Assembly (NCBI GenBank): GCA_015231915.1
Contig: JADGAR010000017.1
Location: 1 to 64,000 of the forward strand
DNA length: 64,000 nt
Reading direction: 5' to 3'
Origin: Magnetococcales bacterium
GTDB taxonomy: Bacteria > Pseudomonadota > Magnetococcia > Magnetococcales > Magnetaquicoccaceae
Positions 1 through 64,000 of this stretch are shown one piece after another. Below the pieces are notes generated by a model, which saw only the letters and a program-made list of their open reading frames with translations, ran no database searches and had not been told where the DNA came from. Every line of letters begins with the position of its first letter. The first letter of the stretch is position 1. The translations under genes were made by a program, and so were the position numbers.

Positions 1-42
1 GGGCTTCGCCCTTGGATCCCACCAGGGGGATAATCCCCCTGG
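1..42. repeat. Two-hairpin palindromic repeat, possible terminator
   Basis: Bases 1-11 form a short GGGC/GCCC stem around a TTC loop. Bases 22-30 (CCAGGGGGA) pair perfectly with 34-42 (TCCCCCTGG) around a 3-nt loop. The element lies about 40 nt past the stop of the minus-strand RND gene, so it could end that transcript. There is no T-run, so it may instead be a dispersed intergenic repeat. The left edge is cut by the window. Confidence 0.5.
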
Positions 43-80
43 ACCCCTAATAATGGCCGAAACGCTGATCAAGGCCGTCT

Positions 81-3000
81 TCAGCGGCGTTGCCAGCGGG
101 CCAGGACCATGTAGACCACTGGCACCGTGTAGAGGGTCAGCACCTGACTGACCATCAACCCCCCGATCATGGAGATTCCCAGCGGGGCGCGCAGCTCCGC
201 CCCGTCGCCGGTGCCCAGGGCCAGCGGAATGGCCGCTCCCACTGCGGCCAGGGTGGTCATCAGAATGGGACGAAACCGTACATGGCAAGCCCGGTAGATG
301 GCTTGCGCCGCCGTCATGGTCCGGCGCTTGCGCAGATCGATGGCCAAATCGATCATGATGATCGCGTTTTTCTTGACGATCCCGATCAATAAAAAAACCC
401 CGATCAGGGCGATGATGCTGAACTCCTGCCCGAACGCCTCCAGCGCCAGCAGCGCCCCCACACCCGCCGACGGCAGGGTGGAGAGGATGGTGAGAGGGTG
501 GAGCAGGCTTTCGTACAGCACCCCAAGCACGATGTAGATGGTGACGAGTGCTGCCAGGATCAGCCAGGGCTGGTTGGCCAGCGAATCCTGGAACACCTTG
601 GCCGTGCCTTGAAAGCTCCCCATCACCGTGGCGGGGACCCGCAGTTCGCCCATGGCGCGTTCGATGGCGGCGCTGGCCCGGTCCAGGGAGACCCCGGGCG
701 GGAGGTTGAAGCTGATGGTCGTGGCCGGAAAGCCCGCCTGGTGGTTCACCGTCAAGGGAGCGGTGCCGCGCTCCAGCCCGGCGAAGGCGGGCAGGGGGAC
801 CCGCGCCCCACGGGGGGTGACGAACTCCAGGGAACGCAATACCTCCGGATTTTGTTGCCAGGCCTCGTCCAACTCCAGCACCACCCGGTATTGATTGAGG
901 GGGTTGTGGATGGTGGCGATCTGGCGCTGCCCGAAGGCGTCGTTGAGGGTGGAACCGATGAGGCGCATGGGCAGGCCCAGCCGGGCGGCGGCATCCCGGT
1001 CGATCTTCAGGTTGGTCTGCATCCCCTGGTCCTGCTGGTCGGTATTGACATCCGCAAGCTCCGGAAGCTTCGCCATGGCCTGGCGGATGCGCTCTTCCCA
1101 GGCGCGCAGCTCTTCCAGGTTGTCGGCCTGGAGGGAATACTGGTACTGGGCGCCGCTGGAACGACCCCCCATGCGGACATCCTGCACCGGATTGAGGGTC
1201 AGGGTGGCTCCGGGCACATGGGCCAGTCGCTCCCTGAGCCGGGCCATGACCCGGTTCATGGGGGCGTCCCGTTCCCGCATCGGCTTGAGGGAGACGAACA
1301 GGATCGCGGAATTGCGCTGTCCGCCGCCGGTGAAGCCGGTGACCGACTCCACCGCCGGGTCCTGGCGTATCAGGGCGATCATTTCGGTGATCTTGCCCCG
1401 CAGGGATTGAAAGGAGATCCCCTGGTCGGCCTGGACGTGGCCCACCAGTCTGCCGGTATCCTGCTGGGGAAAGAATCCCTTGCGCACGTTCGTGTAGAGA
1501 TGGACGTTCAGGGCGATGGTGCCGGCAAGCAGCAGCAGCATGAACCCGGCGTGGCGCAGGGACCAGGCCAGGCCGCGCCGGTAGCCGGCCAGCAGGCGTG
1601 CGCCGATGCGGCTGCCCGCCGGTCGGGGATCCCTGGTCAGCAGGCGGGCGCAGAGCATGGGGGTGACGGTGAGCGACACCACCATGGAGATCAGGATGGC
1701 CGCCGACAGGGTGACGGCAAACTCCCGGAAAAGCCGTCCGACGATGCCGCCCATGAGCAGAATGGGCAGAAAGACCGCCACCAAAGAGAGGCTGATGGAA
1801 ATCACGGTGAAGCCGATCTCCCGCGCCCCGCGCAGGGCCGCGCCGACCGGAGGCCGACCGGCCTCGATGTGACGGACGATGTTTTCCAGCACCACGATGG
1901 CGTCGTCCACCACGAAGCCGGTGGCGATGGTGAGGGCCATCAGGGAGAGGTTGTTGAGGCTGAAGCCGGCCAGGTGCATGACCGCGAAGGCCCCGATCAG
2001 GGAGACCGGGACCACGATGCTGGGGATCAGCGCGGCCCGCAGGCGGCGCAGGAACAGAAAGACCACCGCCACCACCAGGATGGCGGAGGCGATCAGGTTG
2101 CGTTCCACTTCCCGCAGGGAGGCGCGGATCATGGGGGTGCGGTCGGCGGCCAGGGTGAGGTCCATGCCGGCGGGGATCGTTGCCCGCAGGTGCGGCAGAA
2201 GCGCCTTGACCCGCTCCACGGTGGCGATGATGTTGGCCCCGGGCTGGCGGTAGAGGATCAGCAGGACGGCCTTGCGATCGTTGGCCACGCCGAAGTGGCG
2301 GATGTCCTGGACCCCGTCGCTCACCCGCGCGACATCCTCCAGCCGCAGGGCGGTTCCGTTTTTCCAGCGCAGGAGCAGGGGTCGGTAGTCCACGGCGCGG
2401 TTGGCCTGATCGTTGGCGAGGATCCGCCAGGAGCGGGCGTCGTCCTCCACCACCCCCAGCGGGCGGTTGGCGAAGGCCGCGACCACGGTGGTGCGGACCT
2501 CTTCCGCTCCCAGGCCGATGCGGCTCGCCCGGTCGGGATCCAGGTCGATGCGTACTGCGGGCAGTGCCCCGCCGCCGATGTTGACCTGGCCGATGCCGTC
2601 CACCTGCGCCAGGCGCTGGGCCAGGATGGTGGAGGCGGCATCGTACAGGTGGCCGGTGGTCAGCGTATCCGAGGTGAGGGTCAGGAGCATGATCGGCGCG
2701 TCCGCCGGGTTGACCTTGCGGTAGGTGGGATTGGAGGGCAGGGCGGTGGGCAGCAGGGTACGGGCGGCATTGATCCCTGCCTGCACCTCGCGGGCGGCGC
2801 CGTTGATGTCCCGGCTCAGGTCGAATTGCAGCGTGACCCGGGTGCTGCCCAGGCCGCTCGACGAGGTGATTTCGTTGACCCCGGCGATGCGGCCCAGCAC
2901 CCGTTCCAGGGGGGTGGCCACGGTGGCCGCCATGGTTTCCGGGCTGGCGCCCGGCAGGGAGGCCTGCACCGAGATGGTGGGAAAATCCACTTGTGGCAAG

Positions 3001-3107
3001 GGCGCGACCGGCAACGCCACAAAGGCCAGCATCCCCGCCAGGGCGATCCCCAGGGTGAGCAGCACGGTGGCCACCGGGCGATGGATGAAGGGGCGTGCCA
3101 GGTTCAT
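81..3107 (-). CDS. RND-family efflux transporter permease (MdtB/MdtC/AcrB-like)
   Basis: Inner-membrane proton-driven efflux permease of about 1008 residues, normal for the HAE-1 RND family. The N-terminus (MNLARPFIHRPVAT) starts a cytoplasmic stretch leading into TM1, followed by the PLPQVDFPTI porter segment. The proton-relay pair is visible in TM4 (GFVVDDAIVVLENI), and the conserved Lys of TM10 is in GIVKKNAIIMID. A longer ORF begins at 3146, but the ATG at 3107 is chosen because it overlaps the stop of the upstream gene as ATGA, which implies translational coupling. The membrane-fusion and outer-membrane partners are not adjacent upstream; a downstream partner would lie outside the window. 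Substrate is unknown; sequence style is closest to the MdtB/MdtC multidrug group. Confidence 0.93.
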   Translation of the reverse strand: MNLARPFIHRPVATVLLTLGIALAGMLAFVALPVAPLPQVDFPTISVQASLPGASPETMAATVATPLERVLGRIAGVNEITSSSGLGSTRVTLQFDLSRDINGAAREVQAGINAARTLLPTALPSNPTYRKVNPADAPIMLLTLTSDTLTTGHLYDAASTILAQRLAQVDGIGQVNIGGGALPAVRIDLDPDRASRIGLGAEEVRTTVVAAFANRPLGVVEDDARSWRILANDQANRAVDYRPLLLRWKNGTALRLEDVARVSDGVQDIRHFGVANDRKAVLLILYRQPGANIIATVERVKALLPHLRATIPAGMDLTLAADRTPMIRASLREVERNLIASAILVVAVVFLFLRRLRAALIPSIVVPVSLIGAFAVMHLAGFSLNNLSLMALTIATGFVVDDAIVVLENIVRHIEAGRPPVGAALRGAREIGFTVISISLSLVAVFLPILLMGGIVGRLFREFAVTLSAAILISMVVSLTVTPMLCARLLTRDPRPAGSRIGARLLAGYRRGLAWSLRHAGFMLLLLAGTIALNVHLYTNVRKGFFPQQDTGRLVGHVQADQGISFQSLRGKITEMIALIRQDPAVESVTGFTGGGQRNSAILFVSLKPMRERDAPMNRVMARLRERLAHVPGATLTLNPVQDVRMGGRSSGAQYQYSLQADNLEELRAWEERIRQAMAKLPELADVNTDQQDQGMQTNLKIDRDAAARLGLPMRLIGSTLNDAFGQRQIATIHNPLNQYRVVLELDEAWQQNPEVLRSLEFVTPRGARVPLPAFAGLERGTAPLTVNHQAGFPATTISFNLPPGVSLDRASAAIERAMGELRVPATVMGSFQGTAKVFQDSLANQPWLILAALVTIYIVLGVLYESLLHPLTILSTLPSAGVGALLALEAFGQEFSIIALIGVFLLIGIVKKNAIIMIDLAIDLRKRRTMTAAQAIYRACHVRFRPILMTTLAAVGAAIPLALGTGDGAELRAPLGISMIGGLMVSQVLTLYTVPVVYMVLARWQRR

Positions 3108-4741
3108 CCGCACGGCCCCCTTGGGGGAGCCAGGAGCATGGAACACTCCGTGGCCACCGGGGCGAGTCCGCCAGGACGCACCACCAGGGGCGTGATCATG
3201 ATGCGGGCGATTTCCGGAAAATCACAGGCCAGTTGTCCCAGGCGTTGCAGGATCTCTGCCAGGGCGGGCCAGGCATCCTGCCGGGTTTCCGGGCAGCCGG
3301 CGGCGAGCATGGCCATGGCCTCCCCGGCGGTGATGGGGGCCAGTTGTCGCCTGGCGTCCCTCAGGGAGCCGGGGTCGGCGCTTTCCACGTGCAGGAGGGG
3401 TCCGAACTGTTCGTCGCGCTGCATGCCCATCAGCAGGAGTTCCTTTTGCGCAATCGCCTGTTCCACGAACAGGCCATCCATGCGTCCGGCGGGGACGCGT
3501 CTGGCGAAGCGCAGGGTGAGCAGGTCGCAGGCGTCCCGGAGTTCGGCGGGGCTGGTCAGTCGGGGATAGCGGGTGATCAGGCCCCTTGCCTGACGGCTGT
3601 CCGGAGAGAGCAGATGCAAGGCGACGGGATAGCCCAGCCTGGTTGCGGCCTCCAGCGCCGCATCGGCGCTGGCGACCCGTTCCCCGGCGGGCACGGCGAT
3701 CCCGTAGGCTGCCAGAATCGGTCTGGCCTCGAAGTCGGTCAGATGGCGTTGCCCGGTGTGCAGGGCCAGCCGGATCCGTTCTTCGGCCCCGGCGCGATCG
3801 ACCGGCAGGGGGGTGATGACGCGGGGTTGGCAGCGGCTCGCGGCGCCGCGCGCCTCCAGCAGGGCCATGGCGGCGGCGGCCCGCTCCGGGGTGGGAAACC
3901 CGGCGATCCCCGCCTGGTCGAGTGCCCGCAGGCCGGATTGCGCCGCCTCTCCCCCCAGCAACACCGCGCACACGGGTTTTTTCAGCGCCACCACCGGGCA
4001 GAGGAGCGCTGCCGGATCCAGCGGGCCGGGCATGGGCAGGGTGACGACCATCAGGAGCGCATCGGTGTCCGGGTTGGCGGCTGCCGTTGCCACGGCGGCG
4101 CGCAGCCCTGCCGGCCCGGCGGACCAGCCGGGATCCATGACCGTTGCGGTGTGCAGTCCGTGGTCGCCCAGGGCTTTTAGCGTCAGGTTGGCCGGGGTGG
4201 TGCCGGTGGCGATCAGGGCGACCCGGTTGCCGGCGGGCAGGGGCGTGCGGGCAAGGGTCAGCATGGTGTCCAGCCACTCCTGCAGGTGGCTGGCGCGCAA
4301 TGCGCCCATGCGGTCGCAGGCGGCGTTGAACACCTCCGGGGAGGGCATGCGGCGGCGGGTCTCCTGGTCCGCACCCTGGCGATACCAGCCCTCCGTTTCG
4401 GCGGTCAAGACGATCACCGGTTTGTGGCGTGCGGCCTCCTGGATTGCCGCGAGCAATCCCGCGCCATCGGATACCCCTTCCAGATAATAGGCGATGATCT
4501 TCGTTTCCGGATGCTGCGCAAGCAAAGAAAGGCACAGCGCATCGCTCAGACCCGCCTCGTCCTCCGTGCAGATCAGCCTGGCCAGGCCCAGCCCCCGCGA
4601 GGCCATCCAGGTCAGGGCCGTCTCCCCCAGCGGGCCGGACTGGGTGAGCACCGAGATTCCGCAGGCCTGGCCCATGAAGCGCGGCGGGAGCAAGGCATCC
4701 GGGAGAGGGGCGCGGCAGTCGGCGGTCGGCAAGGGCGGCAT
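3104..4741 (-). CDS. N-terminally short acetate--CoA ligase (ADP-forming)-like protein
   Basis: The 545-residue protein belongs to the NDP-forming acyl-CoA synthetase family. Residues ~25-300 are the succinyl-CoA-ligase-like flavodoxin domains (GISVLTQSGPLGETALTW, then ETKIIAYYLEGVSDG). Residues ~320-530 are an ATP-grasp_5 domain (DFEARPILAAYGIAVPAG, later MDGLFVEQAI). Family members normally begin with a CoA-binding Rossmann domain of about 130-150 residues; here the protein starts just before the second domain. The next gene upstream ends 86 nt away, so that domain is absent rather than missed. The gene is coupled by ATGA to the RND permease. It may pair with a CoA-binding subunit encoded elsewhere, have a non-enzymatic role, or be a decayed synthetase. 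Confidence 0.82.
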   Translation of the reverse strand: MPPLPTADCRAPLPDALLPPRFMGQACGISVLTQSGPLGETALTWMASRGLGLARLICTEDEAGLSDALCLSLLAQHPETKIIAYYLEGVSDGAGLLAAIQEAARHKPVIVLTAETEGWYRQGADQETRRRMPSPEVFNAACDRMGALRASHLQEWLDTMLTLARTPLPAGNRVALIATGTTPANLTLKALGDHGLHTATVMDPGWSAGPAGLRAAVATAAANPDTDALLMVVTLPMPGPLDPAALLCPVVALKKPVCAVLLGGEAAQSGLRALDQAGIAGFPTPERAAAAMALLEARGAASRCQPRVITPLPVDRAGAEERIRLALHTGQRHLTDFEARPILAAYGIAVPAGERVASADAALEAATRLGYPVALHLLSPDSRQARGLITRYPRLTSPAELRDACDLLTLRFARRVPAGRMDGLFVEQAIAQKELLLMGMQRDEQFGPLLHVESADPGSLRDARRQLAPITAGEAMAMLAAGCPETRQDAWPALAEILQRLGQLACDFPEIARIMITPLVVRPGGLAPVATECSMLLAPPRGPCG

Positions 4742-4827
4742 GGCGCATCCTGCGGCATGATGAAGAAAGTGTCGTTGCCCATTTTAGCCCGAACCGGGGT
4801 CTCGAGGCAATGCCCCCGCCTCCTTTG

Positions 4828-7095
4828 TCAGGAGGCGGCCTGGCGGCATTCGGCCACTTCGCGCAACACTGCCAGCAAGGTCTTCCGGTTGATCGGTTTG
4901 GTCAGATAGCGGTCGCATCCGGCCTCCAGGCTTAAAGAGCGTTCCCGTTCCAGGGCATGGGCCGACAAGGCGATGATGGGCACGGGAGCGCGTCCGGTCT
5001 CTTTTTCCCATGCCCGGATCCGGCGGGTGGCGGCGTGACCGTCCATGCGTGGCATCTGCACATCCATGACCACCAGGTCGAAAGGTTCGGCTGCGATCCG
5101 TTCCACCGCCTCCAGTCCATCGGCGGCGGTCACCACAGTGTGGGGCGTATGCATGAGGTAGGCTTCGAAGAGGATCCGGTTTTCCTCCACATCCTCGGCG
5201 AGCAAAATCTTGAGGGCGCGCTCCTTCGGTTGCGGGGCTGCGGCCTCCGGCGAGGGGCGCGCTTCCTCGGCGGCGGCCTGACGAACCGGCAGGGTGAAAT
5301 GGAACGTGCTGCCCTGTTCCGGCCTGCTTTCCACCCAGATCCGGCCACCCATCATTTCGACCAGCCGCCGGGAAATCGTCAACCCCAGTCCGGTTCCTCC
5401 GAATCGGCGGGTGATCCCTGCCTCCCCCTGGATGAACCGCTCGAAAATCAACTCCTGCTGACCGTCAGCGATCCCGATTCCGGTATCGCTGACGGAAAAC
5501 CGCACGCATCCTTTCTGGTCGGGATCCCACGCGAGACGCACATCCACCCCGCCCTCCTGGGTGAACTTGATGGCATTGCCCAAGAGATTGATGAGCACCT
5601 GCCGCACCCGTCCGTCATCTCCCAGCATGGTCGCCGGAATGGTGGGATCCACCGTCTCTTCCATGCGCAACCCCCGCTCCTCGGCGGCCAGCCGCATCAA
5701 CTGGGTGGCCTCGGCCACCACCTGTCCGGGGGAGTAGACCACCTCGGCCAGGACGAGCCGTCCCTCCTCGATGCGGGAAAAATCCAGTATGTCGTTGATC
5801 ACGGTCAGCAAGGTTTTGCTCGAATGGTTCATGACCTGGGCAAAGCGGAGCTGTGTCTGATCCAGGTTGGTCTCCAGGAGCATTTCCGACATGCCCAGCA
5901 CCACGTTCATCGGGGTGCGGATTTCATGGCTCATGGCGGCGAGAAACTCCCCCTTGGCGTGGGTGGCCGCCTCTGCCTGCTCCTTGGCCTGGATCAGGGC
6001 GATCTCCGCCTCCTTGCTGGCCGTGATCTCCTCCAGAATCGCCAAAAAATGGATCACCCGGCCCGCATGATCATGCATCGGGGAGATCAGCACATTTTGC
6101 CAATAGGATTCACCGTTCTTGCGCCTCTCGAGACTCTCTCCCCGCCACTTCCGGCCTGCCAGGAGACGTTGCCACATCTCGCCATCTCCCGCCTTGAAGA
6201 GCGATTCCGCCCCGGCGCGCCCCGGATTCAGACCCAGCAGTTCGTGGCGATCATAGCCGGTCATCCGGGAAAAGCTGGGGTTGACATAATGGATGGTTCC
6301 GGACGGGTCGGTGATCACCACCGCCACCGGACTTTGCTCCACTGCCATGGAGAGCTGGCGCAGATGCTGCTCCTGGCGTTGTTGCCTGTGGGTCGCGCGC
6401 AGGTACGACAGCAGCAGCACCATGCCGATGGACCAGAACAGTCCGTGCGCCATCTTGAGGTTGTGGACCGAGTGCGCCTGCCCTTCCAGGAAGGTGCGCA
6501 GCGGCACGCGCACTCCGATGCCCCCGCGCACGTCTCCCACCTTGTAGCCCTGATGGCCATGACATTTCAGACACCCTTCCTGGGTCATCATGGGGCGCAT
6601 CAGCCGCAGGTGGGCATCCAATCCTTCCCCGACCACCTCCATGATCTCTTCGGCACCGGTTTCGAACCGGCGCAACGCCTGCTCCTCCCAGGCATCGGGA
6701 GCATTTCCGGGATGGAGATATTTCAGCGAGGTGATCCGCCCCTGGACCCCATAGAGATCCGAATACTCCGACATGAGTTGACGCACCATGTAAGCCGGAT
6801 TCATCAGGGTGAGCGGTTTGCCGGATGGCGTGGTGATATCCCGCTCCGGCAGATGGGCCAGATGGGGATTGGGGGTGGTGCGCTCATCCACGGGCACGTA
6901 AATCCCGCCATGACGGGTGGCCCACTGACGAAAGGCCAGGTCCTTGAAAAAATGCGCGCGCGCGGTATTGATCGCCAGGTTAAGGGTCTGTTTGCGTTCG
7001 TCCCGGATGTTATGCAGCAAAGAGGCCGCCACCACGCCCGTGAAGCACACGGTGATCAATAAACCACGCAAATACAATGAGATACTAGGCTGCAT
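4828..7095 (-). CDS. Hybrid sensor histidine kinase with c-haem DUF3365 sensor domain
   Basis: 755-residue membrane sensor. TM1 is at about residues 8-28. A periplasmic DUF3365 (Tll0287-like) domain follows, with a CLKCH haem c motif at residues 175-179. TM2 is at about 212-235. A PAS domain covers ~245-355, then HisKA with the phospho-acceptor His390 (SHEIRTP), a HATPase_c domain to ~605, and a C-terminal receiver with Asp678 (VVMDVQMP). A covalently bound periplasmic haem suggests redox or diatomic-gas sensing, which is an inference from the family. It is divergent from the acetate genes across a 303-bp region, and a downstream minus-strand gene follows after 86 nt. The target regulator is unknown; the receiver may be part of a phosphorelay. 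Confidence 0.92.
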
Positions 7096-7398
7096 GCCTC
7101 GCTCCGAACGGGTCGCCAGCGGAAGGTCGATGGAGCATGATGCCCCATTTTGAAAATATTTGCAAGTTTTGCGTGTTCTGATTTATGTCAATAGGCAATA
7201 TTTCACATAAGATTGGCTTGCCATCCCCTCGGACGTGGCGTTTGCTGGAATGATAGCATCTTGTGGTTTCATGAATGTTCGAGGTAAAATTACCTCTTTG
7301 GGGGATGTGACCCGGAGTCGATGATGCGGCGACCCCACATCCCACCCTTGATTTTCGACAAGACCTCAACCAATCTGACCTTGGCAACGGAGTGTGGG
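7096..7398. promoter_or_regulatory. Divergent intergenic region between haem kinase and acs
   Basis: 303 bp between divergent start codons, so it must hold promoters for both genes. It is AT-richer than the flanking genes. The clearest element is the 16-bp palindrome at 7281-7296, listed separately. I could not assign convincing -10/-35 boxes. A GTG/ATG extension of acs into this region (from 7321) is possible but not favoured. Confidence 0.55.
7281..7296. promoter_or_regulatory. Perfect 7+2+7 palindrome upstream of acs, candidate operator
   Basis: GAGGTAA-AA-TTACCTC is a perfect inverted repeat about 100 bp before the acs start codon. Its size and symmetry suit a dimeric regulator site. A 2-nt loop makes an RNA hairpin unlikely, and it is too far from the neighbouring stop codons to be a terminator. 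The regulator is unknown. Confidence 0.4.
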
Positions 7399-9336
7399 AT
7401 GAGCACTGATAAAATCTATCCAATTCCATCGCATGCCGCAGATCGCGCCCTGATCGACCAGGCACGCTACCAGGAAATGTATGCCCGATCCATCGAGGCG
7501 CCGGAAGCCTTCTGGGCCGAGCAGGCGCAGGAACTCATCCACTGGTTCAAAAAGTGGGACACGGTGGTGGATTGGGATTTCCACCGCGCCCATGTGCGCT
7601 GGTTCGACGGCGCGCAACTCAATGTCTCCTACAACTGCCTGGACCGCCACCTGGCCACCCGCGGGGAGCAGACGGCCATCCTCTGGGAAGGGGACGACCC
7701 GGCCAACTCCCGGAAGATCACCTATCGCCAACTGCACGCCGAGGTGTGTCGCTTCGCCAACGCCCTGAAGGCGCGCGGCATCGGCAAGGGGGACCGGGTC
7801 TGCATCTACATGCCGATGATCCCCGAAGCGGCAGTGGCCATGCTGGCCTGCGCCCGCATCGGCGCGATTCATTCGGTGGTGTTCGGCGGTTTTTCCCCGG
7901 AATCCCTCAAGGACCGCATCAACGACGCCGCCTGCTGCGCGGTGGTCACCTCGGACGAAGGGGTGCGGGGCGCCAAAAAGATTCCGCTGCGGGTCAACGT
8001 GGACCAGGCCCTGCTCTCCTGTCCCTCGGTGCATACCGTCTTCACGGTGCGGCTGACCGGAGGCGCGGTCCCCATGGATCCGGCCAGGGATGTCTGGTAT
8101 CACGAGGCCGTGGCCGCCGCGAGCGCGGAATGTCCTGCCGAACCCATGGAGGCCGAAGACCCGCTCTTCATCCTCTACACCTCCGGCTCCACCGGCAAGC
8201 CCAAGGGGGTGCTGCACACCTCCGGCGGCTACCTCCTTTATGCCACCATCACCCACCGCTACATCTTCGATTACCACGAGGGCGACGTTTACTGGTGCAC
8301 CGCCGACGTGGGCTGGATCACCGGCCACTCCTACATCGTCTACGGTCCCCTCTCCAACGGGGCGATCACCCTGATGTTCGAGGGCATCCCCACCTACCCT
8401 GACGCCTCCCGCTTCTGGCAGGTGGTGGACAAGCACCAGGTCAACATTTTCTACACTGCGCCCACCGCCATCCGCTCCCTGATGGCCCTGGGCGACGAGT
8501 TCGTCAAACGCTCCAGCCGCTCCTCCCTGCGTCTGCTCGGCTCGGTGGGCGAACCCATCAATCCGGAAGCCTGGGAGTGGTATTTCCACGTGGTGGGCCA
8601 GGGTCGCTGTCCCATCGTCGATACCTGGTGGCAAACCGAAACCGGCGGCATCCTGATCACCCCGCTGCCTGGGGCCATCCCCACCAAACCCGGCTCGGCC
8701 ACCCTCCCGTTCTTCGGCATCGTGCCGGAAATCGTCGATGAAAAGGGCGTGGTCCAGGAGGGTGAAACCTCGGGCATCCTCACCATCGCCCGCCCCTGGC
8801 CGGGCATGATGCGCACGGTCTACGGCGACCATCAGCGTTTTTTCAATACCTATTTCGCCGCCTATCCTGGCCGCTACTTCCCCGGCGACGGCTGTCGCAG
8901 GGACACGGATGGCTACCACTGGATCACCGGACGGGTCGATGACATCATCATCGTCTCCGGTCACAATCTGGGGACCGCCGAGATCGAATCCGCCCTGGTT
9001 CTGCACGAAAAGGTCGCCGAGGCCGCCGTGGTGGGCTATCCGCATCCCATCAAGGGACAAGGGATCTACGCCTTCGTCACCCTGATGGTCGGCGAGGAAC
9101 CCACCGAGAGCCTGCGCAAGGAGTTGGCAGCCCTGGTGCGCAAGGAGATCGGTCCCATCGCCCACATCGACATCATGCAGTGGGCACCCGGCCTGCCCAA
9201 GACCCGATCCGGAAAAATCATGCGCCGCATCCTGCGCAAAATCGCCGCCAACGAACTGGAAAGCATGGGGGATACCACCACCCTCGCCGATCCGGGCGTG
9301 GTGCAAAAACTGATCGACGAAAGACAACCCACCTGA
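7399..9336 (+). CDS. acs: Acetyl-CoA synthetase (AMP-forming)
   Basis: Activates acetate to acetyl-CoA with ATP in the cytoplasm, via acetyl-AMP. The protein is 645 residues, the usual Acs length. Visible motifs are the adenylate-forming P-loop [11 protein letters not shown], the acetate-pocket motif WWQTETGG, and the C-terminal [10 protein letters not shown], whose Lys is the classic acetylation site of this family. The ATG at 7399 has GGAG 8 nt upstream and gives the standard N-terminus; a start at 7321 would add 26 atypical residues. It is first in a plus-strand train with yjcH and actP, the standard acetate-scavenging set. Confidence 0.96.
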
Positions 9337-9346
9337 GGAAAAGACC

Positions 9347-9670
9347 ATGAACAACGATCCTGTCGATTCCCGCCTCATCCAACGGATTCGCGACAATCCG
9401 AAATATCAGCAACTGGTGCAAAAACGCTCCCGGTTCGCCTGGAGGCTGAGCATCCTCATGCTGATCATCTACTATGCGTTCATTCTGGTGATCGCTTTCG
9501 CACCGAAATCCCTGGGGATCAAGATCGCTGCCGGCAGCGTGATTTCGGTCGGCATCCCGATCGGGGTGTTCATCATCGTGGCGGCATTTCTCCTGACCGG
9601 CATCTATGTCCGGCGGGCGAATGGCGAATTCGATGAATTGACCAGGCAAATCAAGGAGGAAACGAAATGA
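9347..9670 (+). CDS. yjcH: DUF485 membrane protein YjcH
   Basis: A 107-residue inner-membrane protein with two hydrophobic spans (about residues 33-55 and 65-88) and a charged C-terminus. DUF485 proteins are regularly encoded directly before the acetate symporter ActP and are assumed to be accessory to it; the exact role is not established. It starts 10 nt after acs with AGGAAAAG upstream of the ATG, and its stop overlaps the actP start as ATGA. Confidence 0.93.
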
Positions 9671-11361
9671 AACTGTTTTTTGCGTCGTTTTCCGGGCTGC
9701 TTGGCGCCCTCTGGACCCCATTGCTGTGGGCCGCAGAAGCCGCCAAACCGGAAACCAAGGTGAACATGACGGCCATTCTCATGTTTTTCGCCTTTGTCGC
9801 CGTCACCCTCGGCATCACCTACTGGGCGGCGTCGCGCACCAAGACCACCAAGGACTTCTACGCCGCCGGCGGCGGCATCACCGGCTTCCAGAACGGCTTG
9901 GCCATCGCCGGGGACTACATGTCCGCCGCCTCGTTTCTCGGTATCTCGGCCATGGTGTTCGCCAAGGGGTATGACGGCCTGATCTACTCCATCGGCTTTC
10001 TGGTCGGCTGGCCGGTCATTCTCTTCCTGATGGCCGAGCAGCTGCGCAACCTCGGTCGCTACACCTTCGCCGACATCGTCTCCTTCCGGCTGTCGCGGGT
10101 GCCGATTCGCACCCTGTCGGCCCTGGGAACCCTGTGCACCGTGATCCTCTACCTGATCGCCCAGATGGTGGGCGCCGGGCAGCTGATCCGCACCCTGTTC
10201 GGCCTGCCCTACGAGTATGCGGTGATCATCGTTGGGGCTTTGATGATTCTTTATGTGGCCTTTGGCGGCATGATCGCCACCACCTGGGTGCAAATCATCA
10301 AGGCGGTCCTGCTGCTCACCGGCGCGACCTTCATCGCCCTGGGCGCGCTGCATCACTCGGGATACAACCTGGAAGCCTTCTTCCGCGCCGCCATGGAAGG
10401 GGTCAAGGCCAGCGGTCTGGCGGATCACAAGAAGGTGGTGGCCGACAACAAGGACATCTTCGCCCCCGGCGGTCTGGTCTCGGATCCGATCTCCGCCATC
10501 TCGCTGGGCATGGCGCTGATGTTCGGCACCGCCGGCCTGCCCCACATCCTGATGCGCTTCTTCACGGTGGCCAACGCCAAGGAGGCGCGCAAATCGGTCT
10601 TCTACGCCACCGGCTTCATCGGTTATTTCTACATCCTCACCTTCATTATCGGCTTCGGCGCCGTGGTGCTGGTGGCCCCGAATGCCCAGTACGTGGATAT
10701 GATCAAAGGCACCCTGCAAGGGGGCAACAACATGGCCGCCATCCACATGGCCCATGCCACCGGCGGGGACCTGTTTCTCGGCTTCATCTCGGCGGTGGCC
10801 TTCGCCACCATTCTGGCCGTGGTCTCCGGCCTGACCCTGGCCGGCGCCTCGGCGGTCTCCCACGACATCTACGCCAACGCCATACGCGGCGGCAACGTGA
10901 ATGAACAAACGGAGATGCGCATCTCCAAGGGCGCGGCCCTGGTCATCGGCATCATCGCCATCTTTCTGGGGATCCAGTTCGAAAAACAGAACGTCGCCTT
11001 CATGGTCGGCCTGGCCTTCGCCATCGCGGCATCCGCCAACTTCCCGATCCTGATCCTGTCGATCTACTGGAAAAACCTCACCACCCGGGGCGCCCTGATC
11101 GGCGGTTCCCTGGGCCTGATCTCCACGGTGGTCATGGTGGTGCTCTCCAAGACGGTCTGGGTGGACGTGCTGGGCAACAAGGCCCCGCTCTTCCCCTACA
11201 AGGATCCGGCCATCTTCTCCATGACCCTGGCCTTCGTGGGGTGCTGGCTCTTCTCCAAAACGGACAACAGCCAGCAGGCCGCCCGGGAACGGGCGCTCTT
11301 CGATGCCCAGAGCGTGCGCTGCGAAACCGGCATTGGCGCTGCCGGCGCATCCGGTCACTGA
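9667..11361 (+). CDS. actP: Cation/acetate symporter ActP (SSS family)
   Basis: A 564-residue sodium:solute symporter for acetate and short monocarboxylates. An N-terminal signal-like segment precedes about 13 membrane spans. The core SSS signature around [16 protein letters not shown] and [15 protein letters not shown] is typical of ActP. Overlap with yjcH by ATGA implies coupled translation. With acs directly upstream it supplies acetate for activation to acetyl-CoA. Confidence 0.96.
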
Positions 11362-11368
11362 CCTGCCG

Positions 11369-12421
11369 ATGAGCGACCCGGAGGATCTCGCCCCCATCGT
11401 GGCCCAGCCGGCCATCCTGGACGAGATCCTCTCCCGGTCGCATCACAAACGCCGCATCCGTCAGGCCGCCTCCCTGGAGGAACTGACGGATGCGGTGCGT
11501 CTCCACCCCCAATGGGTGCAATCCCTGATTTCCAAGGGGGTCAAAATACGCTATATTGGCCGGGTGATGCTGGAGCTGGATCGCCAGGTGTTCCAGCAGG
11601 CGACCCGCCTGCTGGCCAGGCCGGAGTGGCTGGAGCACCTCTGCGTCCTGGTGATGGGCAGCGAGGGACGTGGGGAACAGGTCATCAAGAACGATCAGGA
11701 CAACGCCCTCATCATCGACGAGGCGTTGCCCATGAGCGAGGTCCGGGCCTTTTGCCAGGCGCTTTCCGCAGCGCTGTCGCACATGGACTATCCGGCCTGT
11801 GCGGGCAATGTCATGCTCTGCAACCCCCAGTGGGCGCAAAGCCTGGATGGGTGGAAAAAGACCTTGCTGACCTGGATCCACGATCCAACGCCCACCCATC
11901 TCATGTGGCTGGCCATCGCCTACGACGCCCGCGTGGTGGCGGGCCGCAAGCGGCTGTTCGGGGAGCTGCGGGAGTTCTTCTGGGCGCACCTGCCGGATGA
12001 CCCGGCCTTTTACGCCCATCTCGCCCGCCCCGCCCTGGCTTTCAAGACCCCTTTGGGGCTGTTCAAGCGCTTTATTCTCGCCAAGGGCGCGCGCGCGGGC
12101 GAGATCGACCTCAAAAAGGGGGGGATTTTCCCCATCGTGCATGGGGTGCGGGTTCTGGCCATGGAGCAGCGCCTCCAGGATCCCAATACCGTGCGCCGCA
12201 TCCGGGGCCTGACCCGGCGGGGGGTGCTGGAGCGGCAGTTTGGCGAGGATCTCGTCGAGGTGTTCGATTTTCTCGCCGCGCTGCGCGCTCGGGCAGGGGA
12301 CCACCCGGCACCGGCCCGCCTGATGCGCCTGGAGCGGGAAAGCCTGCGGGATTGCCTGCACGAGGTGGAACGGTTCAAACGCATTTTGACCCATCATTTC
12401 CGGTTGCGGGAGTTGCAATGA
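11369..12421 (+). CDS. DUF294 putative nucleotidyltransferase signalling protein
   Basis: 350 residues. The first part holds the DUF294 nucleotidyltransferase-fold signature GSEGRGEQVIKNDQDNALI, with the G-S...R-x-E and D-x-D residues of the fold. The C-terminal half matches DUF294_C. The CBS and cyclic-nucleotide-binding domains that often precede this module are absent. Proteins of this type follow actP in other proteobacteria such as Pseudomonas, but their substrate is unknown. The ATG at 11369, 7 nt after the actP stop, is preferred to one at 11303 that would overlap actP by 59 nt; the ribosome site is weak in either case. Confidence 0.85.
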   Translation: MSDPEDLAPIVAQPAILDEILSRSHHKRRIRQAASLEELTDAVRLHPQWVQSLISKGVKIRYIGRVMLELDRQVFQQATRLLARPEWLEHLCVLVMGSEGRGEQVIKNDQDNALIIDEALPMSEVRAFCQALSAALSHMDYPACAGNVMLCNPQWAQSLDGWKKTLLTWIHDPTPTHLMWLAIAYDARVVAGRKRLFGELREFFWAHLPDDPAFYAHLARPALAFKTPLGLFKRFILAKGARAGEIDLKKGGIFPIVHGVRVLAMEQRLQDPNTVRRIRGLTRRGVLERQFGEDLVEVFDFLAALRARAGDHPAPARLMRLERESLRDCLHEVERFKRILTHHFRLRELQ

Positions 12422-12445
12422 CCGGAAGCAAAAGGAGAGTGCCGC

Positions 12446-12832
12446 ATGTCCCATGAGATCCTGATCGTGGACGATGCCCCCAACATCGTCCTTTCGCTGG
12501 AGTTCCTGATGAAAAAGGAGGGCTTTGCCGTGCGCTCGGTCGGGGATGGCGAGGAGGCCTTGCGCGCGGTGGAGGAGAAACAGCCCGATCTGATTCTTCT
12601 GGATGTCATGATGCCCAAAAAGAACGGCTACGAGGTGTGCGAAGCCATCCGCACCAATCCCGCCTGGAAGGGGATCCGCATCATCATGCTGACCGCCAAG
12701 GGACGGGAGGTGGAACAGGAAAAAGGGTTGGCCCTGGGCGCGGACGATTATGTGGTCAAACCCTTTTCGACCCGTGAACTGGTGCTCAAGGTGCGGGCCA
12801 TGCTCGGCCTGGAAGACGCAACCCCGGCATGA
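12446..12832 (+). CDS. Single-domain response regulator (CheY-like receiver)
   Basis: The 128-residue protein is a receiver domain only. It has the acidic pair IVDDAP, the phospho-acceptor Asp53 (LILLDVMMP), the switch Thr in MLTAKG, and the conserved Lys in VVKPF. There is no output domain. AAAGGAG precedes the ATG. It overlaps the next gene as ATGA. A likely partner is the transporter-kinase at 15115, which lacks its own receiver; this is inference from proximity. Confidence 0.93.
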   Translation: MSHEILIVDDAPNIVLSLEFLMKKEGFAVRSVGDGEEALRAVEEKQPDLILLDVMMPKKNGYEVCEAIRTNPAWKGIRIIMLTAKGREVEQEKGLALGADDYVVKPFSTRELVLKVRAMLGLEDATPA

Positions 12833-14904
12833 TGAAGGGACGCACCCGCTTCTGGGGGGCGCTGGGGATCGCCCTGGGGGTTGCGCTGGTCGGGCCGGGC
12901 GTGGTGGTCTGGCGCATGGCCGAAACCATGCCCGCGCTGGACGAGGCCGTTCTGGAATGGCTGAAACAGGGCCTGGCAATGGGAATGCTGGCGTTCTTTT
13001 GTCTGGTGGCGGTGTTGGCGCAATTCTGGGCCTGGCTCGACCGGAGCGTGTGGAAACCCCTCGCCAGGCTCGACCGGGACCTGGAGATCATGGCCGGTCA
13101 CGATCCACCACCCCTTGGCGAACCGGAGGCGGGCCACCTGCTGGATGGCTTGCCGGACAACGCGCGACGGCTGGGAGAGGCCTTGGTGTATGCCCGCCGG
13201 CAGGTCAAGGAGGCGGTGACCGGCGGCAACGAGACCATGGAGCATCTGGAAAACGTCATCCGTCATCTGAACGTGGGGCTGGTGGTGATCCGCGATGACG
13301 GCAACATCGTCTTGTACAACCCGGTGGCGCAGATGCGGTTCCGCCAGCGCCAGGAGAGCCTGGGGCTGGGGCGCTCCCTGTACGATCTGTGCGCCCGCGC
13401 CCCGGTGGAAACCAGCATGGAGTTTCTGCTGCGCTGTCACGCCTCGGCCCATTGCGGGGAACAGGGGGAGATCCGCTTTTTTTGCGCCACCATGCAGCAC
13501 GATGCGGCACTGCTTGATTGCGCCATGAGCCTCTTTCCGCTGAACCGGCAGGGGGTGAGGCACTTTCTGATCACGTTCCACCAGGGGAGCACCCATGTGC
13601 CGGAGCCTCGGCGGCGCTCCCTGGAGGGGTTGCGCGGCGCGGTGGCCAATCTGCGCGCCGCCTCCGAGACCCTGGTCCGGCATGGCGACATGGAGGCGAG
13701 CGCACGGGAGCGGTTCATGGCCGTGGTACACGACGAAGGCGAGGCGATCACCGCACACATGGCGGCAGTCGCCGGCGAACTGCACGACCTGGCTGCAAAC
13801 CACTGGGTATTGACCGATGTCTACTCCTCGGACCTGATCGCCACCCTGGCGCGTCGTCTGGAGTCGGGGGACGGCCCCCGGTTGCGGGAGTCCGGGGAGG
13901 CCCTGTGGCTGCAGGCCGACGCCCCGGCGCTGCTGATGGCCCTGGAACCGATGTTGCGCGCCGTGCATGCGCTCACCCGGGCCGCGACCATCGAGGCCGA
14001 GGCCCTGTTGGGGGATCGCCGTGTCTATCTGGACTTCATCTGGGCGGGGGCGCCCCTTTCGGCTGGCGATGTGGAGTCCTGGCGCACCCCCTTTCTGGAG
14101 GAGACCCTGGAGCGTCACGGCTGCGAACCCTGGAGCATGCCCCATCGGCGCGCCGGGTATGCCATGCTGCGTCTGCCGCTGTTCGGTTCTCCCCGGCAGT
14201 GGCGCGGGCCGGACACCACCATTCCGGAACGCCCGGAGTTCTACGATTTTTCCCTCCTGGAGCCGTTCGACCGGCTGGGTCGGCGCGCGGGGCAGGCGCT
14301 GGCGGGCATGACCTTCGTGGTGTTCGACACCGAAACCACCGGTCTGCACCCTTCGCAAGGGGACGAGATCATCGCCATCGCCGGGGTGCGGATCGTCAAC
14401 GGACGCCTGCTGCGCGGGGAGGTGTTCGAGCGGCTGGTGGATCCGGGTCGCCCCATTCCCGCCGCCTCGACCTGGATCCATGGCATCACCGAGGAGGCGG
14501 TGCAGGGCCAGCCGGGTATCGGGACGGTTCTGCCGCAATTCCGCGAGTTCGTCGGCGACGCGGTGCTGGTGGCCCACAACGCCGCCTTCGACATGCGTTT
14601 CCTCAAGCTCAAGGAACCGGAATGCGGGGTGGTGTTCGACCATCCGGTCCTGGATACCCTGCTGCTGTCGGTCTACCTGCACAGCGAGGTGACGGACCAC
14701 ACCCTGGATGCCATTGCCAGCCGGCTGGGGGTGGAGGTGCACGGGCGCCATACCGCTCTGGGGGACGCCATCGTGACTGCGGAGGTGTTCCTGAAATTGC
14801 TGGATCTGCTGGCGGCCAAGGGGATTTCCAGCCTGGGGCTGGCCATCGGCGCCTCGGAGGGGATGGTGCAAATCCGCCGTCAACAAACCAAAGCGGGGTA
14901 TTGA
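12829..14904 (+). CDS. Membrane sensor protein fused to a DEDDh 3'-5' exonuclease domain
   Basis: 691 residues. Two N-terminal TM segments (about 8-28 and 45-68) are followed by a HAMP-like linker, a PAS-like region around 140-230 and a central region faintly like a decayed histidine-kinase core with no recognisable H or N boxes. The C-terminal ~190 residues are a DnaQ-like exonuclease: ExoI FDTETTG (Asp500, Glu502), ExoII VAHNAAFD, and ExoIII with GRHTALGDA, so the DEDDh residues are complete. A similar nuclease gene lies by actP in Pseudomonas, so the pairing is recurrent. Why a nuclease is membrane-tethered in an acetate locus is not known. Start could be either ATG at 12829 or 12832. Confidence 0.87.
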   Translation: MMKGRTRFWGALGIALGVALVGPGVVVWRMAETMPALDEAVLEWLKQGLAMGMLAFFCLVAVLAQFWAWLDRSVWKPLARLDRDLEIMAGHDPPPLGEPEAGHLLDGLPDNARRLGEALVYARRQVKEAVTGGNETMEHLENVIRHLNVGLVVIRDDGNIVLYNPVAQMRFRQRQESLGLGRSLYDLCARAPVETSMEFLLRCHASAHCGEQGEIRFFCATMQHDAALLDCAMSLFPLNRQGVRHFLITFHQGSTHVPEPRRRSLEGLRGAVANLRAASETLVRHGDMEASARERFMAVVHDEGEAITAHMAAVAGELHDLAANHWVLTDVYSSDLIATLARRLESGDGPRLRESGEALWLQADAPALLMALEPMLRAVHALTRAATIEAEALLGDRRVYLDFIWAGAPLSAGDVESWRTPFLEETLERHGCEPWSMPHRRAGYAMLRLPLFGSPRQWRGPDTTIPERPEFYDFSLLEPFDRLGRRAGQALAGMTFVVFDTETTGLHPSQGDEIIAIAGVRIVNGRLLRGEVFERLVDPGRPIPAASTWIHGITEEAVQGQPGIGTVLPQFREFVGDAVLVAHNAAFDMRFLKLKEPECGVVFDHPVLDTLLLSVYLHSEVTDHTLDAIASRLGVEVHGRHTALGDAIVTAEVFLKLLDLLAAKGISSLGLAIGASEGMVQIRRQQTKAGY

Positions 14905-14908
14905 GCGC

Positions 14909-15118
14909 ATGTCCCTGTCGAAATCCCGCAAGGAACGCCTGGTGGTCCTGACCATTCTCGGGGTCCTGGCCCTCGATTATCCGCTGCTGGCGTTGTTCAG
15001 CCGCGCGGAACTCTTCCTGGGGATCCCGGTGTTGTTGTTCTATCTCTTCGGCTTCTGGCTGGCCTTCATCCTGCTGATGGCCGCCATCCTCAAGCGCAAG
15101 GGCGTGGAGAAACCGTGA
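14909..15118 (+). CDS. Small CbrX/DUF3311-like membrane protein
   Basis: 69 residues with two hydrophobic spans (about 12-30 and 37-60) and basic ends. It resembles the small proteins encoded directly before SSS-type sensor kinases, such as CbrX in Pseudomonas, whose translation is coupled to cbrA. Here the last four bases overlap the next gene as GTGA, matching that coupling. Function of the peptide itself is unknown. Confidence 0.8.
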   Translation: MSLSKSRKERLVVLTILGVLALDYPLLALFSRAELFLGIPVLLFYLFGFWLAFILLMAAILKRKGVEKP

Positions 15119-17850
15119 TCGTCTCCTGGTCGTGGCTGGCGCCGCTGATATCGATCCTCTACCTGGGTTTGTTGTTCGCGGTGGCCTATTACGCGGACTG
15201 GCGGGCGGCCCGGGATCGCTCCCTGATCCGTTCGCCTTTCGTGTATGCCCTCTCCATCGCGGTTTACTGCACCTCGTGGACCTATTATGGCAGCGTGGGG
15301 CGGGCGGCGGTGAGCGGCATCGGTTTTTTGCCGATCTTTCTGGGACCGACGCTGATCGCGGCCCTGTGGTGGTTGATCCTGGGCAAGATCATCGCCATCT
15401 CCAAGCGCAACCACATCACCTCGATTGCCGACTTCATCTCCTCCCGCTATGGCAAGTCCCCGGTGCTGGGCGGCATGGTGACCCTGTTCGTGGTGATCGG
15501 GATCATGCCCTACATCGCCCTCCAGTTGAAGGCCATTGCGGTCAGTCTGGAGGTGCTGATCCGCCACATGGACGCCGGATGGACCACCAACGTCCCCTTT
15601 GTGCCGTGGCGGGATACGGCCTTGTACGTGGCCATGCTGCTGGCCCTGTTCGCCATCCTCTTCGGCACCCGCCATCTGGATGCCAGCGAGCGGCACGAGG
15701 GGCTGGTGGCGGCCATTGCCTTCGAGTCCATCGTCAAGCTGGGGGCCTTTCTGGCGCTGGGTCTGTTCGTCACCTTCGGCTTGTTCGATGGTTTCGGGGA
15801 TCTGTTCGGCCAGGCGCTGGCCAACCCGGAACTGGCCCGCCTGATGACCTTCGAGGCGATTCCGGGAGGCTACTCCTCCTGGCTGGCCATGACCTTTCTG
15901 GCCATGATGGCCGTGATGTTCCTGCCCCGGCAGTTCCAGGTCCTGGTGGTGGAGAACGTCAACGAAGGCCATTTGCGCCAGGCCTCCTGGCTGTTTCCGC
16001 TCTATCTGTTCGCCTTCAATTTATTCGTTTTTCCCATTGCCCTGGCGGGGCGTTTGCTGTTCGCGGACGGCAGCGTGGACCCGGATACCTTCGTCCTGGT
16101 GCTGCCGATTCTCGGTCGTCAGGAGTGGCTCGCCCCGCTGGTCTATCTGGGCGGCCTGTCGGCGGCCACCAGCATGGTGATCGTCGAGGCCATCGCCATG
16201 TCCATCATGGTGGGCAACGACCTGGTGTTGCCCTTTTTTCTGCAATTCCGCAAGGCGTTGCGCGAGGACCTCTCCGGGATCATCCTGACCATTCGCCGTG
16301 GCATCATTGTGGTCTTGATGTTACTGGGTTATCTCTATTTCCGGCTGCTGGGCGAATCCCATACCCTGGTCGGCATCGGCATGGTGTCGTTTGCGGCGGT
16401 GGCGCAGTTCGCCCCCGCGATCCTGCTCGGCATTTTCTGGACCGGGGCCAGCCGGCGCGGCGCCCTGGCAGGGGTGCTGACCGGCTTTTTGATCTGGACC
16501 CATACGTTGCTGCTGGCCTCCTTTGCCAAATCGGGCTGGATCGCGGTCGGTTTCCTGACGGAAGGCCCGTGGGGCATTGGTTGGCTCAAGCCGGAGGCGC
16601 TCTTTGGCCTGACCGGGTTCGATCCCATCACCCATTCGGTTTTCTGGAGCATCCTGTGCAACACCGGGGTGATGGTGGCGATTTCGCTCTTCGACCGGCA
16701 GACCGCCGTGGAGCAGATTCAGGCGCAGAATTTCGTCAATGTCTTTCAGAAGGGGGCCAGGGGAGGCAATGAATATTTGTGGAGCGGTTTCGTCTCCGTG
16801 AGGGAGTTGCGGCATCTGTTGGCCCGCTTCATCGGTCCCCTCGCTGCGGAGGAGGATTTCGCCGAATATCATCGTCAGCGTCATTTGCAGCCCAGCGACG
16901 ACGCGCAGGCCCCCGCCAATCTGGTGGCGTTCGCCGAGAAGCGGCTGACCGGGGCCATCGGTTCGGCCTCGGCACGGGTGATGATTTCGTCGGTGGTCAA
17001 GGGGGAGGAGCTGGATTTGCAGGGGGTGATGCGCATCCTGGACGAGACCAGTCAGGTGATCGAATACAGCCAGCGTTTGGAGATCAAATCCCGTCAACTG
17101 GAGGCCGCCACCTTGCAGTTGCGGGAGGCCAACGAGCAGTTGCGGGAGTTGGATCGCATGAAGGACGAATTCATCTCCACGGTGAGTCACGAGTTGCGCA
17201 CCCCGTTGACCTCGATTCGCGCCTTTTCCGAGATTTTGCGGGACAACGAGGATATGGATCTGGTCGAGAGGCGCAATTTCACCGACATCATCGTCAAGGA
17301 GGCCGAGCGGTTGAGCCGGCTGGTCAATCAGATTCTGGATCTGGCCAAGATCGACGCGGGCAGGATGGAATGGCATGAGGTGGAAGTGGATTTGCCGCTG
17401 CTGGCCCGGGAGGCGATCGACGCCACCCGCCAGTTGTTCGACAACAAGGCGGTGCGGTTGATCAACAAGGTGCCGGAGATCTCCTGCAGGCGGATGGCGG
17501 ATCGGGACAAGATCATGCAGGTGATCATTAATCTGCTTTCCAATGCGGTCAAATTTTGTTCTCCCGGTACGGGCGAGGTATGCATCGAGTGGCGTGAGAC
17601 CGGGGAGGGGGTTGGCCTGGCCGTGGTGGACAACGGGCCGGGGATTCCCGAAGGGGAACTGGAAAAAGTGTTCGACAAATTTCATCAGGTGAATCAGGGC
17701 GGGATGGAGTGGCCGTTGGGGAGCGGACTGGGTTTGACCATCAGCCAGCGCATCATCGAGCGGCATCAGGGGCGCATCTGGGTGGAGAGCACTGCGGGGG
17801 AGGGGTCGGCGTTTATTTTCACTCTGCCGCATCCGGAGCCGTCGTCTTGA
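15115..17850 (+). CDS. CbrA/CrbS-type sodium:solute-symporter sensor histidine kinase
   Basis: 911-residue sensor. Residues 1 to ~500 form a 13-span SSS transporter domain. A linker and a short coiled coil (~640-680) lead to HisKA with His692 (SHELRTP) and a HATPase_c domain with NLLSNAVKF, VVDNGPGIP and GSGLGLTI. Unlike many CbrA/CrbS proteins there is no C-terminal receiver. CrbS-type kinases control acs in other proteobacteria, so acetate control here is a reasonable inference. The start is GTG, overlapping the preceding stop. An inverted, ~96% identical 428-bp copy of 17207-17634 lies at 42043-42470. Confidence 0.93.
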   Translation: MIVSWSWLAPLISILYLGLLFAVAYYADWRAARDRSLIRSPFVYALSIAVYCTSWTYYGSVGRAAVSGIGFLPIFLGPTLIAALWWLILGKIIAISKRNHITSIADFISSRYGKSPVLGGMVTLFVVIGIMPYIALQLKAIAVSLEVLIRHMDAGWTTNVPFVPWRDTALYVAMLLALFAILFGTRHLDASERHEGLVAAIAFESIVKLGAFLALGLFVTFGLFDGFGDLFGQALANPELARLMTFEAIPGGYSSWLAMTFLAMMAVMFLPRQFQVLVVENVNEGHLRQASWLFPLYLFAFNLFVFPIALAGRLLFADGSVDPDTFVLVLPILGRQEWLAPLVYLGGLSAATSMVIVEAIAMSIMVGNDLVLPFFLQFRKALREDLSGIILTIRRGIIVVLMLLGYLYFRLLGESHTLVGIGMVSFAAVAQFAPAILLGIFWTGASRRGALAGVLTGFLIWTHTLLLASFAKSGWIAVGFLTEGPWGIGWLKPEALFGLTGFDPITHSVFWSILCNTGVMVAISLFDRQTAVEQIQAQNFVNVFQKGARGGNEYLWSGFVSVRELRHLLARFIGPLAAEEDFAEYHRQRHLQPSDDAQAPANLVAFAEKRLTGAIGSASARVMISSVVKGEELDLQGVMRILDETSQVIEYSQRLEIKSRQLEAATLQLREANEQLRELDRMKDEFISTVSHELRTPLTSIRAFSEILRDNEDMDLVERRNFTDIIVKEAERLSRLVNQILDLAKIDAGRMEWHEVEVDLPLLAREAIDATRQLFDNKAVRLINKVPEISCRRMADRDKIMQVIINLLSNAVKFCSPGTGEVCIEWRETGEGVGLAVVDNGPGIPEGELEKVFDKFHQVNQGGMEWPLGSGLGLTISQRIIERHQGRIWVESTAGEGSAFIFTLPHPEPSS

Positions 17851-18175
17851 GGAACCCGATCCCGACTTGCATGTGGGATTGCGGATGGTGATGATCCACC
17901 ACAACGCGAAAATAAATAAGATTACCATTTGCAATGCAAAAATTCATTTCACATCCCTCATCATGATCGCCATGGCAAGGTGCATGCTTATAACAGGGAT
18001 TTCAAGGCTAATAAATCTTATGACAAGGAAGAAAATTCATCCACATCAACGGCCCGCTTGCCCCTTATCCTGTTGACACCATTCGAAAATCCCGGTAATC
18101 TTTCCAGTTTCGTCACCGGAAGTGATCCGAAAAAATTATCGAAACAAAGAAATTCGCTCAACAGGGCAATCGGGC
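17851..18175. other. Intergenic region, no gene seen
   Basis: About 325 bp, clearly AT-richer than its neighbours, between the transporter-kinase stop and pcm. I see no convincing ORF, RNA gene or strong terminator. A weak ATCCC/GGGAT pair near 17858-17880 has no T-run. It must contain the promoter for the pcm-nlpD-pgi genes, but I cannot place it. Confidence 0.5.
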
Positions 18176-18850
18176 ATGAAAATTCCAGAACACGGCATGA
18201 TCTCACTGCGTGCCCGTCACCGCATGGTCCAGGAACAGCTGGAGTCCCAGGGAATCCATGACCCGCGCGTTCTGGCGGCAATGCGGGAGATCCATCGCCA
18301 CCTGTTCGTGGAAGAGGCCCTGGCCAGCCGCGCCTACAGCGACGAGAACCTTCCCATCGGGGCAGGTCAGACCCTCTCCCAACCCCTCACCGTGGCCCGC
18401 ATGACGCAAGCCCTGCGACTGACCGGCAGCGAGGAGATCCTGGAAATCGGCACCGGCTCCGGCTATCAGACCGCCATCCTGGCGCGACTGTGCCGCAAGG
18501 TCTACACCATCGAACGACTGCCCGGGCTGGCGGACCAGGCCCGCAAGCGTCTGCGCCTGCTTGGTCTTCACAACATCGTCTGCCGCCAGGGAGACGGCTC
18601 GCTGGGCTGGCCTGAGGAACGGACCTTCGACCGCATCCTGGTCACCGCCGGCACCCCGGTGACCCCGGAAAACCTGATCCGGCAACTGGGTCCCAACGGA
18701 ATCCTGGTGGCCCCGGAAGGCAGCAAGAACGCCCAGAACCTGACCCGCGTCAGCCGCCAGGAAGACGGTTCCATCCGCAAGGAGACCCTGGATCCCTGCT
18801 GCTTCGTCCCCCTGATTGGCGCCCAGGGGTGGCAAAACGAGGCCCCATGA
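18176..18850 (+). CDS. pcm: Protein-L-isoaspartate O-methyltransferase
   Basis: Repairs isomerised Asp residues using S-adenosylmethionine. 224 residues, typical length. Motifs are the catalytic-loop region IGAGQTLSQPLTVARMTQAL, SAM motif I EILEIGTGSGYQTAIL, and motif III near RILVTAGTP. The ATG at 18176 is chosen; 18197 (MISLRARH) is also plausible because neither has a strong ribosome site. The stop overlaps nlpD as ATGA. pcm-nlpD adjacency is classic in proteobacteria, though surE and rpoS are absent here. Confidence 0.94.
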   Translation: MKIPEHGMISLRARHRMVQEQLESQGIHDPRVLAAMREIHRHLFVEEALASRAYSDENLPIGAGQTLSQPLTVARMTQALRLTGSEEILEIGTGSGYQTAILARLCRKVYTIERLPGLADQARKRLRLLGLHNIVCRQGDGSLGWPEERTFDRILVTAGTPVTPENLIRQLGPNGILVAPEGSKNAQNLTRVSRQEDGSIRKETLDPCCFVPLIGAQGWQNEAP

Positions 18851-19671
18851 GAAAAAAACCGCGCCTGACCCTGCTGCTGCTGACGCTGTTGCTGGGATGC
18901 GCGGGTCCCATCGGCACCGCTCCCACCGACACGGCAACGGTGCGGGTCGCCAAGGGTCCTCCACTGGCCGGGGATCTGGCGCCGAACCAGCGCCAGATTC
19001 GTCCCGCCAGCGGAGACCACTACGTGGTGCAGCCGGGAGACACCCTGTGGGCCATCGCCACCGCCCACAACCTGGACCTCGAACTGCTGGCCGAATGGAA
19101 CCGCATCGACAAGCCGGAACAGATCAAGGTGGGCGACCGGTTGCGGATCACCCCCCCCCCAATACCTGCCAAACCGGGCCGCAAACCCCCCAACAAACCA
19201 ACCCCCAAGACGGACCCCCCCGAGCCGGACAGCCGCACTCCCCTCGGCAAGCCGGTCCCGCAAGCCCCTCTGCCCAGGGAGTGGCTGTGGCCCCATGACG
19301 GCGAGATCATCACCCGCTTCGGCAGCCAAGGTCTGCAGCGCTCTACCGGCATCGACCTGGCCGCGCAACCGGGAGACGCGATCCTGGCCTCGGCGGACGG
19401 GGTGGTGGCCTATGCGGGAGGCGGGGTGCCAGGGCTGGGGAACATCCTCCTGCTGCGGCACGGCGGCTCCTACATGACCGCCTACGCCCATTTGCAAAAG
19501 TTTCTGGTCAAGCGGGGCGAAAGCGTCACCGCCGGTCAGGAGATCGCCAGGGCGGGCCAGAGCGGCATCATTCCTTCGCCGCGCCTGCACTTCGAAATTC
19601 GTCATGGCATCCGCCCGGTAAATCCGGTACTCTATCTGCCCATTCGCAATCCAACCGGGAAACCACCCTGA
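18847..19671 (+). CDS. nlpD: NlpD-like lipoprotein with LysM and degenerate M23 domain
   Basis: 274 residues. A lipoprotein signal ends in the lipobox LLLGC (Cys18). A LysM peptidoglycan-binding domain covers about 57-102 (YVVQPGDTLWAIA...KVGDRLRI), followed by a Pro/Lys-rich linker (~105-140) and a LytM/M23 domain (~145-265). Two zinc ligands of active M23 peptidases are replaced: the H-x-G-x-D box reads STGID and the HLHFE box reads RLHFE. That matches NlpD/EnvC proteins, which activate cell-division amidases rather than cut peptidoglycan. The ATG at 18847 overlaps the pcm stop; an in-frame ATG at 18829 is less likely. Confidence 0.9.
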   Translation: MRKKPRLTLLLLTLLLGCAGPIGTAPTDTATVRVAKGPPLAGDLAPNQRQIRPASGDHYVVQPGDTLWAIATAHNLDLELLAEWNRIDKPEQIKVGDRLRITPPPIPAKPGRKPPNKPTPKTDPPEPDSRTPLGKPVPQAPLPREWLWPHDGEIITRFGSQGLQRSTGIDLAAQPGDAILASADGVVAYAGGGVPGLGNILLLRHGGSYMTAYAHLQKFLVKRGESVTAGQEIARAGQSGIIPSPRLHFEIRHGIRPVNPVLYLPIRNPTGKPP

Positions 19672-19676
19672 CCGCC

Positions 19677-20969
19677 ATGCACCGGCCCAACACCACGCCA
19701 ACCGCCCTGCTGATCGAGGAACACGGCTTTCTGACCGCGCCGGGTGCGTGCGCTCCGACGCTCCCCTTGTCGGCGGTGTTGGAAATGCTCGCCACCTGGC
19801 GGCGCAAGCCGCAGACGCGCCCCGCGTTTCTGCGTCTGCCCCACCTGGACGAGGAACGGGAAAAGGCCCGACTGTGGTCGCGACGGTTCCGTGAGCAATC
19901 CCGGCGCCTGATCGTGCTGGGGATCGGCGGCAGTTCCCTGGGCGGGAACATGCTGGTTGCCGCCCTGGCCCCGAATGGCTGGGCAGTGACCTTTTACGAC
20001 AACATCTGCCCGGAATTCCTGGCCTCGTTGTACGACACCGACTGGGAGGATGTCACGGTACTGGCGGTGAGCAAGTCCGGGGAGACCGCCGAAACCCTGG
20101 CGCAGTTTCTCACGGTCCTGCCGGTCATGCGGGCGCGGCTCGGTCCCCGCTACCGGGCGCATGCCGCCGTGATCACCGAAAATCCCGCCGGGGATCTGGC
20201 CGTCATTGCCCGCGACGCCGAAATCCCCCTCATCGAACATCCGGCAGTGGGAGGCCGCTTTTCCGCGCTCTCCGTGGTAGGACTGCTCCCGGCGGTGTTC
20301 GCGGGGGCGGACATCGACTCGCTGCTGGCCGGGGCCTCGACCATGGCCGAGGAGTGCCTGCGACCCCACCCCCAGGAAAATCCCGCGCTGCGCTATGCCC
20401 TGGCGCAAGCCGGCATGTTTCGCGCCGGACGCAACCTGAGCGTATTCATGGCCTATGGCCAGCGACTGGAAAAGATCACCACCTGGTTTCGGCAACTGTG
20501 GGCCGAAAGCCTGGGCAAACGGGACCGGGCCGGTGTGCCACAAGGGTTGACTCCGGTGGATGGACGCGGGGTCACGGATCAGCACTCCCAGTTGCAGCTC
20601 TATCTGGACGGACCCCCGGACAAACAGTTCACCCTGCTCCACGACCCGGGTCTGGCCATGCTGGGTGCTACCATCCCCGGCGATTTTTTTCACCAGTTGC
20701 CCGCGGTCGCGCCGTTGGCGGGGCGGACCATCGGGGAGTTGTTCGCTGCGGAGTTTTTTGGCACCCGGGACGCCCTGATCCATCGCGGCGCGCCGGTACG
20801 GGTGTTGAGCCTGTCTGCCGCCGATCCCTATGCCTTGGGAGAGATGATCCTGCTGCTGGAAATGGAGACCGTCCTGGTGGCGGAACTGCTCGGGGTCACC
20901 CCGTTCGATCAACCGGCGGTGGAGGACGGCAAGCGCCGCGCCCGCACCTATCTGCAATCCATGACCTGA
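19677..20969 (+). CDS. pgi: Glucose-6-phosphate isomerase
   Basis: Interconverts glucose-6-phosphate and fructose-6-phosphate. 430 residues, matching the shorter bacterial Pgi type rather than the ~550-residue E. coli form. Phosphosugar-binding motifs are IVLGIGGSSLGG and SKSGETAETL. The signature around GRFSALSVVGLLP and the DQHSQLQLYLDG segment are present. It starts 5 nt after nlpD and is followed at 9 nt by pckA, so the two gluconeogenic genes are probably cotranscribed. Confidence 0.93.
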   Translation: MHRPNTTPTALLIEEHGFLTAPGACAPTLPLSAVLEMLATWRRKPQTRPAFLRLPHLDEEREKARLWSRRFREQSRRLIVLGIGGSSLGGNMLVAALAPNGWAVTFYDNICPEFLASLYDTDWEDVTVLAVSKSGETAETLAQFLTVLPVMRARLGPRYRAHAAVITENPAGDLAVIARDAEIPLIEHPAVGGRFSALSVVGLLPAVFAGADIDSLLAGASTMAEECLRPHPQENPALRYALAQAGMFRAGRNLSVFMAYGQRLEKITTWFRQLWAESLGKRDRAGVPQGLTPVDGRGVTDQHSQLQLYLDGPPDKQFTLLHDPGLAMLGATIPGDFFHQLPAVAPLAGRTIGELFAAEFFGTRDALIHRGAPVRVLSLSAADPYALGEMILLLEMETVLVAELLGVTPFDQPAVEDGKRRARTYLQSMT

Positions 20970-20978
20970 AGAGAACCC

Positions 20979-22598
20979 ATGAGCAGAAATCTCACCCATC
21001 AAGAACGCTCCGACGCGGTACGCGCCCAATTGATGAAACTCGGTCTGCGCAATGCCGGGGCCATCCATGTCGATCTCTCGGCCCCGGAGCTGTACGAAAT
21101 GGCCATCCGCCGCCACGAGGGACACATCGGTCACGGCGGTGTGCTGGTGGTGGAAACCGGCCAGTACACCGGACGCTCCGCAGAAGACAAATTCATCGTG
21201 GACGAATCCACCAGCCGGGACCAGGTGGCCTGGGGCCGGGTCAACCACCCCATCTCCGAAGAAAAATACGACCGGCTGCGCACACGGATCTGCGCCTATC
21301 TGCAAGACAGGGAACTGTTCATCCAGGATTGCCGCTCCGGGGCGGACCCCAAATATCAACGCCGCATCCGCATGATTTCCACCCAGGCATGGCAATCCCT
21401 GTTCGCCCGCAACCTGTTCATCCATCCGCGCAACCCGGCAGAGGCGGTGACCTGGCCGGATTTCACGCTGATCAATGCCGGAGGATTCCAGGCCGTGCCC
21501 GAGGTGGACGGCACCCGCTCGGAGGCATTCATCCTGCTCCATCTGGGCCGGCGGGAGGCCCTGATCGGCGGCACCAGCTACGCCGGAGAGAACAAAAAGG
21601 TGGTGTTCACCCTGATGAACTATCTGCTGCCGCTGCAGGGCGTCCTGCCGATGCATTGCAGCGCCAACCTGGGCGAACGGGACGACGTGGCGCTCTTCTT
21701 CGGGCTGTCGGGAACCGGCAAGACCACCCTCTCCACCGACCCGCGGCGCCGCATGATCGGCGACGACGAACACGGCTGGTCGGATACCGGGGTATTCAAT
21801 CTGGAAGGGGGGTGTTACGCCAAGGTGATCCGGCTCCATCCCCAGGCCGAACCGGACATCTGGAACTGCACCCGCACCTTCGGCACGGTGCTGGAAAACG
21901 TGATCCTCAATCCGGTGACCCGCCGGGTGGACCTGGACGATGCCACGCTGACGGAAAACACCCGCGCGGCCTATCCTTTGCGCACCCTGCCGAAGATCCA
22001 GTTCAGCGGACATGCCGGCCATCCTTCCCACGTCATCCTGCTGACCGCCGACGCCTTCGGCATCATGCCCCCGGTGGCCAGCCTGACCACGGAACAGACC
22101 ATGTATCATTTCCTCTCCGGCTATACCGCCAAGGTGGCCGGAACCGAACGCGGGGTGACGGAACCGAAGGCCACCTTCTCGGCCTGCTTCGGGGAACCCT
22201 TCATGGTGATGGATCCGGTGGTCTACGCCAACCTGCTGGGCAAAAAACTGGCGGAAACCAGGGCCAAATGCTGGCTGGTCAACACCGGCTGGACCGGCGG
22301 GGCCTACGGGAGCGGCTATCGCATGCCGATTCAGGAGACCCGCGCCATCATCGACCGGATCTTAAGCGACGAACTCAATCATGTGGAAACCCGGTGCGAC
22401 CCGGTATTCGGATTTCACGTTCCCACCCATGTCCTGCACGTGGACCCGCTGCGCCTCAATCCGCGCCAGACCTGGCACAACCGCGAGGAGTACGACAGCA
22501 AGGCCGCGCAACTGGCAGAGCGATTCCGGAACAATTTCGACGAGAAATTCACCGACCGGGTGCCTGCCGCCATTCTCGGCGGCGGCCCGACCGGGTGA
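20979..22598 (+). CDS. pckA: Phosphoenolpyruvate carboxykinase (ATP)
   Basis: Converts oxaloacetate and ATP to phosphoenolpyruvate and CO2, the entry to gluconeogenesis. 539 residues, normal length. The kinase-1a P-loop is FFGLSGTGKTTLS, and the metal and oxaloacetate-binding segments GDDEHGW and FNLEGGCYAK are intact. GAAGAGAA precedes the ATG. It ends 1 nt from the convergent creA stop. With acs and actP upstream it fits growth on acetate or from C4 acids made by CO2 fixation. Confidence 0.96.
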   Translation: MSRNLTHQERSDAVRAQLMKLGLRNAGAIHVDLSAPELYEMAIRRHEGHIGHGGVLVVETGQYTGRSAEDKFIVDESTSRDQVAWGRVNHPISEEKYDRLRTRICAYLQDRELFIQDCRSGADPKYQRRIRMISTQAWQSLFARNLFIHPRNPAEAVTWPDFTLINAGGFQAVPEVDGTRSEAFILLHLGRREALIGGTSYAGENKKVVFTLMNYLLPLQGVLPMHCSANLGERDDVALFFGLSGTGKTTLSTDPRRRMIGDDEHGWSDTGVFNLEGGCYAKVIRLHPQAEPDIWNCTRTFGTVLENVILNPVTRRVDLDDATLTENTRAAYPLRTLPKIQFSGHAGHPSHVILLTADAFGIMPPVASLTTEQTMYHFLSGYTAKVAGTERGVTEPKATFSACFGEPFMVMDPVVYANLLGKKLAETRAKCWLVNTGWTGGAYGSGYRMPIQETRAIIDRILSDELNHVETRCDPVFGFHVPTHVLHVDPLRLNPRQTWHNREEYDSKAAQLAERFRNNFDEKFTDRVPAAILGGGPTG

Positions 22599-22599
22599 A

Positions 22600-23067
22600 T
22601 CAATCCTTGCGCCAGGGCATGATGGGCACCGTGGAGATGGAATTCTTCGGCGACCCTTCGATGATCTTGTCGCTGTAGACCAGATAGACGAGGGTGTTGC
22701 GTTTCTTGTCGTGGAAACGGACCACATGGAGGGTCTTGAACAGCAGCGAGGTGCTCTTGGCGAACACCTCCTCCCCCTCCTTGAGGCTCTCCTTGATGTT
22801 GATGGGGCCGATCTGGCGGCAGGCGATGGAGGAATTGGAAGGGTCCTCGGCCAGGCCCAGCCCGCCGGACACCCCGCCCTTTTTGGCGCGGCTCAGGTGA
22901 CAGGCCACGCCCTCGACCTTGGGATCGTCGAAGGCCTCGATGACGATCTTGTCGTCCGGGCCGAGCATCTTGAAGACCGTATCCACGCTGCCGATCACCT
23001 CGCACCAGGCGGTTGCGGGGAGCAAGCCCAACAGCAGGGGGATCCAGGAGAGTTTTTTATTGGTCAT
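22600..23067 (-). CDS. creA: CreA family periplasmic protein
   Basis: 155 residues with an N-terminal signal peptide (~1-22, cleavage near AWC). The CreA signature is clear: [11 protein letters not shown], followed by the conserved D-P-K-V-x-G-V-x-C segment and ISTVPIMPW at the end. CreA is widespread but has no established biochemical function. GAGGA lies 11 nt before the ATG. It follows the amidase gene by 33 nt on the same strand. Confidence 0.88.
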
Positions 23068-23100
23068 ATCGATACGTTCCTCGCAAGGGGGGTTGCAGCC

Positions 23101-23844
23101 TCATGGGACAGGACAATCGAGATTGTTGAATGCGTTGACCGCCTCCACCACGGCACGCACCATTTTCTCCCTGGTTTCGGTTTCAAGCAAGCGCAACTCT
23201 TCGTCCCGGTGGACGATCACCCCGAATTCGATCAGGACCGCCGGCATGATGGCGTATTTCAGCACGACCAGATTGTCGAATTGATAGACCCCCAGATGCT
23301 CGTCGAGCATCGTGTGCCGACCGCCCATCACCTTCCTGGAGTGGTGGTAGGCAGGGGTGAAACCGGCATCCAGAAAATTTTTGCCAACCAGTTTGGCAAA
23401 TTCGAGACTTTTGGTATACTGCATGTTCCGGGTGGAGACCAGTACCGAATACCCGCGGAACATGTCGGAAAATTTTTGCGATTTGCCATTGAACTCCCAC
23501 GATTTCAGGAAATAGGGCTGCACCGAATCGTGATGGATGGAGATGAACAGATCGGCCAGTTTTTCCTCGGCGATTTTGACCCGTTCCCGCAGGTTGGCGG
23601 GATTGACGATGGCAAAGGTGTGGAGGTACCCGGCACGGATCAGTTGATCCTTGATCATGGCGCCCATGACGAGATTGAACTCGAACTCCGGCTTGCCGCG
23701 GGCACTGGTCGCGCCTGGGTCGAGGAGGCCATGTCCCACGTCGATGGCGATGACCAGCTCCTTGCAGGCGCACTCCTGGGCCGGCAGTGCGGCGGGCCAG
23801 GCGACGATCAGCAGGAAGAGCAGCGACAACCAGGAGCCGTTCAC
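23101..23844 (-). CDS. Exported N-acetylmuramoyl-L-alanine amidase (Amidase_3)
   Basis: 247 residues with a signal peptide (LSLLFLLIVAWPAALPAQ). The catalytic zinc domain is complete: His in DVGHGLLDPG, Glu in the KPEFEFNL segment, His in SIHHDS, and the catalytic Glu in VLIEFGVI. It would cleave the lactyl-amide bond of peptidoglycan in the periplasm. The GTG at 23844 is chosen because it overlaps the upstream gene's stop as GTGA and puts the signal peptide at the terminus; an ATG-started ORF from 23952 would bury it. NlpD, encoded 4 kb away, belongs to the family that activates such amidases. Confidence 0.87.
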   Translation of the reverse strand: MNGSWLSLLFLLIVAWPAALPAQECACKELVIAIDVGHGLLDPGATSARGKPEFEFNLVMGAMIKDQLIRAGYLHTFAIVNPANLRERVKIAEEKLADLFISIHHDSVQPYFLKSWEFNGKSQKFSDMFRGYSVLVSTRNMQYTKSLEFAKLVGKNFLDAGFTPAYHHSRKVMGGRHTMLDEHLGVYQFDNLVVLKYAIMPAVLIEFGVIVHRDEELRLLETETREKMVRAVVEAVNAFNNLDCPVP

Positions 23845-24299
23845 TGGCCGGTTTTCGCGGGGGCGAGGGGTACGAAACGGTCGCCGTCGAGCCAGGGAGC
23901 GGCGTTTTGCTGATTTTTGGATGCGGTGGGGGTATCGATGGCCTGCAACCATTCCAGCATGCCCCGCTGCGGTTTGGCACTGGGAGCGGAGGAGGGATCC
24001 CCGGCCATTTCCCGGCAGAAATCCACCATGCGTCTGGCGGCGTGATCGTTGGCGACCGCCGGGAGATGGCGCATCAGGCAGGTGTCAAGCTCGTCCGACT
24101 CCTCGGCCTGTGCACCTTTGGCGGGCAGGAAACGTCTCCGGCAGGCCTCCTGGAGTTGATCGGCGGCGAATGCGCTTTTGGCGGGCGTGACGAGCTTCAG
24201 GACGCAGTTCTGGTATTCCGGCGGGGTTGCCGCCCACAGCGGGGCAGCGAGCATGACGGTCAACAGCGTCACAGGGATGAAAAAAGCGCGCAAGTGCAT
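23841..24299 (-). CDS. Exported four-cysteine protein of unknown function
   Basis: 152 residues. A signal peptide (LRAFFIPVTLLTVMLAAPLWA) precedes a mature region with four cysteines, in EYQNC, LQEAC, LDTC and VDFC, suggesting two disulfides. The YQNCVL...A...IQ/LQEAC spacing resembles short four-cysteine exported proteins seen in marine proteobacteria, but I cannot name a function. The ATG at 24299 has GGTGG upstream; the ORF extends to 24434 without a sensible N-terminus. GTGA overlap couples it to the amidase, so a cell-envelope role is likely. Confidence 0.7.
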   Translation of the reverse strand: MHLRAFFIPVTLLTVMLAAPLWAATPPEYQNCVLKLVTPAKSAFAADQLQEACRRRFLPAKGAQAEESDELDTCLMRHLPAVANDHAARRMVDFCREMAGDPSSAPSAKPQRGMLEWLQAIDTPTASKNQQNAAPWLDGDRFVPLAPAKTGQ

Positions 24300-24370
24300 G
24301 GCACCACCGTCCTTGGAAGCAAACAAAAATACCCAGCACGATTTTTGCAAGCTTGATGCCAGCCAAACCC

Positions 24371-24399
24371 ATGACACGGGCGGCACGGTTTGGTATAAA
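24371..24399 (+). promoter_or_regulatory. Sigma-70-type promoter for the 24462 gene
   Basis: ATGACA (24371-24376) and TATAAA (24394-24399) are separated by exactly 17 bp. They match the -35 consensus at 5 of 6 positions and the -10 consensus at 5 of 6. Start of transcription would be near 24406, about 55 nt before the start codon. Confidence 0.6.
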
Positions 24400-24461
24400 A
24401 TGGCGCGTGCCGGCAGACAGGCAGCGGGAAACATCCCCCATTGGTCACGAGGAGAATGGCA

Positions 24462-25244
24462 ATGCGCATGCTACCCACTCTGCGCAGCTTTGTGGTGATC
24501 CTGACATTCTGGAACGCGACAGCGACCGGTGCAGAGCCGATCCGGACCATCACCAATTCCATCGACATGGAGTTCGCCTGGATTCCGCCAGGCAACTTTC
24601 TGATGGGTTCCGATCGCAGGCGGGATCGGGATGCCACCCTGCACGAGACGCCGCGTCATCCGGTATCGATCACTCGCGGATTCTGGCTGGGCAGGCATGA
24701 GGTGACCCAGCGACAGTGGTCGGACGTGATGTTGTCCAATCCCAGTTATTTCAAGGGAGTGGACCTGCCGGTGGAGCAGGTCGCCTGGGAGGATGCCCAG
24801 GAGTTCGTCAGGCGGCTGAACGCCCGTGAGAACACCTTGCTATACCGTCTGCCCACGGAGGCGGAATGGGAGTATGCGGCACGGGCCGGGTTCGACACGG
24901 TGCGTTTTTTTGGCAACGACACCGAATGGATGGAGCAGTACGCCTGGTACAAGGAGAACTCCGGCGGTCGCACCCATCCGGCAGGCACGAAGTGGCCGAA
25001 CGGCTGGGGCTTGTACGACATGCTCGGCAATGTTGCCGAATGGGTCTCCGACTGGTACGGCAGTGAGCACTATGCCTCATCCACCAGCAGCAATCCCAAG
25101 GGTCCGAAGGCTGGGTCGATGCGGATCATGCGTGGCGGGAGCTGGTTTTCTCCTGCCAGGGAGCTGCGCGCGGCCCACCGTCACGAAGAGCCGGGGAATG
25201 CGACCCGCATTGTGGGGTTGCGGGTTGTGAAGGAAGCGCCATGA
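24462..25244 (+). CDS. Formylglycine-generating-enzyme-fold (SUMF1) exported protein
   Basis: 260 residues with a signal peptide (~1-24, ending near ATGAE). The FGE-sulfatase fold is clear: EFAWIPPGNFLMGS, FWLGRHEVTQRQW, YRLPTEAEWEYAARAG, GLYDMLGNVAEWVSDW, and RIMRGGSWF near the end. True FGEs use cysteines near RGGSW for copper; this stretch (RGGSWFSPARELRAAHR) has none, so it is probably not a sulfatase-maturing enzyme. The ATG at 24462 is chosen because AGGAG lies 7 nt upstream; ATG 24456 is too close to it. Role unknown, perhaps a ligand-binding or structural use of the fold. Confidence 0.85.
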   Translation: MRMLPTLRSFVVILTFWNATATGAEPIRTITNSIDMEFAWIPPGNFLMGSDRRRDRDATLHETPRHPVSITRGFWLGRHEVTQRQWSDVMLSNPSYFKGVDLPVEQVAWEDAQEFVRRLNARENTLLYRLPTEAEWEYAARAGFDTVRFFGNDTEWMEQYAWYKENSGGRTHPAGTKWPNGWGLYDMLGNVAEWVSDWYGSEHYASSTSSNPKGPKAGSMRIMRGGSWFSPARELRAAHRHEEPGNATRIVGLRVVKEAP

Positions 25245-25290
25245 GCGATTCCTTTGATCTCATGGCAGAATCCTGCCAGAGCATATTGTC

Positions 25291-27255
25291 ATGAAAATTT
25301 ACAGCATTGCATTGATGATCCTTTTTGCCCTTGCCTTGCATGGCTGGGGATCTCTTGCTTTGGCATGGTTTTATGGCAAGGAGCGACCTGTACGCTTTGC
25401 GTATCCAGTCGTCATGGGCATGGCGATATGGATTTTTCTTGGGGCATTTTTGCAGCTCATGGGGCTTGCCACGGGTTGGATGATCGACCTGATGGTGGCG
25501 GTGGGGTTGGCGCTGGCGGTTTGGCTGACCTTGATGCCGGTTTACCGCAGGGAGGGGTTGGTCGGGCTTGTGCGGTTGCTGCCCTATTCCGAGCGACGGG
25601 ATTTTTGGCTTGACCTTTCCTATGGTGTCATCTACGGCACGGCAATTTTTTTGTTTCTGTTTTTGACGCCTGCCAAAAGCTTTAATTTTGGTGATGATCT
25701 TGATACATATTTTAATTTGGCAGTGGCACTGGTAAATTATGGTACCCTAGCAAATCAAACATTTCATAGTGCCGGCATTTCATCCGTGGGAGGATTTCCT
25801 TTTTTGCAGGGATTTTTTGCGGCGCATCTCCCCATTGCCTACATTGGCACAATGGACCACGTTTTTGCGCTCCTGTTGGGATTGTTTCTGCTCAAAGAAA
25901 TGGCGGAAGAGTTGGCGGTTCCGTCACACGCTTTGCCTGGGGCGATGGTGCTGTTCATCGTCATCAATCCTCAGATCGTCAATGTTTCTGTGGTGTATAC
26001 GGGGGCGGTGGTGATCATGGGATTGTTTATTGCCACGATACGCTTGTTTTCGAGTCTGACGGACGCCTCCATACGTCAGCAAATTCTGGCATCAACGCCG
26101 GTGGCGCTTTTTGTTGGCGCATTGTTGCCATTGAAGTTTACATTTATTATATTTATTGGTATATTTATTATTGTTATGTTGTCAATATTGCCATATGAAC
26201 GGCTTTGCACCCGACATGTTATATTAATGGTATTATTTAGTGCTGCTTTGATTGCAGTTGAAACCTTAGCCTGGGGATTGCCGTTTCAAGACAAATTTGA
26301 GATCATGCTTGGTTTGACAAAAAGTGACATTGAAAAGGAAGCAGGCAATTCGTTCATTATTAATACAATTAATTATATTAAATTTTTAACCAAAGACACC
26401 AAATTATTTTATGGTGCAAGCCCAGTTTATTATACATTGATTTCTTTATTGATGATCATTTCAACCCTATGGTGCTGGCGCCACATGCGCCAGAACAAAG
26501 CGTCGCATGCTTCTGCTCCGGCGATGGTGGCGTTGGGCAGCGCTGGTTTCATCACCTATCTGCTCATGGGACCGATGGCAGGACGCATTGAGGATATGGA
26601 CACAGGTATCCGCTATGCCATCCCAACCTTGTTGGGGGTGGCACCTGCAGCCATCATGACAATACAGAATTTGCACGTGCAAAAAATTCATAATTTTTTT
26701 CTTTATGGCGCATTGATCGCCATTTTCGCCTTTTTCAGCACATCATTTGCCGAGCGGATCGGAAAAGCTGTGCATCATCAGCATGTCATAGCCTTTCCAC
26801 TGGCATCGGATGCCATATACCGCAACGGGATTCAAGCCATTCTGGAGGATCGTCACAAACAGGAACTGCGCAGCATACAAGATCGCGTCCCGCCAGGAAA
26901 ATCGATTCTGACAATGTCACCGTCAAATTACCATTTTGATTTTAAACGTAACCAAATTTTATTGGCGGACGGCGGCATTTATCATGGCAGGATCATCCAT
27001 CTCAAAAGCACCTGGGAAGAAGTAAGCCACTCTCTTGTGACTATGGGGATTCATTCCATCATTTGGAAATTCCAGGGGTTTGGGATAAAAGATTTTAAAT
27101 ATTATCAAAACAGCTTCAACTCGATCAATCCAGAGACGCGCTATTGGAACAGATTGCTTTATCATTTCCTGACGATCCTGGTGGGATTCTCTCAACATTT
27201 TGCCCATGAAGTCATTGGCGATTATCTCGTGATCGATCTGACGAAGCCACTATGA
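25291..27255 (+). CDS. Polytopic membrane protein, possible GT-C glycosyltransferase
   Basis: 654 residues with roughly 11-13 hydrophobic spans over the first ~500 residues and a soluble C-terminal part (~540-654). I do not recognise a named family. The first large extracytoplasmic loop has an acidic motif (FNFGDDLDTYFNL, about 130-142), where GT-C polyprenyl-phosphate-sugar transferases carry a catalytic acid. That is a suggestion, not proof. Base composition falls well below the neighbours across ~25650-26480, with a run of AT-rich codons, a sign of acquisition. It ends 10 nt from the convergent flippase gene. Confidence 0.65.
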   Translation: MKIYSIALMILFALALHGWGSLALAWFYGKERPVRFAYPVVMGMAIWIFLGAFLQLMGLATGWMIDLMVAVGLALAVWLTLMPVYRREGLVGLVRLLPYSERRDFWLDLSYGVIYGTAIFLFLFLTPAKSFNFGDDLDTYFNLAVALVNYGTLANQTFHSAGISSVGGFPFLQGFFAAHLPIAYIGTMDHVFALLLGLFLLKEMAEELAVPSHALPGAMVLFIVINPQIVNVSVVYTGAVVIMGLFIATIRLFSSLTDASIRQQILASTPVALFVGALLPLKFTFIIFIGIFIIVMLSILPYERLCTRHVILMVLFSAALIAVETLAWGLPFQDKFEIMLGLTKSDIEKEAGNSFIINTINYIKFLTKDTKLFYGASPVYYTLISLLMIISTLWCWRHMRQNKASHASAPAMVALGSAGFITYLLMGPMAGRIEDMDTGIRYAIPTLLGVAPAAIMTIQNLHVQKIHNFFLYGALIAIFAFFSTSFAERIGKAVHHQHVIAFPLASDAIYRNGIQAILEDRHKQELRSIQDRVPPGKSILTMSPSNYHFDFKRNQILLADGGIYHGRIIHLKSTWEEVSHSLVTMGIHSIIWKFQGFGIKDFKYYQNSFNSINPETRYWNRLLYHFLTILVGFSQHFAHEVIGDYLVIDLTKPL

Positions 27256-27265
27256 TGGATGGCAA

Positions 27266-28234
27266 TCAGGAGAAGGCGTGGCGATAGCCGAGCCATCTGG
27301 CCAGGAGGAAGCATCCCAGGATCAAGAGATACAACAAACACACCACGACAATCACGACCGACGAAGCGGTGGCGGCAGGGATGCCGAACAGGACCAGCAG
27401 GGCAGCGTAGCTGTATTCACCTGGACCCAGGCCGGTGGGGAGCAACGAAATCAAACCGGCAACAATGCTGCCGGAAGTAATGAAGGCAATGATTGCAAAG
27501 CCTCCTGGCGACCAGTGAATGGAATCCTGAGGAAAACTTAATATATAAAAATAATTGCCGGCTATGGTTGTCAACATATACAGAACTGAAAATAAAATTG
27601 AAGTTATCATAAGCCGTGGATGCAACAGGATGTCCTTGCAACCAGACAAAAATGAGACGACGTGGCGCCTCAGGAGTGTGGCGAACAAAAGGACAAACAG
27701 GCCAATGGCGCACAGGACAACGAGCACGACCGAAGAGGAGTCATTGCCAACGCTTTTGAAGAGATCACGCAGCGAGTGTACCAGGGTGTCGTCCATCAGC
27801 AGGTACAAATAAACAATGACAAGTGAATTCAATAAGGTCAATACCCGTTCGAAAAGGGCGAACCCAAGCAGTTTGGCCAGGCCGATACCGGTTTGACGAT
27901 GGAACAGCAGTGCCGAGAGGGGTTCGCTGGCCCTGGCCGGGAGGAACACTCCCGCAAACGTGGTGGTGGTCAGGATGGAAAAAATCACCATCAGCGGCAT
28001 ATCGATCTGGTTGCAAAAAAAATAATTCTTCCAAAGCAGGGTACGCACGCCGTACAAAGCCACCAGTGTCAGGGCGATGCCGAGCAGGAGATGAACGGTA
28101 CGCAATTCCGGCAACAGTGCAAAGGCTTCGTAGGGCTTGAAAAGGACGACGAACAGGGAGACGGAAAGCAGGACAAGCACAGACCGTCCACGCCGCAATG
28201 CAGCGCCTTTCAGGGGTGGGGCCTGAGAATGCAT
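27266..28234 (-). CDS. Flippase-like integral membrane protein (LPG-synthase TM / UPF0104 type)
   Basis: 322 residues with about eight membrane spans. Family hallmarks are the LPARASEPLSALL segment in the first third and LLPTGLGPGEYSYAALL near the C-terminus. Such proteins are linked to lysyl-phosphatidylglycerol flipping or to glycolipid and polysaccharide export, but the substrate varies. It is last in a minus-strand series YdcF, two cobalamin-type radical-SAM enzymes, radical-SAM/SPASM enzyme, flippase, starting 18 nt after the preceding gene. A role in moving the product of those enzymes is inferred from position. Confidence 0.82.
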   Translation of the reverse strand: MHSQAPPLKGAALRRGRSVLVLLSVSLFVVLFKPYEAFALLPELRTVHLLLGIALTLVALYGVRTLLWKNYFFCNQIDMPLMVIFSILTTTTFAGVFLPARASEPLSALLFHRQTGIGLAKLLGFALFERVLTLLNSLVIVYLYLLMDDTLVHSLRDLFKSVGNDSSSVVLVVLCAIGLFVLLFATLLRRHVVSFLSGCKDILLHPRLMITSILFSVLYMLTTIAGNYFYILSFPQDSIHWSPGGFAIIAFITSGSIVAGLISLLPTGLGPGEYSYAALLVLFGIPAATASSVVIVVVCLLYLLILGCFLLARWLGYRHAFS

Positions 28235-28252
28235 GGTGCGGGCGGTTCAGGA

Positions 28253-29359
28253 CTAACACAAAGTCGAGAGTCGGTTGTTCGGATCCAATTCGCCTTTTTC
28301 AAACTCCTCGATGGTAATGATGGGTCTGCCATCGATCAGCTTGTAATACTGCTCCTTGAAGGTTTGGTCCTGGGCGGTGAGGCACTCCTGGTGGTAATGA
28401 TTCCACCATTGGCGTTGCAGGCCGCGTTCCCGAATGGTGCGCAACGGTTCCAGGCGCACGTTCCCCATGGAGATGTGGGTATAGGGACATGGGCAAACTT
28501 CGCCATAGGCCGTGATATAGAGCACCTCTTTCATGCCCGGACACCCCCACTCCTGGTAATTATTGTCCAGGTTGCGCACAACATAAGGGTAATTTTTGCG
28601 TAATTCATAATAATCACGCACATCCTGCTCGTCGAGCATGTACTCCATATGGCCGTCAAGATTGCCCAGGCCACGGGCGAAGATCGTTTCCACCAGGATG
28701 TGATTCGCATGGGAATAATCCAGCAGGGCCTTGAGACCAGCCGAATGCAGATTTTGTTTGGTGACGCAGGTGTTGATCACCACCTTGACGGAGTGCTTGT
28801 TGCAAAAGCCGATACACTCCATGATTTTGGCAAAATTGCCGTCGGCGCGGCGAAAGGCGTCGTGCTCTGCTGGCAGACCGCTGTCGAGGCTGAAGTACAA
28901 GGTATCGACGCCGAGTTCCTTCAGACGGACGATGCGGGCTTCATCGAGCAGGGAGGCGTTGGTGGTGATGAGGAGGTGATTGCGTTTTGGCATGAAGGCA
29001 TTGATGATCTCCTCCCAGTCCTTGCGCACGAAGACCTCGCCGCCCTGCAGAGAGAAGCAGACGCAGCCGAGTTCCATGGATTGTTTGCAAATGGAAGCAT
29101 ATTCTTCAGGAGTCAGACGCTTTTGCTGATTATCCTTCAATTTCATAGAATAACAATGTTCGCAATTGAAATTACAATTATAGGTGACAGCGAAATCGAT
29201 GCCCCGCAGCACGAAGTTCTGCTTTCCGGTCAGACGGTTCCATTTCGCTCGCAGCAAATTTTTGATAATCAGGAACGGATAGGTGGGATTTTTCAGATGA
29301 AAGCCGTATTTGAGACGGATATACAGCCAGTGGTACATTTTACTCAGCCGATTCATCAT
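28253..29359 (-). CDS. Radical SAM protein with SPASM-like C-terminus
   Basis: 368 residues. The radical-SAM cluster motif CNFNCEHC (CX3CX2C) is near residue 62-69, followed by the LQGGEVFVRKDW glycine-rich motif. A C-terminal cysteine-rich segment (WGCPGMKEVLYITAYGEVCPCP) fits an auxiliary SPASM/twitch cluster. Such proteins modify peptides or small molecules, and similar ones are encoded with hopanoid, lipid or glycan genes; substrate unknown. Two ATGs (29359, 29356) are available, with GGAG 5 nt before the first. Confidence 0.85.
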   Translation of the reverse strand: MMNRLSKMYHWLYIRLKYGFHLKNPTYPFLIIKNLLRAKWNRLTGKQNFVLRGIDFAVTYNCNFNCEHCYSMKLKDNQQKRLTPEEYASICKQSMELGCVCFSLQGGEVFVRKDWEEIINAFMPKRNHLLITTNASLLDEARIVRLKELGVDTLYFSLDSGLPAEHDAFRRADGNFAKIMECIGFCNKHSVKVVINTCVTKQNLHSAGLKALLDYSHANHILVETIFARGLGNLDGHMEYMLDEQDVRDYYELRKNYPYVVRNLDNNYQEWGCPGMKEVLYITAYGEVCPCPYTHISMGNVRLEPLRTIRERGLQRQWWNHYHQECLTAQDQTFKEQYYKLIDGRPIITIEEFEKGELDPNNRLSTLC

Positions 29360-29516
29360 GTGACTCCGTGCAATGCGTTCGTGGATGCCTTTCCGTCAGC
29401 AACGGCTCCTGACGCTTCATCAAGGCGCTCATTATGAAACCTTCCCCTTCTGAAGGCAACCCCTCAGCAAGGCCAGATCAGGGCAATCGCATTTGCAATC
29501 CATGATCGAATGATGC

Positions 29517-30935
29517 TCAATTGGTTTTGATTTTGAGCAGACGGAAAAAGCCATCCAGATAACTCAGTACCATGTCAGTGGAACGGATTCGTTTTGCCAG
29601 GCGCAAAATGCGTCTGAAATTGAAATAATGGGACTGCATGGCCTGCTTGTAACTGTCGCTCAGGAATTGTTCCGAGAGGCCGGGCTGATAGAAAAAAATG
29701 ATATTCGGGGCGGAAGCATGATCAATATTCCAGTATTTTTCATTTAATGGATAATTTTCTTCGACGTATTGTTTCATTTCAACCCCCATCCAGGGGTTGA
29801 ACAGGTTGAACCCGACAAAATCGAGGTCCAGATCACGCACGAAGTCGAGGGTTTCCTGGATGGTCGCTTCCGTTTCGCCGGGATAGTTCAGGATGAAGGA
29901 GGCCTTCACTTCCACACCCGCATTGCGGCTGATGGCAACGGCCTTGCGTGCGGTGTCGGTTGTGAACCCTTTGTTCATTTTTTGCAAAATCATATTCGAT
30001 CCGGACTCAATGCCGAAATTGATGCTCCGCAGACCTGCCTTGTACATGAGGGCCATCAATTCGGCATCGACGCAGTCGACGCGCGTGCAGATTCTCCAGA
30101 TGATTTTTATCTTGCGTCGCAAGATCTCTTCGCACAGCATGACAGTACGATGTTTTGATGCAGAAAAAGTATCATCAAAAAATTTGATTTCCTTGACCTT
30201 GAAGTCAGCGATCAGCTCCTCAATTTCGTCACACACATCATTGGCACTTCTGAAGCGGCACTTTTTTTCCCACAGCACACGGTCCTCGCAGAAGGTGCAA
30301 CGGAACGGGCAGCCCCGACTGGTCAGCATGGGCATGATGGGCTTTTTGTGAAACTGACCGGGCAGGTAGCGATAGTCGTGAATGGGAAAGATGTTGCGGA
30401 TCGGGTGAGGAACCGAGTCGAGATTCTTGATTTGACTGCGCCTTTTGTTGACCACCACGCCGTTTTCGTCCCGAAAGGCGATTCCTTCCACATCGCGCAG
30501 CGCGCTTCGGTTGGCGAGGGCCGGAATGACGGCGGCAACGGTCTCCTCGGCCTCACCGATGCATTCCAAATCGATTTCCGGGGAGTGTTTCAGCAGGTCG
30601 CCAGGGTGAAGGGTGGGATGCGGGCCGCCGACCATCAGGGTGCAATGGGGGAGATGTTGTTTGACCAGAGTGGCCACGTACAGGGCGGATTTATAGGTCG
30701 GGGTGAAGACGCTCATGCCGACCAGATCGAATTGACGCTGTTTCAGGAGCGTCACCAGGCTGGCATGATTGTTTTTCGGAATCTGGCAATCGAAAACCTC
30801 CAAGCGCTCCGGGTTGGCAACCTTCTGCAACACGGCAGCGATATAGCCGAGCGCGAGTGGGAAGTCGCTGTCGAGGTGGCTGATATAGCCATAATTTTCG
30901 ATATTGTGATGCGGCAGGATCAACAAGATTCTCAT
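29517..30935 (-). CDS. B12-binding-domain radical SAM protein
   Basis: 472 residues. An N-terminal cobalamin-binding fold (RILLILPHHNIEN, then VGMSVFTPTYKSAL and MVGGPHPTLHPGD) precedes a radical-SAM domain with SRGCPFRCTFC (CX3CX2C). This architecture belongs to the class B radical-SAM methyltransferase-like enzymes, used in lipid (hopanoid), antibiotic and pigment biosynthesis. The ATG at 30935 is chosen with GGGGA 5 nt upstream; a start at 30953 would add six residues. It lies 19 nt after another B12-type enzyme, so the pair probably acts in sequence on a related substrate. Confidence 0.86.
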   Translation of the reverse strand: MRILLILPHHNIENYGYISHLDSDFPLALGYIAAVLQKVANPERLEVFDCQIPKNNHASLVTLLKQRQFDLVGMSVFTPTYKSALYVATLVKQHLPHCTLMVGGPHPTLHPGDLLKHSPEIDLECIGEAEETVAAVIPALANRSALRDVEGIAFRDENGVVVNKRRSQIKNLDSVPHPIRNIFPIHDYRYLPGQFHKKPIMPMLTSRGCPFRCTFCEDRVLWEKKCRFRSANDVCDEIEELIADFKVKEIKFFDDTFSASKHRTVMLCEEILRRKIKIIWRICTRVDCVDAELMALMYKAGLRSINFGIESGSNMILQKMNKGFTTDTARKAVAISRNAGVEVKASFILNYPGETEATIQETLDFVRDLDLDFVGFNLFNPWMGVEMKQYVEENYPLNEKYWNIDHASAPNIIFFYQPGLSEQFLSDSYKQAMQSHYFNFRRILRLAKRIRSTDMVLSYLDGFFRLLKIKTN

Positions 30936-30953
30936 GAGCGTCCCCGGACACAA

Positions 30954-32558
30954 TCAGATTGTGCAATCTTCTTTGTTTTCGGTGCGGTTGCGCCACACAT
31001 AGAAATTGGCTCTGAAATAATTGTGCAAATTGCTGCGCACCACTTTTGGCAGATAGAAAAGCCAATGTTCCCATTTTGGCGAAATCCGGAACAGGGCGTA
31101 GGAAGGAATTGCGAGCTGTTTTTCCAGAAAATGAATCGCATTGATCAGGCGGCTGTTCATCTGTTGCAGGGTCAGGTCGTAGAACTGTTCCTTGAACAGC
31201 TTGATGGCGCGTTGGGTGTCGGCATCCAGATTGAAATAATTGACATCGTATGCATTGTTGGTATATCCATATGCCAAATGATAAAATGAAGGTCTCCATC
31301 CCATAATTTTCTCATCGAGATACCATTGCTTGTATGGCGTGTGATTATAAATCTCGGTGCCGGGAGGAGGCAAGGTCGTGTTGATGGAGCAGGCCTTGAC
31401 CTTGCCGATGATGCTTTTGAACAATTCATTCTCCTGATTGACGATATCTGCCGTATCAAAAGGCAAGCCGATCAGGCAATTCACGACTACATCAATGTTA
31501 TTCTTGTTGATTTGATTGATATTTTCAAGGATTCTGGCATGGTTTTTATTCTTTTTGATCCGCCCCAACGAATCCTCCGACATCCGTTCGACACCCAGGG
31601 CAATCTCGTTGCATCCGGCCTGTCTCATGGTGGTGAGCAGATCGTCGTCCAAGGGCAGCACCACATTGGTCTGACAGGAAAAGGAGACCTGCTTGTGCAG
31701 ACCGCGCTTGATGATGCCTTGACAGAATTCCAGGGTGCGATGTTTGTTGATTGTAAAATTATTATCGTAGAAAACGATGTGTTTCAAATGGTGTCGCTTA
31801 ATTAAATATTCATAATAATCCAAACGATACTCCGTAGAATGCTCCCTCACTTTGATCATCGACTTCAGCGGCAGTTGACAAAAAGTGCATTGATAGGGAC
31901 AACCACGTTGCGTAATCAATACATTGGTTACGAACTGCTCGTCCTCCTTGGCGCGAATGAAATCTTGCAGGTTGCACAGGGTATAATCGACAAATGGCAG
32001 GGAATCGAAATCCGTGAACAGATCCGGCCAACCCGTATCCACTCTCGGCTGACCAGGTGGCTGGAAAATCAATCCCTTGATGGCTTGCAGTTCCCTGGAA
32101 AGCGGTTCGGAAAGCACAAATGGCCTGGTTTCATGTCCAACAACATAAGGTTTTAAAATATTGAGCAAAGGAACGATGACCGCATCTCCCTCACCCTTGA
32201 CGACAATATCTACATGGGAATCGGCTACTTCATCCGGGGCACTGAAGGTATGCAAACCCCCGGCAATCAAACAGATCCCAGGCAGTTGCCGCCGAATCTG
32301 CGTGATCAGTTTGCGGGTGGCAAGTATGTTGTAGGAATGGATGTTGAATCCGATGACATCAGGATTAAACTTTTGAATTTCTTGGATGATTTCCTGATTG
32401 GAATATTCCTTCCTGATCGCATTGTTGTCCAGAATGCGCACTGTCGCCACAGACTTGGCGATCGTCCCGATCAATGTCAGGCCATAGGAGGTATTGGAAT
32501 AACGGTAAATGGTGTTCGATTCGCGGATTAATAACAGTTTCACCGAATTGGCCTCCAA
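30954..32558 (-). CDS. B12-binding-domain radical SAM protein
   Basis: 534 residues. The N-terminal cobalamin-binding fold is shown by VIGFNIHSYNILATRK and LIAGGLHTFSAPDEVAD with the downstream VVKGEGD. The radical-SAM motif is TQRGCPYQCTFC. The C-terminal ~100 residues are basic and aromatic and have no assigned domain. It starts directly after the YdcF stop and is followed by the second B12 enzyme, so one transcript is likely. The substrate is unknown. Codon use is AT-richer than the housekeeping genes to either side. Confidence 0.86.
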   Translation of the reverse strand: MEANSVKLLLIRESNTIYRYSNTSYGLTLIGTIAKSVATVRILDNNAIRKEYSNQEIIQEIQKFNPDVIGFNIHSYNILATRKLITQIRRQLPGICLIAGGLHTFSAPDEVADSHVDIVVKGEGDAVIVPLLNILKPYVVGHETRPFVLSEPLSRELQAIKGLIFQPPGQPRVDTGWPDLFTDFDSLPFVDYTLCNLQDFIRAKEDEQFVTNVLITQRGCPYQCTFCQLPLKSMIKVREHSTEYRLDYYEYLIKRHHLKHIVFYDNNFTINKHRTLEFCQGIIKRGLHKQVSFSCQTNVVLPLDDDLLTTMRQAGCNEIALGVERMSEDSLGRIKKNKNHARILENINQINKNNIDVVVNCLIGLPFDTADIVNQENELFKSIIGKVKACSINTTLPPPGTEIYNHTPYKQWYLDEKIMGWRPSFYHLAYGYTNNAYDVNYFNLDADTQRAIKLFKEQFYDLTLQQMNSRLINAIHFLEKQLAIPSYALFRISPKWEHWLFYLPKVVRSNLHNYFRANFYVWRNRTENKEDCTI

Positions 32559-33197
32559 TCACAGCTTGATGACCCCATTCAGCAGATAATAGGCGATTGC
32601 CAAATATTCACGCACAATTTCTCTGAATTGATCCAATTGCAACGACCACAACACAGGCTTGATCTCGACAGGATAGGCGGACACGACCGTACCCGCAATA
32701 CCCAGTTGATCCAAAAAAAGTCGTACACGCGTTGTATGATAAGACGATGTAATAAAAAGCGCTTTGTTTAAATCAAATCGCAAGCCATAGCGTTCCTTGA
32801 GCGATATCAGATCATCATATGTCCTGGAGGTCTCGCTCAACTGGAAAATGTCCTCTTCCGCAACCCCGTAACGGATCAACACGCGCTTCATGCCTTCCGC
32901 AATGGTGAACGCAGGATCCGCCGGCAAACGCAAACCCCCCAAACAAATGATTTTCTTGATTCGCCCCTGCCTGTACAGTTCAATGCCCCGTTGCAAGCGC
33001 AACAAGGTCCGGTAATCCATGATCTCCCGATCCACCCAGAAGCCCGAAAGGATCACCGCAACTTCCGCATCCCGCACCCCCTCATCCCTGATCAATGGCT
33101 TGGTCATCCATGCGACCAGAGGGGTAAATGATAGAATCAAAATTAATAGAATAAACGCGGAGCAAAATCGATTTATAATTATTTTTATTCTATTCAT
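32559..33197 (-). CDS. YdcF/ElyC-type DUF218 membrane-anchored protein
   Basis: 212 residues with one N-terminal TM (about 10-32) and a DUF218 domain outside or peripheral to the membrane. Typical segments are AEVAVILSGF, a glycine-rich IKKIICLGG and ALFITSSYHTTRVRL. Members act in envelope biogenesis (ElyC affects peptidoglycan lipid carrier metabolism). Being first in the radical-SAM gene series supports an envelope-lipid role for the cluster. Confidence 0.83.
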   Translation of the reverse strand: MNRIKIIINRFCSAFILLILILSFTPLVAWMTKPLIRDEGVRDAEVAVILSGFWVDREIMDYRTLLRLQRGIELYRQGRIKKIICLGGLRLPADPAFTIAEGMKRVLIRYGVAEEDIFQLSETSRTYDDLISLKERYGLRFDLNKALFITSSYHTTRVRLFLDQLGIAGTVVSAYPVEIKPVLWSLQLDQFREIVREYLAIAYYLLNGVIKL

Positions 33198-33616
33198 GGT
33201 CTACCAGCTTATGCAACCAAGCTCGAAGAGGCCTGGCCTGCCTGGGGCAGGTCCGCTTCAGGCATGACTTGTTGATTAAAAAAGTTATAGCAATATTAAC
33301 CGCAACCAAAATGCTCTGTCAGACTTTCATCAATCTAGCACCCCGGGCGGTGGCTGTCAATCAGAAGATTGCTCACATATGCCCCACTTGCCCCAAGCCG
33401 ATCACACCCAAAGGAGAGGGTGGTTCAAGCATTACCTGTTGAAATTGTTGATATCTTTATGCAATCAGGTCGTGAATTACCGCAACCATGACCAGCAGAA
33501 ATGCAACCCGCACCCCTTGCAACCCGCAGCGCCTTGAGGCATTCTGCAGCGTGGAAGGCGCCAGGCGCGCTCGACTTTGTTCAGGCAACGACCCCCTTGC
33601 AAGGAAACCGATACCC
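33198..33616. other. Intergenic region, no gene seen
   Basis: 419 bp between the divergent YdcF and LsrF-like genes. It is moderately AT-rich. A 6-bp stem (CCTGCC/GGCAGG, 33237-33251) with no T-run lies in what would be the YdcF leader. The in-frame extension of the downstream ORF back to 33488 has no homology-like features. Promoters for both strands must be here but are not clear. Confidence 0.5.
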
Positions 33617-34492
33617 ATGGCCGATACCGACGATCTGCGCGACACCCACGAATACCACCTCGATACCCCGCAACAGGCAGTGCCGTTCCCCCTCAAGGGG
33701 TGCGACTCCCTGGACTGGGGCATGAAAAACCGGCTTTCGAAAATCTTCTCCCCCCATACCGGTCGCACGGTGATGCTGGCGGTGGATCATGGCTACTTCA
33801 TGGGTCCCACCACCGGCCTGGAACGCATCGATGTCACCATCAACCCCCTGCTGCCCTACGCCGACACCCTCATGTGCACCCGCGGCGTGCTGCGCGCCCT
33901 GACCCCGGCCACCTTCACCAAAGGGGTCTCCCTGCGCGCCAGCGGCGGACCCAGCATCCTCAAGGAACTCTCCGACGAACGGATCGCGGTGGATATCGAG
34001 GACGCCCTGCGCCTCAACGTGGCGGCCATGGCGGTCCAGGTCTTCATCGGCGGCGAGTTCGAAACCCAATCCATCCACAACCTGACCCGCCTGGTGGACC
34101 AGGGGCTGCGCTACGGCCTGCCGGTCCTCGGCGTCACGGCAGTGGGCAAGGAACTGGTGCGCGACGCCAAATACATGCGTCTGGCCACCCGCATCTGCGC
34201 GGAACTGGGCGCCACCTTCGTCAAAACCTACTACGTCGCCAAGGGCTTCGAAACCGTCACCGCCGCCTGCCCGGTCCCCATCGTCATCGCCGGGGGCAAA
34301 AAACAACCCGAACTCGATGCCCTGACCATGGCCTATAACGCCATCCAGCAAGGCGCGGCGGGCGTGGACATGGGCCGCAACATCTTCCAGTCCGAGGCCC
34401 CGGCTGCCATGATCCAGGCGGTGGGCAAGGTGGTCCACGAAGGATACACCCCCAAACTGGCCTACGAGTTCTATCAGGACCTCAAACCATGA
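33617..34492 (+). CDS. Class I DhnA/LsrF-type aldolase
   Basis: 291 residues of the DeoC/LsrF TIM-barrel group. Visible features are [15 protein letters not shown] near the first strand, [21 protein letters not shown], and the Schiff-base Lys in [12 protein letters not shown]. The last part (VIAGGKKQ...[13 protein letters not shown]) binds phosphate. E. coli LsrF handles the phosphorylated autoinducer-2 product, but no other lsr genes are nearby, so a general sugar-phosphate aldol or thiolase role is more likely. AAGGAAA lies 9 nt before the ATG. The ATGA overlap couples it to the next aldolase. Confidence 0.87.
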
Positions 34493-36546
34493 ACAATCGC
34501 TGGTCGGACGTGGAGGCCGCCCGCTGGCAGGACGACCTGGATATCCGCACCTATGCCAGCCGTCTGCTCGGCGCGGAAAAGGGCCTGGTCCTGCACGGCG
34601 GCGGCAACACCTCGGTCAAGGGGAGCGTCCGCGACCTGCTGGGCAATACGGTCCCGGCCATCTTCGTCAAGGCCTCGGGGTGGGACCTGGCCACCATCGA
34701 ACCGTCCGGGCACACCGCCCTCGACCTGGAGGCCCTGCGCAAACTGATCGCCCTCCCCCACCTGGACGACGCGGCCATGGTCAACGCCTTGCGCACCCGC
34801 CTGTTCCAGGCCGACGCAGCCACCCCCTCCATCGAGGCGTTGCTGCACGTCTTTTTGCCACATAAATTCATCGACCACAGCCACGCCGACGCCATCCTGG
34901 CGCTCACGAATCAAGACCATGGGGAAAAACGGGTCCGCGAGGCCCTGGGGGCCGATATCGCGATTCTTCCCTATGTGCACCCCGGTTTTGCCCTGGCCAA
35001 GGCGGTGGCCGAGTTGCACGACCGCACCCCGGGTTGCCGGGCCATGGTGCTGATGCACCACGGTCTCGTCACCTGGGGCAAGACGGCCAAGGAGTCCTAT
35101 TCGACCACCATCGAACTGGTCTCCCGCGCCGAGGCGTTCATCGCCCAGCGCTCCCGCGCCCCCAAGGCCCTGCGCCGGGTCACCACCCTCGCTGCGGCCC
35201 GGGAACGCTATCTGGCGCTGGCTCCGCAGTTGCGCGGCAAGCTGGCCATTCCCACCGGCAACGCGGATCATCCCTGGCAGCGCTTCCTCCTCTCCCCGGT
35301 CATGACCCGCGAGGCCATGAATCTGGTCGATTCCGAACAGGGACGGGAGCTGATCCTCACCCCGCCCCTCACCACGGATCACCTGATCCGTACCAAGGCC
35401 CTGCCCCTTTGGATCGATGACCTGGACGCCATCGGCCCGGCGGTGGAGGGGTATCGTCAGGCCTACAAAGAGATGTTCGAACGCCACGCCGATCCCAAAC
35501 AGCGTCTCACCCCCCACGACTCCTCCCCCCGCGTGATCCTGCTGCCTGGGGTGGGGGCCGTGTGCGTGGGACGCGATGCCAAAGAGCTGGAACTGGTAAA
35601 GGACATCTTCCTGCAAACCGTGCAGGTCAAGAATCAGGTGGCGGCCATGGGGGGAAGCTACGCGGGCCTTGGCGAGGCGGACCTGTTCGCCATGGAGTAC
35701 TATCCCCTGCAATTGGCGAAGCTGGCCAGCCGCAAGGAGCTGCCCCTCTCCCGCACGGTCGCCCTGGTCACCGGAGCGGCGGGGGCCATCGGCTCCGGGA
35801 TCTGCCGCGAATTGTTGCGCAACGGCTGCCATGTGGCGGCGTCCGATCTGCCCGGCGAGGCATTGAACTCGCTTTTTGTCCAATGCAACGACGAATTTCC
35901 GGGCTGCGTCCTGGCGGTGGGCATGGATGTCACCTCCCCGGAGGCGGTGGCTGCCGGGTTCGCCCAGGTGGTGGAAAAATGGGGCGGGGTGGACCTGGTG
36001 ATCCCCAATGCCGGTCTGGCCCATGTCGCCTCCCTGGAGGAGCTGAAGCCGGCCATGTTCCAGAAATTGCAGAAAGTCAACGTGGATGGGACGTTGCTGG
36101 TCCTGGCCGAGGCGGCGCGTCTGTTCCGCAAGCAGGGGACCGGCGGGGATGTGGTGATGATCTCCACCAAAAACGTCTTCGCACCGGGTGCCCGGTTCGG
36201 GGCCTACAGCGCCACCAAGGCAGCGGCCCATCAACTGGCGCGCATCGCCAGCCTGGAATTGGCCGAAATCGGCGTGCGGGTCAACATGGTGGCCCCGGAC
36301 GGGGTCTTTGCCGACGGGGAGCGTCCCTCCGGGCTGTGGGCCGAGGTGGGACCGGATCGCATGAAGGCGCGCGGCCTGGATGCCAACGGGCTGCAGGAAT
36401 ACTACCGCAATCGCAACCTCCTCAAGGCCCGCATCACCGCCACCCATGTGGGCAAGGCGGTGATCTATTTCGCCACTCGCCAGACCCCAACCACCGGGGC
36501 CACCCTGCCGGTGGATGGCGGCCTGCCGGATGCCACGCCTCGATGA
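34489..36546 (+). CDS. Bifunctional class II aldolase / short-chain dehydrogenase
   Basis: 685 residues. Residues ~1-410 are a class II (zinc) aldolase/epimerase module with [20 protein letters not shown] and MHHGLVTWG carrying metal-site histidines. Residues ~425-685 are an NAD(P)-dependent SDR with [16 protein letters not shown] and the catalytic YSATK. This fusion is the family of bifunctional rhamnulose-1-phosphate aldolase/lactaldehyde dehydrogenase proteins. No rhamnose isomerase, kinase or transporter is next to it. With the coupled LsrF-type gene it probably processes a deoxy-sugar phosphate; the exact substrate is not shown. Confidence 0.88.
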
Positions 36547-36553
36547 GCCAGGC

Positions 36554-39500
36554 ATGCAACCTCGTCACCCCAAAGCCAGGGCATTGCTGGAAAGCGGCCT
36601 GTTCAACGATCTGACCCGTTTTGCGGAGCTGGAGTCCCGTCTGCTGGCCATTCCGGACCCGGAGTGGCGGCAGGCGGCCTTTGCGCTGCTGGCCGAGGGG
36701 GTCCTGACCGCCCGTTCCTTGCATCGGGCCGTGGAGGTGTGGCACGCCGGCCATGTGCCGATGGAGGCGCGACGGCGCTGGAGTTTGCCGGAAGCCTTGC
36801 CGGGCGCGGACGGATTCTTTCGTTCCCTGGAAGGCGAGGTGCATGTTTTTCACCTGTTGCTGGTGGAGGAGCGGGAGCGGATCGGCCAGGAGGAGGCTGC
36901 CCGCTTTGCCGGGCTGGCGACCCAGACCTTGCAACCCTTGCTGTTCACCAATGGCGACCGGCTGCCCGTGGCCTGGAAGCGCCTGCCCCCATTCCATTGC
37001 ATTCGCGGGGTGGACCTGGATCGCCTGGAGCCGCGTTTTTTTCCTTTGTTCCGGCGCTGGCTGCAGGGGGCCGGGGCCGCCGTGGAGCGTCCGGTCATGC
37101 CGCCGCACCATGCCGCCGCCCTGGAGAGGATTCAGGCCCTCCTGACGACAGGGGATCGTGCCTCCCTGACCCTCTCCCCTGGCAACGAACCGGAACTGCT
37201 GATGTTGCGCCTCATCCAGCGTCTGGGGGGCCGCCGTACCGTGGTGACGCTGCTCCCGGATGGCGAAACGCTCCTGAACGTGGTGCGCGCCTGGCGTTCC
37301 CACGCCGGGTGGGGAGATCTGGCCGCGTTGCAGGTGGCTGGCGAGGGAGAGATCGTCCATCCGGAACCCGACTTTCCCGTCACCCGTCATCCGGACGGGG
37401 TGCGCCGGTTTTTGTGCTGGTCCCATGCCGGCACGCGGGTGGTGCTGGCCAGCAGGGCAGCCGTGCCCATGCTGGCGCGCGCTTTGTTGGGTTTTCCCCA
37501 GCCTGACCTGCTCATCGGCCTGGAGACCCCCGACGAGGGATTGCCCGCCGGCAAGCGCTGTCTTTTCCGGTTTCCTGGCCCCGGCAACATCGGGGAGATC
37601 CTGCCCCTGCCTCGCCCCTGGCAATTGTTGCTGCTGCCGGTATCCGACGCCCCTCTGGCTGGCCTGGTTGCGGAAATTTTCGCCTGGGCTGCGCAACAGG
37701 AGACGATGCGGCGCATTCATCTGCTTGTGCCCGACGCCGCCGAGGTATCGGCGCCGGATTCCTGGGAGTGGTTGCGTCCGACCCGCGAACAGACCAGGGA
37801 TCGGATTGCCCTGGACCGTTTGTTCCATGCATTCGGCCAGGCCAGGCGGGGTGTGTTGGTCCATTCCGCATCCCTGCTGCCGTTTTGTCCGCCTGCCGAC
37901 CTGGTCATCCTGACGACCCCGCCCAAGGCCGGGCAGTTCGGCGCGCTGCTTGGCTCCGTTCTGACGCCGGGCACCGGTCCCGGCTGTCTGTTGGTTCCGG
38001 TCGTGATGCAAGAGGACGGCTTCGGAGAGAACAGGCTGTTGCAGGAGACCTTGCGGGGTTTGCTGGAGCTGGACGGGGGGTTTGCCGAGCTGGTCCGTTC
38101 CGTCATGGAGGCGTGGGGCCGGGAGGAGCGTCGCGACGACGAGACGCTGACCCGCCGGTTGCGGGTCCTCTCCCCTGTCTGGGAGAGGCCGCTCCTGGAG
38201 GCGTGTCTGGGTCATCTGGGAGATCCCTGGGACCGGCGGTTCGGCGAATTGCAGGCTTACCGCCGGCAACACGGGGATTGCGCGGTGCCCGCCCACTTGC
38301 CGGAACGGCCCGAACTGGCGGAATGGGTGGCGCGGCTGCGCAAGGCCGGACCCGATGTTTTGTCAGCCGCGCGGCTGGCAAGGCTCGAGGAGATCGGCTT
38401 TGTCTGGGATCTGGAGGCTTATGCCTGGGACCAGGAGTGCAGGCGGCTGGAGCGGTTTGCCGCCATTCATGGGCATGCCAGGATTCCGGAACATTATGAA
38501 AAGGACCCGCGCCTGTCGGAGTGGTGCAACCGGCAGCGGCTGTTGTGGCGCCGGGAGCGGCTCGCCCCGGAGCGGATCGCGCGTTTGCATGGGATTCGTT
38601 TTGTCTGGGATCTGGAGGAGGCGGCCTGGGAGGATGCCTTTTCCCAGTTTTTGCAATTCAAAAAATGGCGCGGGCATGGCAAGTTGCCGAACCATCATCC
38701 CGAGGATGTGGCATTGGGGAAATGGGCGGAGCGTCAGCGTCGCGAGTGGTCACTGCAAAAACTGAACCCGACGCGGCAGGAGCGTTTGACGGGTGCGGGT
38801 TTTGTCTGGGACCTGGAGGCAGCGGCCTGGGAGGAGATGTTTTGGCAATTGCAGGCGCATCGCGAGCGGCATGGTCATGGTCGGGTGCCGAAGGAGTGGC
38901 CGGAAGCGCCTGGGTTGGCGGTGTGGGCAGAGGAGCAGCGGCGTTTGCGCGAGCGGGGGACGATGCCCGAGGCGCGGCAGGTGCGTCTGGATGAGATGGG
39001 TTTCGTTTGGGATCTGGAGGCCTGGGAGCGGGAGGAGCGTTTTTCCGAGCTGGTGCGTTATCGGGAGCGGCATGGTCATGTGGAGGTGGTGGAGCCGTGC
39101 GCGGAGTTTCCGTTGTTGCCTGCCTGGGTGCATGCCCAGCGTCGCGGCTGGTTGAAGGGGAGTTTGCCGGAGGCGTGGGTGGCGCGTCTGGAGGGTCTGG
39201 GGTTTGTCTGGGACCCGGTGGAAAAGCGTTGGAACGACGGCTTTGTCGCCTTGACGGCGTTTCATGCCGGGCAGGGTCATTTTCATGTTCCCGGTGAGTG
39301 GCCCCCCTTTCCGGAGTTGCCGGAGTGGGTCAAGGCGCAGCGCACCGCCAGGGAGAAGGGGCGCTTGCCTGCTGACAAGCTGGCCCGTCTGGAGGCGATC
39401 GGGTTTGTCTGGGATGCGCGGGAGGCGGCCTGGGAAGAGCGTTTGCTGGCTTTGAGGCGGTTTCGCGAGCGGCGCAATCACTGTCTGGTGCCCGCGCAAT

Positions 39501-40234
39501 GGAGCGGTGATCCGGAGCTGGCGCGATGGGTGGAGCAGCAGCGCCGCGACTATCGCACTGGCAAATTACCGGATGCGAGGATAACCCGGCTGGAAGAATT
39601 GGGGTTCTTGTGGGATGCCAAGGTGATCTTCTGGGAGGAGATGTATGCCGCGCTCGGCGAATATCGGGAGCAGCATGGGGATTGTCTGGTGCCGGAGGGG
39701 TATGCCGCGCAGTCGCAGTTGGCGTGGTGGGTGGCGGCGCAGCGCAAGGCGCGGGTGGCTGGCCAGTTGGAGGAGGAGCGGTTGCGTCGTCTGGATGCGA
39801 TCGGTTTTGTTTGGGATGCGCAAGAGGCCGATTGGCGGGAGTCGTTGCGTCTCCTGGAGGGGTTTCACGCCCGTTTCGGTCACTGCGCGGTTCCCGCCGA
39901 CTGGCCGGAGAATCCCCGTCTGGCCTCCTGGGTGGTCACCCAGCGCAATGCGCGTCTCAAGGGTCATCTGACCCGCGAGCACGAGGCGGCCTTGTCCGCC
40001 TTGGGGATGATCTGGGATCCCAGGGAGGCGGTGGCGGAGGAGATGATGCAGCAGTTGATCACCTTTCGCGCCACCCATGGCCATTGCGAGGTGCCGCTGG
40101 ATCACCCGGACCATGCCCGGTTGGGTTTGTGGTTGCAATTCCAGCGTCAGGCCTGCAAGGATGGGACTCTGGACGCCTCGCGTCAGCGGCGTTTGACTGC
40201 GATCGGGGTGGAGTGGAAAATTTCGTTTGCGTGA
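36554..40234 (+). CDS. Large protein with decayed SF2-helicase-like half and ten HA repeats
   Basis: 1226 residues. Residues ~555-1226 hold ten helicase-associated (HA) repeats of ~66-70 residues, each following W-x3-F...hG...VP...L..W...QR...G.L...R...L...GFVWD. The first ~550 residues keep the order of an SF2 helicase but not its catalytic residues. The Walker A position reads LSPGNEPELLMLRLI (no GKT), the DEAH position reads DLLIGLETPDEG, and the motif VI position reads GALLGSVLT without arginine fingers. It is therefore probably a non-hydrolysing scaffold or nucleic-acid-binding protein. It starts 7 nt after the preceding gene; an ATG at 36515 is less likely. A diverged copy of its 3' end lies at 42466-42703. 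Confidence 0.78.
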   Translation: MQPRHPKARALLESGLFNDLTRFAELESRLLAIPDPEWRQAAFALLAEGVLTARSLHRAVEVWHAGHVPMEARRRWSLPEALPGADGFFRSLEGEVHVFHLLLVEERERIGQEEAARFAGLATQTLQPLLFTNGDRLPVAWKRLPPFHCIRGVDLDRLEPRFFPLFRRWLQGAGAAVERPVMPPHHAAALERIQALLTTGDRASLTLSPGNEPELLMLRLIQRLGGRRTVVTLLPDGETLLNVVRAWRSHAGWGDLAALQVAGEGEIVHPEPDFPVTRHPDGVRRFLCWSHAGTRVVLASRAAVPMLARALLGFPQPDLLIGLETPDEGLPAGKRCLFRFPGPGNIGEILPLPRPWQLLLLPVSDAPLAGLVAEIFAWAAQQETMRRIHLLVPDAAEVSAPDSWEWLRPTREQTRDRIALDRLFHAFGQARRGVLVHSASLLPFCPPADLVILTTPPKAGQFGALLGSVLTPGTGPGCLLVPVVMQEDGFGENRLLQETLRGLLELDGGFAELVRSVMEAWGREERRDDETLTRRLRVLSPVWERPLLEACLGHLGDPWDRRFGELQAYRRQHGDCAVPAHLPERPELAEWVARLRKAGPDVLSAARLARLEEIGFVWDLEAYAWDQECRRLERFAAIHGHARIPEHYEKDPRLSEWCNRQRLLWRRERLAPERIARLHGIRFVWDLEEAAWEDAFSQFLQFKKWRGHGKLPNHHPEDVALGKWAERQRREWSLQKLNPTRQERLTGAGFVWDLEAAAWEEMFWQLQAHRERHGHGRVPKEWPEAPGLAVWAEEQRRLRERGTMPEARQVRLDEMGFVWDLEAWEREERFSELVRYRERHGHVEVVEPCAEFPLLPAWVHAQRRGWLKGSLPEAWVARLEGLGFVWDPVEKRWNDGFVALTAFHAGQGHFHVPGEWPPFPELPEWVKAQRTAREKGRLPADKLARLEAIGFVWDAREAAWEERLLALRRFRERRNHCLVPAQWSGDPELARWVEQQRRDYRTGKLPDARITRLEELGFLWDAKVIFWEEMYAALGEYREQHGDCLVPEGYAAQSQLAWWVAAQRKARVAGQLEEERLRRLDAIGFVWDAQEADWRESLRLLEGFHARFGHCAVPADWPENPRLASWVVTQRNARLKGHLTREHEAALSALGMIWDPREAVAEEMMQQLITFRATHGHCEVPLDHPDHARLGLWLQFQRQACKDGTLDASRQRRLTAIGVEWKISFA

Positions 40235-40256
40235 AATTCCGTCAATGTTATATACT

Positions 40257-40453
40257 ATGAGTGTTACTTTCATTGAGGTACCCGGCTTTACCAAGCTGGT
40301 CTGTGACTACCTGGACGATGCCGAATATGCGGTTCTGTAATACTCCTTGGCGTTGCATCCCTGCACCTGAGATGTCATTTTTGGTAACGAAGGAATTCGC
40401 AAAATGCGGCCAGCGTGTTGCGGCAACTGAAACAGGAGATCGACGCAACATGA
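40257..40453 (+). pseudogene. RelE/HigB-type toxin relic
   Basis: From the ATG at 40257 the frame reads a HigB2/RelE-like N-terminus (VTFIEVPGFTKLVCDYLDD, then AEYAVL) and stops at 40338. The same frame continues after the stop with SLALHPCT, a second stop, and DVIFGNEGIRKMR. It then jumps to a typical toxin C-terminus (PASVLRQLKQEIDAT) and ends at 40451-40453. About 50 central residues are missing. The final TGA still overlaps the antitoxin relic start as ATGA, as in intact toxin-antitoxin pairs. Non-functional. Confidence 0.75.
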
Positions 40454-40551
40454 ACAAACGCGATCCTGTACCACAGAATCCTGTGCGAAAATGTCTGACA
40501 TCAGCATTGCTCAACTTGGCCGCACAACCAAAAATAACCAGAATACGGTGA
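40450..40551 (+). pseudogene. HigA-type antitoxin relic (internally deleted)
   Basis: The 33-codon ORF starts MNKRD, a usual start of these XRE antitoxins, and ends with ALLNLAAQPKI, which resembles the end of the same family (ALLRIAAQHPE). The helix-turn-helix middle, about 60 residues, is gone. Overlap with the toxin relic as ATGA supports the reading. Assignment is by pattern and context, so moderate. Confidence 0.55.
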
Positions 40552-40558
40552 AACCTAA

Positions 40559-42025
40559 GTGGATAATAGTAACGCAGATATAGAGAAAATGTGGAGGTTG
40601 TTAGTAGATGTTCAAATATACTTTCGACATGGCATTGCGCAGCAATTGAATTCAGGAATAGCTGGTTTTGGTGATGATGATGCCTATCCTATTCATGAAG
40701 CGCATAGAGCTTTTTTGTATTTGAAGATAAATTTGTCTAAAGAACAAGTTATAGCGATCGAAAATTTATTTGTTGTTATTAAAAAGTTGTTTAATGAATT
40801 TCTTTTCGCTTTAAAGGATATTTTAAAAGCGAAAAAAATTACCAATTCTGATGCACTACTGCAAGCAAATGAGGTCTTGTCTAAAATATCACAAAAATAT
40901 GAAAATGAATTGAAGGATATTCAAAAATATTTTGTTGTTGACTCATTAGCAAGAGTCAATGGATCGGGGGATATTATGTCGAAATTTATTGAGGAAATGC
41001 GCGAGAATAAGTCTGGAGGAATAAAAATTTTTATTAGCCACTCTCATCAGGATTCAGTGTTTGCTGAAAAATTTATTGAATTATTACAAGATTTTATGCC
41101 TAGTTTGTTGGATGAAGAAATTCGATGTACTTCTGTGTCTCAATACGCACTGCCTGCAGGGGCTCAAATTTCTGATATTTTAAAAAGCGACTTAAATCAG
41201 TGCAATATTATTATTGGAATTATTTCAGAAGCAAGTAAATTTTCAAGTTATGTATTATTTGAGCTTGGAGTTGGTTGGTCTCAAAACAAGGCGATTCCAA
41301 TTCTCTGTGGGAATGTCAGCTATGATGATATGCCTGGTCCGTTAAAACAATGCAACGCATTAAGCATGGAAAATATCGATAGCTCAAAAATTATTAAACT
41401 GATGAATGATTTATCAATAAGGATTAATGCAGAAAGCAAGCAAAGCGCAGGTGTTGTTAAAAAAATCGACAACTTCATCAACTGGTATCGTGATTTCCAC
41501 GATAAAAAAAGCGATTTTACGCCAGGAGGTCTTCAAAATATAGCTCAACAAAATGATACATGCTACGATATTGATTTGTCCGTCCACGAAAATGATTTGT
41601 CCGTATTTAATAAATCTTTAAATATTATTTCATCAAAATTTATCTCTAATTTTGTTAATTTTATAATTAACAATTATGCTTTTAGAAATAAAAGTATGGT
41701 CAAATTGGATGAATTTGTTGAATTTTTAAATGACATCGATAATCATTATATTAATCCTGATTTGCTTCATAGTGTTGAAGATCTTATTTTAAAATATGAT
41801 TCTCTTGGAAAGTTTATTGGTGATAACTTTTTTTCTGACAGAACACAGACCGATCTGTTAAAACTGAAACCAGCATGGAATATTGATTCGGGTGAATGGA
41901 GTGGCAATATGGAAAATTGTGAAAAATATAATTTATTGGCAGAGGATTTAAAGAAGCTTGTTTTGGATTTTTATGACTCATATATAAATTATAGAAAATT
42001 AATAAAAAAAATATTGAAACAATAA
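40559..42025 (+). CDS. TIR-domain protein, probable immune effector
   Basis: 488 residues, strongly AT-rich against a GC-rich background, so almost surely acquired. Residues ~1-145 are helical with no named domain. Residues ~152-285 are a TIR_2-type domain: IKIFISHSHQD, a central LPAGAQISDILKSDLNQC segment, and SSYVLFELG, whose Glu235 sits where TIR NADases have the catalytic glutamate. Residues ~290-488 are unassigned and could sense a trigger or oligomerise. Bacterial TIR proteins commonly deplete NAD or make signalling nucleotides in phage defence. Start is uncertain: GTG at 40559 or ATG at 40589. It follows a toxin-antitoxin relic by 7 nt. Confidence 0.78.
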   Translation: MDNSNADIEKMWRLLVDVQIYFRHGIAQQLNSGIAGFGDDDAYPIHEAHRAFLYLKINLSKEQVIAIENLFVVIKKLFNEFLFALKDILKAKKITNSDALLQANEVLSKISQKYENELKDIQKYFVVDSLARVNGSGDIMSKFIEEMRENKSGGIKIFISHSHQDSVFAEKFIELLQDFMPSLLDEEIRCTSVSQYALPAGAQISDILKSDLNQCNIIIGIISEASKFSSYVLFELGVGWSQNKAIPILCGNVSYDDMPGPLKQCNALSMENIDSSKIIKLMNDLSIRINAESKQSAGVVKKIDNFINWYRDFHDKKSDFTPGGLQNIAQQNDTCYDIDLSVHENDLSVFNKSLNIISSKFISNFVNFIINNYAFRNKSMVKLDEFVEFLNDIDNHYINPDLLHSVEDLILKYDSLGKFIGDNFFSDRTQTDLLKLKPAWNIDSGEWSGNMENCEKYNLLAEDLKKLVLDFYDSYINYRKLIKKILKQ

Positions 42026-42042
42026 ATACATTGGCGGTTACT

Positions 42043-42470
42043 GTTGTCCACCACGGCCAGACCAACCCCCTCCCCGGTCTCACGCCACTCGATGCATACC
42101 TCCCCGGTACCGGGAGGACAAAATTTGACCGCATTGGAAAGAAGATTGATGATCACCTGCATGATCTTGTCCCGATCCGCCATCCGCCTGCATGAGATCT
42201 CCGGCACCTTGTTGATCAACCGCACCTGCTTGTTGTCGAACAACTGCCGGGTGGCGTCGATCGCCTCCTGGGCCAGCAGGGGCAGATCCACCTCCACCTC
42301 ATGCCATTCCATCCTGCCCGCGTCGATTTTGGCCAGATCCAGCATCTGATTGACCAGCCGGCTCCACCGCTCGGCCTCCTTGACGATGATGTCGGTGAAA
42401 TTGCGCCTCTCGACCAGATCCATATCCTCGTTGTCCCGCAATATCTCGGAAAAGGCGCGAATCGAGGTCA
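42043..42470 (-). pseudogene. Inverted fragment of the transporter-histidine kinase gene
   Basis: The reverse complement matches 17207-17634 over all 428 positions without gaps; I count about 18 mismatches by eye, most silent. It covers HisKA just after the phospho-His and part of HATPase_c (to VVDN). It has no start or end and cannot make a kinase. An open frame remains across it. It must derive from an allele or close paralogue, not a fresh copy. Confidence 0.9.
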
Positions 42471-42703
42471 TCTGACCCTTGAGCATGAGGCGGCCATGTC
42501 TGCCTTGGGGATGATCTGGGATCCCAGATGCAGCAGTTGATCACCTTTCGCGCCACCCATGGTCATTGCGAGGTGCCGCTGGATCACCCGGACCATGCCC
42601 GGTTGGGTTTGTGGTTGCAATTCCAGCGTCAGGCCTGCAAGGATGGAACTTTGGATGTCACGCGTCAGCGGCGGTTGACCGGGATCGGTGTGGAATGGAA
42701 ATC
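42466..42703 (+). pseudogene. Second, diverged copy of the HA-repeat gene 3' end
   Basis: It matches 39962 to about 40221, the last one and a half HA repeats, with a 22-nt deletion after 42532 that shifts the frame and about 16 substitutions. It then ends in its own stop (VEWKS-stop), differing from the full gene's end. The left edge shares GGTCA with the adjoining kinase fragment. The convergent nuoM-like stop is 55 nt away. Confidence 0.88.
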
Positions 42704-42757
42704 ATAAATTTCCGGCAGCAGTAAAAAACCATTATAGATAACCAAATCAATTTACAG

Positions 42758-44227
42758 TCATTTGCGCATCCCTTCCAGCCACCAGCGCGTGCTGGCATCC
42801 GTCACCTCGAGCAGCGGCGCGGGGTACAGGCCGCCCAGCAGGATCAGCGCCCCGAACGTCAGCATGATCCACCACTCCCGCGGCAGCGGGGCCGGCAGGT
42901 CCGCCGGGAGGTGCCGGTTCAACGGACCCAGGAAAATCTGGCGATAAAATTCGAAAAAGGCCGCCGCGCCCAGGATCACCCCGGTCAGGGCAGCCAGACC
43001 GGCCCCCAGATGGGATTGCAGCACCCCCACCAGCAGCAACAGTTCGCCGGGAAAGCCGGAGGTCAACGGCATGCCGATGCCTGCCAGTCCGAACAGAAAG
43101 CAGAAAAAGGCCAGCCAGGGCAAAGGCCGGGCAATGCCCCCCAGATGGAGCGGATCCAGGGAACCCGTTCTTTGCCGGAGCTGCTCGGTCAGCAGAAAGA
43201 GTCCTCCCGAGGCCAGGGAAAAATTCAGGAGTTGCAGCAGGGCGCCTTGAACCCCCTGCCGGGTGAAGGAGGTCAGGCCCAGGACCACCAGTCCCACATG
43301 GGCGATGCTGGCACAGGCGAGCATGCGGCGCGGATTGCCTTTCGCCAGGGCCGCCAGGCCACCGTACAGGATGGCCACGACACCCAGTCCGGCCAGCAGC
43401 CAATGCAGCTCCCTGGTCACCAGGGGGGCAAGGGGGAACAAAAAGCGCAGCAGGCCGTAGGCCCCCAGTTTCAGGCCGGTCATGATGGCGGCCACGCCTG
43501 CCGGTCCCTCCATGGCCACGGTGATCAGCCAGTTGTGCAGGGGGACCAGGGGGACCTTGACGCCGAAACCCACCAGCAGCAACAGAAAGATCGGCCACTG
43601 CAGCGCCCGGGGCGGCGGATCGGCCAGCAGAGCCGGCAGATCGAACAGGGGCGGGGAGTGGTGCAGTGCGGCCAGCAGGAGTCCGAACAGCAAAAAAACC
43701 CCCCCCGCAAGCATGGTCAGGGTGTATTTGGCCGCAGCGTGGCGGCGGTCGGGGCCGATGCCCCACAAGGCGATCAGGAAATAGATGGGAATCAGGGTCA
43801 GTTCCCAGAAGAGGAAGAACAGCAAGGTATCCAGGGCGCAGAAGATCCCCAGGGTTGCCCCTTCCAGAAAGAGGACAAGCGCGCATTGCAGGTTCGGCAT
43901 GCGGCGATGGTCGGGATTGGCCCCGGACAGGATCACCGCCAGGAAGAGCAACGCCGTCACTGGCAAAAAGAGCACGGAGATGCCGTCGATACCTACGTGA
44001 TACGCACTGCCCAGGGAGGGGATCCAGGGGTGTTTTTCCACCAGCTGGAAGTCGGGGTTGGCGGGATTGAAAGCGAGCAGGGCGCCCAAAGTGGCGCTGC
44101 ATGTCGCCAATCCTCCGGTCAGGGCCGCGCCCTTCGCCAGGCGTCCGTTGACCGGCAGCAGCCAGACCAGCACGCCGCTGATCCAGGGGAGGGCGATGGA
44201 GAGGCTCAGCCAGGGGAGTTGGGTCAT
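42758..44227 (-). CDS. NuoM/MrpD-like ion-translocating membrane subunit (third NuoM-like)
   Basis: 489 residues with about 14 membrane spans, of the complex I NuoL/M/N and Mrp antiporter family. It keeps the key TM5 glutamate (FWELTLIPIY) and TM7 lysine (FGVKVPLVPLHNWL) needed for proton transfer. It is last in the DAB-KOR series and overlaps the previous subunit's stop as ATGA. No other complex I genes are present, so it likely belongs to the DAB-type complex rather than to NADH dehydrogenase. Confidence 0.9.
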   Translation of the reverse strand: MTQLPWLSLSIALPWISGVLVWLLPVNGRLAKGAALTGGLATCSATLGALLAFNPANPDFQLVEKHPWIPSLGSAYHVGIDGISVLFLPVTALLFLAVILSGANPDHRRMPNLQCALVLFLEGATLGIFCALDTLLFFLFWELTLIPIYFLIALWGIGPDRRHAAAKYTLTMLAGGVFLLFGLLLAALHHSPPLFDLPALLADPPPRALQWPIFLLLLVGFGVKVPLVPLHNWLITVAMEGPAGVAAIMTGLKLGAYGLLRFLFPLAPLVTRELHWLLAGLGVVAILYGGLAALAKGNPRRMLACASIAHVGLVVLGLTSFTRQGVQGALLQLLNFSLASGGLFLLTEQLRQRTGSLDPLHLGGIARPLPWLAFFCFLFGLAGIGMPLTSGFPGELLLLVGVLQSHLGAGLAALTGVILGAAAFFEFYRQIFLGPLNRHLPADLPAPLPREWWIMLTFGALILLGGLYPAPLLEVTDASTRWWLEGMRK

Positions 44228-45732
44228 GGCTTTCTGTCCGGTTGCGCGAAGGGTTTTTCCAGTTTTAGGGCAGCGCGGTTCACCAGGTCCAGCCAGGGAT
44301 CGGCGTGAAACCCGGAGAGCAGTTGCACCGCGATGAGCGCGGCGGCGATGGCGGTCTCAGGGCGGGAGGCGCGGGGAATGGCGCTGATCAATACGCCGTT
44401 CGGGCCGGGGGCGGCCAGAAAGGCGCGCTGGAAGGCCCACAGCAGGCAGGCTGCGGCGGCCACGTTGCCCAGGGCCGCCAGCACGGTGATCAGGGCGCCC
44501 TGGTGATCGATGGCCGCCTCCAGCAGCAGATGCACCGCGTCGAAGCCGGGGGTGAGGGGCATCCCCACCACGGAGAGGGCCGCAGTCAGAAAGGCGGTTC
44601 CCACCAACGGCAAACGCGTGAACAGTCCGCCCAGGCGGGGCAGCAGCAGGGTGCGGGTGCGCAGATGGATCATGCCTGCCGTCAGTGCCAGGGTGGAGAT
44701 GGCCAGCCCGAAGGTGGCTGCCAGCAGGATGCTCCCCTGGAAGGCCTGATGATGGAGGGTGAAGAGTCCGATGATCAGGATGCCGGTATGGCTGATCACG
44801 GCAAAGGCGAGCAGTTTGCGCAGGTTCTGCTGGACCAGGGCCAGCAGGGCGCTGTAGAAAATGCCCAGCGCGGCGATGGCGACGGCGTGGGTGTGCCATT
44901 GCCAGACCGCGTCCGGAAAGAGGGGAAAGAGAAAACGGATCATGCCGTAAATCCCGGCCTTGACCCCCAGCATCAGCACCATGGCCGTGGCCACCGTGCC
45001 ATGCTCCATCACCATGGGCAGCCAGCCGTGCAGCGGAAAGATCGGCAGCCGGATCGCCAGGCCATAGAATAGCAGGAAAAATAATATATTTTGCAGATAG
45101 GGGGTGCGATGGTCCCCCATCAGCACCTCCAGTTCGAATCGCCATCCCTGCCCGGAAACGTCGGCGTGATGCCAGCCGAGCATCAACGTGGCGGCCAGCA
45201 GCAAAAGAATGCTGGTGGCCATGAATTGATAATAGCGCACAATCGCCGGCCATTCCGTTTCCCCTCCGGACCACTGGTTGAGCAGGTGGCCGATCAGCAG
45301 GGTGTGGAGCAGGGCCAGCAGCAGAAACCACAACAGATCCAGAATGACGAACTGCCCCATCAGGACCGCCTCGCAGGCGAGCACGGCAGCCAGGTAGCGG
45401 GGCAGCGGGTCGAAGCGGCGCACCAGCCCGCCATAGAGTATGGCCACCAGGGTCAAAAAGGCGGTGAGCAGCACAAAAAGCACCGTGACGCCGTCCGCCC
45501 CCACGGTGTAGACCAGCCAGGAGCCGGCCAGCTCCACCCGGTGCGCCCATTGCCACCCTTCCTGGAGGGGATCGAAATCGAGGTAGAGTCGTATCGCCAG
45601 GGCCAGTTCCCCCAGGCCGCATGTCAGACCCACCAGCCAGGCGAGCGGATTGCCCCGTGCGCGCCAGAGCATGGCGGCCCCGGCCAGGGGGAGGAGTTGC
45701 AGGGCATCCAGAAGAAAACGTGAGTCCGGCAT
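44224..45732 (-). CDS. Divergent NuoM-like membrane subunit (second NuoM-like)
   Basis: 502 residues with about 14 spans. The fold is recognisable from RLPIFPLHGWLPMVMEHG and the YGMIRFLFPL helix. The usual TM5 FWE is replaced (LLALLHTLLIGHLL) and the TM7 lysine by arginine (LAIRLPIF). It may therefore be a structural or altered ion-pathway subunit. It starts 13 nt after the NuoL-like gene with AAGGG upstream and overlaps the next gene by 4 nt. Confidence 0.85.
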   Translation of the reverse strand: MPDSRFLLDALQLLPLAGAAMLWRARGNPLAWLVGLTCGLGELALAIRLYLDFDPLQEGWQWAHRVELAGSWLVYTVGADGVTVLFVLLTAFLTLVAILYGGLVRRFDPLPRYLAAVLACEAVLMGQFVILDLLWFLLLALLHTLLIGHLLNQWSGGETEWPAIVRYYQFMATSILLLLAATLMLGWHHADVSGQGWRFELEVLMGDHRTPYLQNILFFLLFYGLAIRLPIFPLHGWLPMVMEHGTVATAMVLMLGVKAGIYGMIRFLFPLFPDAVWQWHTHAVAIAALGIFYSALLALVQQNLRKLLAFAVISHTGILIIGLFTLHHQAFQGSILLAATFGLAISTLALTAGMIHLRTRTLLLPRLGGLFTRLPLVGTAFLTAALSVVGMPLTPGFDAVHLLLEAAIDHQGALITVLAALGNVAAAACLLWAFQRAFLAAPGPNGVLISAIPRASRPETAIAAALIAVQLLSGFHADPWLDLVNRAALKLEKPFAQPDRKP

Positions 45733-45745
45733 GACGAGCGCCCTT

Positions 45746-47290
45746 TTACAGAATCACCACGAAGGTCAAGGCCAGCAGCAAAAAAAGATAGCGTGGCAGT
45801 CCCAAAAACTCCTCGATGCGGGAGACGTATCCTCCCAGAAAGGTCAGGGCACCCAGCAACCCCTCGCCGCTGCTTTTCAGGATCAGATGTTCCTCGATCC
45901 AGGCCAGGCTGCGTGCGCTGTCTTGCAGGATATGGCCCAGCATCCCCCGGCCACGGGTCACATCGTTGCCGGGCGCAACCGCGTGATCCTTTTCCTGGAC
46001 GCGGGCGGGCAGGGGGGATTCGTTCAGGGGGCGTCCTGCCACGCGGCTGAAGACCCGCGTGTCGAGCAAACGGACCTCCTGGGCCAGCGCACGGGTGGGG
46101 TGGGTGATCAGGGCATCCAGCAAGGCGTCCAGATGAAAGCGGTGCAGGGCCAGCCGATACAGGGTGCGGCTGTTTGCCAGCCAGCCGGGCACCGGACGTA
46201 ACGGCTGCACGGAGAGATGCAGATAGGAGGGGGAGAGCAGGAATTGATACAATCGCCAGATCGTGTGTCCCGTCAGGTGCCACAAAGCCACCTCGAACAG
46301 GCCCGCCCCGCACTCGAAGAAGATCAGGCCGAGCTGGGCCTGGGTGGAGAAGATCAGGGCGCTCTTCACGTCTCCCTGCGCCCGTCCGGCGGCAGCGGCG
46401 TAAACGGCGGTCAGCAGTCCCACCGGCATCAGGAACGCCAGCCAGAACGGCGCGCGCCACAGGAGCGGTTCCAGGCGGATCACCAGAAAGGCCCCGGCGT
46501 GGGCCATCAGGGCGCCGTAGAAGATCGCGCTGGAGGGGGTGGGGCCTTCCAGGGCGCGGGCGATCCAGCCTGCGAAGGGGAGCTGGGCCGATTTGGCCAG
46601 TGCGGCCACCAGGAATCCTGCGGCCATCATCCCGGCCAGCAGGGAGTCGAGTTTCGCGACCCCCGTAAAGACATTCCGCCATTCCAGGGTGTCGAGAAAC
46701 AGAAAGGTCATGGCGATGCCCAGGAGAAAACCGGCGTCCCCGAAGCGGTTGGTCAACACCGCGCGGGTGGCGTTGCAGGTGGCGGTGCGCCGGTCGTAAG
46801 CGTAGCCGATCAGCAGATAGGAGCTGATGCCCGCCGCCTCCCAGCCAATAAAGGTCAGCACCACGTTGTCCGCCAGGGCCACCCACATCATGCCGCCGAC
46901 AAACAGCGACAGCACGAGAAAGAAGCGGTGAAAGCCCGCCTCCCGGTGCAGGTAGTCCACCGCGAAGCGCATGGTCAGCAGGCCGCAGCCGGCGGCCAAG
47001 GTGCCCATGACCAGCGCGGGCAGATCCGTCAACAGGCCCAGGGTCACCCGGAAGTGGCCGCTCTCCAGCCAGGTGATCCGGCTGGCAGGTGGCAGAATGC
47101 CTTTTGTGGCGGCCAGGAGGTCCAGCACCGTCATGCCCAGCACCGCCAAACCGGTGCACAGCAGCGCGATGCGGGCCGTTCCCCGTTCCCCGGCCTCGCC
47201 GCAGCGACTTCCGGTCAGCATCCCCAGGCCGATCCATGCCCCTCCCAGCCAGGGGAGCAGGGGAATCAGCAGCCGCCAGGCATCCGTCAT
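45746..47290 (-). CDS. dabB: NuoL-like subunit of DAB inorganic-carbon pump (DabB)
   Basis: 514 residues with about 14 spans, short of the C-terminal lateral helix of true NuoL. Signature parts are FIGWEAAGISSYLLIG (glutamate), ALAKSAQLPFAGWI (lysine) and GPTPSSAIFYG. DabB proteins energise DabA with a cation gradient. The ATG at 47290 is set by ATGA overlap with the dabA stop; a much longer open frame upstream, to 50011, is a shadow of dabA. Pairing with DabA is direct, so the assignment is firm; the ion is not shown. Confidence 0.9.
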   Translation of the reverse strand: MTDAWRLLIPLLPWLGGAWIGLGMLTGSRCGEAGERGTARIALLCTGLAVLGMTVLDLLAATKGILPPASRITWLESGHFRVTLGLLTDLPALVMGTLAAGCGLLTMRFAVDYLHREAGFHRFFLVLSLFVGGMMWVALADNVVLTFIGWEAAGISSYLLIGYAYDRRTATCNATRAVLTNRFGDAGFLLGIAMTFLFLDTLEWRNVFTGVAKLDSLLAGMMAAGFLVAALAKSAQLPFAGWIARALEGPTPSSAIFYGALMAHAGAFLVIRLEPLLWRAPFWLAFLMPVGLLTAVYAAAAGRAQGDVKSALIFSTQAQLGLIFFECGAGLFEVALWHLTGHTIWRLYQFLLSPSYLHLSVQPLRPVPGWLANSRTLYRLALHRFHLDALLDALITHPTRALAQEVRLLDTRVFSRVAGRPLNESPLPARVQEKDHAVAPGNDVTRGRGMLGHILQDSARSLAWIEEHLILKSSGEGLLGALTFLGGYVSRIEEFLGLPRYLFLLLALTFVVIL

Positions 47291-50200
47291 GGGCGTTCCT
47301 CCGGTACGATGAGTGCGGGGGGCAGGGGTCCGGAATGGCCCGCGTACCAGGCCCGGGACGAAGGGGTGCGAGCGATCCCGGGTGCGGGATCGTTCCAGGG
47401 TTGCCAGCCGCCGGCGGGGTCGAACAGATGGATCGCGCCGTCTTCCGGGTCGATGGCGGCCAGGATGATCCAGGCGTTGCCCACCAGTTCGCGGATTTCC
47501 GGCTGCCTCTGGTAGATGGCGGTGAGGATGGCCGGCTTTTGCTCCACGATCACCAGCAGTCGCATGGCCTCGTGGATCTCGATCATCTGTTGCGGCAGGC
47601 CGGTGCGCAGGTCCGAGCCGGTCCCTTCCATGACCCCGAACAGCCCGGTGATGTTGTGTACCACCTTGGTCCCGCAGCCGTAGCGGTCGTTGTCCACAGT
47701 GGAAAAATAATACTCCAGGCTGATGCCGGCCCCCACGGGTCCGGCAGCGAGCAGAATCCCTTCCACGATGCTGCCGTCCGGGTCCTGGGTGGGGTCGTAG
47801 GAGATCAGGAACATGCGCCGGTCGAAGAAGGCCCCGCGGGTCACGGAGCGTCGGCCAATGAGGGCTGCGGCATTGGTGGCGTGCCCCAGTTCCGGTCTGG
47901 CCTGGCTGAAGTCCAGGCCGCGCCGCTCCATGTGGGTCAAGGCCTTTGCCGGGGACGCCTGGCGTGGGGCCGAGGCCAGTCGTCGGGCACGCTCGTGGGC
48001 CGAATCGGCTCGTGCCGTGTCCAGCATTCCGGTCAGGCGGGTCAACGTCTCTTGCAGGGAGGCCGGGACCTGGTCGCGGTCGAACCAGTCGATGGTCTCG
48101 TTGCCGGTATTGTGTTCCCCGCCGATGAACCAGCACTCCTGCGGGATATCGATGCCTTGTTGCCGCAGCCGTTCCCGCACCTCGGGACGGTTGGCCATGG
48201 CCGCGAACAGGCGGGCGTTCGGCCCGCCGTGGCGACCGCTGCACGCCCCGCAGTCGTAGGCCGCCATGTGGGGATTGTTCAGACTGCTGGAGCCGTGGCC
48301 CAGAATCACCACCAGGGGAGAGAATCCGTAAGTCAGACCGGTGTTGCGCAAAAAGCCCGCCACCCGTGCGGTCTGCTCGGCGTCGGTGAATCCGGTGCGC
48401 GGGGCGGCGGGAGAGGCCTGCCGGTGGTCCTCCGGGGCATTGAGAGCCATCACGGTGGGCAATGGCGGGTCGAAGCGGGTGCGCAACGCCTGGGTCATCC
48501 AACCCCAGACACGGGGAAACGTCAACCGGCCCAGCAAAGCCGTCAAGACCGCCGGGGCAGCGGTCAGACTCAGCAAGGTCGGCCAGACCACGCCCCGGTG
48601 ACTCTCCCGATGGAGCAGAACCCGACAGCCCTCCAGCAGACCGCGCCGCCGCCGATGGTGCCGCAGATGCGCCTCCGCACCGGGCGAGACCTCCTCGCGC
48701 ACCTCGTTGGCGGGTGTGACCACCACCGGACAGAGCGCCGTCGAGGCCGGATCGTCCACCCCGCGCCAGTTGACCGGCACCCCGAAAAAGCCCGGCCCCC
48801 CCAGGGTTTCGATCTCCGGCACCCGTTCCTCCAGGTGTCTGCGGATTCCCTCTTCGCGGTCGTCCATGCAGAAGACCACCTGGGCCAGGGGCGCGCGTTC
48901 CCGGCGCGCCCATGCGCCACGACCGCGATTGGCGTTCAGGGCCGCCAGGATCCGGTTGCGGTAGTGCCGTTCGTATGCCTGCAACCAGAGGTATCCGGTC
49001 TTCTCGTCGTTGAGGCTGCGCAACAGGTCGAGCATCGACGCGATGGTGTCCGGCGCCAGGGCGCGCACGCCTTCCGCCTCCAGCCCCAGATGCTGGGCGA
49101 GCACGAACAGTGGCCATGCCTCGTCCCCCGCGCCACCTGCGGCGCCAGGGTTGTCCCGCTCCATGGCGCGGATCCGGTGGGCCAGATCGCGCCACTCCTG
49201 GTCGCGCCGTGCATCCTCGCCGCACTCCCAGGTCAGCCGACCGGCGTGCGCGGCGAGAAATTCCGGCAATTCCCGGTTGAACAGCGCCAGGCGGGCGTAA
49301 AGCTCGCCACGATGGCTGCGGAAATGCCAGCCCAGAATCCCCAGGGAAGGCTCCACCCGCCAGAGGGTCCGGCAGAGCCGGGCGGCGTAATACCACTCCA
49401 GCGCCAGCCGCACCGCCAGATAATCGGCCATCTCCACCCGGGTGCGCACGTTGCCGTAGCCGGGCCGCAGCGACCGCCACATGATCATGCCCGACCATCC
49501 GGGCAGCTCCAGGGCGAGCCGTTCCAGATACTCCTCCCAGCGCTCTTCCGGCACGCCGATTCTTTCCAGGCAGCTTTCGATGGCCTCCATGGCGTTCATC
49601 CCGGAGAACTCCACGGCCAGTTCCGCAGCCTCGCCGGCGGCATGGTTCCGCCAGGCGGTCCACAACCCGTCGTTGCGCTCCGGCAGGGACCAGGAGGCGA
49701 CTCCCAGATCCAGAAAACCGGCCAGCGCCCGCGTCAACTCCGGTCGCATCTCTTCCAGGATATCCTCCCCGGTGAGGGCCAGCAGCAATCCACGCAGGGT
49801 CAGCTCCGTTCCCATCCGGTCCATGAGGCCGTGCCACAGGGCATCCGCCTCCCGGCGCACCTCCTCGTCGATTCCTTCCCGCTGGGCGCGGTCCGCGCGC
49901 AGCATCGCCTCGGTGGGGAACAGCGGCGTCTCTTCGGCCTCCGCGTCGAGACGGGATTCCCGGCGCCAGACATCGTGGACCCGACCGAGCCGGTCCATGA
50001 TCGCCTGCCACACCCCCGCCACATCCCTGGTCTGCGCCCCGGGTCGGGGACGGGTCAGGGCATCCCGCTCCTCGATCTCCCAGGTCAGGCGTGCCGCGGT
50101 GAGCGGCCCGATTCCATGGACCATGATCAGGCGGATGATCTCGCCCCGGGTAACGGGACCGAGGGGTTGGCCGGCGGCAAGCTCCGGGTCGCCGGCGATG

Positions 50201-50466
50201 ACCGCCGTCAGGTCTTCCGGCTGGATGCGACCTTCCCGGTAGAGGGCGCGGAATTTTTCTCCCGACAGATAGCCGTAGTTGCCGGTCAGCTTGCGCGCCG
50301 CAGTCAGCGCGTCCGGAAAGGGGAGGTGCTGATGGCCGTGCAGGGTGTTGTGATGGACGAAGTCGGCAAGCGGCGCCTGGGCCGGCAGGAGGTGCTCCAG
50401 GTGGTGCAGACCCTGTTGGATGCGTTCCCGTCTGGTGAGGGGGATGTGGGATTCCGAATGGGACAT
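47287..50466 (-). CDS. dabA: DabA (DUF2309/UPF0753) inorganic-carbon transport subunit
   Basis: 1059 residues. DabA is a beta-carbonic-anhydrase-like zinc protein which, with DabB, converts CO2 to bicarbonate inside the cell in an energy-coupled way. All zinc ligands are visible: Cys533 and Asp535 (VVFCMDDREEG), His724 (ILGHGSSS) and Cys739 (YDCGACSGRHGG). The His-Cys spacing of 15 equals that described for Halothiobacillus DabA. The ATG at 50466 is used; a GTG at 50478 is also possible. It sits between a NuoM-like gene (16 nt upstream) and dabB (ATGA overlap). Confidence 0.95.
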   Translation of the reverse strand: MSHSESHIPLTRRERIQQGLHHLEHLLPAQAPLADFVHHNTLHGHQHLPFPDALTAARKLTGNYGYLSGEKFRALYREGRIQPEDLTAVIAGDPELAAGQPLGPVTRGEIIRLIMVHGIGPLTAARLTWEIEERDALTRPRPGAQTRDVAGVWQAIMDRLGRVHDVWRRESRLDAEAEETPLFPTEAMLRADRAQREGIDEEVRREADALWHGLMDRMGTELTLRGLLLALTGEDILEEMRPELTRALAGFLDLGVASWSLPERNDGLWTAWRNHAAGEAAELAVEFSGMNAMEAIESCLERIGVPEERWEEYLERLALELPGWSGMIMWRSLRPGYGNVRTRVEMADYLAVRLALEWYYAARLCRTLWRVEPSLGILGWHFRSHRGELYARLALFNRELPEFLAAHAGRLTWECGEDARRDQEWRDLAHRIRAMERDNPGAAGGAGDEAWPLFVLAQHLGLEAEGVRALAPDTIASMLDLLRSLNDEKTGYLWLQAYERHYRNRILAALNANRGRGAWARRERAPLAQVVFCMDDREEGIRRHLEERVPEIETLGGPGFFGVPVNWRGVDDPASTALCPVVVTPANEVREEVSPGAEAHLRHHRRRRGLLEGCRVLLHRESHRGVVWPTLLSLTAAPAVLTALLGRLTFPRVWGWMTQALRTRFDPPLPTVMALNAPEDHRQASPAAPRTGFTDAEQTARVAGFLRNTGLTYGFSPLVVILGHGSSSLNNPHMAAYDCGACSGRHGGPNARLFAAMANRPEVRERLRQQGIDIPQECWFIGGEHNTGNETIDWFDRDQVPASLQETLTRLTGMLDTARADSAHERARRLASAPRQASPAKALTHMERRGLDFSQARPELGHATNAAALIGRRSVTRGAFFDRRMFLISYDPTQDPDGSIVEGILLAAGPVGAGISLEYYFSTVDNDRYGCGTKVVHNITGLFGVMEGTGSDLRTGLPQQMIEIHEAMRLLVIVEQKPAILTAIYQRQPEIRELVGNAWIILAAIDPEDGAIHLFDPAGGWQPWNDPAPGIARTPSSRAWYAGHSGPLPPALIVPEERP

Positions 50467-50482
50467 GGGACGTGCCACGGTT

Positions 50483-51934
50483 TCAGAGTCTGTGGGCGAA
50501 CAGGTCGCTGACCTGGTCGATGGTGGCGGAGATCTTGCCGATCAAGGGCGCCGGCACCACCCCGACCAGCAGGATGGTCAGCGTCAGCATGGCGGCGGCG
50601 ATCCACTCCGGGCGTCGCGGCGGGTCGATGCGCAGCTGGCAGGCCGGGCCGGTGCACAACACGCCGATGGTGCGCACCGCGTAGGCGGCGCTCACCAGCA
50701 TGCCGACGCTCAGCAGGGCGCTCCAGGCCCCCCAGCGTTGCAGGCTGCCGATCAGGACGTGCAACTCGGCGATGAAGCCGGAGGTCCCCGGCACCCCCAC
50801 CGAGGCGACGAAGGCGACCACGGTGAAAAAGGCGAACTGGGGCGCCGGCACGGTCAGCGAGCCGTACTCCCGGATGTCGCGGGTATGGGTGCGTTCGTAG
50901 AGCAGCCCGATCACCAGAAACAGGGCGCCGGCGGTCAGGCCGTGGGAGACCATCTGCAGCACGGCCCCGGTCAGGCCGGTGCTCTCCAGGGTGGCGATGC
51001 CCAGCAGCACCACGCCCATGTGGCTGACCGAGGAGTAGGCGATCATCCCCTTGAGGTCGATCTGTCGCCAGGCCAGCACCCCGCCGTGGAGCAGATTGAT
51101 CATGGCCAGGGCGGCCAATCCCCCCTGCAGGGCGCTCACCGCGTCCGGCAGGAGTATGGCGGTGCGCAGCAGGCCGTAGGAGCCCATTTTCAAAAGGACT
51201 CCGGAGAGGAGAATGCTCACCGGGGCCGGGGCCTCCACGTGGGCCAGAGGCAGCCAGCCGTGCAAGGGAAAGACCGGCATCTTGACCCCGAACCCAATAA
51301 AAAAACCCAGAAAGATCAGGATCTGTTTTTCCCTTGGCAGGTCGCGCAGCCCCTCTGCCATGGCGGTCATGAGGAAGGTGTGTTCCGGGAGGGCGTCGTA
51401 GGCCAGCAACAAAGCAAGCAGCAGAAAAACCGATCCGCCCATGGTGTAGAGCAGGAAATTGAGCGCCGCCCGGTTGCGCTGGGCACCGCCGTAATTGTTG
51501 ATCAGAAAGAAGAGCGGCAGCAGCGTCAGCTCCCAGAAGATGTAGAACAGGGACCAGTCCTGGGCCGCGAAGACCCCCAGCATGGCCGCTTCCAGCAGCA
51601 GAAGCGGGATGAAGTACCCCTTGACCCGCGTGCGGACGTGGCCGGAGGCGAGCACCGCCACCAGGGTCAGCAGGGTTGCCAAAAGCAGCATGGGCAGCGA
51701 GAGTCCGTCCACGCCCAGGGCGAAATGGCTCCCCAACCGGGGGCGCCAGACGATTTTTTCCAGGAGTTGCAGATGGGCGATCCTGTCGGAGAACAGGGAG
51801 GCCACCCATCCGGACCACAGCATAGTGGCCAGGGCGGCGCCCGTCGCCACCCGGTGGGCGAGACGCGACGGCAGCAGGGCGACCAGCAGGGCGCCGGTGG
51901 TCGGCAACAGCAAAAGGAGCAGCAAGGGAGGCAT
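50483..51934 (-). CDS. NuoM/MrpD-like ion-translocating membrane subunit (first NuoM-like)
   Basis: 483 residues with about 14 spans. TM5 glutamate (FYIFWELTLLPLFF) and TM7 lysine (GFGVKMPVFPLHGWLP) are intact, and HVEAPAPVSILLSG is the conserved NuoM loop. It begins 24 nt after the korB stop, joining the carboxylase and pump parts of the series. Extra NuoM-like subunits beyond DabB suggest a larger ion-driven DAB complex. Confidence 0.9.
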   Translation of the reverse strand: MPPLLLLLLLPTTGALLVALLPSRLAHRVATGAALATMLWSGWVASLFSDRIAHLQLLEKIVWRPRLGSHFALGVDGLSLPMLLLATLLTLVAVLASGHVRTRVKGYFIPLLLLEAAMLGVFAAQDWSLFYIFWELTLLPLFFLINNYGGAQRNRAALNFLLYTMGGSVFLLLALLLAYDALPEHTFLMTAMAEGLRDLPREKQILIFLGFFIGFGVKMPVFPLHGWLPLAHVEAPAPVSILLSGVLLKMGSYGLLRTAILLPDAVSALQGGLAALAMINLLHGGVLAWRQIDLKGMIAYSSVSHMGVVLLGIATLESTGLTGAVLQMVSHGLTAGALFLVIGLLYERTHTRDIREYGSLTVPAPQFAFFTVVAFVASVGVPGTSGFIAELHVLIGSLQRWGAWSALLSVGMLVSAAYAVRTIGVLCTGPACQLRIDPPRRPEWIAAAMLTLTILLVGVVPAPLIGKISATIDQVSDLFAHRL

Positions 51935-51958
51935 GGCGGGTGCGATAGGACAACAGGG

Positions 51959-52837
51959 TCAATCGGTCACGGGAGCGGATTTTGCCTTTGCCCTGGCAAC
52001 GATCTCGTCGAAGGTGTCTCCCAGGGTCGGGCGCGTCTGGTGATAAAACAGTCCGAGGGCCGGGTGGTCCGTATCCCGGGCCAGTTGCATCGCGGCCATC
52101 AGGTCGGTCGGGTCGTGTCCCGGGGGGAGATCACGCACTTGCAGACCAAGATTGACATAGGTTCTGCTGGTCTTGTCGAAGGTCACGCAGGGGGAGAGGA
52201 TGTGCAGATAGGAAAACCCCCGGTGGGCGATGGCGGCTGCGATCATGGCGCGCAGGTGGTCCGGGCGACCGGCGTAGGCCTGTCCCAGCCAGCTGACCCC
52301 ATAGGAGAGCAGCATCAGCAGCGGATTCAAAGGGCGTTCGGGATTGTCGAACGGGGAGGTGGAGGTGCGCAGTCCCACCGCCGAGGTGGGGGAGGTCTGG
52401 CCCTTGGTCAGTCCGTAGATGCCGTTGTCAAATAAAATATAAGTTATATCGACGTTGCGTTTGGCCGCATGGGCGATATGCCCGCCGCCGATGGCGAAGC
52501 CGTCGCCATCGCCGCCGACGGCGAGCACGGTCAGGTGGTCGTTGGCGGTCTTGATCCCGGTGGCCACCGGCAGCGCCCGCCCGTGCAGGGTATGGAAGCC
52601 GTAGAGATCGACGAAGAAGGGGAAGCGCGACGAGCAGCCGATGCCGGAGACCACCACCGCCTGGTCACGGGGGATGTTCATCGCGTTGCAGGCGTGGGTC
52701 ACCCCCTCGACGATGGCGAAGTAGCCGCAGCCTGGGCACCAGGTGGGCAGGGCATGGGAGCGGTAGGCGAGACGACCGCTCTCCTGGACCTCGCGCAGCT
52801 TCTCATCGACGAACACCGGCTTGATGGGGATGGACAT
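51959..52837 (-). CDS. korB: 2-oxoacid:ferredoxin oxidoreductase, beta subunit
   Basis: 292 residues. This subunit binds thiamine diphosphate and a [4Fe-4S] cluster. Cysteines are visible in TWCPGCGYF, GIGCSSR and LSPCVTF; the TPP/Mg motif is GGDGDGFAIGG followed by the DNGIYGLTKGQ loop. The sequence is closest in style to 2-oxoglutarate enzymes. The ATG at 52837 is chosen with GGAGAA 8 nt upstream; the ORF runs to 52885. In reductive-TCA organisms the enzyme works as a carboxylase (succinyl-CoA plus CO2 to 2-oxoglutarate); direction here is inference from the adjoining DAB genes. Confidence 0.93.
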   Translation of the reverse strand: MSIPIKPVFVDEKLREVQESGRLAYRSHALPTWCPGCGYFAIVEGVTHACNAMNIPRDQAVVVSGIGCSSRFPFFVDLYGFHTLHGRALPVATGIKTANDHLTVLAVGGDGDGFAIGGGHIAHAAKRNVDITYILFDNGIYGLTKGQTSPTSAVGLRTSTSPFDNPERPLNPLLMLLSYGVSWLGQAYAGRPDHLRAMIAAAIAHRGFSYLHILSPCVTFDKTSRTYVNLGLQVRDLPPGHDPTDLMAAMQLARDTDHPALGLFYHQTRPTLGDTFDEIVARAKAKSAPVTD

Positions 52838-52871
52838 GCTTGGTTCTCCATACGTCAGGATGGTCTTGCCT

Positions 52872-54647
52872 TCAGCCCCTGGCAAGGCGTCGGATTTCGT
52901 CCAGAATCTGTTCCACCGGCATGGGCGAACCGGGGACGCGACTCAAGCGGGTCACCGGTCTGGCGAGCACACCCTGCACGAGTTGCGCGAACTGCCCTTC
53001 GTAGTTGACCTCCGGCACCAGCACCTGATCGCAGTCGTCCATGAAGGCGGCCACTGCCTGGGCCGGGAACGGGGAGAGCATCACCACCTTCAGGGCGGCG
53101 CAGGGGATGTCCAGCGCTTGCGCCATGAACACCGCCTCCAGGCATTCGCCGAAGGTCGAGCCCCAGGCCAAAAGACCGACCTTGACCCGTCCGGAGGCGC
53201 CGAACCGCCGGGTGACGGCGAAATCGGGGTGGCACAGCGCGGCTTGCAGCTTGTCGTGGCGCTTGCGGCTCATGGCGGCATGCATCGATTCGCTGTCGTC
53301 GGGACGGCCCAGTTCGTTGTGTTCGAGGCCGGTGATCACGTGCATGTGGTCGGCATCGCCCGGCACGGCGCGGGGACTGACGCCGTCTTCGGTCAGGGCG
53401 TAACGGCGGTAGGTCTCGCCCGGCTCCAGGCGGGGCAGGGGCTTGTTGGCGTCCAGGACGAAGGCATGTCCCGATTCTTCCAGGGTGACGGTTTCGTAGC
53501 GATTGGACAGATAGAGATCCAGCAAAACGATCACCGGGGTTTGATAGCGTTCGGCCATTTCGAAGGCCTTGCCCGCGCAGCGGTAGCACCCCTCGACGTT
53601 GGTCGGGGCGATGACGATGCGTTGGCCATCGCCGGGCGAGCCGTACAGGGCGGCGTTCAGATCGGATTGTTCGGTCTTGGTGGGCATGCCGGTGGAAGGT
53701 CCGCCGCGCTGGGAGACGAAGACCACGCACGGGGTTTCGGTAATGGTGGCCAGGCCGAGCATTTCCGACATCAGGGCCAATCCAGGTCCCGAGGTGGCGG
53801 TGGCTGCCCGCGCCCCGGCGTATCCGGCGCCGATGGTGGCGGCGATGGCCGCGATTTCGTCCTCGGTTTGCAGCAGGCGGCGCCCGCGTTTGGGCAATTC
53901 CGTGGCCAGGCGCTCCATGATCGAGGTGGCCGGGGTGATGGGATAGCCGAAGAAGGTATCCAGTTCGGCATCCAGGCAGCCGCGCGCCACGGCAGCGTTG
54001 CCGCTGAGCATGATCACCCGGCCCGATGGCTCCCTTGGGCCGATGGGTGCGAAAACCACGTCATCCAGCTTGAAGGTCCTGCTCGCGTCCTCGAAGCCGG
54101 CCTGGAATCCGGCCAGGCTGCGGGCCACGATTTCGGGACCCTGCTTGCCGAACTTGCGGGCGATGATCTTGCGGAAGGGATCCGGCAGCAAACCCAGCAG
54201 GCCGGCGATGATCCCCAGGGCCACCAGATTGCGGGAGCGTCCTCCGCCGGTGGCCTGCTGGGAAAGCTCGCGCATGGGAAAGCCATAGGGAATCTGGCCG
54301 GGGAGCACCCGTGCGCTCATATGTTCCCCCTCCAGGCAGGGGGCGATGGGCTGGGACTCGAAGATCAGCGCGCCCATGTCGCGCACCTCGCCTGCATGGG
54401 GCAAGGCCTGGCTGTCGTCGAGGGAGAGCAGCACGTCGGAGTGGCGTTTGAGGGAGTAGGACTGGTCGGTGGTGATGCGCAGCCGGGAGATGCATTTGCC
54501 GAAGCCGCGGATTTCCGGGGGATAGACATCGAAGCCGATCACCCGGTAGCCCGCTGCTGCCACGGCGTTGCGCAGGATGTCGCCCGCAGCGATGGTCCCG
54601 TCGCCTGCGGAGCCGCAGATGGCGATCTGAATATCGGTTTTGCTCAT
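52872..54647 (-). CDS. korA: 2-oxoacid:ferredoxin oxidoreductase, fused gamma-alpha subunit
   Basis: 591 residues. Residues ~1-190 are the gamma domain (CGSAGDGTIAAGDILRNA, PPEIRGFG), and ~205-591 the alpha pyrimidine-binding and C-terminal domains (GYPITPATSIMERLA, QTEDEIAAIAATIGAGYAGA). It is the two-subunit KorAB type. The start at 54647 (MSKTD) gives the canonical gamma N-terminus; the frame is open far upstream but only as a shadow of the FAD gene. It starts 5 nt after that gene's stop and is followed at 34 nt by korB. Confidence 0.94.
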   Translation of the reverse strand: MSKTDIQIAICGSAGDGTIAAGDILRNAVAAAGYRVIGFDVYPPEIRGFGKCISRLRITTDQSYSLKRHSDVLLSLDDSQALPHAGEVRDMGALIFESQPIAPCLEGEHMSARVLPGQIPYGFPMRELSQQATGGGRSRNLVALGIIAGLLGLLPDPFRKIIARKFGKQGPEIVARSLAGFQAGFEDASRTFKLDDVVFAPIGPREPSGRVIMLSGNAAVARGCLDAELDTFFGYPITPATSIMERLATELPKRGRRLLQTEDEIAAIAATIGAGYAGARAATATSGPGLALMSEMLGLATITETPCVVFVSQRGGPSTGMPTKTEQSDLNAALYGSPGDGQRIVIAPTNVEGCYRCAGKAFEMAERYQTPVIVLLDLYLSNRYETVTLEESGHAFVLDANKPLPRLEPGETYRRYALTEDGVSPRAVPGDADHMHVITGLEHNELGRPDDSESMHAAMSRKRHDKLQAALCHPDFAVTRRFGASGRVKVGLLAWGSTFGECLEAVFMAQALDIPCAALKVVMLSPFPAQAVAAFMDDCDQVLVPEVNYEGQFAQLVQGVLARPVTRLSRVPGSPMPVEQILDEIRRLARG

Positions 54648-54652
54648 GGTCG

Positions 54653-55717
54653 TCACGCCTCGTAGACCCAGAAGGAGGAGTCGATGCGGCCCTGGGCGTC
54701 GCGACCGATGGACTCGGCGCGGGTGGTGGCGAACGCCTCCTGCCCTCCCGTCATGTTGACGGCGGCGACCGCGCCCATGGCCCGGACATTCCGATAGCCG
54801 TAATAGAAGCGATAGGCGCGTTCTTCTTCCGACCAGATCTGGCAGACATCGCCGGCGGCGAAGATGCAAGGATCGCTGGTGCGCAGCTGCGGGTTGACCA
54901 GCACGCCCCGTTCGATGTCGATGCCGGTGCCGACCATGAATTCGACCATGGGGGTGAGACCGAAGCAGGGCATCACCACGTCGCCGTAGAGATCCCCGCC
55001 ATTGTGAAAGCGCACGCGGCGTGCGGGCAGGCCGGGGGCGCCCTGCTCCACGGCGACGATGCCGCCCCTGGCATCGCCGTCGATCACCTCGATGCCCATG
55101 GTTTCCAGGGTGGAGAGGGCCTCGGCGCGTTCCTCGGGGGTGAGGGCATGGGGCCAGAAGGTGGTTTCGTGGGTGACGAGGATCACCCGGCATTGGATCG
55201 CGAGCAGGGTGCGGGCCAGATCCAGACCGATCATGTCGCCGCCGAGCATCACCACGGCACCCCGGTCGGGGAGCGCCCGGCGGGTGGCCATGGCCGCCTC
55301 GTAGGAGCCGAAGTGATGAAAGAGCGGGCGGTATTCGGCCAGCTCTTCGGGCAAATGGCCGCGACCGCCGGTGGCCACCAGCAGGGTGTCGTAGGGGATG
55401 GTTTCGTTGTGGGCCAGTTTCACCAGGCGGTTGCGGGGATCCACCGCGCTGACGCGGCACTCCCGGCGGACATGGATGCGTCGGGCGGCGTAGTGTTCCG
55501 GGGGAAGGGCCAGCAGTTCCGGCCAGCTGGTCACGTCCTGGAAGATCCTGGGCAACCGATAGCGGTTGTAGAACAGCAGCCGGCTGTGGGTGAGAATGGT
55601 CACGCGGCTTTCGGGATCCCGATCGCGCAGCAGTTCGGCGGCCTGGTTGCCGGCGACGCCGTTGCCGATGATCACATGGTGGCGTGGGGCAGGGGATGCG
55701 GCGAGGTCGGCGTTCAT
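54653..55717 (-). CDS. FAD-dependent pyridine-nucleotide oxidoreductase
   Basis: 354 residues. FAD site HHVIIGNGVAGNQAAELL and acceptor LLFYNRYRLPRIF; NAD(P)-binding GAVVMLGGDMIGLDLARTL; second FAD motif CIFAAGDVCQIW. It is like the rubredoxin-reductase/NirB flavoprotein group, with no cysteine pair. Between the Fe-S flavoprotein and korA it may pass electrons between NAD(P)H and ferredoxin. An ATG at 55729, overlapping the upstream stop, is an alternative; 55717 has GGATG upstream. Confidence 0.87.
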   Translation of the reverse strand: MNADLAASPAPRHHVIIGNGVAGNQAAELLRDRDPESRVTILTHSRLLFYNRYRLPRIFQDVTSWPELLALPPEHYAARRIHVRRECRVSAVDPRNRLVKLAHNETIPYDTLLVATGGRGHLPEELAEYRPLFHHFGSYEAAMATRRALPDRGAVVMLGGDMIGLDLARTLLAIQCRVILVTHETTFWPHALTPEERAEALSTLETMGIEVIDGDARGGIVAVEQGAPGLPARRVRFHNGGDLYGDVVMPCFGLTPMVEFMVGTGIDIERGVLVNPQLRTSDPCIFAAGDVCQIWSEEERAYRFYYGYRNVRAMGAVAAVNMTGGQEAFATTRAESIGRDAQGRIDSSFWVYEA

Positions 55718-55721
55718 GGCA

Positions 55722-57470
55722 TCATCCATCCACGGTGACGAAATGGTTGCGGGTAATGGAGATGCAGGCCACGGGGCAGACCTTGAAGCAGGCACCGCAG
55801 CGGATGCATTCGTTGTTGTCGATCCAGATGGCGGCCACGCGCCGCCATTCGCGCGTTTCCCGCAGCGCGCCGAGGCTGCCGTCCGCCCGGATTTCGACAT
55901 CCCGCGCCAGCTTGATGCAGTTGCGCGGGGCCACCTCGATGCAGGCGCGGCAATAGATGCAGCGATCCACATCGATCTGATACCGCAGGTCGCACAGATA
56001 GCAGCGTTTGGCCTCCTCGGCGGCCAGTTCCGGGGTGAAGCCGAGTTCCACCTCGCGGGTGGGCTGCTGTCGTTCGGCCAGGGGGATGGTGGGCATGTGG
56101 CATTTGGGGATGAAGTCGTGCGCCGGCAGGCGCGGCGGGGCGGCGACCGCCTCGATGCGCACGGTGCGGCGGCGCTGTCGGCCCACCAGCCAGGCATCGA
56201 TCCTGTCGGCGATGCGGCGTGCATGACCGATGGCCTCGATGGCCGTGGAGGCGCCGCGCACGTAATCGCCGGCGGCGAACAGTCCATGCACCGAGGTCAT
56301 GCCGTTTTCCGCCACCCGGACGTTGCCGGCGCGGTCCAGTTCGACCCGCATGTCCAGAAAGTCGTTCACCGTGTGCTGGCCGATGGCGATGATCAGGGTG
56401 TCGCACGGTTCGATGAACTCCGAACCCTCGATTGGGGTGGCCAGGCGGCGTCCGTTTTCCCGCCAGCCGCCCAGGCGGTTCTGCACGAACGCAACCCCGG
56501 TCAACCGGCCATCGCCGTCGGTGCGCAGGGCCACCGGGGTGCGCAGGCCCTTGATGCGGATCCCCTCGCGTTTGGTTTCGAACAGTTCTTCGCTGGTGAC
56601 CGGGATGTACTCCTCGCTGGTGCGCAGATGGATGGTCACTTCCCGACCGCCCAGGCGGCGCGCCACGCGGGCGCAGTCCAGGGCGGTGAAGCCCGCGCCC
56701 ACCACCGCCACGCGTCTTCCCACCCGCTTGTTCTGGCCGCGATGCAGATCCATCAGGAAGGGCAGGCCGTATTCCACGTCCTGGCAGTGGCGCGCGAGGT
56801 CGGTTCCCTCCGGTACGCCGCGCAGGGGCAGCAGGACCGGGGCCATGCAGCCGGTGGCCAGCAGCACGGCGTCGTGGTCGGCCAGCAGGGTGGAGACCCG
56901 GATTGCGCCCTGGGTGGTCCCCACCGTCACGCCGGTACGCAGTTGCACACCCAGTCGCAGGGCGTTGCGCAACTCGATTTCCAGCATGGCGCGCGGCAGG
57001 CGGAATTCCGGAATTCCGTAGCGCAGCATGCCACCGGGTTTTTCTTCCCGTTCGAGGATGACCACGTCGTGGCCGAGCAGCGAGAGATCATGGGCGGCGG
57101 CCACGCCTGCGGGACCCGCGCCCACCACGGCGATGCGTTTGCCGGTCGGGGCGTAGAGCCGTTCGGTGATGCGGTGTCGGCTGTCCTTCAAATCCGCTGC
57201 CGAGCGTTTCAGGTGGCAGATGGCCACCGGATCGCCGTTGCCGGCCCAGCCGTGCCGGCAGGCGGACTCGCAGGGTCGCGAGCAGATGCGTCCCAGCACG
57301 CCGGGCAGCACATTGGCTTCGCGGTTGATTTCGTAGGCTTGGCCGTGGTTGCCCGCGGCAATGGCGCGAATGTAGGCCGGAATATCGGTGCCCGCCGGAC
57401 AGGCGTTCTGGCAGGGGATATTCTCTCGCACCCAGCCGATGTCTCTCGGATCGTCGGAGTGTAGTGTCAT
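55722..57470 (-). CDS. GltD-like Fe-S/FAD NAD(P) oxidoreductase with C-terminal ferredoxin domain
   Basis: 582 residues. An N-terminal cysteine domain (CQNACPAGTDIPAYI, then GRICSRPCESACRHG) leads into a GltD-like FAD/NAD(P) core (VVGAGPAGVAAAHDL near 112-126, VAVVGAGFTALDCARVA). The C-terminus has two Fe-S motifs; the first is atypical (CIYCRACIEVAPRNC) and the second regular (CIRCGACFKVCP). Such proteins shuttle electrons between NAD(P)H and ferredoxin, which would supply KorAB with reduced ferredoxin. ATGA overlap with the DUF47 gene fixes the start at 57470. Confidence 0.9.
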   Translation of the reverse strand: MTLHSDDPRDIGWVRENIPCQNACPAGTDIPAYIRAIAAGNHGQAYEINREANVLPGVLGRICSRPCESACRHGWAGNGDPVAICHLKRSAADLKDSRHRITERLYAPTGKRIAVVGAGPAGVAAAHDLSLLGHDVVILEREEKPGGMLRYGIPEFRLPRAMLEIELRNALRLGVQLRTGVTVGTTQGAIRVSTLLADHDAVLLATGCMAPVLLPLRGVPEGTDLARHCQDVEYGLPFLMDLHRGQNKRVGRRVAVVGAGFTALDCARVARRLGGREVTIHLRTSEEYIPVTSEELFETKREGIRIKGLRTPVALRTDGDGRLTGVAFVQNRLGGWRENGRRLATPIEGSEFIEPCDTLIIAIGQHTVNDFLDMRVELDRAGNVRVAENGMTSVHGLFAAGDYVRGASTAIEAIGHARRIADRIDAWLVGRQRRRTVRIEAVAAPPRLPAHDFIPKCHMPTIPLAERQQPTREVELGFTPELAAEEAKRCYLCDLRYQIDVDRCIYCRACIEVAPRNCIKLARDVEIRADGSLGALRETREWRRVAAIWIDNNECIRCGACFKVCPVACISITRNHFVTVDG

Positions 57471-58165
57471 GCCACCTTGACCACAATATGGTGCAGGATG
57501 TTGCCTGCGGCGCGCAGATCGAGCGCCGCATCGGAAATGTGCCGGTAGATTTCCCGGCGTTTGAAGATGTCGAGGACATAGTGCATGGCCTGCACTTCCG
57601 CCCCTTCCTGCCTGGTTCGCATTCGTTCCACGTGCTTTTCGCCCATGAACAGATTGGCCAGCGCTTCGCGAAAGAGGGTTTCGATGCGTTTGCAGGCCTG
57701 AATGACGGCCTGGGCATCCTGGTCCGCCTCTGCGACTTCGGCTGTGGCAAGTTTGCGATAACCGATGCCCAATGTCAAGACCGCTTCGTGCAGCACTTCC
57801 ACCATTTGTTGGATGGAACGGTTGGTCGTAATATGCAATTCGTCCATTTCGGTGGCGATGGTGTGGGCATATCCCAGGATGCAATCCGTGGAGGTGAAGG
57901 CGCGGTACAGGTCCACGCGGTCCATGGGCGTGGCGAAGGCGTTTTTCAGGGTGTTCAGGTTGCGTTGGCGCAAACGTTCGCCCTCCTGTTCCAGACGGGC
58001 GATCAACAGGGTACGGGAGTGGTGACCGGTTTGCACATACTCTTCGAGGGTGGCGGCGGCCCGGTCGGCCAGATTGCATTGCTCGATGATCAGGTGATAA
58101 AAATCGGGCATGCGAGGAAAGATCCGGTTGGTCAATCTGGAAAAGCTGCTACTGGTTGCTGACAT
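57467..58165 (-). CDS. DUF47 (PhoU-like) helical protein
   Basis: 232 residues, wholly helical, with the DUF47 pattern AFATPMDRVDLYRAFTSTDCILGYA and the C-terminal KRREIYRHISDAALDLRAAGNILHHIVVK. DUF47 proteins usually partner phosphate or other ion transporters as regulators. It is the first gene of the DAB-KOR series. The ATG at 58165 has a full AGGAGG at 6 nt, stronger than at any other gene here, and an open frame upstream to 58324 is not used. Confidence 0.88.
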   Translation of the reverse strand: MSATSSSFSRLTNRIFPRMPDFYHLIIEQCNLADRAAATLEEYVQTGHHSRTLLIARLEQEGERLRQRNLNTLKNAFATPMDRVDLYRAFTSTDCILGYAHTIATEMDELHITTNRSIQQMVEVLHEAVLTLGIGYRKLATAEVAEADQDAQAVIQACKRIETLFREALANLFMGEKHVERMRTRQEGAEVQAMHYVLDIFKRREIYRHISDAALDLRAAGNILHHIVVKVA

Positions 58166-58222
58166 GGCATGCCTCCTGAATCGGTGTTCATGGGGACAGA
58201 GTGGTGTGTGCTGCATGGCCCC

Positions 58223-58250
58223 ATTATACAGAAAAACGAACACAAGGCAA
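58223..58250 (-). promoter_or_regulatory. Promoter of the DUF47-DAB-KOR operon
   Basis: On the minus strand a perfect TATAAT (58228-58223) follows TTGCCT (58250-58245) with a 16-bp spacer. It would start transcription near 58216, about 50 nt before the DUF47 start codon. It is the only good promoter seen for the ten genes down to 42758. Confidence 0.65.
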
Positions 58251-58269
58251 ATTTTTTTGAACAGCAAAG

Positions 58270-58368
58270 TGTCTGTTTTTTTCTCGACAAATGGTAAATG
58301 ATAAAATAATATCAAATTAATCAAGTGTGAGAAGGTGTTGAATCGACATTGCGCTTGTCTGTTTTTTT
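58270..58368. repeat. Two direct 13-bp repeats TGTCTGTTTTTTT
   Basis: Identical copies at 58270-58282 and 58356-58368, 86 bp apart start to start, flank the centre of the divergent region between the DAB-KOR operon and the XRE-cupin gene. They could be operator half-sites for that regulator. The T-runs reduce significance in this AT-rich stretch. Confidence 0.4.
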
Positions 58369-58404
58369 GTACATTACAACCATTTTAAAAGAGGCCTCTT
58401 CCCC

Positions 58405-58953
58405 ATGCCAAGCCAAGTGCATCTGCGTATTCAGCAATTCCGGAAGCAACGCGAACTGTCGCAGCGAGCGCTGGCAGAGCGGGCCGGCATCAGTACCGCC
58501 GGCCTTTCGCAGATCGAGAACGGCCAATCCTCGCCCTCGGTGGCCACCCTGGAAAAGCTGGCCGATGCCTTGGGGGTTCCCATCGCGTCATTTTTCGCCG
58601 ATCCGGAGGATCACGCCTTGACCGTGGAGATCCTGACCAGCGCCAACCGACCGGTTTTCGGCGCCAGACAAGGCGCGGAGGTCGTCCCTCTGGGGTCGCG
58701 CTATCACTCCACCCTGTTCGAGCCGGTGCTGATCCGACTCCAGCCGGGCGGAGAGATGTCGGAAGAGTTGTTCGGTGTCAAGGGGAGCGTGGAATTCGTC
58801 CGCGTGCTGCGGGGCCGCGCCACTCTGGCCCACGAGGGCGAGCGGTATGAACTGGCCGAAAATCAATCCGTCTACTACCACCCAGGCAAGCCCCACAACT
58901 GGAAAAATCCCTTCGACGCCTGGTGCGAACTCCTGCTCGTGCGTTCCCGCTGA
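58405..58953 (+). CDS. XRE-type transcription regulator with cupin sensor domain
   Basis: 182 residues. An N-terminal helix-turn-helix (about 7-61; LSQRALAERAGISTAGLSQIENG) is joined to a cupin_2 domain (about 105-180; VRVLRGRATLAHEGERYELAENQSV split by loops, then YYHPGKPHNW). This is the XRE-cupin repressor family, in which the cupin binds a small ligand. It is divergent from the ten-gene operon, and is the obvious candidate for its control; ligand unknown. Confidence 0.92.
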   Translation: MPSQVHLRIQQFRKQRELSQRALAERAGISTAGLSQIENGQSSPSVATLEKLADALGVPIASFFADPEDHALTVEILTSANRPVFGARQGAEVVPLGSRYHSTLFEPVLIRLQPGGEMSEELFGVKGSVEFVRVLRGRATLAHEGERYELAENQSVYYHPGKPHNWKNPFDAWCELLLVRSR

Positions 58954-59069
58954 GGCGCCTTTTCGTGTGTGCCGGGGGCGACGAGCAGTCCGGATGCGAT
59001 GTCGGCGAGCAGCGCACGCATGACGGGCTGGTCGTCGCGTTGGACGACCAAGGTGATCACGGGTTTCAT
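58875..59069 (-). CDS. Small ORF coupled to the SulP gene
   Basis: 64 residues. The ATG overlaps the SulP stop as ATGA and the first ~35 residues look protein-like (MKPVITLVVQRDDQPV). The second half is antisense to the end of the XRE-cupin gene (79 bp overlap) and is basic and low in structure. No family recognised. It may be a real coupled small gene or an accident. Confidence 0.35.
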   Translation of the reverse strand: MKPVITLVVQRDDQPVMRALLADIASGLLVAPGTHEKAPQRERTSRSSHQASKGFFQLWGLPGW

Positions 59070-60781
59070 GAGGCCTCCGGGACGCAAAGCAAAGGGCGGT
59101 TCTTGTCGCTGCCGAGCCGTTCGTAGATGTCGTTCAGGGCGGCCTGTTCGGTGGCGAAGATGTTCTTGTTGCCGCCCACGTAATCGAACAGTCCGGTGGC
59201 CTGCATGACCAGGATGATCTGGCGTTTCAGACCTGAAAACACTATGGTCATGTCATTTTTTTTGAGACGCTCGACCAGGTGGTGGACCACCTCCTCGCCG
59301 GAGGCATCCATCTGGTTGATGCCGTCGCCCACCAGCAGGAGGAACCTGGCGTTGGGCTTGGCGGCCACGGTGTCGAGGACCATCTCTTCGAAGTAGGAGA
59401 CATTGGCGAAGTAGAGCTGGCCGTCGAAGCGCAGGACGATGATGCGCGGGTCGGTGGGCAGATGCGGGTGAACGGCGACATCGCGCAGGGTGCCGTCCGG
59501 GTAAAGCCCGAGTTGGGCGACGCGTGGGCTCATGGTGCGGTAGAGATAGAGCAGGATGGCCAGTCCGGCGCCGAAGAAGATCCCCTTGTCCAGGTGGGGG
59601 GCGAAGGCGAGGGAGGCGACGAAGGTGGCGACTGCGGCCACGCCGTCATGGCGGTTGGCGTGCCAGGCGTGGATGATGGCGCGCACGTTCAGCAGGCCCA
59701 CCACGGCCATCATGATCACGGCGGCGAGCACCGCCTCGGGGAGGTGGTGGAGCAGCGGGGTGAGAAAGAGCAGGGTGGCGAGCACCATCAGGGAGGTGAT
59801 CACCGAGGCCAGACCGGTCCTGGCGCCGGCATCCAGATTGACCGCCGAGCGGGAGAAGGAGCCGGAGGTGGGATAGGCCAAAGTCAGGCTGCCGACGAGA
59901 TTGCCCAGTCCCTGACCGATCAGCTCCTGGTTGGGGTCGATGCTTTGTTTGGTGCGGGCGGCCATGGCCTTGGCGATGGAGATGGCCTCCATGAAGCCGA
60001 CCATGGAGATGACGATGGCGCTGCCGATCAGGCTGCCCATGAGATGGAAGTCGAGGCTGGGCAGGGTGACGGAGGGCAGTCCGTCGGGGATGGCGCCGAC
60101 CACCTTGCCGCCGGCGTTCTCGTAGCCGAGCAGCCAGCTGGCCAGGGTGGTCAGGGCCACGGCGATCAGGACGTTGGGAAGGCGCGGCGCCTTTTTCTTC
60201 AGGGTGAACATGAGGGTGAAGGCCACCACGCCGAAGATCAGGGAGGGCCAGTGGGTGGAACCGAGTTGCTGGAGCACCCCCCAGATGTCTTGCAGGAAGT
60301 GATCGCTGCGTCCCATCTTGACCCCGAGGATCTTGGAGAACTGGGAGAGGCCGATGATCAGGGCCGCCGCATTGGTGAATCCCACGATGACGGGATGAGA
60401 GAGAAAATTGACCACCACCCCCAGTCGCAGCAGGCCCAGGGTGATCTGGACGATGCCGATGAGCATGGACATCATGATGGCCAAGGCGATGTAGGCATCG
60501 CTGCCGGTTTGAGCAAAGGGGAGCAGGGAGGCGCCGGTGAGCAGGGAGACCACCGCCACCGGGCCGGTGGCCAACTGGCGGGAGGAGCCGAACAGGGCCG
60601 CCACCGCGCCGGGCAGGAAGGCGGCGTAGAGGCCGTAGTAGGCGGGGAGGCCGGCCAGGTTGGCGTAGGCCATGGATTGTGGGATCAGAACCAGTGCCAC
60701 CGTGATGCCTGCCAGCGCGTCGGCCTGCAGCGTCTCGCGGCTCATGGGAAACCATTTTAAAAATGGCAAATATTTTATCAT
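59066..60781 (-). CDS. SulP family anion transporter with STAS domain
   Basis: 571 residues. About 12-14 membrane spans; SulP landmarks are ALVLIPQSMAYANLAGLPAYYGLY, GSSRQLATGPVAV and LVGSLTLAYPTSGSFSRSAVN. The C-terminal STAS domain (~440-560) includes IVLRFDGQLYFANVSYFEE. SulP proteins carry sulfate, bicarbonate or other anions; being near a DAB operon makes bicarbonate uptake (BicA-like) attractive but unproven. The ATG at 60781 is chosen, with AAGGAAA upstream; 60820 would add 13 residues. Confidence 0.9.
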   Translation of the reverse strand: MIKYLPFLKWFPMSRETLQADALAGITVALVLIPQSMAYANLAGLPAYYGLYAAFLPGAVAALFGSSRQLATGPVAVVSLLTGASLLPFAQTGSDAYIALAIMMSMLIGIVQITLGLLRLGVVVNFLSHPVIVGFTNAAALIIGLSQFSKILGVKMGRSDHFLQDIWGVLQQLGSTHWPSLIFGVVAFTLMFTLKKKAPRLPNVLIAVALTTLASWLLGYENAGGKVVGAIPDGLPSVTLPSLDFHLMGSLIGSAIVISMVGFMEAISIAKAMAARTKQSIDPNQELIGQGLGNLVGSLTLAYPTSGSFSRSAVNLDAGARTGLASVITSLMVLATLLFLTPLLHHLPEAVLAAVIMMAVVGLLNVRAIIHAWHANRHDGVAAVATFVASLAFAPHLDKGIFFGAGLAILLYLYRTMSPRVAQLGLYPDGTLRDVAVHPHLPTDPRIIVLRFDGQLYFANVSYFEEMVLDTVAAKPNARFLLLVGDGINQMDASGEEVVHHLVERLKKNDMTIVFSGLKRQIILVMQATGLFDYVGGNKNIFATEQAALNDIYERLGSDKNRPLLCVPEAS

Positions 60782-60826
60782 TTTTTTAATTTCCTTCGCA
60801 CCAGGTGTTGAAAAAAGCAAGGCGTA

Positions 60827-61231
60827 TCATCCGTGGTTGCCTTCCGCGCCGGCCACCACCAGGGGGCAGGGGAGGCGGTTGCTCCAGAGCGGGGGCCGTC
60901 GGCTCGCCCGGTCGTTTTTGAGACCCCATTTTTCCAGCGATTCCACCAGGATGCAGACGACGCTGGAGAGCGATCCGGCGTGCCTGACGACCGCGTCCCA
61001 CGAGAGATCGGGCCGGTAGAGCAGGCGACCGTATCCGCCGTTGCTGGTCACCTCTTCCAGGAAGCGGTCCACCAGGGTGGAGTGGTACATGACCTCGGAG
61101 CGCATCAGGATTTCCACTTCCGCCTCCAGGCGTTCCATCATGGACCTGGCGGTGCTGAGCACGCCTGCTTCCGGTTCGCGGGCGTGCAGGACCAGCAGGA
61201 TTTTGCGTCTTGCGTGCGGCGCTTCCGGCAT
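60827..61231 (-). CDS. Small Usp-like protein upstream of SulP
   Basis: 134 residues. The N-terminal KILLVLHAREPEAGVL and the alternating strand-helix pattern resemble universal stress proteins, but the ATP-binding G-2x-G-9x-G motif is not evident. It starts with GGGAG 7 nt before the ATG at 61231 and ends 45 nt before the SulP gene, so the two probably share a transcript. A regulatory role on the transporter is a guess. Confidence 0.6.
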   Translation of the reverse strand: MPEAPHARRKILLVLHAREPEAGVLSTARSMMERLEAEVEILMRSEVMYHSTLVDRFLEEVTSNGGYGRLLYRPDLSWDAVVRHAGSLSSVVCILVESLEKWGLKNDRASRRPPLWSNRLPCPLVVAGAEGNHG

Positions 61232-61495
61232 GTTCTGCTCCCGAGGGTTTGGGTGTAATGAAAGCTTGATTGGATAATGGCAGGAAGCGGGCCATCTGAG
61301 TTTTTTGATTTTTTTCAATCAATTGTCGGAACGATCGTCTGGAAATGGCTTGCGGGCCATTGCATTTTGAAATACCATTGCAGGCCATCCGGTGTGCCGT
61401 TTTTTATTAATAAATTGAAAAATGAACAAAAAAAATCGGATCGGATGCAGGCTTGCAAAATGCAACAGGACTCACTACCATGGCGGAGAGGCTTC

Positions 61496-62881
61496 ATGCG
61501 CCAAACCTCGCTGCAACACAAGGTGCTGTTCGGCTATTACCTCATCAGCGCCCTGGCCCTGGGGCTGGGGCTGTTCACCCTGGTGGAACTGCGGGTGGTC
61601 TCGGCGCGCCTGGTGCGGGGGGATCAGGTGTTTCTGATGCTCAACGACGTGCTGGAGATGCGCCGGTTCGAGAAGAATTTTTTTCTCTATCACCAGCAGG
61701 AGGACATGGATCAACTGCTCGGCTACCTGGAGCGGGTGGAGGGCAATCCCAATCTGGACGGACTGCCCGCCGGGGCGGTGGGGAGATACCGGGAGCTGGT
61801 CGCGGCAGAGGTGGACGGGGAGGCGGAAAAAAAGATCCGCGCCCTGGGCAAGGCGATCGTCACGGCTGCCGAGGGGGTGGCGGAGACCGAGCGGATCGAG
61901 GCGCGGCGGGCGCTGGAGCGGCACCGGCTGATGCTGCTGATGGCCATGATCGCGGCAGTGGTGGTGATCCTGCTCCTGGGGCGGACGGTGGCGCGGCGGA
62001 TCGTGTTGCCGCTGCGGCGTCTGGAGGAGAGCATGGCCGGGGTGGTGGATGGCCGCTACGAGTCGTTGCGGATCCAGGATGACGCCCGGGAGATCCTTTC
62101 CCTGACCCAGGCGTTCAATCTGGTGCTGCGGGAGCTGCGGGAGCGGCAGCGGAACCTGGTGCGCTCCGAAAAGCTGGCGGCCCTGGGGACGTTGCTGGCC
62201 GGGGTGGCCCACGAGCTGAACAATCCGCTCTCCAACATCTCCACCTCCTGTCAGATCCTGCTGGAGGAGGGGGAGGAGACGGACCCGGCGTTCGCCCGCG
62301 AAATGCTGGAGCAGATCGACGACCAGACCCGGCGGGCCAGGGACATCGTGCGCTCGCTGCTGGATTTCGCCCGCGACCGACCGTTTCGCGCGCAAGAGGT
62401 GCACCTTGCCCCCCTGATCGACGAGGTGATCCGCTTCAGCAAGGGGCACATCCCGCCGCGCATCCGGGTGCGGGTGGAGGTGGATCGGGAGCTGGTCCTG
62501 TCCGGGGACCGGCAGCGTCTGCAGCAGGCCTTTCTCAATCTGCTCAAGAACGCGGTGGACGCCATTCCCGAACACGGGGAGGTGCTGATCCGGGCCATGC
62601 CGCCCAATACCGCAGTGGCCAGCGGGATCGTCGGGAGCCGCTGCCGCGCCCCCTGGACCGAGATTCTGGTGCAGGATACCGGCCTGGGGATCGCTGGCGA
62701 ACATTTGGCGCGGATTTTCGATCCGTTTTTCACCACCAAGCCGGTGGGCAAGGGGTCGGGATTGGGTTTGTCCGTGGTGCATGAGGTGATCGAGGAGCAC
62801 GGGGGGGAGATCGCGGTCGAGAGTCGGTTGAATCGCGGGACGCGGTTCATCATTCGTTTGCCGGTGCGAGAAAATGGTTGA
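61496..62881 (+). CDS. Membrane sensor histidine kinase
   Basis: 461 residues. TM1 about 10-32, a short periplasmic helical domain (~33-145), TM2 about 146-165, HAMP (~165-218), HisKA with His239 (GVAHELNNPLSN) and HATPase_c with NLLKNAVDAIP, DTGLGIAGEH and GKGSGLGLSVV. It is of the NtrB/AtoS-like subclass that pairs with sigma-54 activators. The ATG at 61496 is chosen with GGAGAGG upstream. It overlaps the regulator gene by 8 nt, so they form one two-component system; the signal is unknown. Confidence 0.92.
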   Translation: MRQTSLQHKVLFGYYLISALALGLGLFTLVELRVVSARLVRGDQVFLMLNDVLEMRRFEKNFFLYHQQEDMDQLLGYLERVEGNPNLDGLPAGAVGRYRELVAAEVDGEAEKKIRALGKAIVTAAEGVAETERIEARRALERHRLMLLMAMIAAVVVILLLGRTVARRIVLPLRRLEESMAGVVDGRYESLRIQDDAREILSLTQAFNLVLRELRERQRNLVRSEKLAALGTLLAGVAHELNNPLSNISTSCQILLEEGEETDPAFAREMLEQIDDQTRRARDIVRSLLDFARDRPFRAQEVHLAPLIDEVIRFSKGHIPPRIRVRVEVDRELVLSGDRQRLQQAFLNLLKNAVDAIPEHGEVLIRAMPPNTAVASGIVGSRCRAPWTEILVQDTGLGIAGEHLARIFDPFFTTKPVGKGSGLGLSVVHEVIEEHGGEIAVESRLNRGTRFIIRLPVRENG

Positions 62882-64000
62882 TGCGGGTTCGGTGTTGATC
62901 GTGGATGACGAGGCCATTGCCATGCGCAACCTTGCGCATGTGATGCGCAAGGAGGGGTATCGGACCACGGCCCTCGACGACGGGCAGGAGGCGGTCGCCT
63001 TGTTGCGGCGGCAGACCTTCGACGTGGTGCTGACCGATCTGCGCATGGAGGGGTCGGACGGCATGGAGGTGTTGCGGGCCTGCAAGCAACGCGCGCCGGA
63101 AAGCGAGGTGATCCTGATCACCGGCTTCGCCACCCTGGAGTCGGCGGTGGAGGCGATGCGGGAGGGGGCCTTTTTCTACATTGCCAAGCCGTTCCGTCTG
63201 GAAGAGGTGCGCAAGGTGGTGCGCGAGGCGATGCAGAAGGTCCATCTGCGGCGCGAGAACCGCGACCTGCGCGAAAAGCTGCGTCGGCTCCAGGGGGATG
63301 GATCGATCATCACGCGGGATCCGGGGATGCTCAAGCTGCTGGAGACCGTGCGGCAGGTGGCCCCCACCGGCTGCAACACCCTGATCACCGGAGAGAGCGG
63401 GGTGGGCAAGGAGCTGATCGCCCGCGCCATTCATCAGCATGGCGGTCGGCCCGAAGGTCCGTTCGTGGCGGTCAACTGCGGGGTGTTTTCGGAGGACCTG
63501 CTGGCCAGCGAGCTGTTCGGCCACGAGAAGGGGGCCTTTACCGGCGCGATGGCGGCCAAGGTGGGGCTGATGGAGGCGGCGCGGGGGGGGACCCTGTTTC
63601 TGGACGAGTTGACGGAAATGAGCCTCTCCATGCAGGTCAAGCTGTTGCGGGCCATTCAGGAGCGGGAGATCATGCGGGTGGGTGGGGTGCGACCGATCGC
63701 CATCGACGTGCGCTTCATCGCCGCCACCAACCGCAATCTGGCCGAGGCGGTCTCTTTGGGAAAATTCCGTCAGGATCTCTATTTCCGGCTGAACGTGATC
63801 ACCCTGTCGATTCCCCCCCTCAAGGATCGGCGGGGGGACATCGCCCTGCTGGCCGAGCATTTTCTCAAGCGGGGGGCCGAGCGGATGGAGAGGCGGGTGC
63901 GCGCCATCGCGCCGGAGGCGATGGCGATCTTGCGCGAATACGACTATCCCGGCAACATCCGGGAGCTGGAGAACGTCATCGAGCGGGCGGTGGCCTTGTG
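62874..64000 (+). CDS. NtrC-family sigma-54-dependent response regulator (partial)
   Basis: The window end cuts the gene after about 375 residues. A receiver (Asp55 in VVLTDLRM, Lys in YIAKPF) precedes an AAA+ domain with Walker A GESGVGKE, the sigma-54-contacting GAFTGA loop, Walker B TLFLDEL and the sensor and arginine region FRQDLYFRLNV. The C-terminal DNA-binding domain is outside the window. It starts within the last codons of the partner kinase. It would activate sigma-54 promoters; no target is apparent in the window. Confidence 0.94.
   Translation, partial: MVDAGSVLIVDDEAIAMRNLAHVMRKEGYRTTALDDGQEAVALLRRQTFDVVLTDLRMEGSDGMEVLRACKQRAPESEVILITGFATLESAVEAMREGAFFYIAKPFRLEEVRKVVREAMQKVHLRRENRDLREKLRRLQGDGSIITRDPGMLKLLETVRQVAPTGCNTLITGESGVGKELIARAIHQHGGRPEGPFVAVNCGVFSEDLLASELFGHEKGAFTGAMAAKVGLMEAARGGTLFLDELTEMSLSMQVKLLRAIQEREIMRVGGVRPIAIDVRFIAATNRNLAEAVSLGKFRQDLYFRLNVITLSIPPLKDRRGDIALLAEHFLKRGAERMERRVRAIAPEAMAILREYDYPGNIRELENVIERAVAL

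Follow-up and report, generated by a model that had tools for sequence, protein, structure and literature searches.

Six long open reading frames fill positions 25291–33197 of the window, by which we mean the whole 64,000-nt stretch of DNA that was analysed: A on the plus strand and F-E-D-C-B on the minus strand (Table 1). The host is a member of the Magnetococcales, a magnetotactic order. F and E abut with 0 bases between them, as do E and D; 157 bases lie between D and C and 18 between C and B, and B–F constitute a tight minus-strand operon. A and B are convergent, with 10 bases between them. The likely start of D is the ATG at 30935, the first ATG, and not the listed TTG; that of E is likely the GTG at 32543, again in place of a listed TTG, because alignment with relatives and a GGAGG before the GTG favor it.

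The GC content of this stretch is 0.486 compared to 0.633 in the rest of the window, which bears out the initial annotation of a lower-GC cluster with a composition unlike that of its neighbors. An equally low or lower value is reached in 0.35% of segments of equal length, and the minimum starts at 25600, overlapping the same stretch. GC3 ranges from 0.51 to 0.67 in A–F compared to 0.73–0.84 in six genes elsewhere in the window. A promoter and terminator scan returned consensus matches only. Insertion at a tRNA site was considered and rejected, as no tRNA gene was found in the 64-kb window.

Table 1 Genes of the locus and its two flanks
Feature	Position	Strand	Description	Basis or occurrence
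A	25291..27255	+	654-aa polytopic protein, GT-C (PMT_2)-like	Profile
B	27266..28234	-	LPG_synthase_TM, flippase-like membrane protein, 322 aa	Pfam
C	28253..29359	-	Radical-SAM with shortened SPASM, 368 aa	Pfam, alignment
D	29517..30953	-	B12-binding radical-SAM, 478 aa with listed start	Pfam
E	30954..32558	-	B12-binding radical-SAM, 534 aa with listed start	Pfam
F	32559..33197	-	SanA-type DUF218, one N-terminal hydrophobic helix, 212 aa	
Left flank	24441..25244	+	FGE-sulfatase-type gene	Also in G008, ~85%
Right flank	33488..34492	+	DeoC/LsrF-type aldolase gene	Also in G008, 94%

Protein families encoded at the locus

The initial annotation had proposed three radical-SAM enzymes, two of cobalamin type and one of SPASM type, and the Pfam assignments agree with it. 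D and E each combine a B12-binding domain (79.4 and 48.9 bits, respectively) with a Radical_SAM domain (86 and 72 bits), and C carries a Radical_SAM domain (72.6 bits) and a SPASM domain (27.2 bits, cut-off 21.5). The CxxxCxxC motif is found in all three and, in D and E, accompanies the domain pair that characterizes B12-binding radical-SAM enzymes. The SPASM domain of C is shortened and has three auxiliary cysteines (273, 291 and 326), which together with the radical-SAM triplet make up the six cysteines kept in 8/8 aligned sequences. With this triplet and a predicted auxiliary-cluster cysteine region, C can be placed in the radical-SAM/SPASM class.

The domain order of D and E, B12-binding followed by radical SAM, is that of BchE, HpnJ, AprD4, OxsB and TsrM. 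D and E differ from these enzymes in scoring under every NCBIfam cut-off. None of C, D and E, and none of seven scanned relatives, reaches a curated NCBIfam cut-off. The families nearest to D are BchE (211.9 bits of 481) and HpnJ (211.4 of about 578), and E scores 111.8 bits against BchE and 79.5 against HpnJ, below the equivalog cut-offs. A relative of D at G041:C80 is 57% identical. A structural model of E (pLDDT 72) matches TsrM, OxsB, AprD4, MgmA, CysS and TokK, with a sequence identity of 14–20% for the B12-type entries. Together, these enzymes span methylation, ring contraction and dehydration, and the reaction of E therefore cannot be read off the model. The reactions described for B12 radical-SAM enzymes include, besides methylation, ring contraction and thioether and ring formation (PMC13331322). 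Amphipathic helices are only slightly above controls in C and D, and hardly at all in E.

B, annotated initially as flippase-like, belongs to the LPG_synthase_TM family (PF03706, 69.5 bits, cut-off 33.4) and scores under the NCBIfam TIGR00374 cut-off. F was taken initially for a YdcF/DUF218 envelope protein. Its DUF218 domain is confirmed (65.8 bits) and the YdcF label is not: the best NCBIfam match is SanA (30.1 bits of 363), ElyC scoring 20.1 of 205, and the presence of an N-terminal hydrophobic helix likewise places F nearer to SanA than to the cytoplasmic YdcF type. Like SanA and ElyC, F has a membrane helix at its N-terminus followed by a DUF218 domain, but it differs from them in scoring below the equivalog cut-offs and in sitting in a radical-SAM operon. 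In E. coli, some kinds of DUF218 proteins are regulators of envelope glycans (PMC8609368, PMC12176290), and members of the family have been tied to envelope glycan control there (PMC3879167).

A matches no family of Pfam or NCBIfam, its 11 homologues gave only single-member Pfam hits with E-values of 0.011 or worse, and a PDB sequence search with A and with the profile of its family gave nothing useful. In profile–profile comparison by hhalign, however, the A family aligns with PMT_2 proteins of the same order at 97.1% over 310 columns (96.0% in the reverse direction), compared to 0.1–0.2% for six controls (LPG_synthase_TM, NuoM, KdpA, a P-type ATPase and two other polytopic proteins); the hhalign E-values refer to a single pair and are not database-wide. 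The aligned stretch starts just past a DD motif (residues 135–136), the loop charges would allow the DD loop to lie outside the membrane, and the C-terminal part of the protein is soluble. An AlphaFold model made from a three-sequence alignment has a pLDDT of 35. A is accordingly described here as PMT_2 (GT-C)-like by profile and stays a possible GT-C transferase, as suggested initially.

Recurrence and exchange of the gene set

The E family was found in 7/398 Pseudomonadota genomes by profile search (E ≤1e-70), all of them Magnetococcales; at E ≤1e-40, it is present in 7/48 genomes of the order and in one of the 18 of the family. Six of these seven genomes, the window's own included, hold a relative with at least 40% identity, and G021 one with only 33%. 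An alignment of the E family against genome contigs, seeded by two short patterns only, gave seven loci, six in Magnetococcales MAGs (39–52% identity) and a distant seventh (25%) in a genome titled Desulfosudis oleivorans. Within the searches made, E is an order-restricted family. The A family was found in 8/398 Pseudomonadota genomes (E ≤1e-15), again all Magnetococcales, that is, in 8/48 genomes of the order.

All six kinds of genes occur together again at G026:C153 and G028:C308. These two loci, the window, G029:C33, G041:C80 and G046:C193 make up the six E-anchored loci that were counted; the count excludes the E-like loci in G041 and G021 that are more distant, and also G026:C89, a contig of insufficient length (6.4 kb). 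A further B12 radical-SAM gene is present in all six, PF03706 and a C relative in five each, an A relative in four and DUF218 in three. The chance of the PF03706 count is 9e-9, and that of the DUF218 count 1.1e-5; without the window and G028, the close relative of G026, the values are 1.5e-5 and 0.028, respectively. The G041 and G046 loci lack A and have another, common polytopic family instead. Accessory genes of the E-anchored loci encode a carbamoyltransferase, GDSL-like proteins, methyltransferases, a DegT-FkbM fusion and epimerases, with NAD-epimerases and a DegT aminotransferase among those of the related loci and a family-2 glycosyltransferase in G046. At the A homologues of G036, G027 and G018, the stretches read are without radical-SAM genes. 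The same holds for the A loci of G026:C10 and G028:C273, which, judged by gene content, look like continuations of the C153 and C308 clusters. A literature search covering few subscription journals turned up no paper on a cluster of this kind.

The locus was compared with that of the nearest relative, G008, which is of the same genus as the window organism. The flanks are kept (on the left PEPCK at 96%, an amidase at 87% and the FGE-type gene at 85%; on the right the aldolase at 94%), and one nucleotide alignment with G008, at 85.3% overall, covers the window from 18146 to 27251, where A ends; the A proteins are only 57% identical. Nucleotide similarity returns at the aldolase, at 33510 (93.0%). 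In place of the B–F operon, G008 has some 18 kb between these points, with the same kinds of genes: a GDSL protein, two DUF218 proteins, two B12 radical-SAM enzymes, two LPG_synthase_TM proteins, three C-type radical-SAM enzymes, an SDR, a methyltransferase and an epimerase. As G008 keeps the flanks and A but has, where B–F would be, a longer gene set of like kind, the cassette locus is swappable, with the operon exchanged at a shared site. Kept flanks around an exchanged operon are the pattern of surface-glycan loci.

The three C-type proteins of G008 are 32–41% identical to C of the window, but one of them is 78% identical to those of G026 and G028, which belong to another family; parts of the cassette therefore seem mobile between lineages. 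C of the window is 43–44% identical to the same G026 and G028 proteins. In the genus, the aldolase is present in 8/11 genomes and the FGE-type gene in 2/11. No clean empty site turned up among G009–G013 and G017: G009, G011 and G012 have about 18 kb before the aldolase without flank or cassette genes, G013 has about 8.7 kb without them, bar a generic B12-radical-SAM match, and the contigs of G010 and G017 are too short to judge. Carriage by a plasmid or phage was rejected, as E is unmatched in plasmids and phages and A in plasmids; viral contigs likewise hold no relative of E.

A proposed envelope-modification cassette

The initial annotation had read the cluster as a pathway for the synthesis and flipping of a modified lipid or glycolipid, to be doubted if the genes were scattered in all relatives or if each enzyme could be assigned to an unrelated known pathway. 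Neither applies: the gene-neighborhood search found the set together in G026 and G028 and not scattered, and the radical-SAM proteins reach no curated cut-off. The recurrence of the set upholds a linked pathway, for which building and flipping are a reasonable interpretation. The gene set is real, recurring and exchangeable, and is not assignable to a known pathway.

Three-component extracytoplasmic glycosylation proceeds from lipid-linked donor synthesis through flipping to GT-C transfer, with examples in the GtrA/GtrB/Gtr systems and in pentofuranose systems with GT136 (PMC11127046). The block resembles these systems in having, within an envelope locus that is exchangeable, a flippase-like protein paired with a transferase that is GT-C-like. 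It differs from them in that (i) it is without a donor synthase, no polyprenyl-phosphate-sugar synthase being found by Pfam among its six genes, (ii) B is an LPG_synthase_TM protein and not an SMR/GtrA or MATE-type flippase, and (iii) it adds three radical-SAM enzymes and a DUF218 protein. LPG_synthase_TM proteins are, to our knowledge, not the flippases of published three-component systems. For the GT-C membership of A, the PMT_2 profile match stands beside the missing Pfam match and the low pLDDT of the model. The locus would be a variation on envelope-modification loci and not a new type of system.

Combining these findings, we propose for the block the role of a replaceable envelope-modification cassette with B-aided transport and transfer by A on the outside, much like three-component O-antigen glycosylation with radical-SAM tailoring added. 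C, D and E would tailor a group carried on a lipid, a role assigned to them because radical enzymes dominate the exchanged part. B would help the charged lipid across the inner membrane to its outer face, where A would hand the group over to an acceptor, be it LPS, a polysaccharide, a lipid or a protein, and the membrane-anchored F may act on, or regulate, the extracytoplasmic end. The carrier-charging enzyme is taken to be encoded outside the block. The gene families, the operon layout, the recurrence and the exchange of B–F at a shared locus are observed; the substrate, the order of the steps, the direction of transport and the functions of A and F we infer. Our confidence in this cassette model is evenly balanced because the block has no donor synthase, the model of A is poor and, in the stretches read, some homologues of A occur without radical-SAM genes. 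The other polytopic family in place of A at G041 and G046, the value of 0.028 for DUF218 on the reduced set of loci and the near-control amphipathic helices of C, D and E also count against it.

The same enzymes could instead have a bulk lipid of the membrane as their substrate (hopanoid-like, ether, ladderane-like or with a cyclitol head group), which B would flip and to which A would add a head-group sugar outside. Among the best NCBIfam relatives of D are HpnJ, at 211 bits, and TIGR04072, a ladderane-type B12 enzyme, at 125 bits, and the family of B fits such a lipid, but the scores of D fall under the curated cut-offs (577.6 and 360), no lipid-core enzyme is found among the six genes, and the related loci carry sugar-type genes. 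We regard this alternative as unlikely, and lean towards a lipid-carried glycan donor because A is GT-C-like and because of these sugar-type genes. Less likely still is a chance pile-up of unrelated, transferred accessory genes that share no pathway; the low GC, the rarity of E in the family (1/18 genomes) and the mixed histories of the C-type proteins (78% across families for G008, 43–44% for the window) would suit it, but the same kinds of genes are also clustered in further families of the order, and F-E and E-D abut with no gap.

Maturation of a ribosomal peptide by the radical-SAM enzymes is highly improbable. Its precursor would be a cysteine-rich 40-codon open reading frame between D and C (29432–29554, minus strand), which lies before the SPASM enzyme and has five cysteines in 40 residues, a count reached in 0.15% of mononucleotide shuffles in a post hoc test. 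This frame was set aside, as it overlaps the end of D, has no clear ribosome-binding site and is not conserved (no convincing match in 11 related-cluster loci, best E-value 0.89).

Returning to the envelope cassette, we think that it probably makes and attaches a rare cell-envelope decoration. A bolder version, which we find doubtful, is that the Magnetococcales hold an undescribed class of exchangeable cassettes in which B12 and SPASM enzymes make a novel lipid-carried donor that a new GT-C family transfers outside. Such a donor could be, for example, C-methylated or carbon-carbon-linked and absent from known glycans, which would amount to seroconversion by radical chemistry.

If the cassette model is right, it would join B12 radical-SAM chemistry to an exchangeable envelope decoration and would add, with A, a GT-C-like family that is uncharacterised and, with E, a radical-SAM family found here in one order only. 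The small operon would then be open to a direct test of its substrate and reaction.

Radical-SAM loci and the Cys-rich ORF

The radical-SAM loci of the Magnetococcales genomes G041 and G046 lack A, the GT-C-like polytopic protein, and carry a second polytopic family, for which a Pfam search returned no match. In G013, a genome of the window's genus, a B12-radical-SAM-like match adjoins the aldolase gene that flanks the cassette on the right, and the remaining cassette genes are absent there. Conservation of the Cys-rich ORF was looked for in related clusters and none was found.

Features of the window and of related loci
Feature	Coordinates	Strand	Remarks
Cys-rich ORF	29432-29554	-	40 codons; between D (B12-binding radical-SAM) and C (radical-SAM/SPASM)
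B12-radical-SAM-like match	L084:1798-2835		G013; 26% to D
Second polytopic family	L030:3746-5914; L031:13086-15572		G041; G046
1239-aa protein	36515-40234	+	ten Helicase-associated (HA) domains
95-base element	40466-40560; L078:6497-6591		window; G008; 87%
TIR-domain protein gene	40559-42025	+	low GC; TIR_2 (Pfam)
Histidine-kinase fragment	41989-42486	-	partial HATPase domain

The TIR gene and its neighbours

A Pfam scan of the 1239-aa protein found nothing besides the HA domains. The window copy of the 95-base element immediately precedes the TIR gene, and the second copy lies within the alternative cassette of G008, the nearest relative. As the HATPase match in the histidine-kinase fragment covers only positions 1-44 of 111 and breaks off at the TIR gene, the kinase gene looks to have been interrupted by insertion of the latter. 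The TIR_2 match scored 30.8 bits against a cut-off of 28, and PADLOC returned weak matches to both spbK and ThsB; the encoded protein possibly functions in anti-phage defence.

Follow-up and report, generated by a model that had tools for sequence, protein, structure and literature searches.

A doubly degenerate restriction-type nuclease/helicase with tandem HA repeats is conserved across the order Magnetococcales

The gene at positions 36554 to 40234 of the window (the whole stretch of DNA analysed, 64,000 nucleotides) encodes a protein of 1,226 amino acids that is very probably a pseudoenzyme, and this doubly dead protein is an order-wide core family of the magnetotactic Magnetococcales. It was classed as a pseudoenzyme because its catalytic sites have been lost family-wide, the gene has been retained, dN/dS values are low and all members fall into a single clade. 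The best explanation, in which we have moderate confidence, is that a pseudo-nuclease/pseudo-helicase has been passed down vertically and retained as an HA scaffold that works without ATP and probably binds nucleic acid. The open reading frame with its ten HA repeats, as given in the preliminary description, is real and far beyond chance, as judged by Pfam and by the exact register of the repeats. An alignment of N-terminal halves showed that M1 is conserved in the relatives, and the ATG at 36554 was therefore preferred over an in-frame upstream ATG at 36515. The layout of the gene is as follows.

36554 to 40234, forward strand: pseudo-nuclease/pseudo-helicase with ten HA repeats, 1,226 aa (ATG at 36554, stop at 40234)
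36554 to 37093, forward strand: residues 1-180, N-terminal region including a degenerate Mrr/PD-(D/E)XK nuclease domain (LlaBIII profile match from profile position 61; alpha/beta elements in the model; conserved columns)
36809 to 36859, forward strand: residues 86-102, ghost of the nuclease active site, H-L-L as against Q-x-K in intact relatives (no Lys in the Lys column, 34 members)
37094 to 37648, forward strand: residues about 181-365, RecA-like domain 1 of the dead helicase (profile, model and fold search; boundary approximate)
37175 to 37195, forward strand: residues 208-214, ghost of motif I, SPGNEPE (Lys of GKT kept in 0/34 members)
37520 to 37531, forward strand: residues 323-326, ghost of motif II, LETP for DEAH (Walker B Asp in 1/34 members)
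37649 to 38128, forward strand: residues about 366-525, RecA-like domain 2 of the dead helicase (profile, model and fold search; boundary approximate)
37943 to 37966, forward strand: residues 464-471, ghost of motif VI, ALLGSVLT for QxxGRxxR (first Arg in 1/34 members)
38216 to 40225, forward strand: ten HA repeats of 67 aa (201 bp) each, units starting at 38216 + 201 x n (Pfam, register, AlphaFold array of three-helix units)

Scans of the single protein with Pfam, NCBIfam and PADLOC found nothing in residues 1-549, and the helicase became visible only through a family profile built from 32 aligned N-terminal halves of relatives. Searched against the PDB, this profile matched LlaBIII (4xqk) over profile positions 61-593, spanning the Mrr nuclease and both RecA domains (E=2.9e-35), and LlaGI (5ffj, a nuclease-deleted construct) across the RecA domains (E=2.9e-34). 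Pfam Helicase_C was still matched by 6 of the 32 relatives (best E=2.2e-5). An AlphaFold model of residues 1-691 (pLDDT 88.3, pTM 0.81) returned LlaBIII as the top Foldseek match in the PDB (E=1.2e-18), with LlaGI second and other SF2 enzymes thereafter. The SF2 restriction-type helicase plan that had been proposed for the N-terminal half was thus borne out by profile search, model and fold search; the lack of a helicase fold on structure prediction had been named as grounds for dismissing it, and such a fold was predicted. Absent from the preliminary description was the degenerate Mrr/PD-(D/E)XK nuclease domain that precedes the helicase, and it is in this N-terminal region that most of the order-wide invariant alignment columns sit (L16, E27, N133 and W169). 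Type ISP enzymes are described as combining an Mrr nuclease, an SF2 helicase-like ATPase, a coupler, a methyltransferase and a DNA-recognition domain in a single chain (PMC4666363). LlaBIII and LlaGI, the best PDB matches by both sequence and structure, share with the family the order Mrr nuclease, RecA1, RecA2; where they have a methyltransferase, coupler and target recognition domain, however, the family has the HA array, and the nuclease and ATPase sites have been lost from its homologous domains.

The extent of this loss was established in an alignment of 34 family members to which eleven helicases not belonging to the family, of restriction type or with HA repeats, were added. None of the 34 retained the nuclease lysine (leucine in the window protein) or the P-loop lysine, and the Walker B aspartate and the first arginine of motif VI were each present in a single member and absent from the window protein. 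Motif I reads SPGNEPE in the window protein as against ACGTGKT in intact relatives, motif II reads LETP(DEG) as against DEAH, and motif VI reads ALLGSVLT as against QxxGRxxR, confirming the earlier claim that each of these catalytic motifs is altered. Several members carry an '[ED][AS]H' ghost at the DEAH position, and the first P-loop glycine is often kept. The missing residues strongly indicate that ATP hydrolysis or DNA cutting by the ancestral chemistry would be impossible for this protein. A helicase fold, loss of the motifs throughout the orthologous group and purifying selection, the combination by which a pseudohelicase is recognised, were found together.

The gene was present in 44 of 48 Magnetococcales genomes, being missing from G007, G008, G014 and G041, and the family is single-copy and near-universal in the order. 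Pairwise dN/dS ranged from 0.06 to 0.35 in the N-terminal half and from 0.06 to 0.22 in the HA array (the larger dS values are rough through saturation, and one HA pair yielded no dS), in agreement with the earlier statement that the protein is under selection. Identity was higher in the HA half than in the N-terminal half in 14 of 16 pairs. In a maximum-likelihood tree of the helicase part, made with a quick method and containing some long branches, all 34 members grouped in a single clade (SH-aLRT 100) that branches from within the HA helicases, the Type ISP enzymes lying outside. In one other family, outside the order, 5 of 74 genomes matched the N-terminal profile, mostly through weak helicase matches; one of these five (G104) encodes an HA helicase, split over contigs, in which motifs II and VI are intact. 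Intact HA helicases were also found in Hydrogenophaga, Pseudomonas and Streptomyces plasmids. Another of the five genomes, G140, contains a lone ORF of 48 aa (L120:511-657, reverse strand) that resembles only the first 47 residues of the family (E=3.9e-10) and is perhaps a relic of the gene.

These data bear on two readings that would deny the family its pseudoenzyme status. That the gene is merely a damaged helicase on its way out is barely credible: catalytic motifs have indeed been lost and relatives with intact motifs do exist, as had been foreseen as a possible objection, but such relatives occur only outside the order-wide clade, no orthologue with intact motifs was found inside Magnetococcales among the 34 aligned members, and the ORF is intact in full-length orthologues. 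A decayed single copy was accordingly rejected on order-wide retention and a dN/dS well below 1. It is likewise very improbable that the motor is still alive by means of a re-invented, non-canonical NTP site. The core fold has been kept, in a high-confidence model, as has the first P-loop glycine in many members, but the ex-catalytic columns are unconserved and hold many different residues, so that no replacement site is visible; the family alignment showed no new conserved polar cluster in the RecA domains, and it is the N-terminal region that holds the majority of the invariant residues.

PF03457 (HA) was the sole Pfam match to the protein, in ten stretches (whole-protein E=1.8e-156), with ten GF-W signatures spaced exactly 67 residues apart. 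Most complete relatives have 8-13 repeats, two full-length-looking frames (one at a contig end) have 4-5, and ten are likewise present in a plasmid protein of Rhodococcus opacus. The run had been called unusually long, which was therefore overstated, and the notion that ten repeats are unique was rejected. AlphaFold gave regular three-helix units for the ten-repeat array (pLDDT 89.5) with uncertain overall geometry (pTM 0.48); Foldseek found no similar solved fold for the complete array (best E=0.47), and 2kta was the only solved structure of a single HA domain found by sequence (E=2.6e-9). Repeats correspond by position among close relatives (L009, L043), and in distant relatives only some do so, repeat 8 most consistently. 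The basic helix positions QR, R52, R55 and K45 of HA repeats from outside the order are retained in the family, QR being found in 99% of family repeats versus 96% of those outside. The loop, however, reads 'PxLAxW' in the family versus 'xLGxW' in active HA repeats, suggesting that the HA ligand may have changed. Net charge averages -0.56 per repeat (range -2.8 to +1.6), as compared with -0.7 to +4.1 per repeat in HA proteins outside the order; because the family arrays are thus net neutral to acidic, DNA binding is something that we infer.

The two genes that precede the pseudo-helicase encode metabolic enzymes.

33554 to 34492, forward strand: DhnA/LsrF-type class I aldolase, upstream in the conserved gene order (NCBIfam NF006081, E=8e-150; 33488 is a further possible in-frame start)
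34489 to 36546, forward strand: bifunctional aldolase II/short-chain dehydrogenase, order-wide conserved neighbour (NCBIfam NF006194, E=4e-256; synteny)

The stop codon of the aldolase/short-chain dehydrogenase gene lies 7 bp before the pseudo-helicase ATG. In 34 of 40 loci the pseudo-helicase was found directly downstream of this gene on the same strand, an operon-like arrangement with a gap of ≤60 bp in 25 of those 34, and the DhnA/LsrF-type aldolase often lies upstream of the pair; of the remaining six loci, three stop at a contig edge or close to one, and in the other three the upstream sequence does not contain the aldolase. Two genomes lacking the pseudo-helicase, G008 (99% complete) and G041 (78% complete), were also without a full-length aldolase match, whereas G007 and G014 have kept the aldolase; the link is suggestive but not strict. 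No conserved nuclease or methyltransferase gene was seen adjoining the pseudo-helicase, and the family matched no PADLOC model.

The proposed origin is a single-chain protein with an Mrr-type nuclease, an SF2 DNA translocase and HA repeats, whose front half would have been related to Type ISP enzymes. The nuclease lysine, P-loop, Walker B residue and arginine finger would then have been lost in one lineage before the Magnetococcales radiation, a timing that is supported, and the dead gene would have been inherited vertically behind the aldolase/short-chain dehydrogenase gene. As the cutting and ATP-burning sites have been lost and the HA repeats are the best-preserved part, the protein is probably a static, most likely DNA-bound, scaffold. 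The array would still bind nucleic acid, probably dsDNA, via the basic QR...R..R face common to active HA helicases, and a partner protein may be held by the rigid dead core, chiefly by its conserved N-terminal pseudo-nuclease domain. The whole would then act as a scaffold or regulator that is static and tethered to DNA, in the manner of Deinococcus PriA. Judged from sequence, a role of the HA array as a DNA tether is on balance favoured. The charge of the arrays, the changed loop, the failure of the whole array to match a solved fold and the metabolic rather than DNA-related neighbours all speak against this reading. The charge, the loop and the tight pairing with metabolic genes would suit a pseudoenzyme in which the HA array forms a solenoid for contacts with proteins or RNA, perhaps one organising the co-encoded aldolase/dehydrogenase, with DNA no longer the ligand. 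This alternative, which we regard as possible but rather unlikely, also draws on the joint absence of pseudo-helicase and aldolase from G008 and G041; the basic HA helix positions are, however, kept at frequencies like those of active helicases, and G007 and G014, with the aldolase alone, indicate that the enzymes do not depend on the pseudo-helicase.

An ancestry in restriction enzymes could also point to a regulatory decoy or subunit in a defence system, where the dead motor would partner an active nuclease, helicase or methyltransferase from another locus. In HA helicases from outside the order, which are on plasmids, the helicase part matches PADLOC restriction models, and one relative (G018) has in its genome a further protein, of 1,677 aa, that is Type ISP-like and whose motifs are intact. 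Such a role nevertheless seems distinctly improbable, given the absence of a PADLOC match to the family and of a conserved nuclease or methyltransferase neighbour, and given a gene found once per genome in almost the whole order, in synteny with metabolic genes, where defence genes are sporadic. The preferred reading of a retained, ATP-independent HA scaffold can be extended to a restriction-type nuclease/translocase domesticated at the base of the order as an ATP-independent core chromosomal protein, in which 8-13 HA modules would read DNA in tandem, each orthologous repeat at its own site, the dead nuclease would serve as a partner dock and expression would be tied to the aldolase operon; in this full form the proposal is speculative and unlikely.

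The closest group to the family in the tree is formed by active SF2 HA helicases (PF03457), such as the 'DEAD/DEAH box helicase' of a Pseudomonas aeruginosa megaplasmid and of a Hydrogenophaga plasmid, which likewise consist of a homologous core followed by tandem HA repeats. These keep GKT, DEAH and QxxGRxxR, have no N-terminal pseudo-nuclease domain in the cases read, and carry 4-6 repeats on plasmids, as against the 8-13 of family members; the window protein shares their two RecA-like domains and C-terminal PF03457 but lacks the Walker A lysine, the DExH and the motif VI arginine. A selected helicase fold with lost motifs is known from Deinococcus radiodurans PriA and yeast Utp25 (PMC4504706; PMC9539457), which belong to other families, neither being reported with HA repeats or a dead nuclease domain; PriA keeps DNA binding and protein contact without ATPase activity (PMC4504706). 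Tandem HA repeats without an active helicase also occur in HA-only proteins; unlike the family, those from Mycobacterium intracellulare (L136:3393-5252, 620 aa, 8 repeats) and Arthrobacter (L137:3447-4301, 285 aa, 4 repeats) have no helicase or nuclease remnant, are on plasmids and keep the xLGxW loop. Another, at G098:C67:95457-96248, has 4 repeats and no helicase. With such proteins elsewhere and an order-wide core family here, the impression of a little-described single oddity was overstated. A Rhodococcus plasmid HA helicase (L138:1482-4544) keeps GTGKT, but its DEAH is replaced by DDAE and its GRAxR by GHAVR, which may reflect an independent, partial loss of motor function.

Among the titles and abstracts returned for PF03457 or the helicase associated domain, none apparently dealt with bacterial HA arrays, and no paper was found to connect Magnetococcales with restriction and helicases. 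The literature already knows pseudohelicases, Type ISP enzymes and HA helicases; the doubly dead nuclease/helicase with HA repeats, fixed throughout an order, did not turn up in the papers searched. In bacteria, pseudohelicases have seldom been noticed. A restriction-enzyme relative that is dead at both sites and serves a whole order as a core gene would plainly illustrate how a defence-type enzyme can become a housekeeping protein. HA domains are found in many bacterial helicases but have hardly been studied (one solved structure was found here); as the family's arrays come without motor activity to confuse binding assays, the question of the HA ligand would be directly testable.

Downstream of the gene, its last ~85 codons (39962-40219) recur in degenerate form at 42466-42701, 2.5 kb away, with 92-94% identity in two blocks and a 22-bp deletion. 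The AT-rich stretch between the gene end and this copy holds a TIR gene (40568-42022; PADLOC spbK, E=1e-14) and a histidine-kinase fragment (41989-42486, reverse strand), and from the duplicated end and the AT-rich insert it seems that foreign DNA entered at the 3' end of the HA gene. Further on, at 42758-50478 on the reverse strand, NuoM/NuoL-like proteins adjoin a large protein ending at 47287, a cluster that we take to resemble a DabA/DabB-type inorganic carbon transporter.
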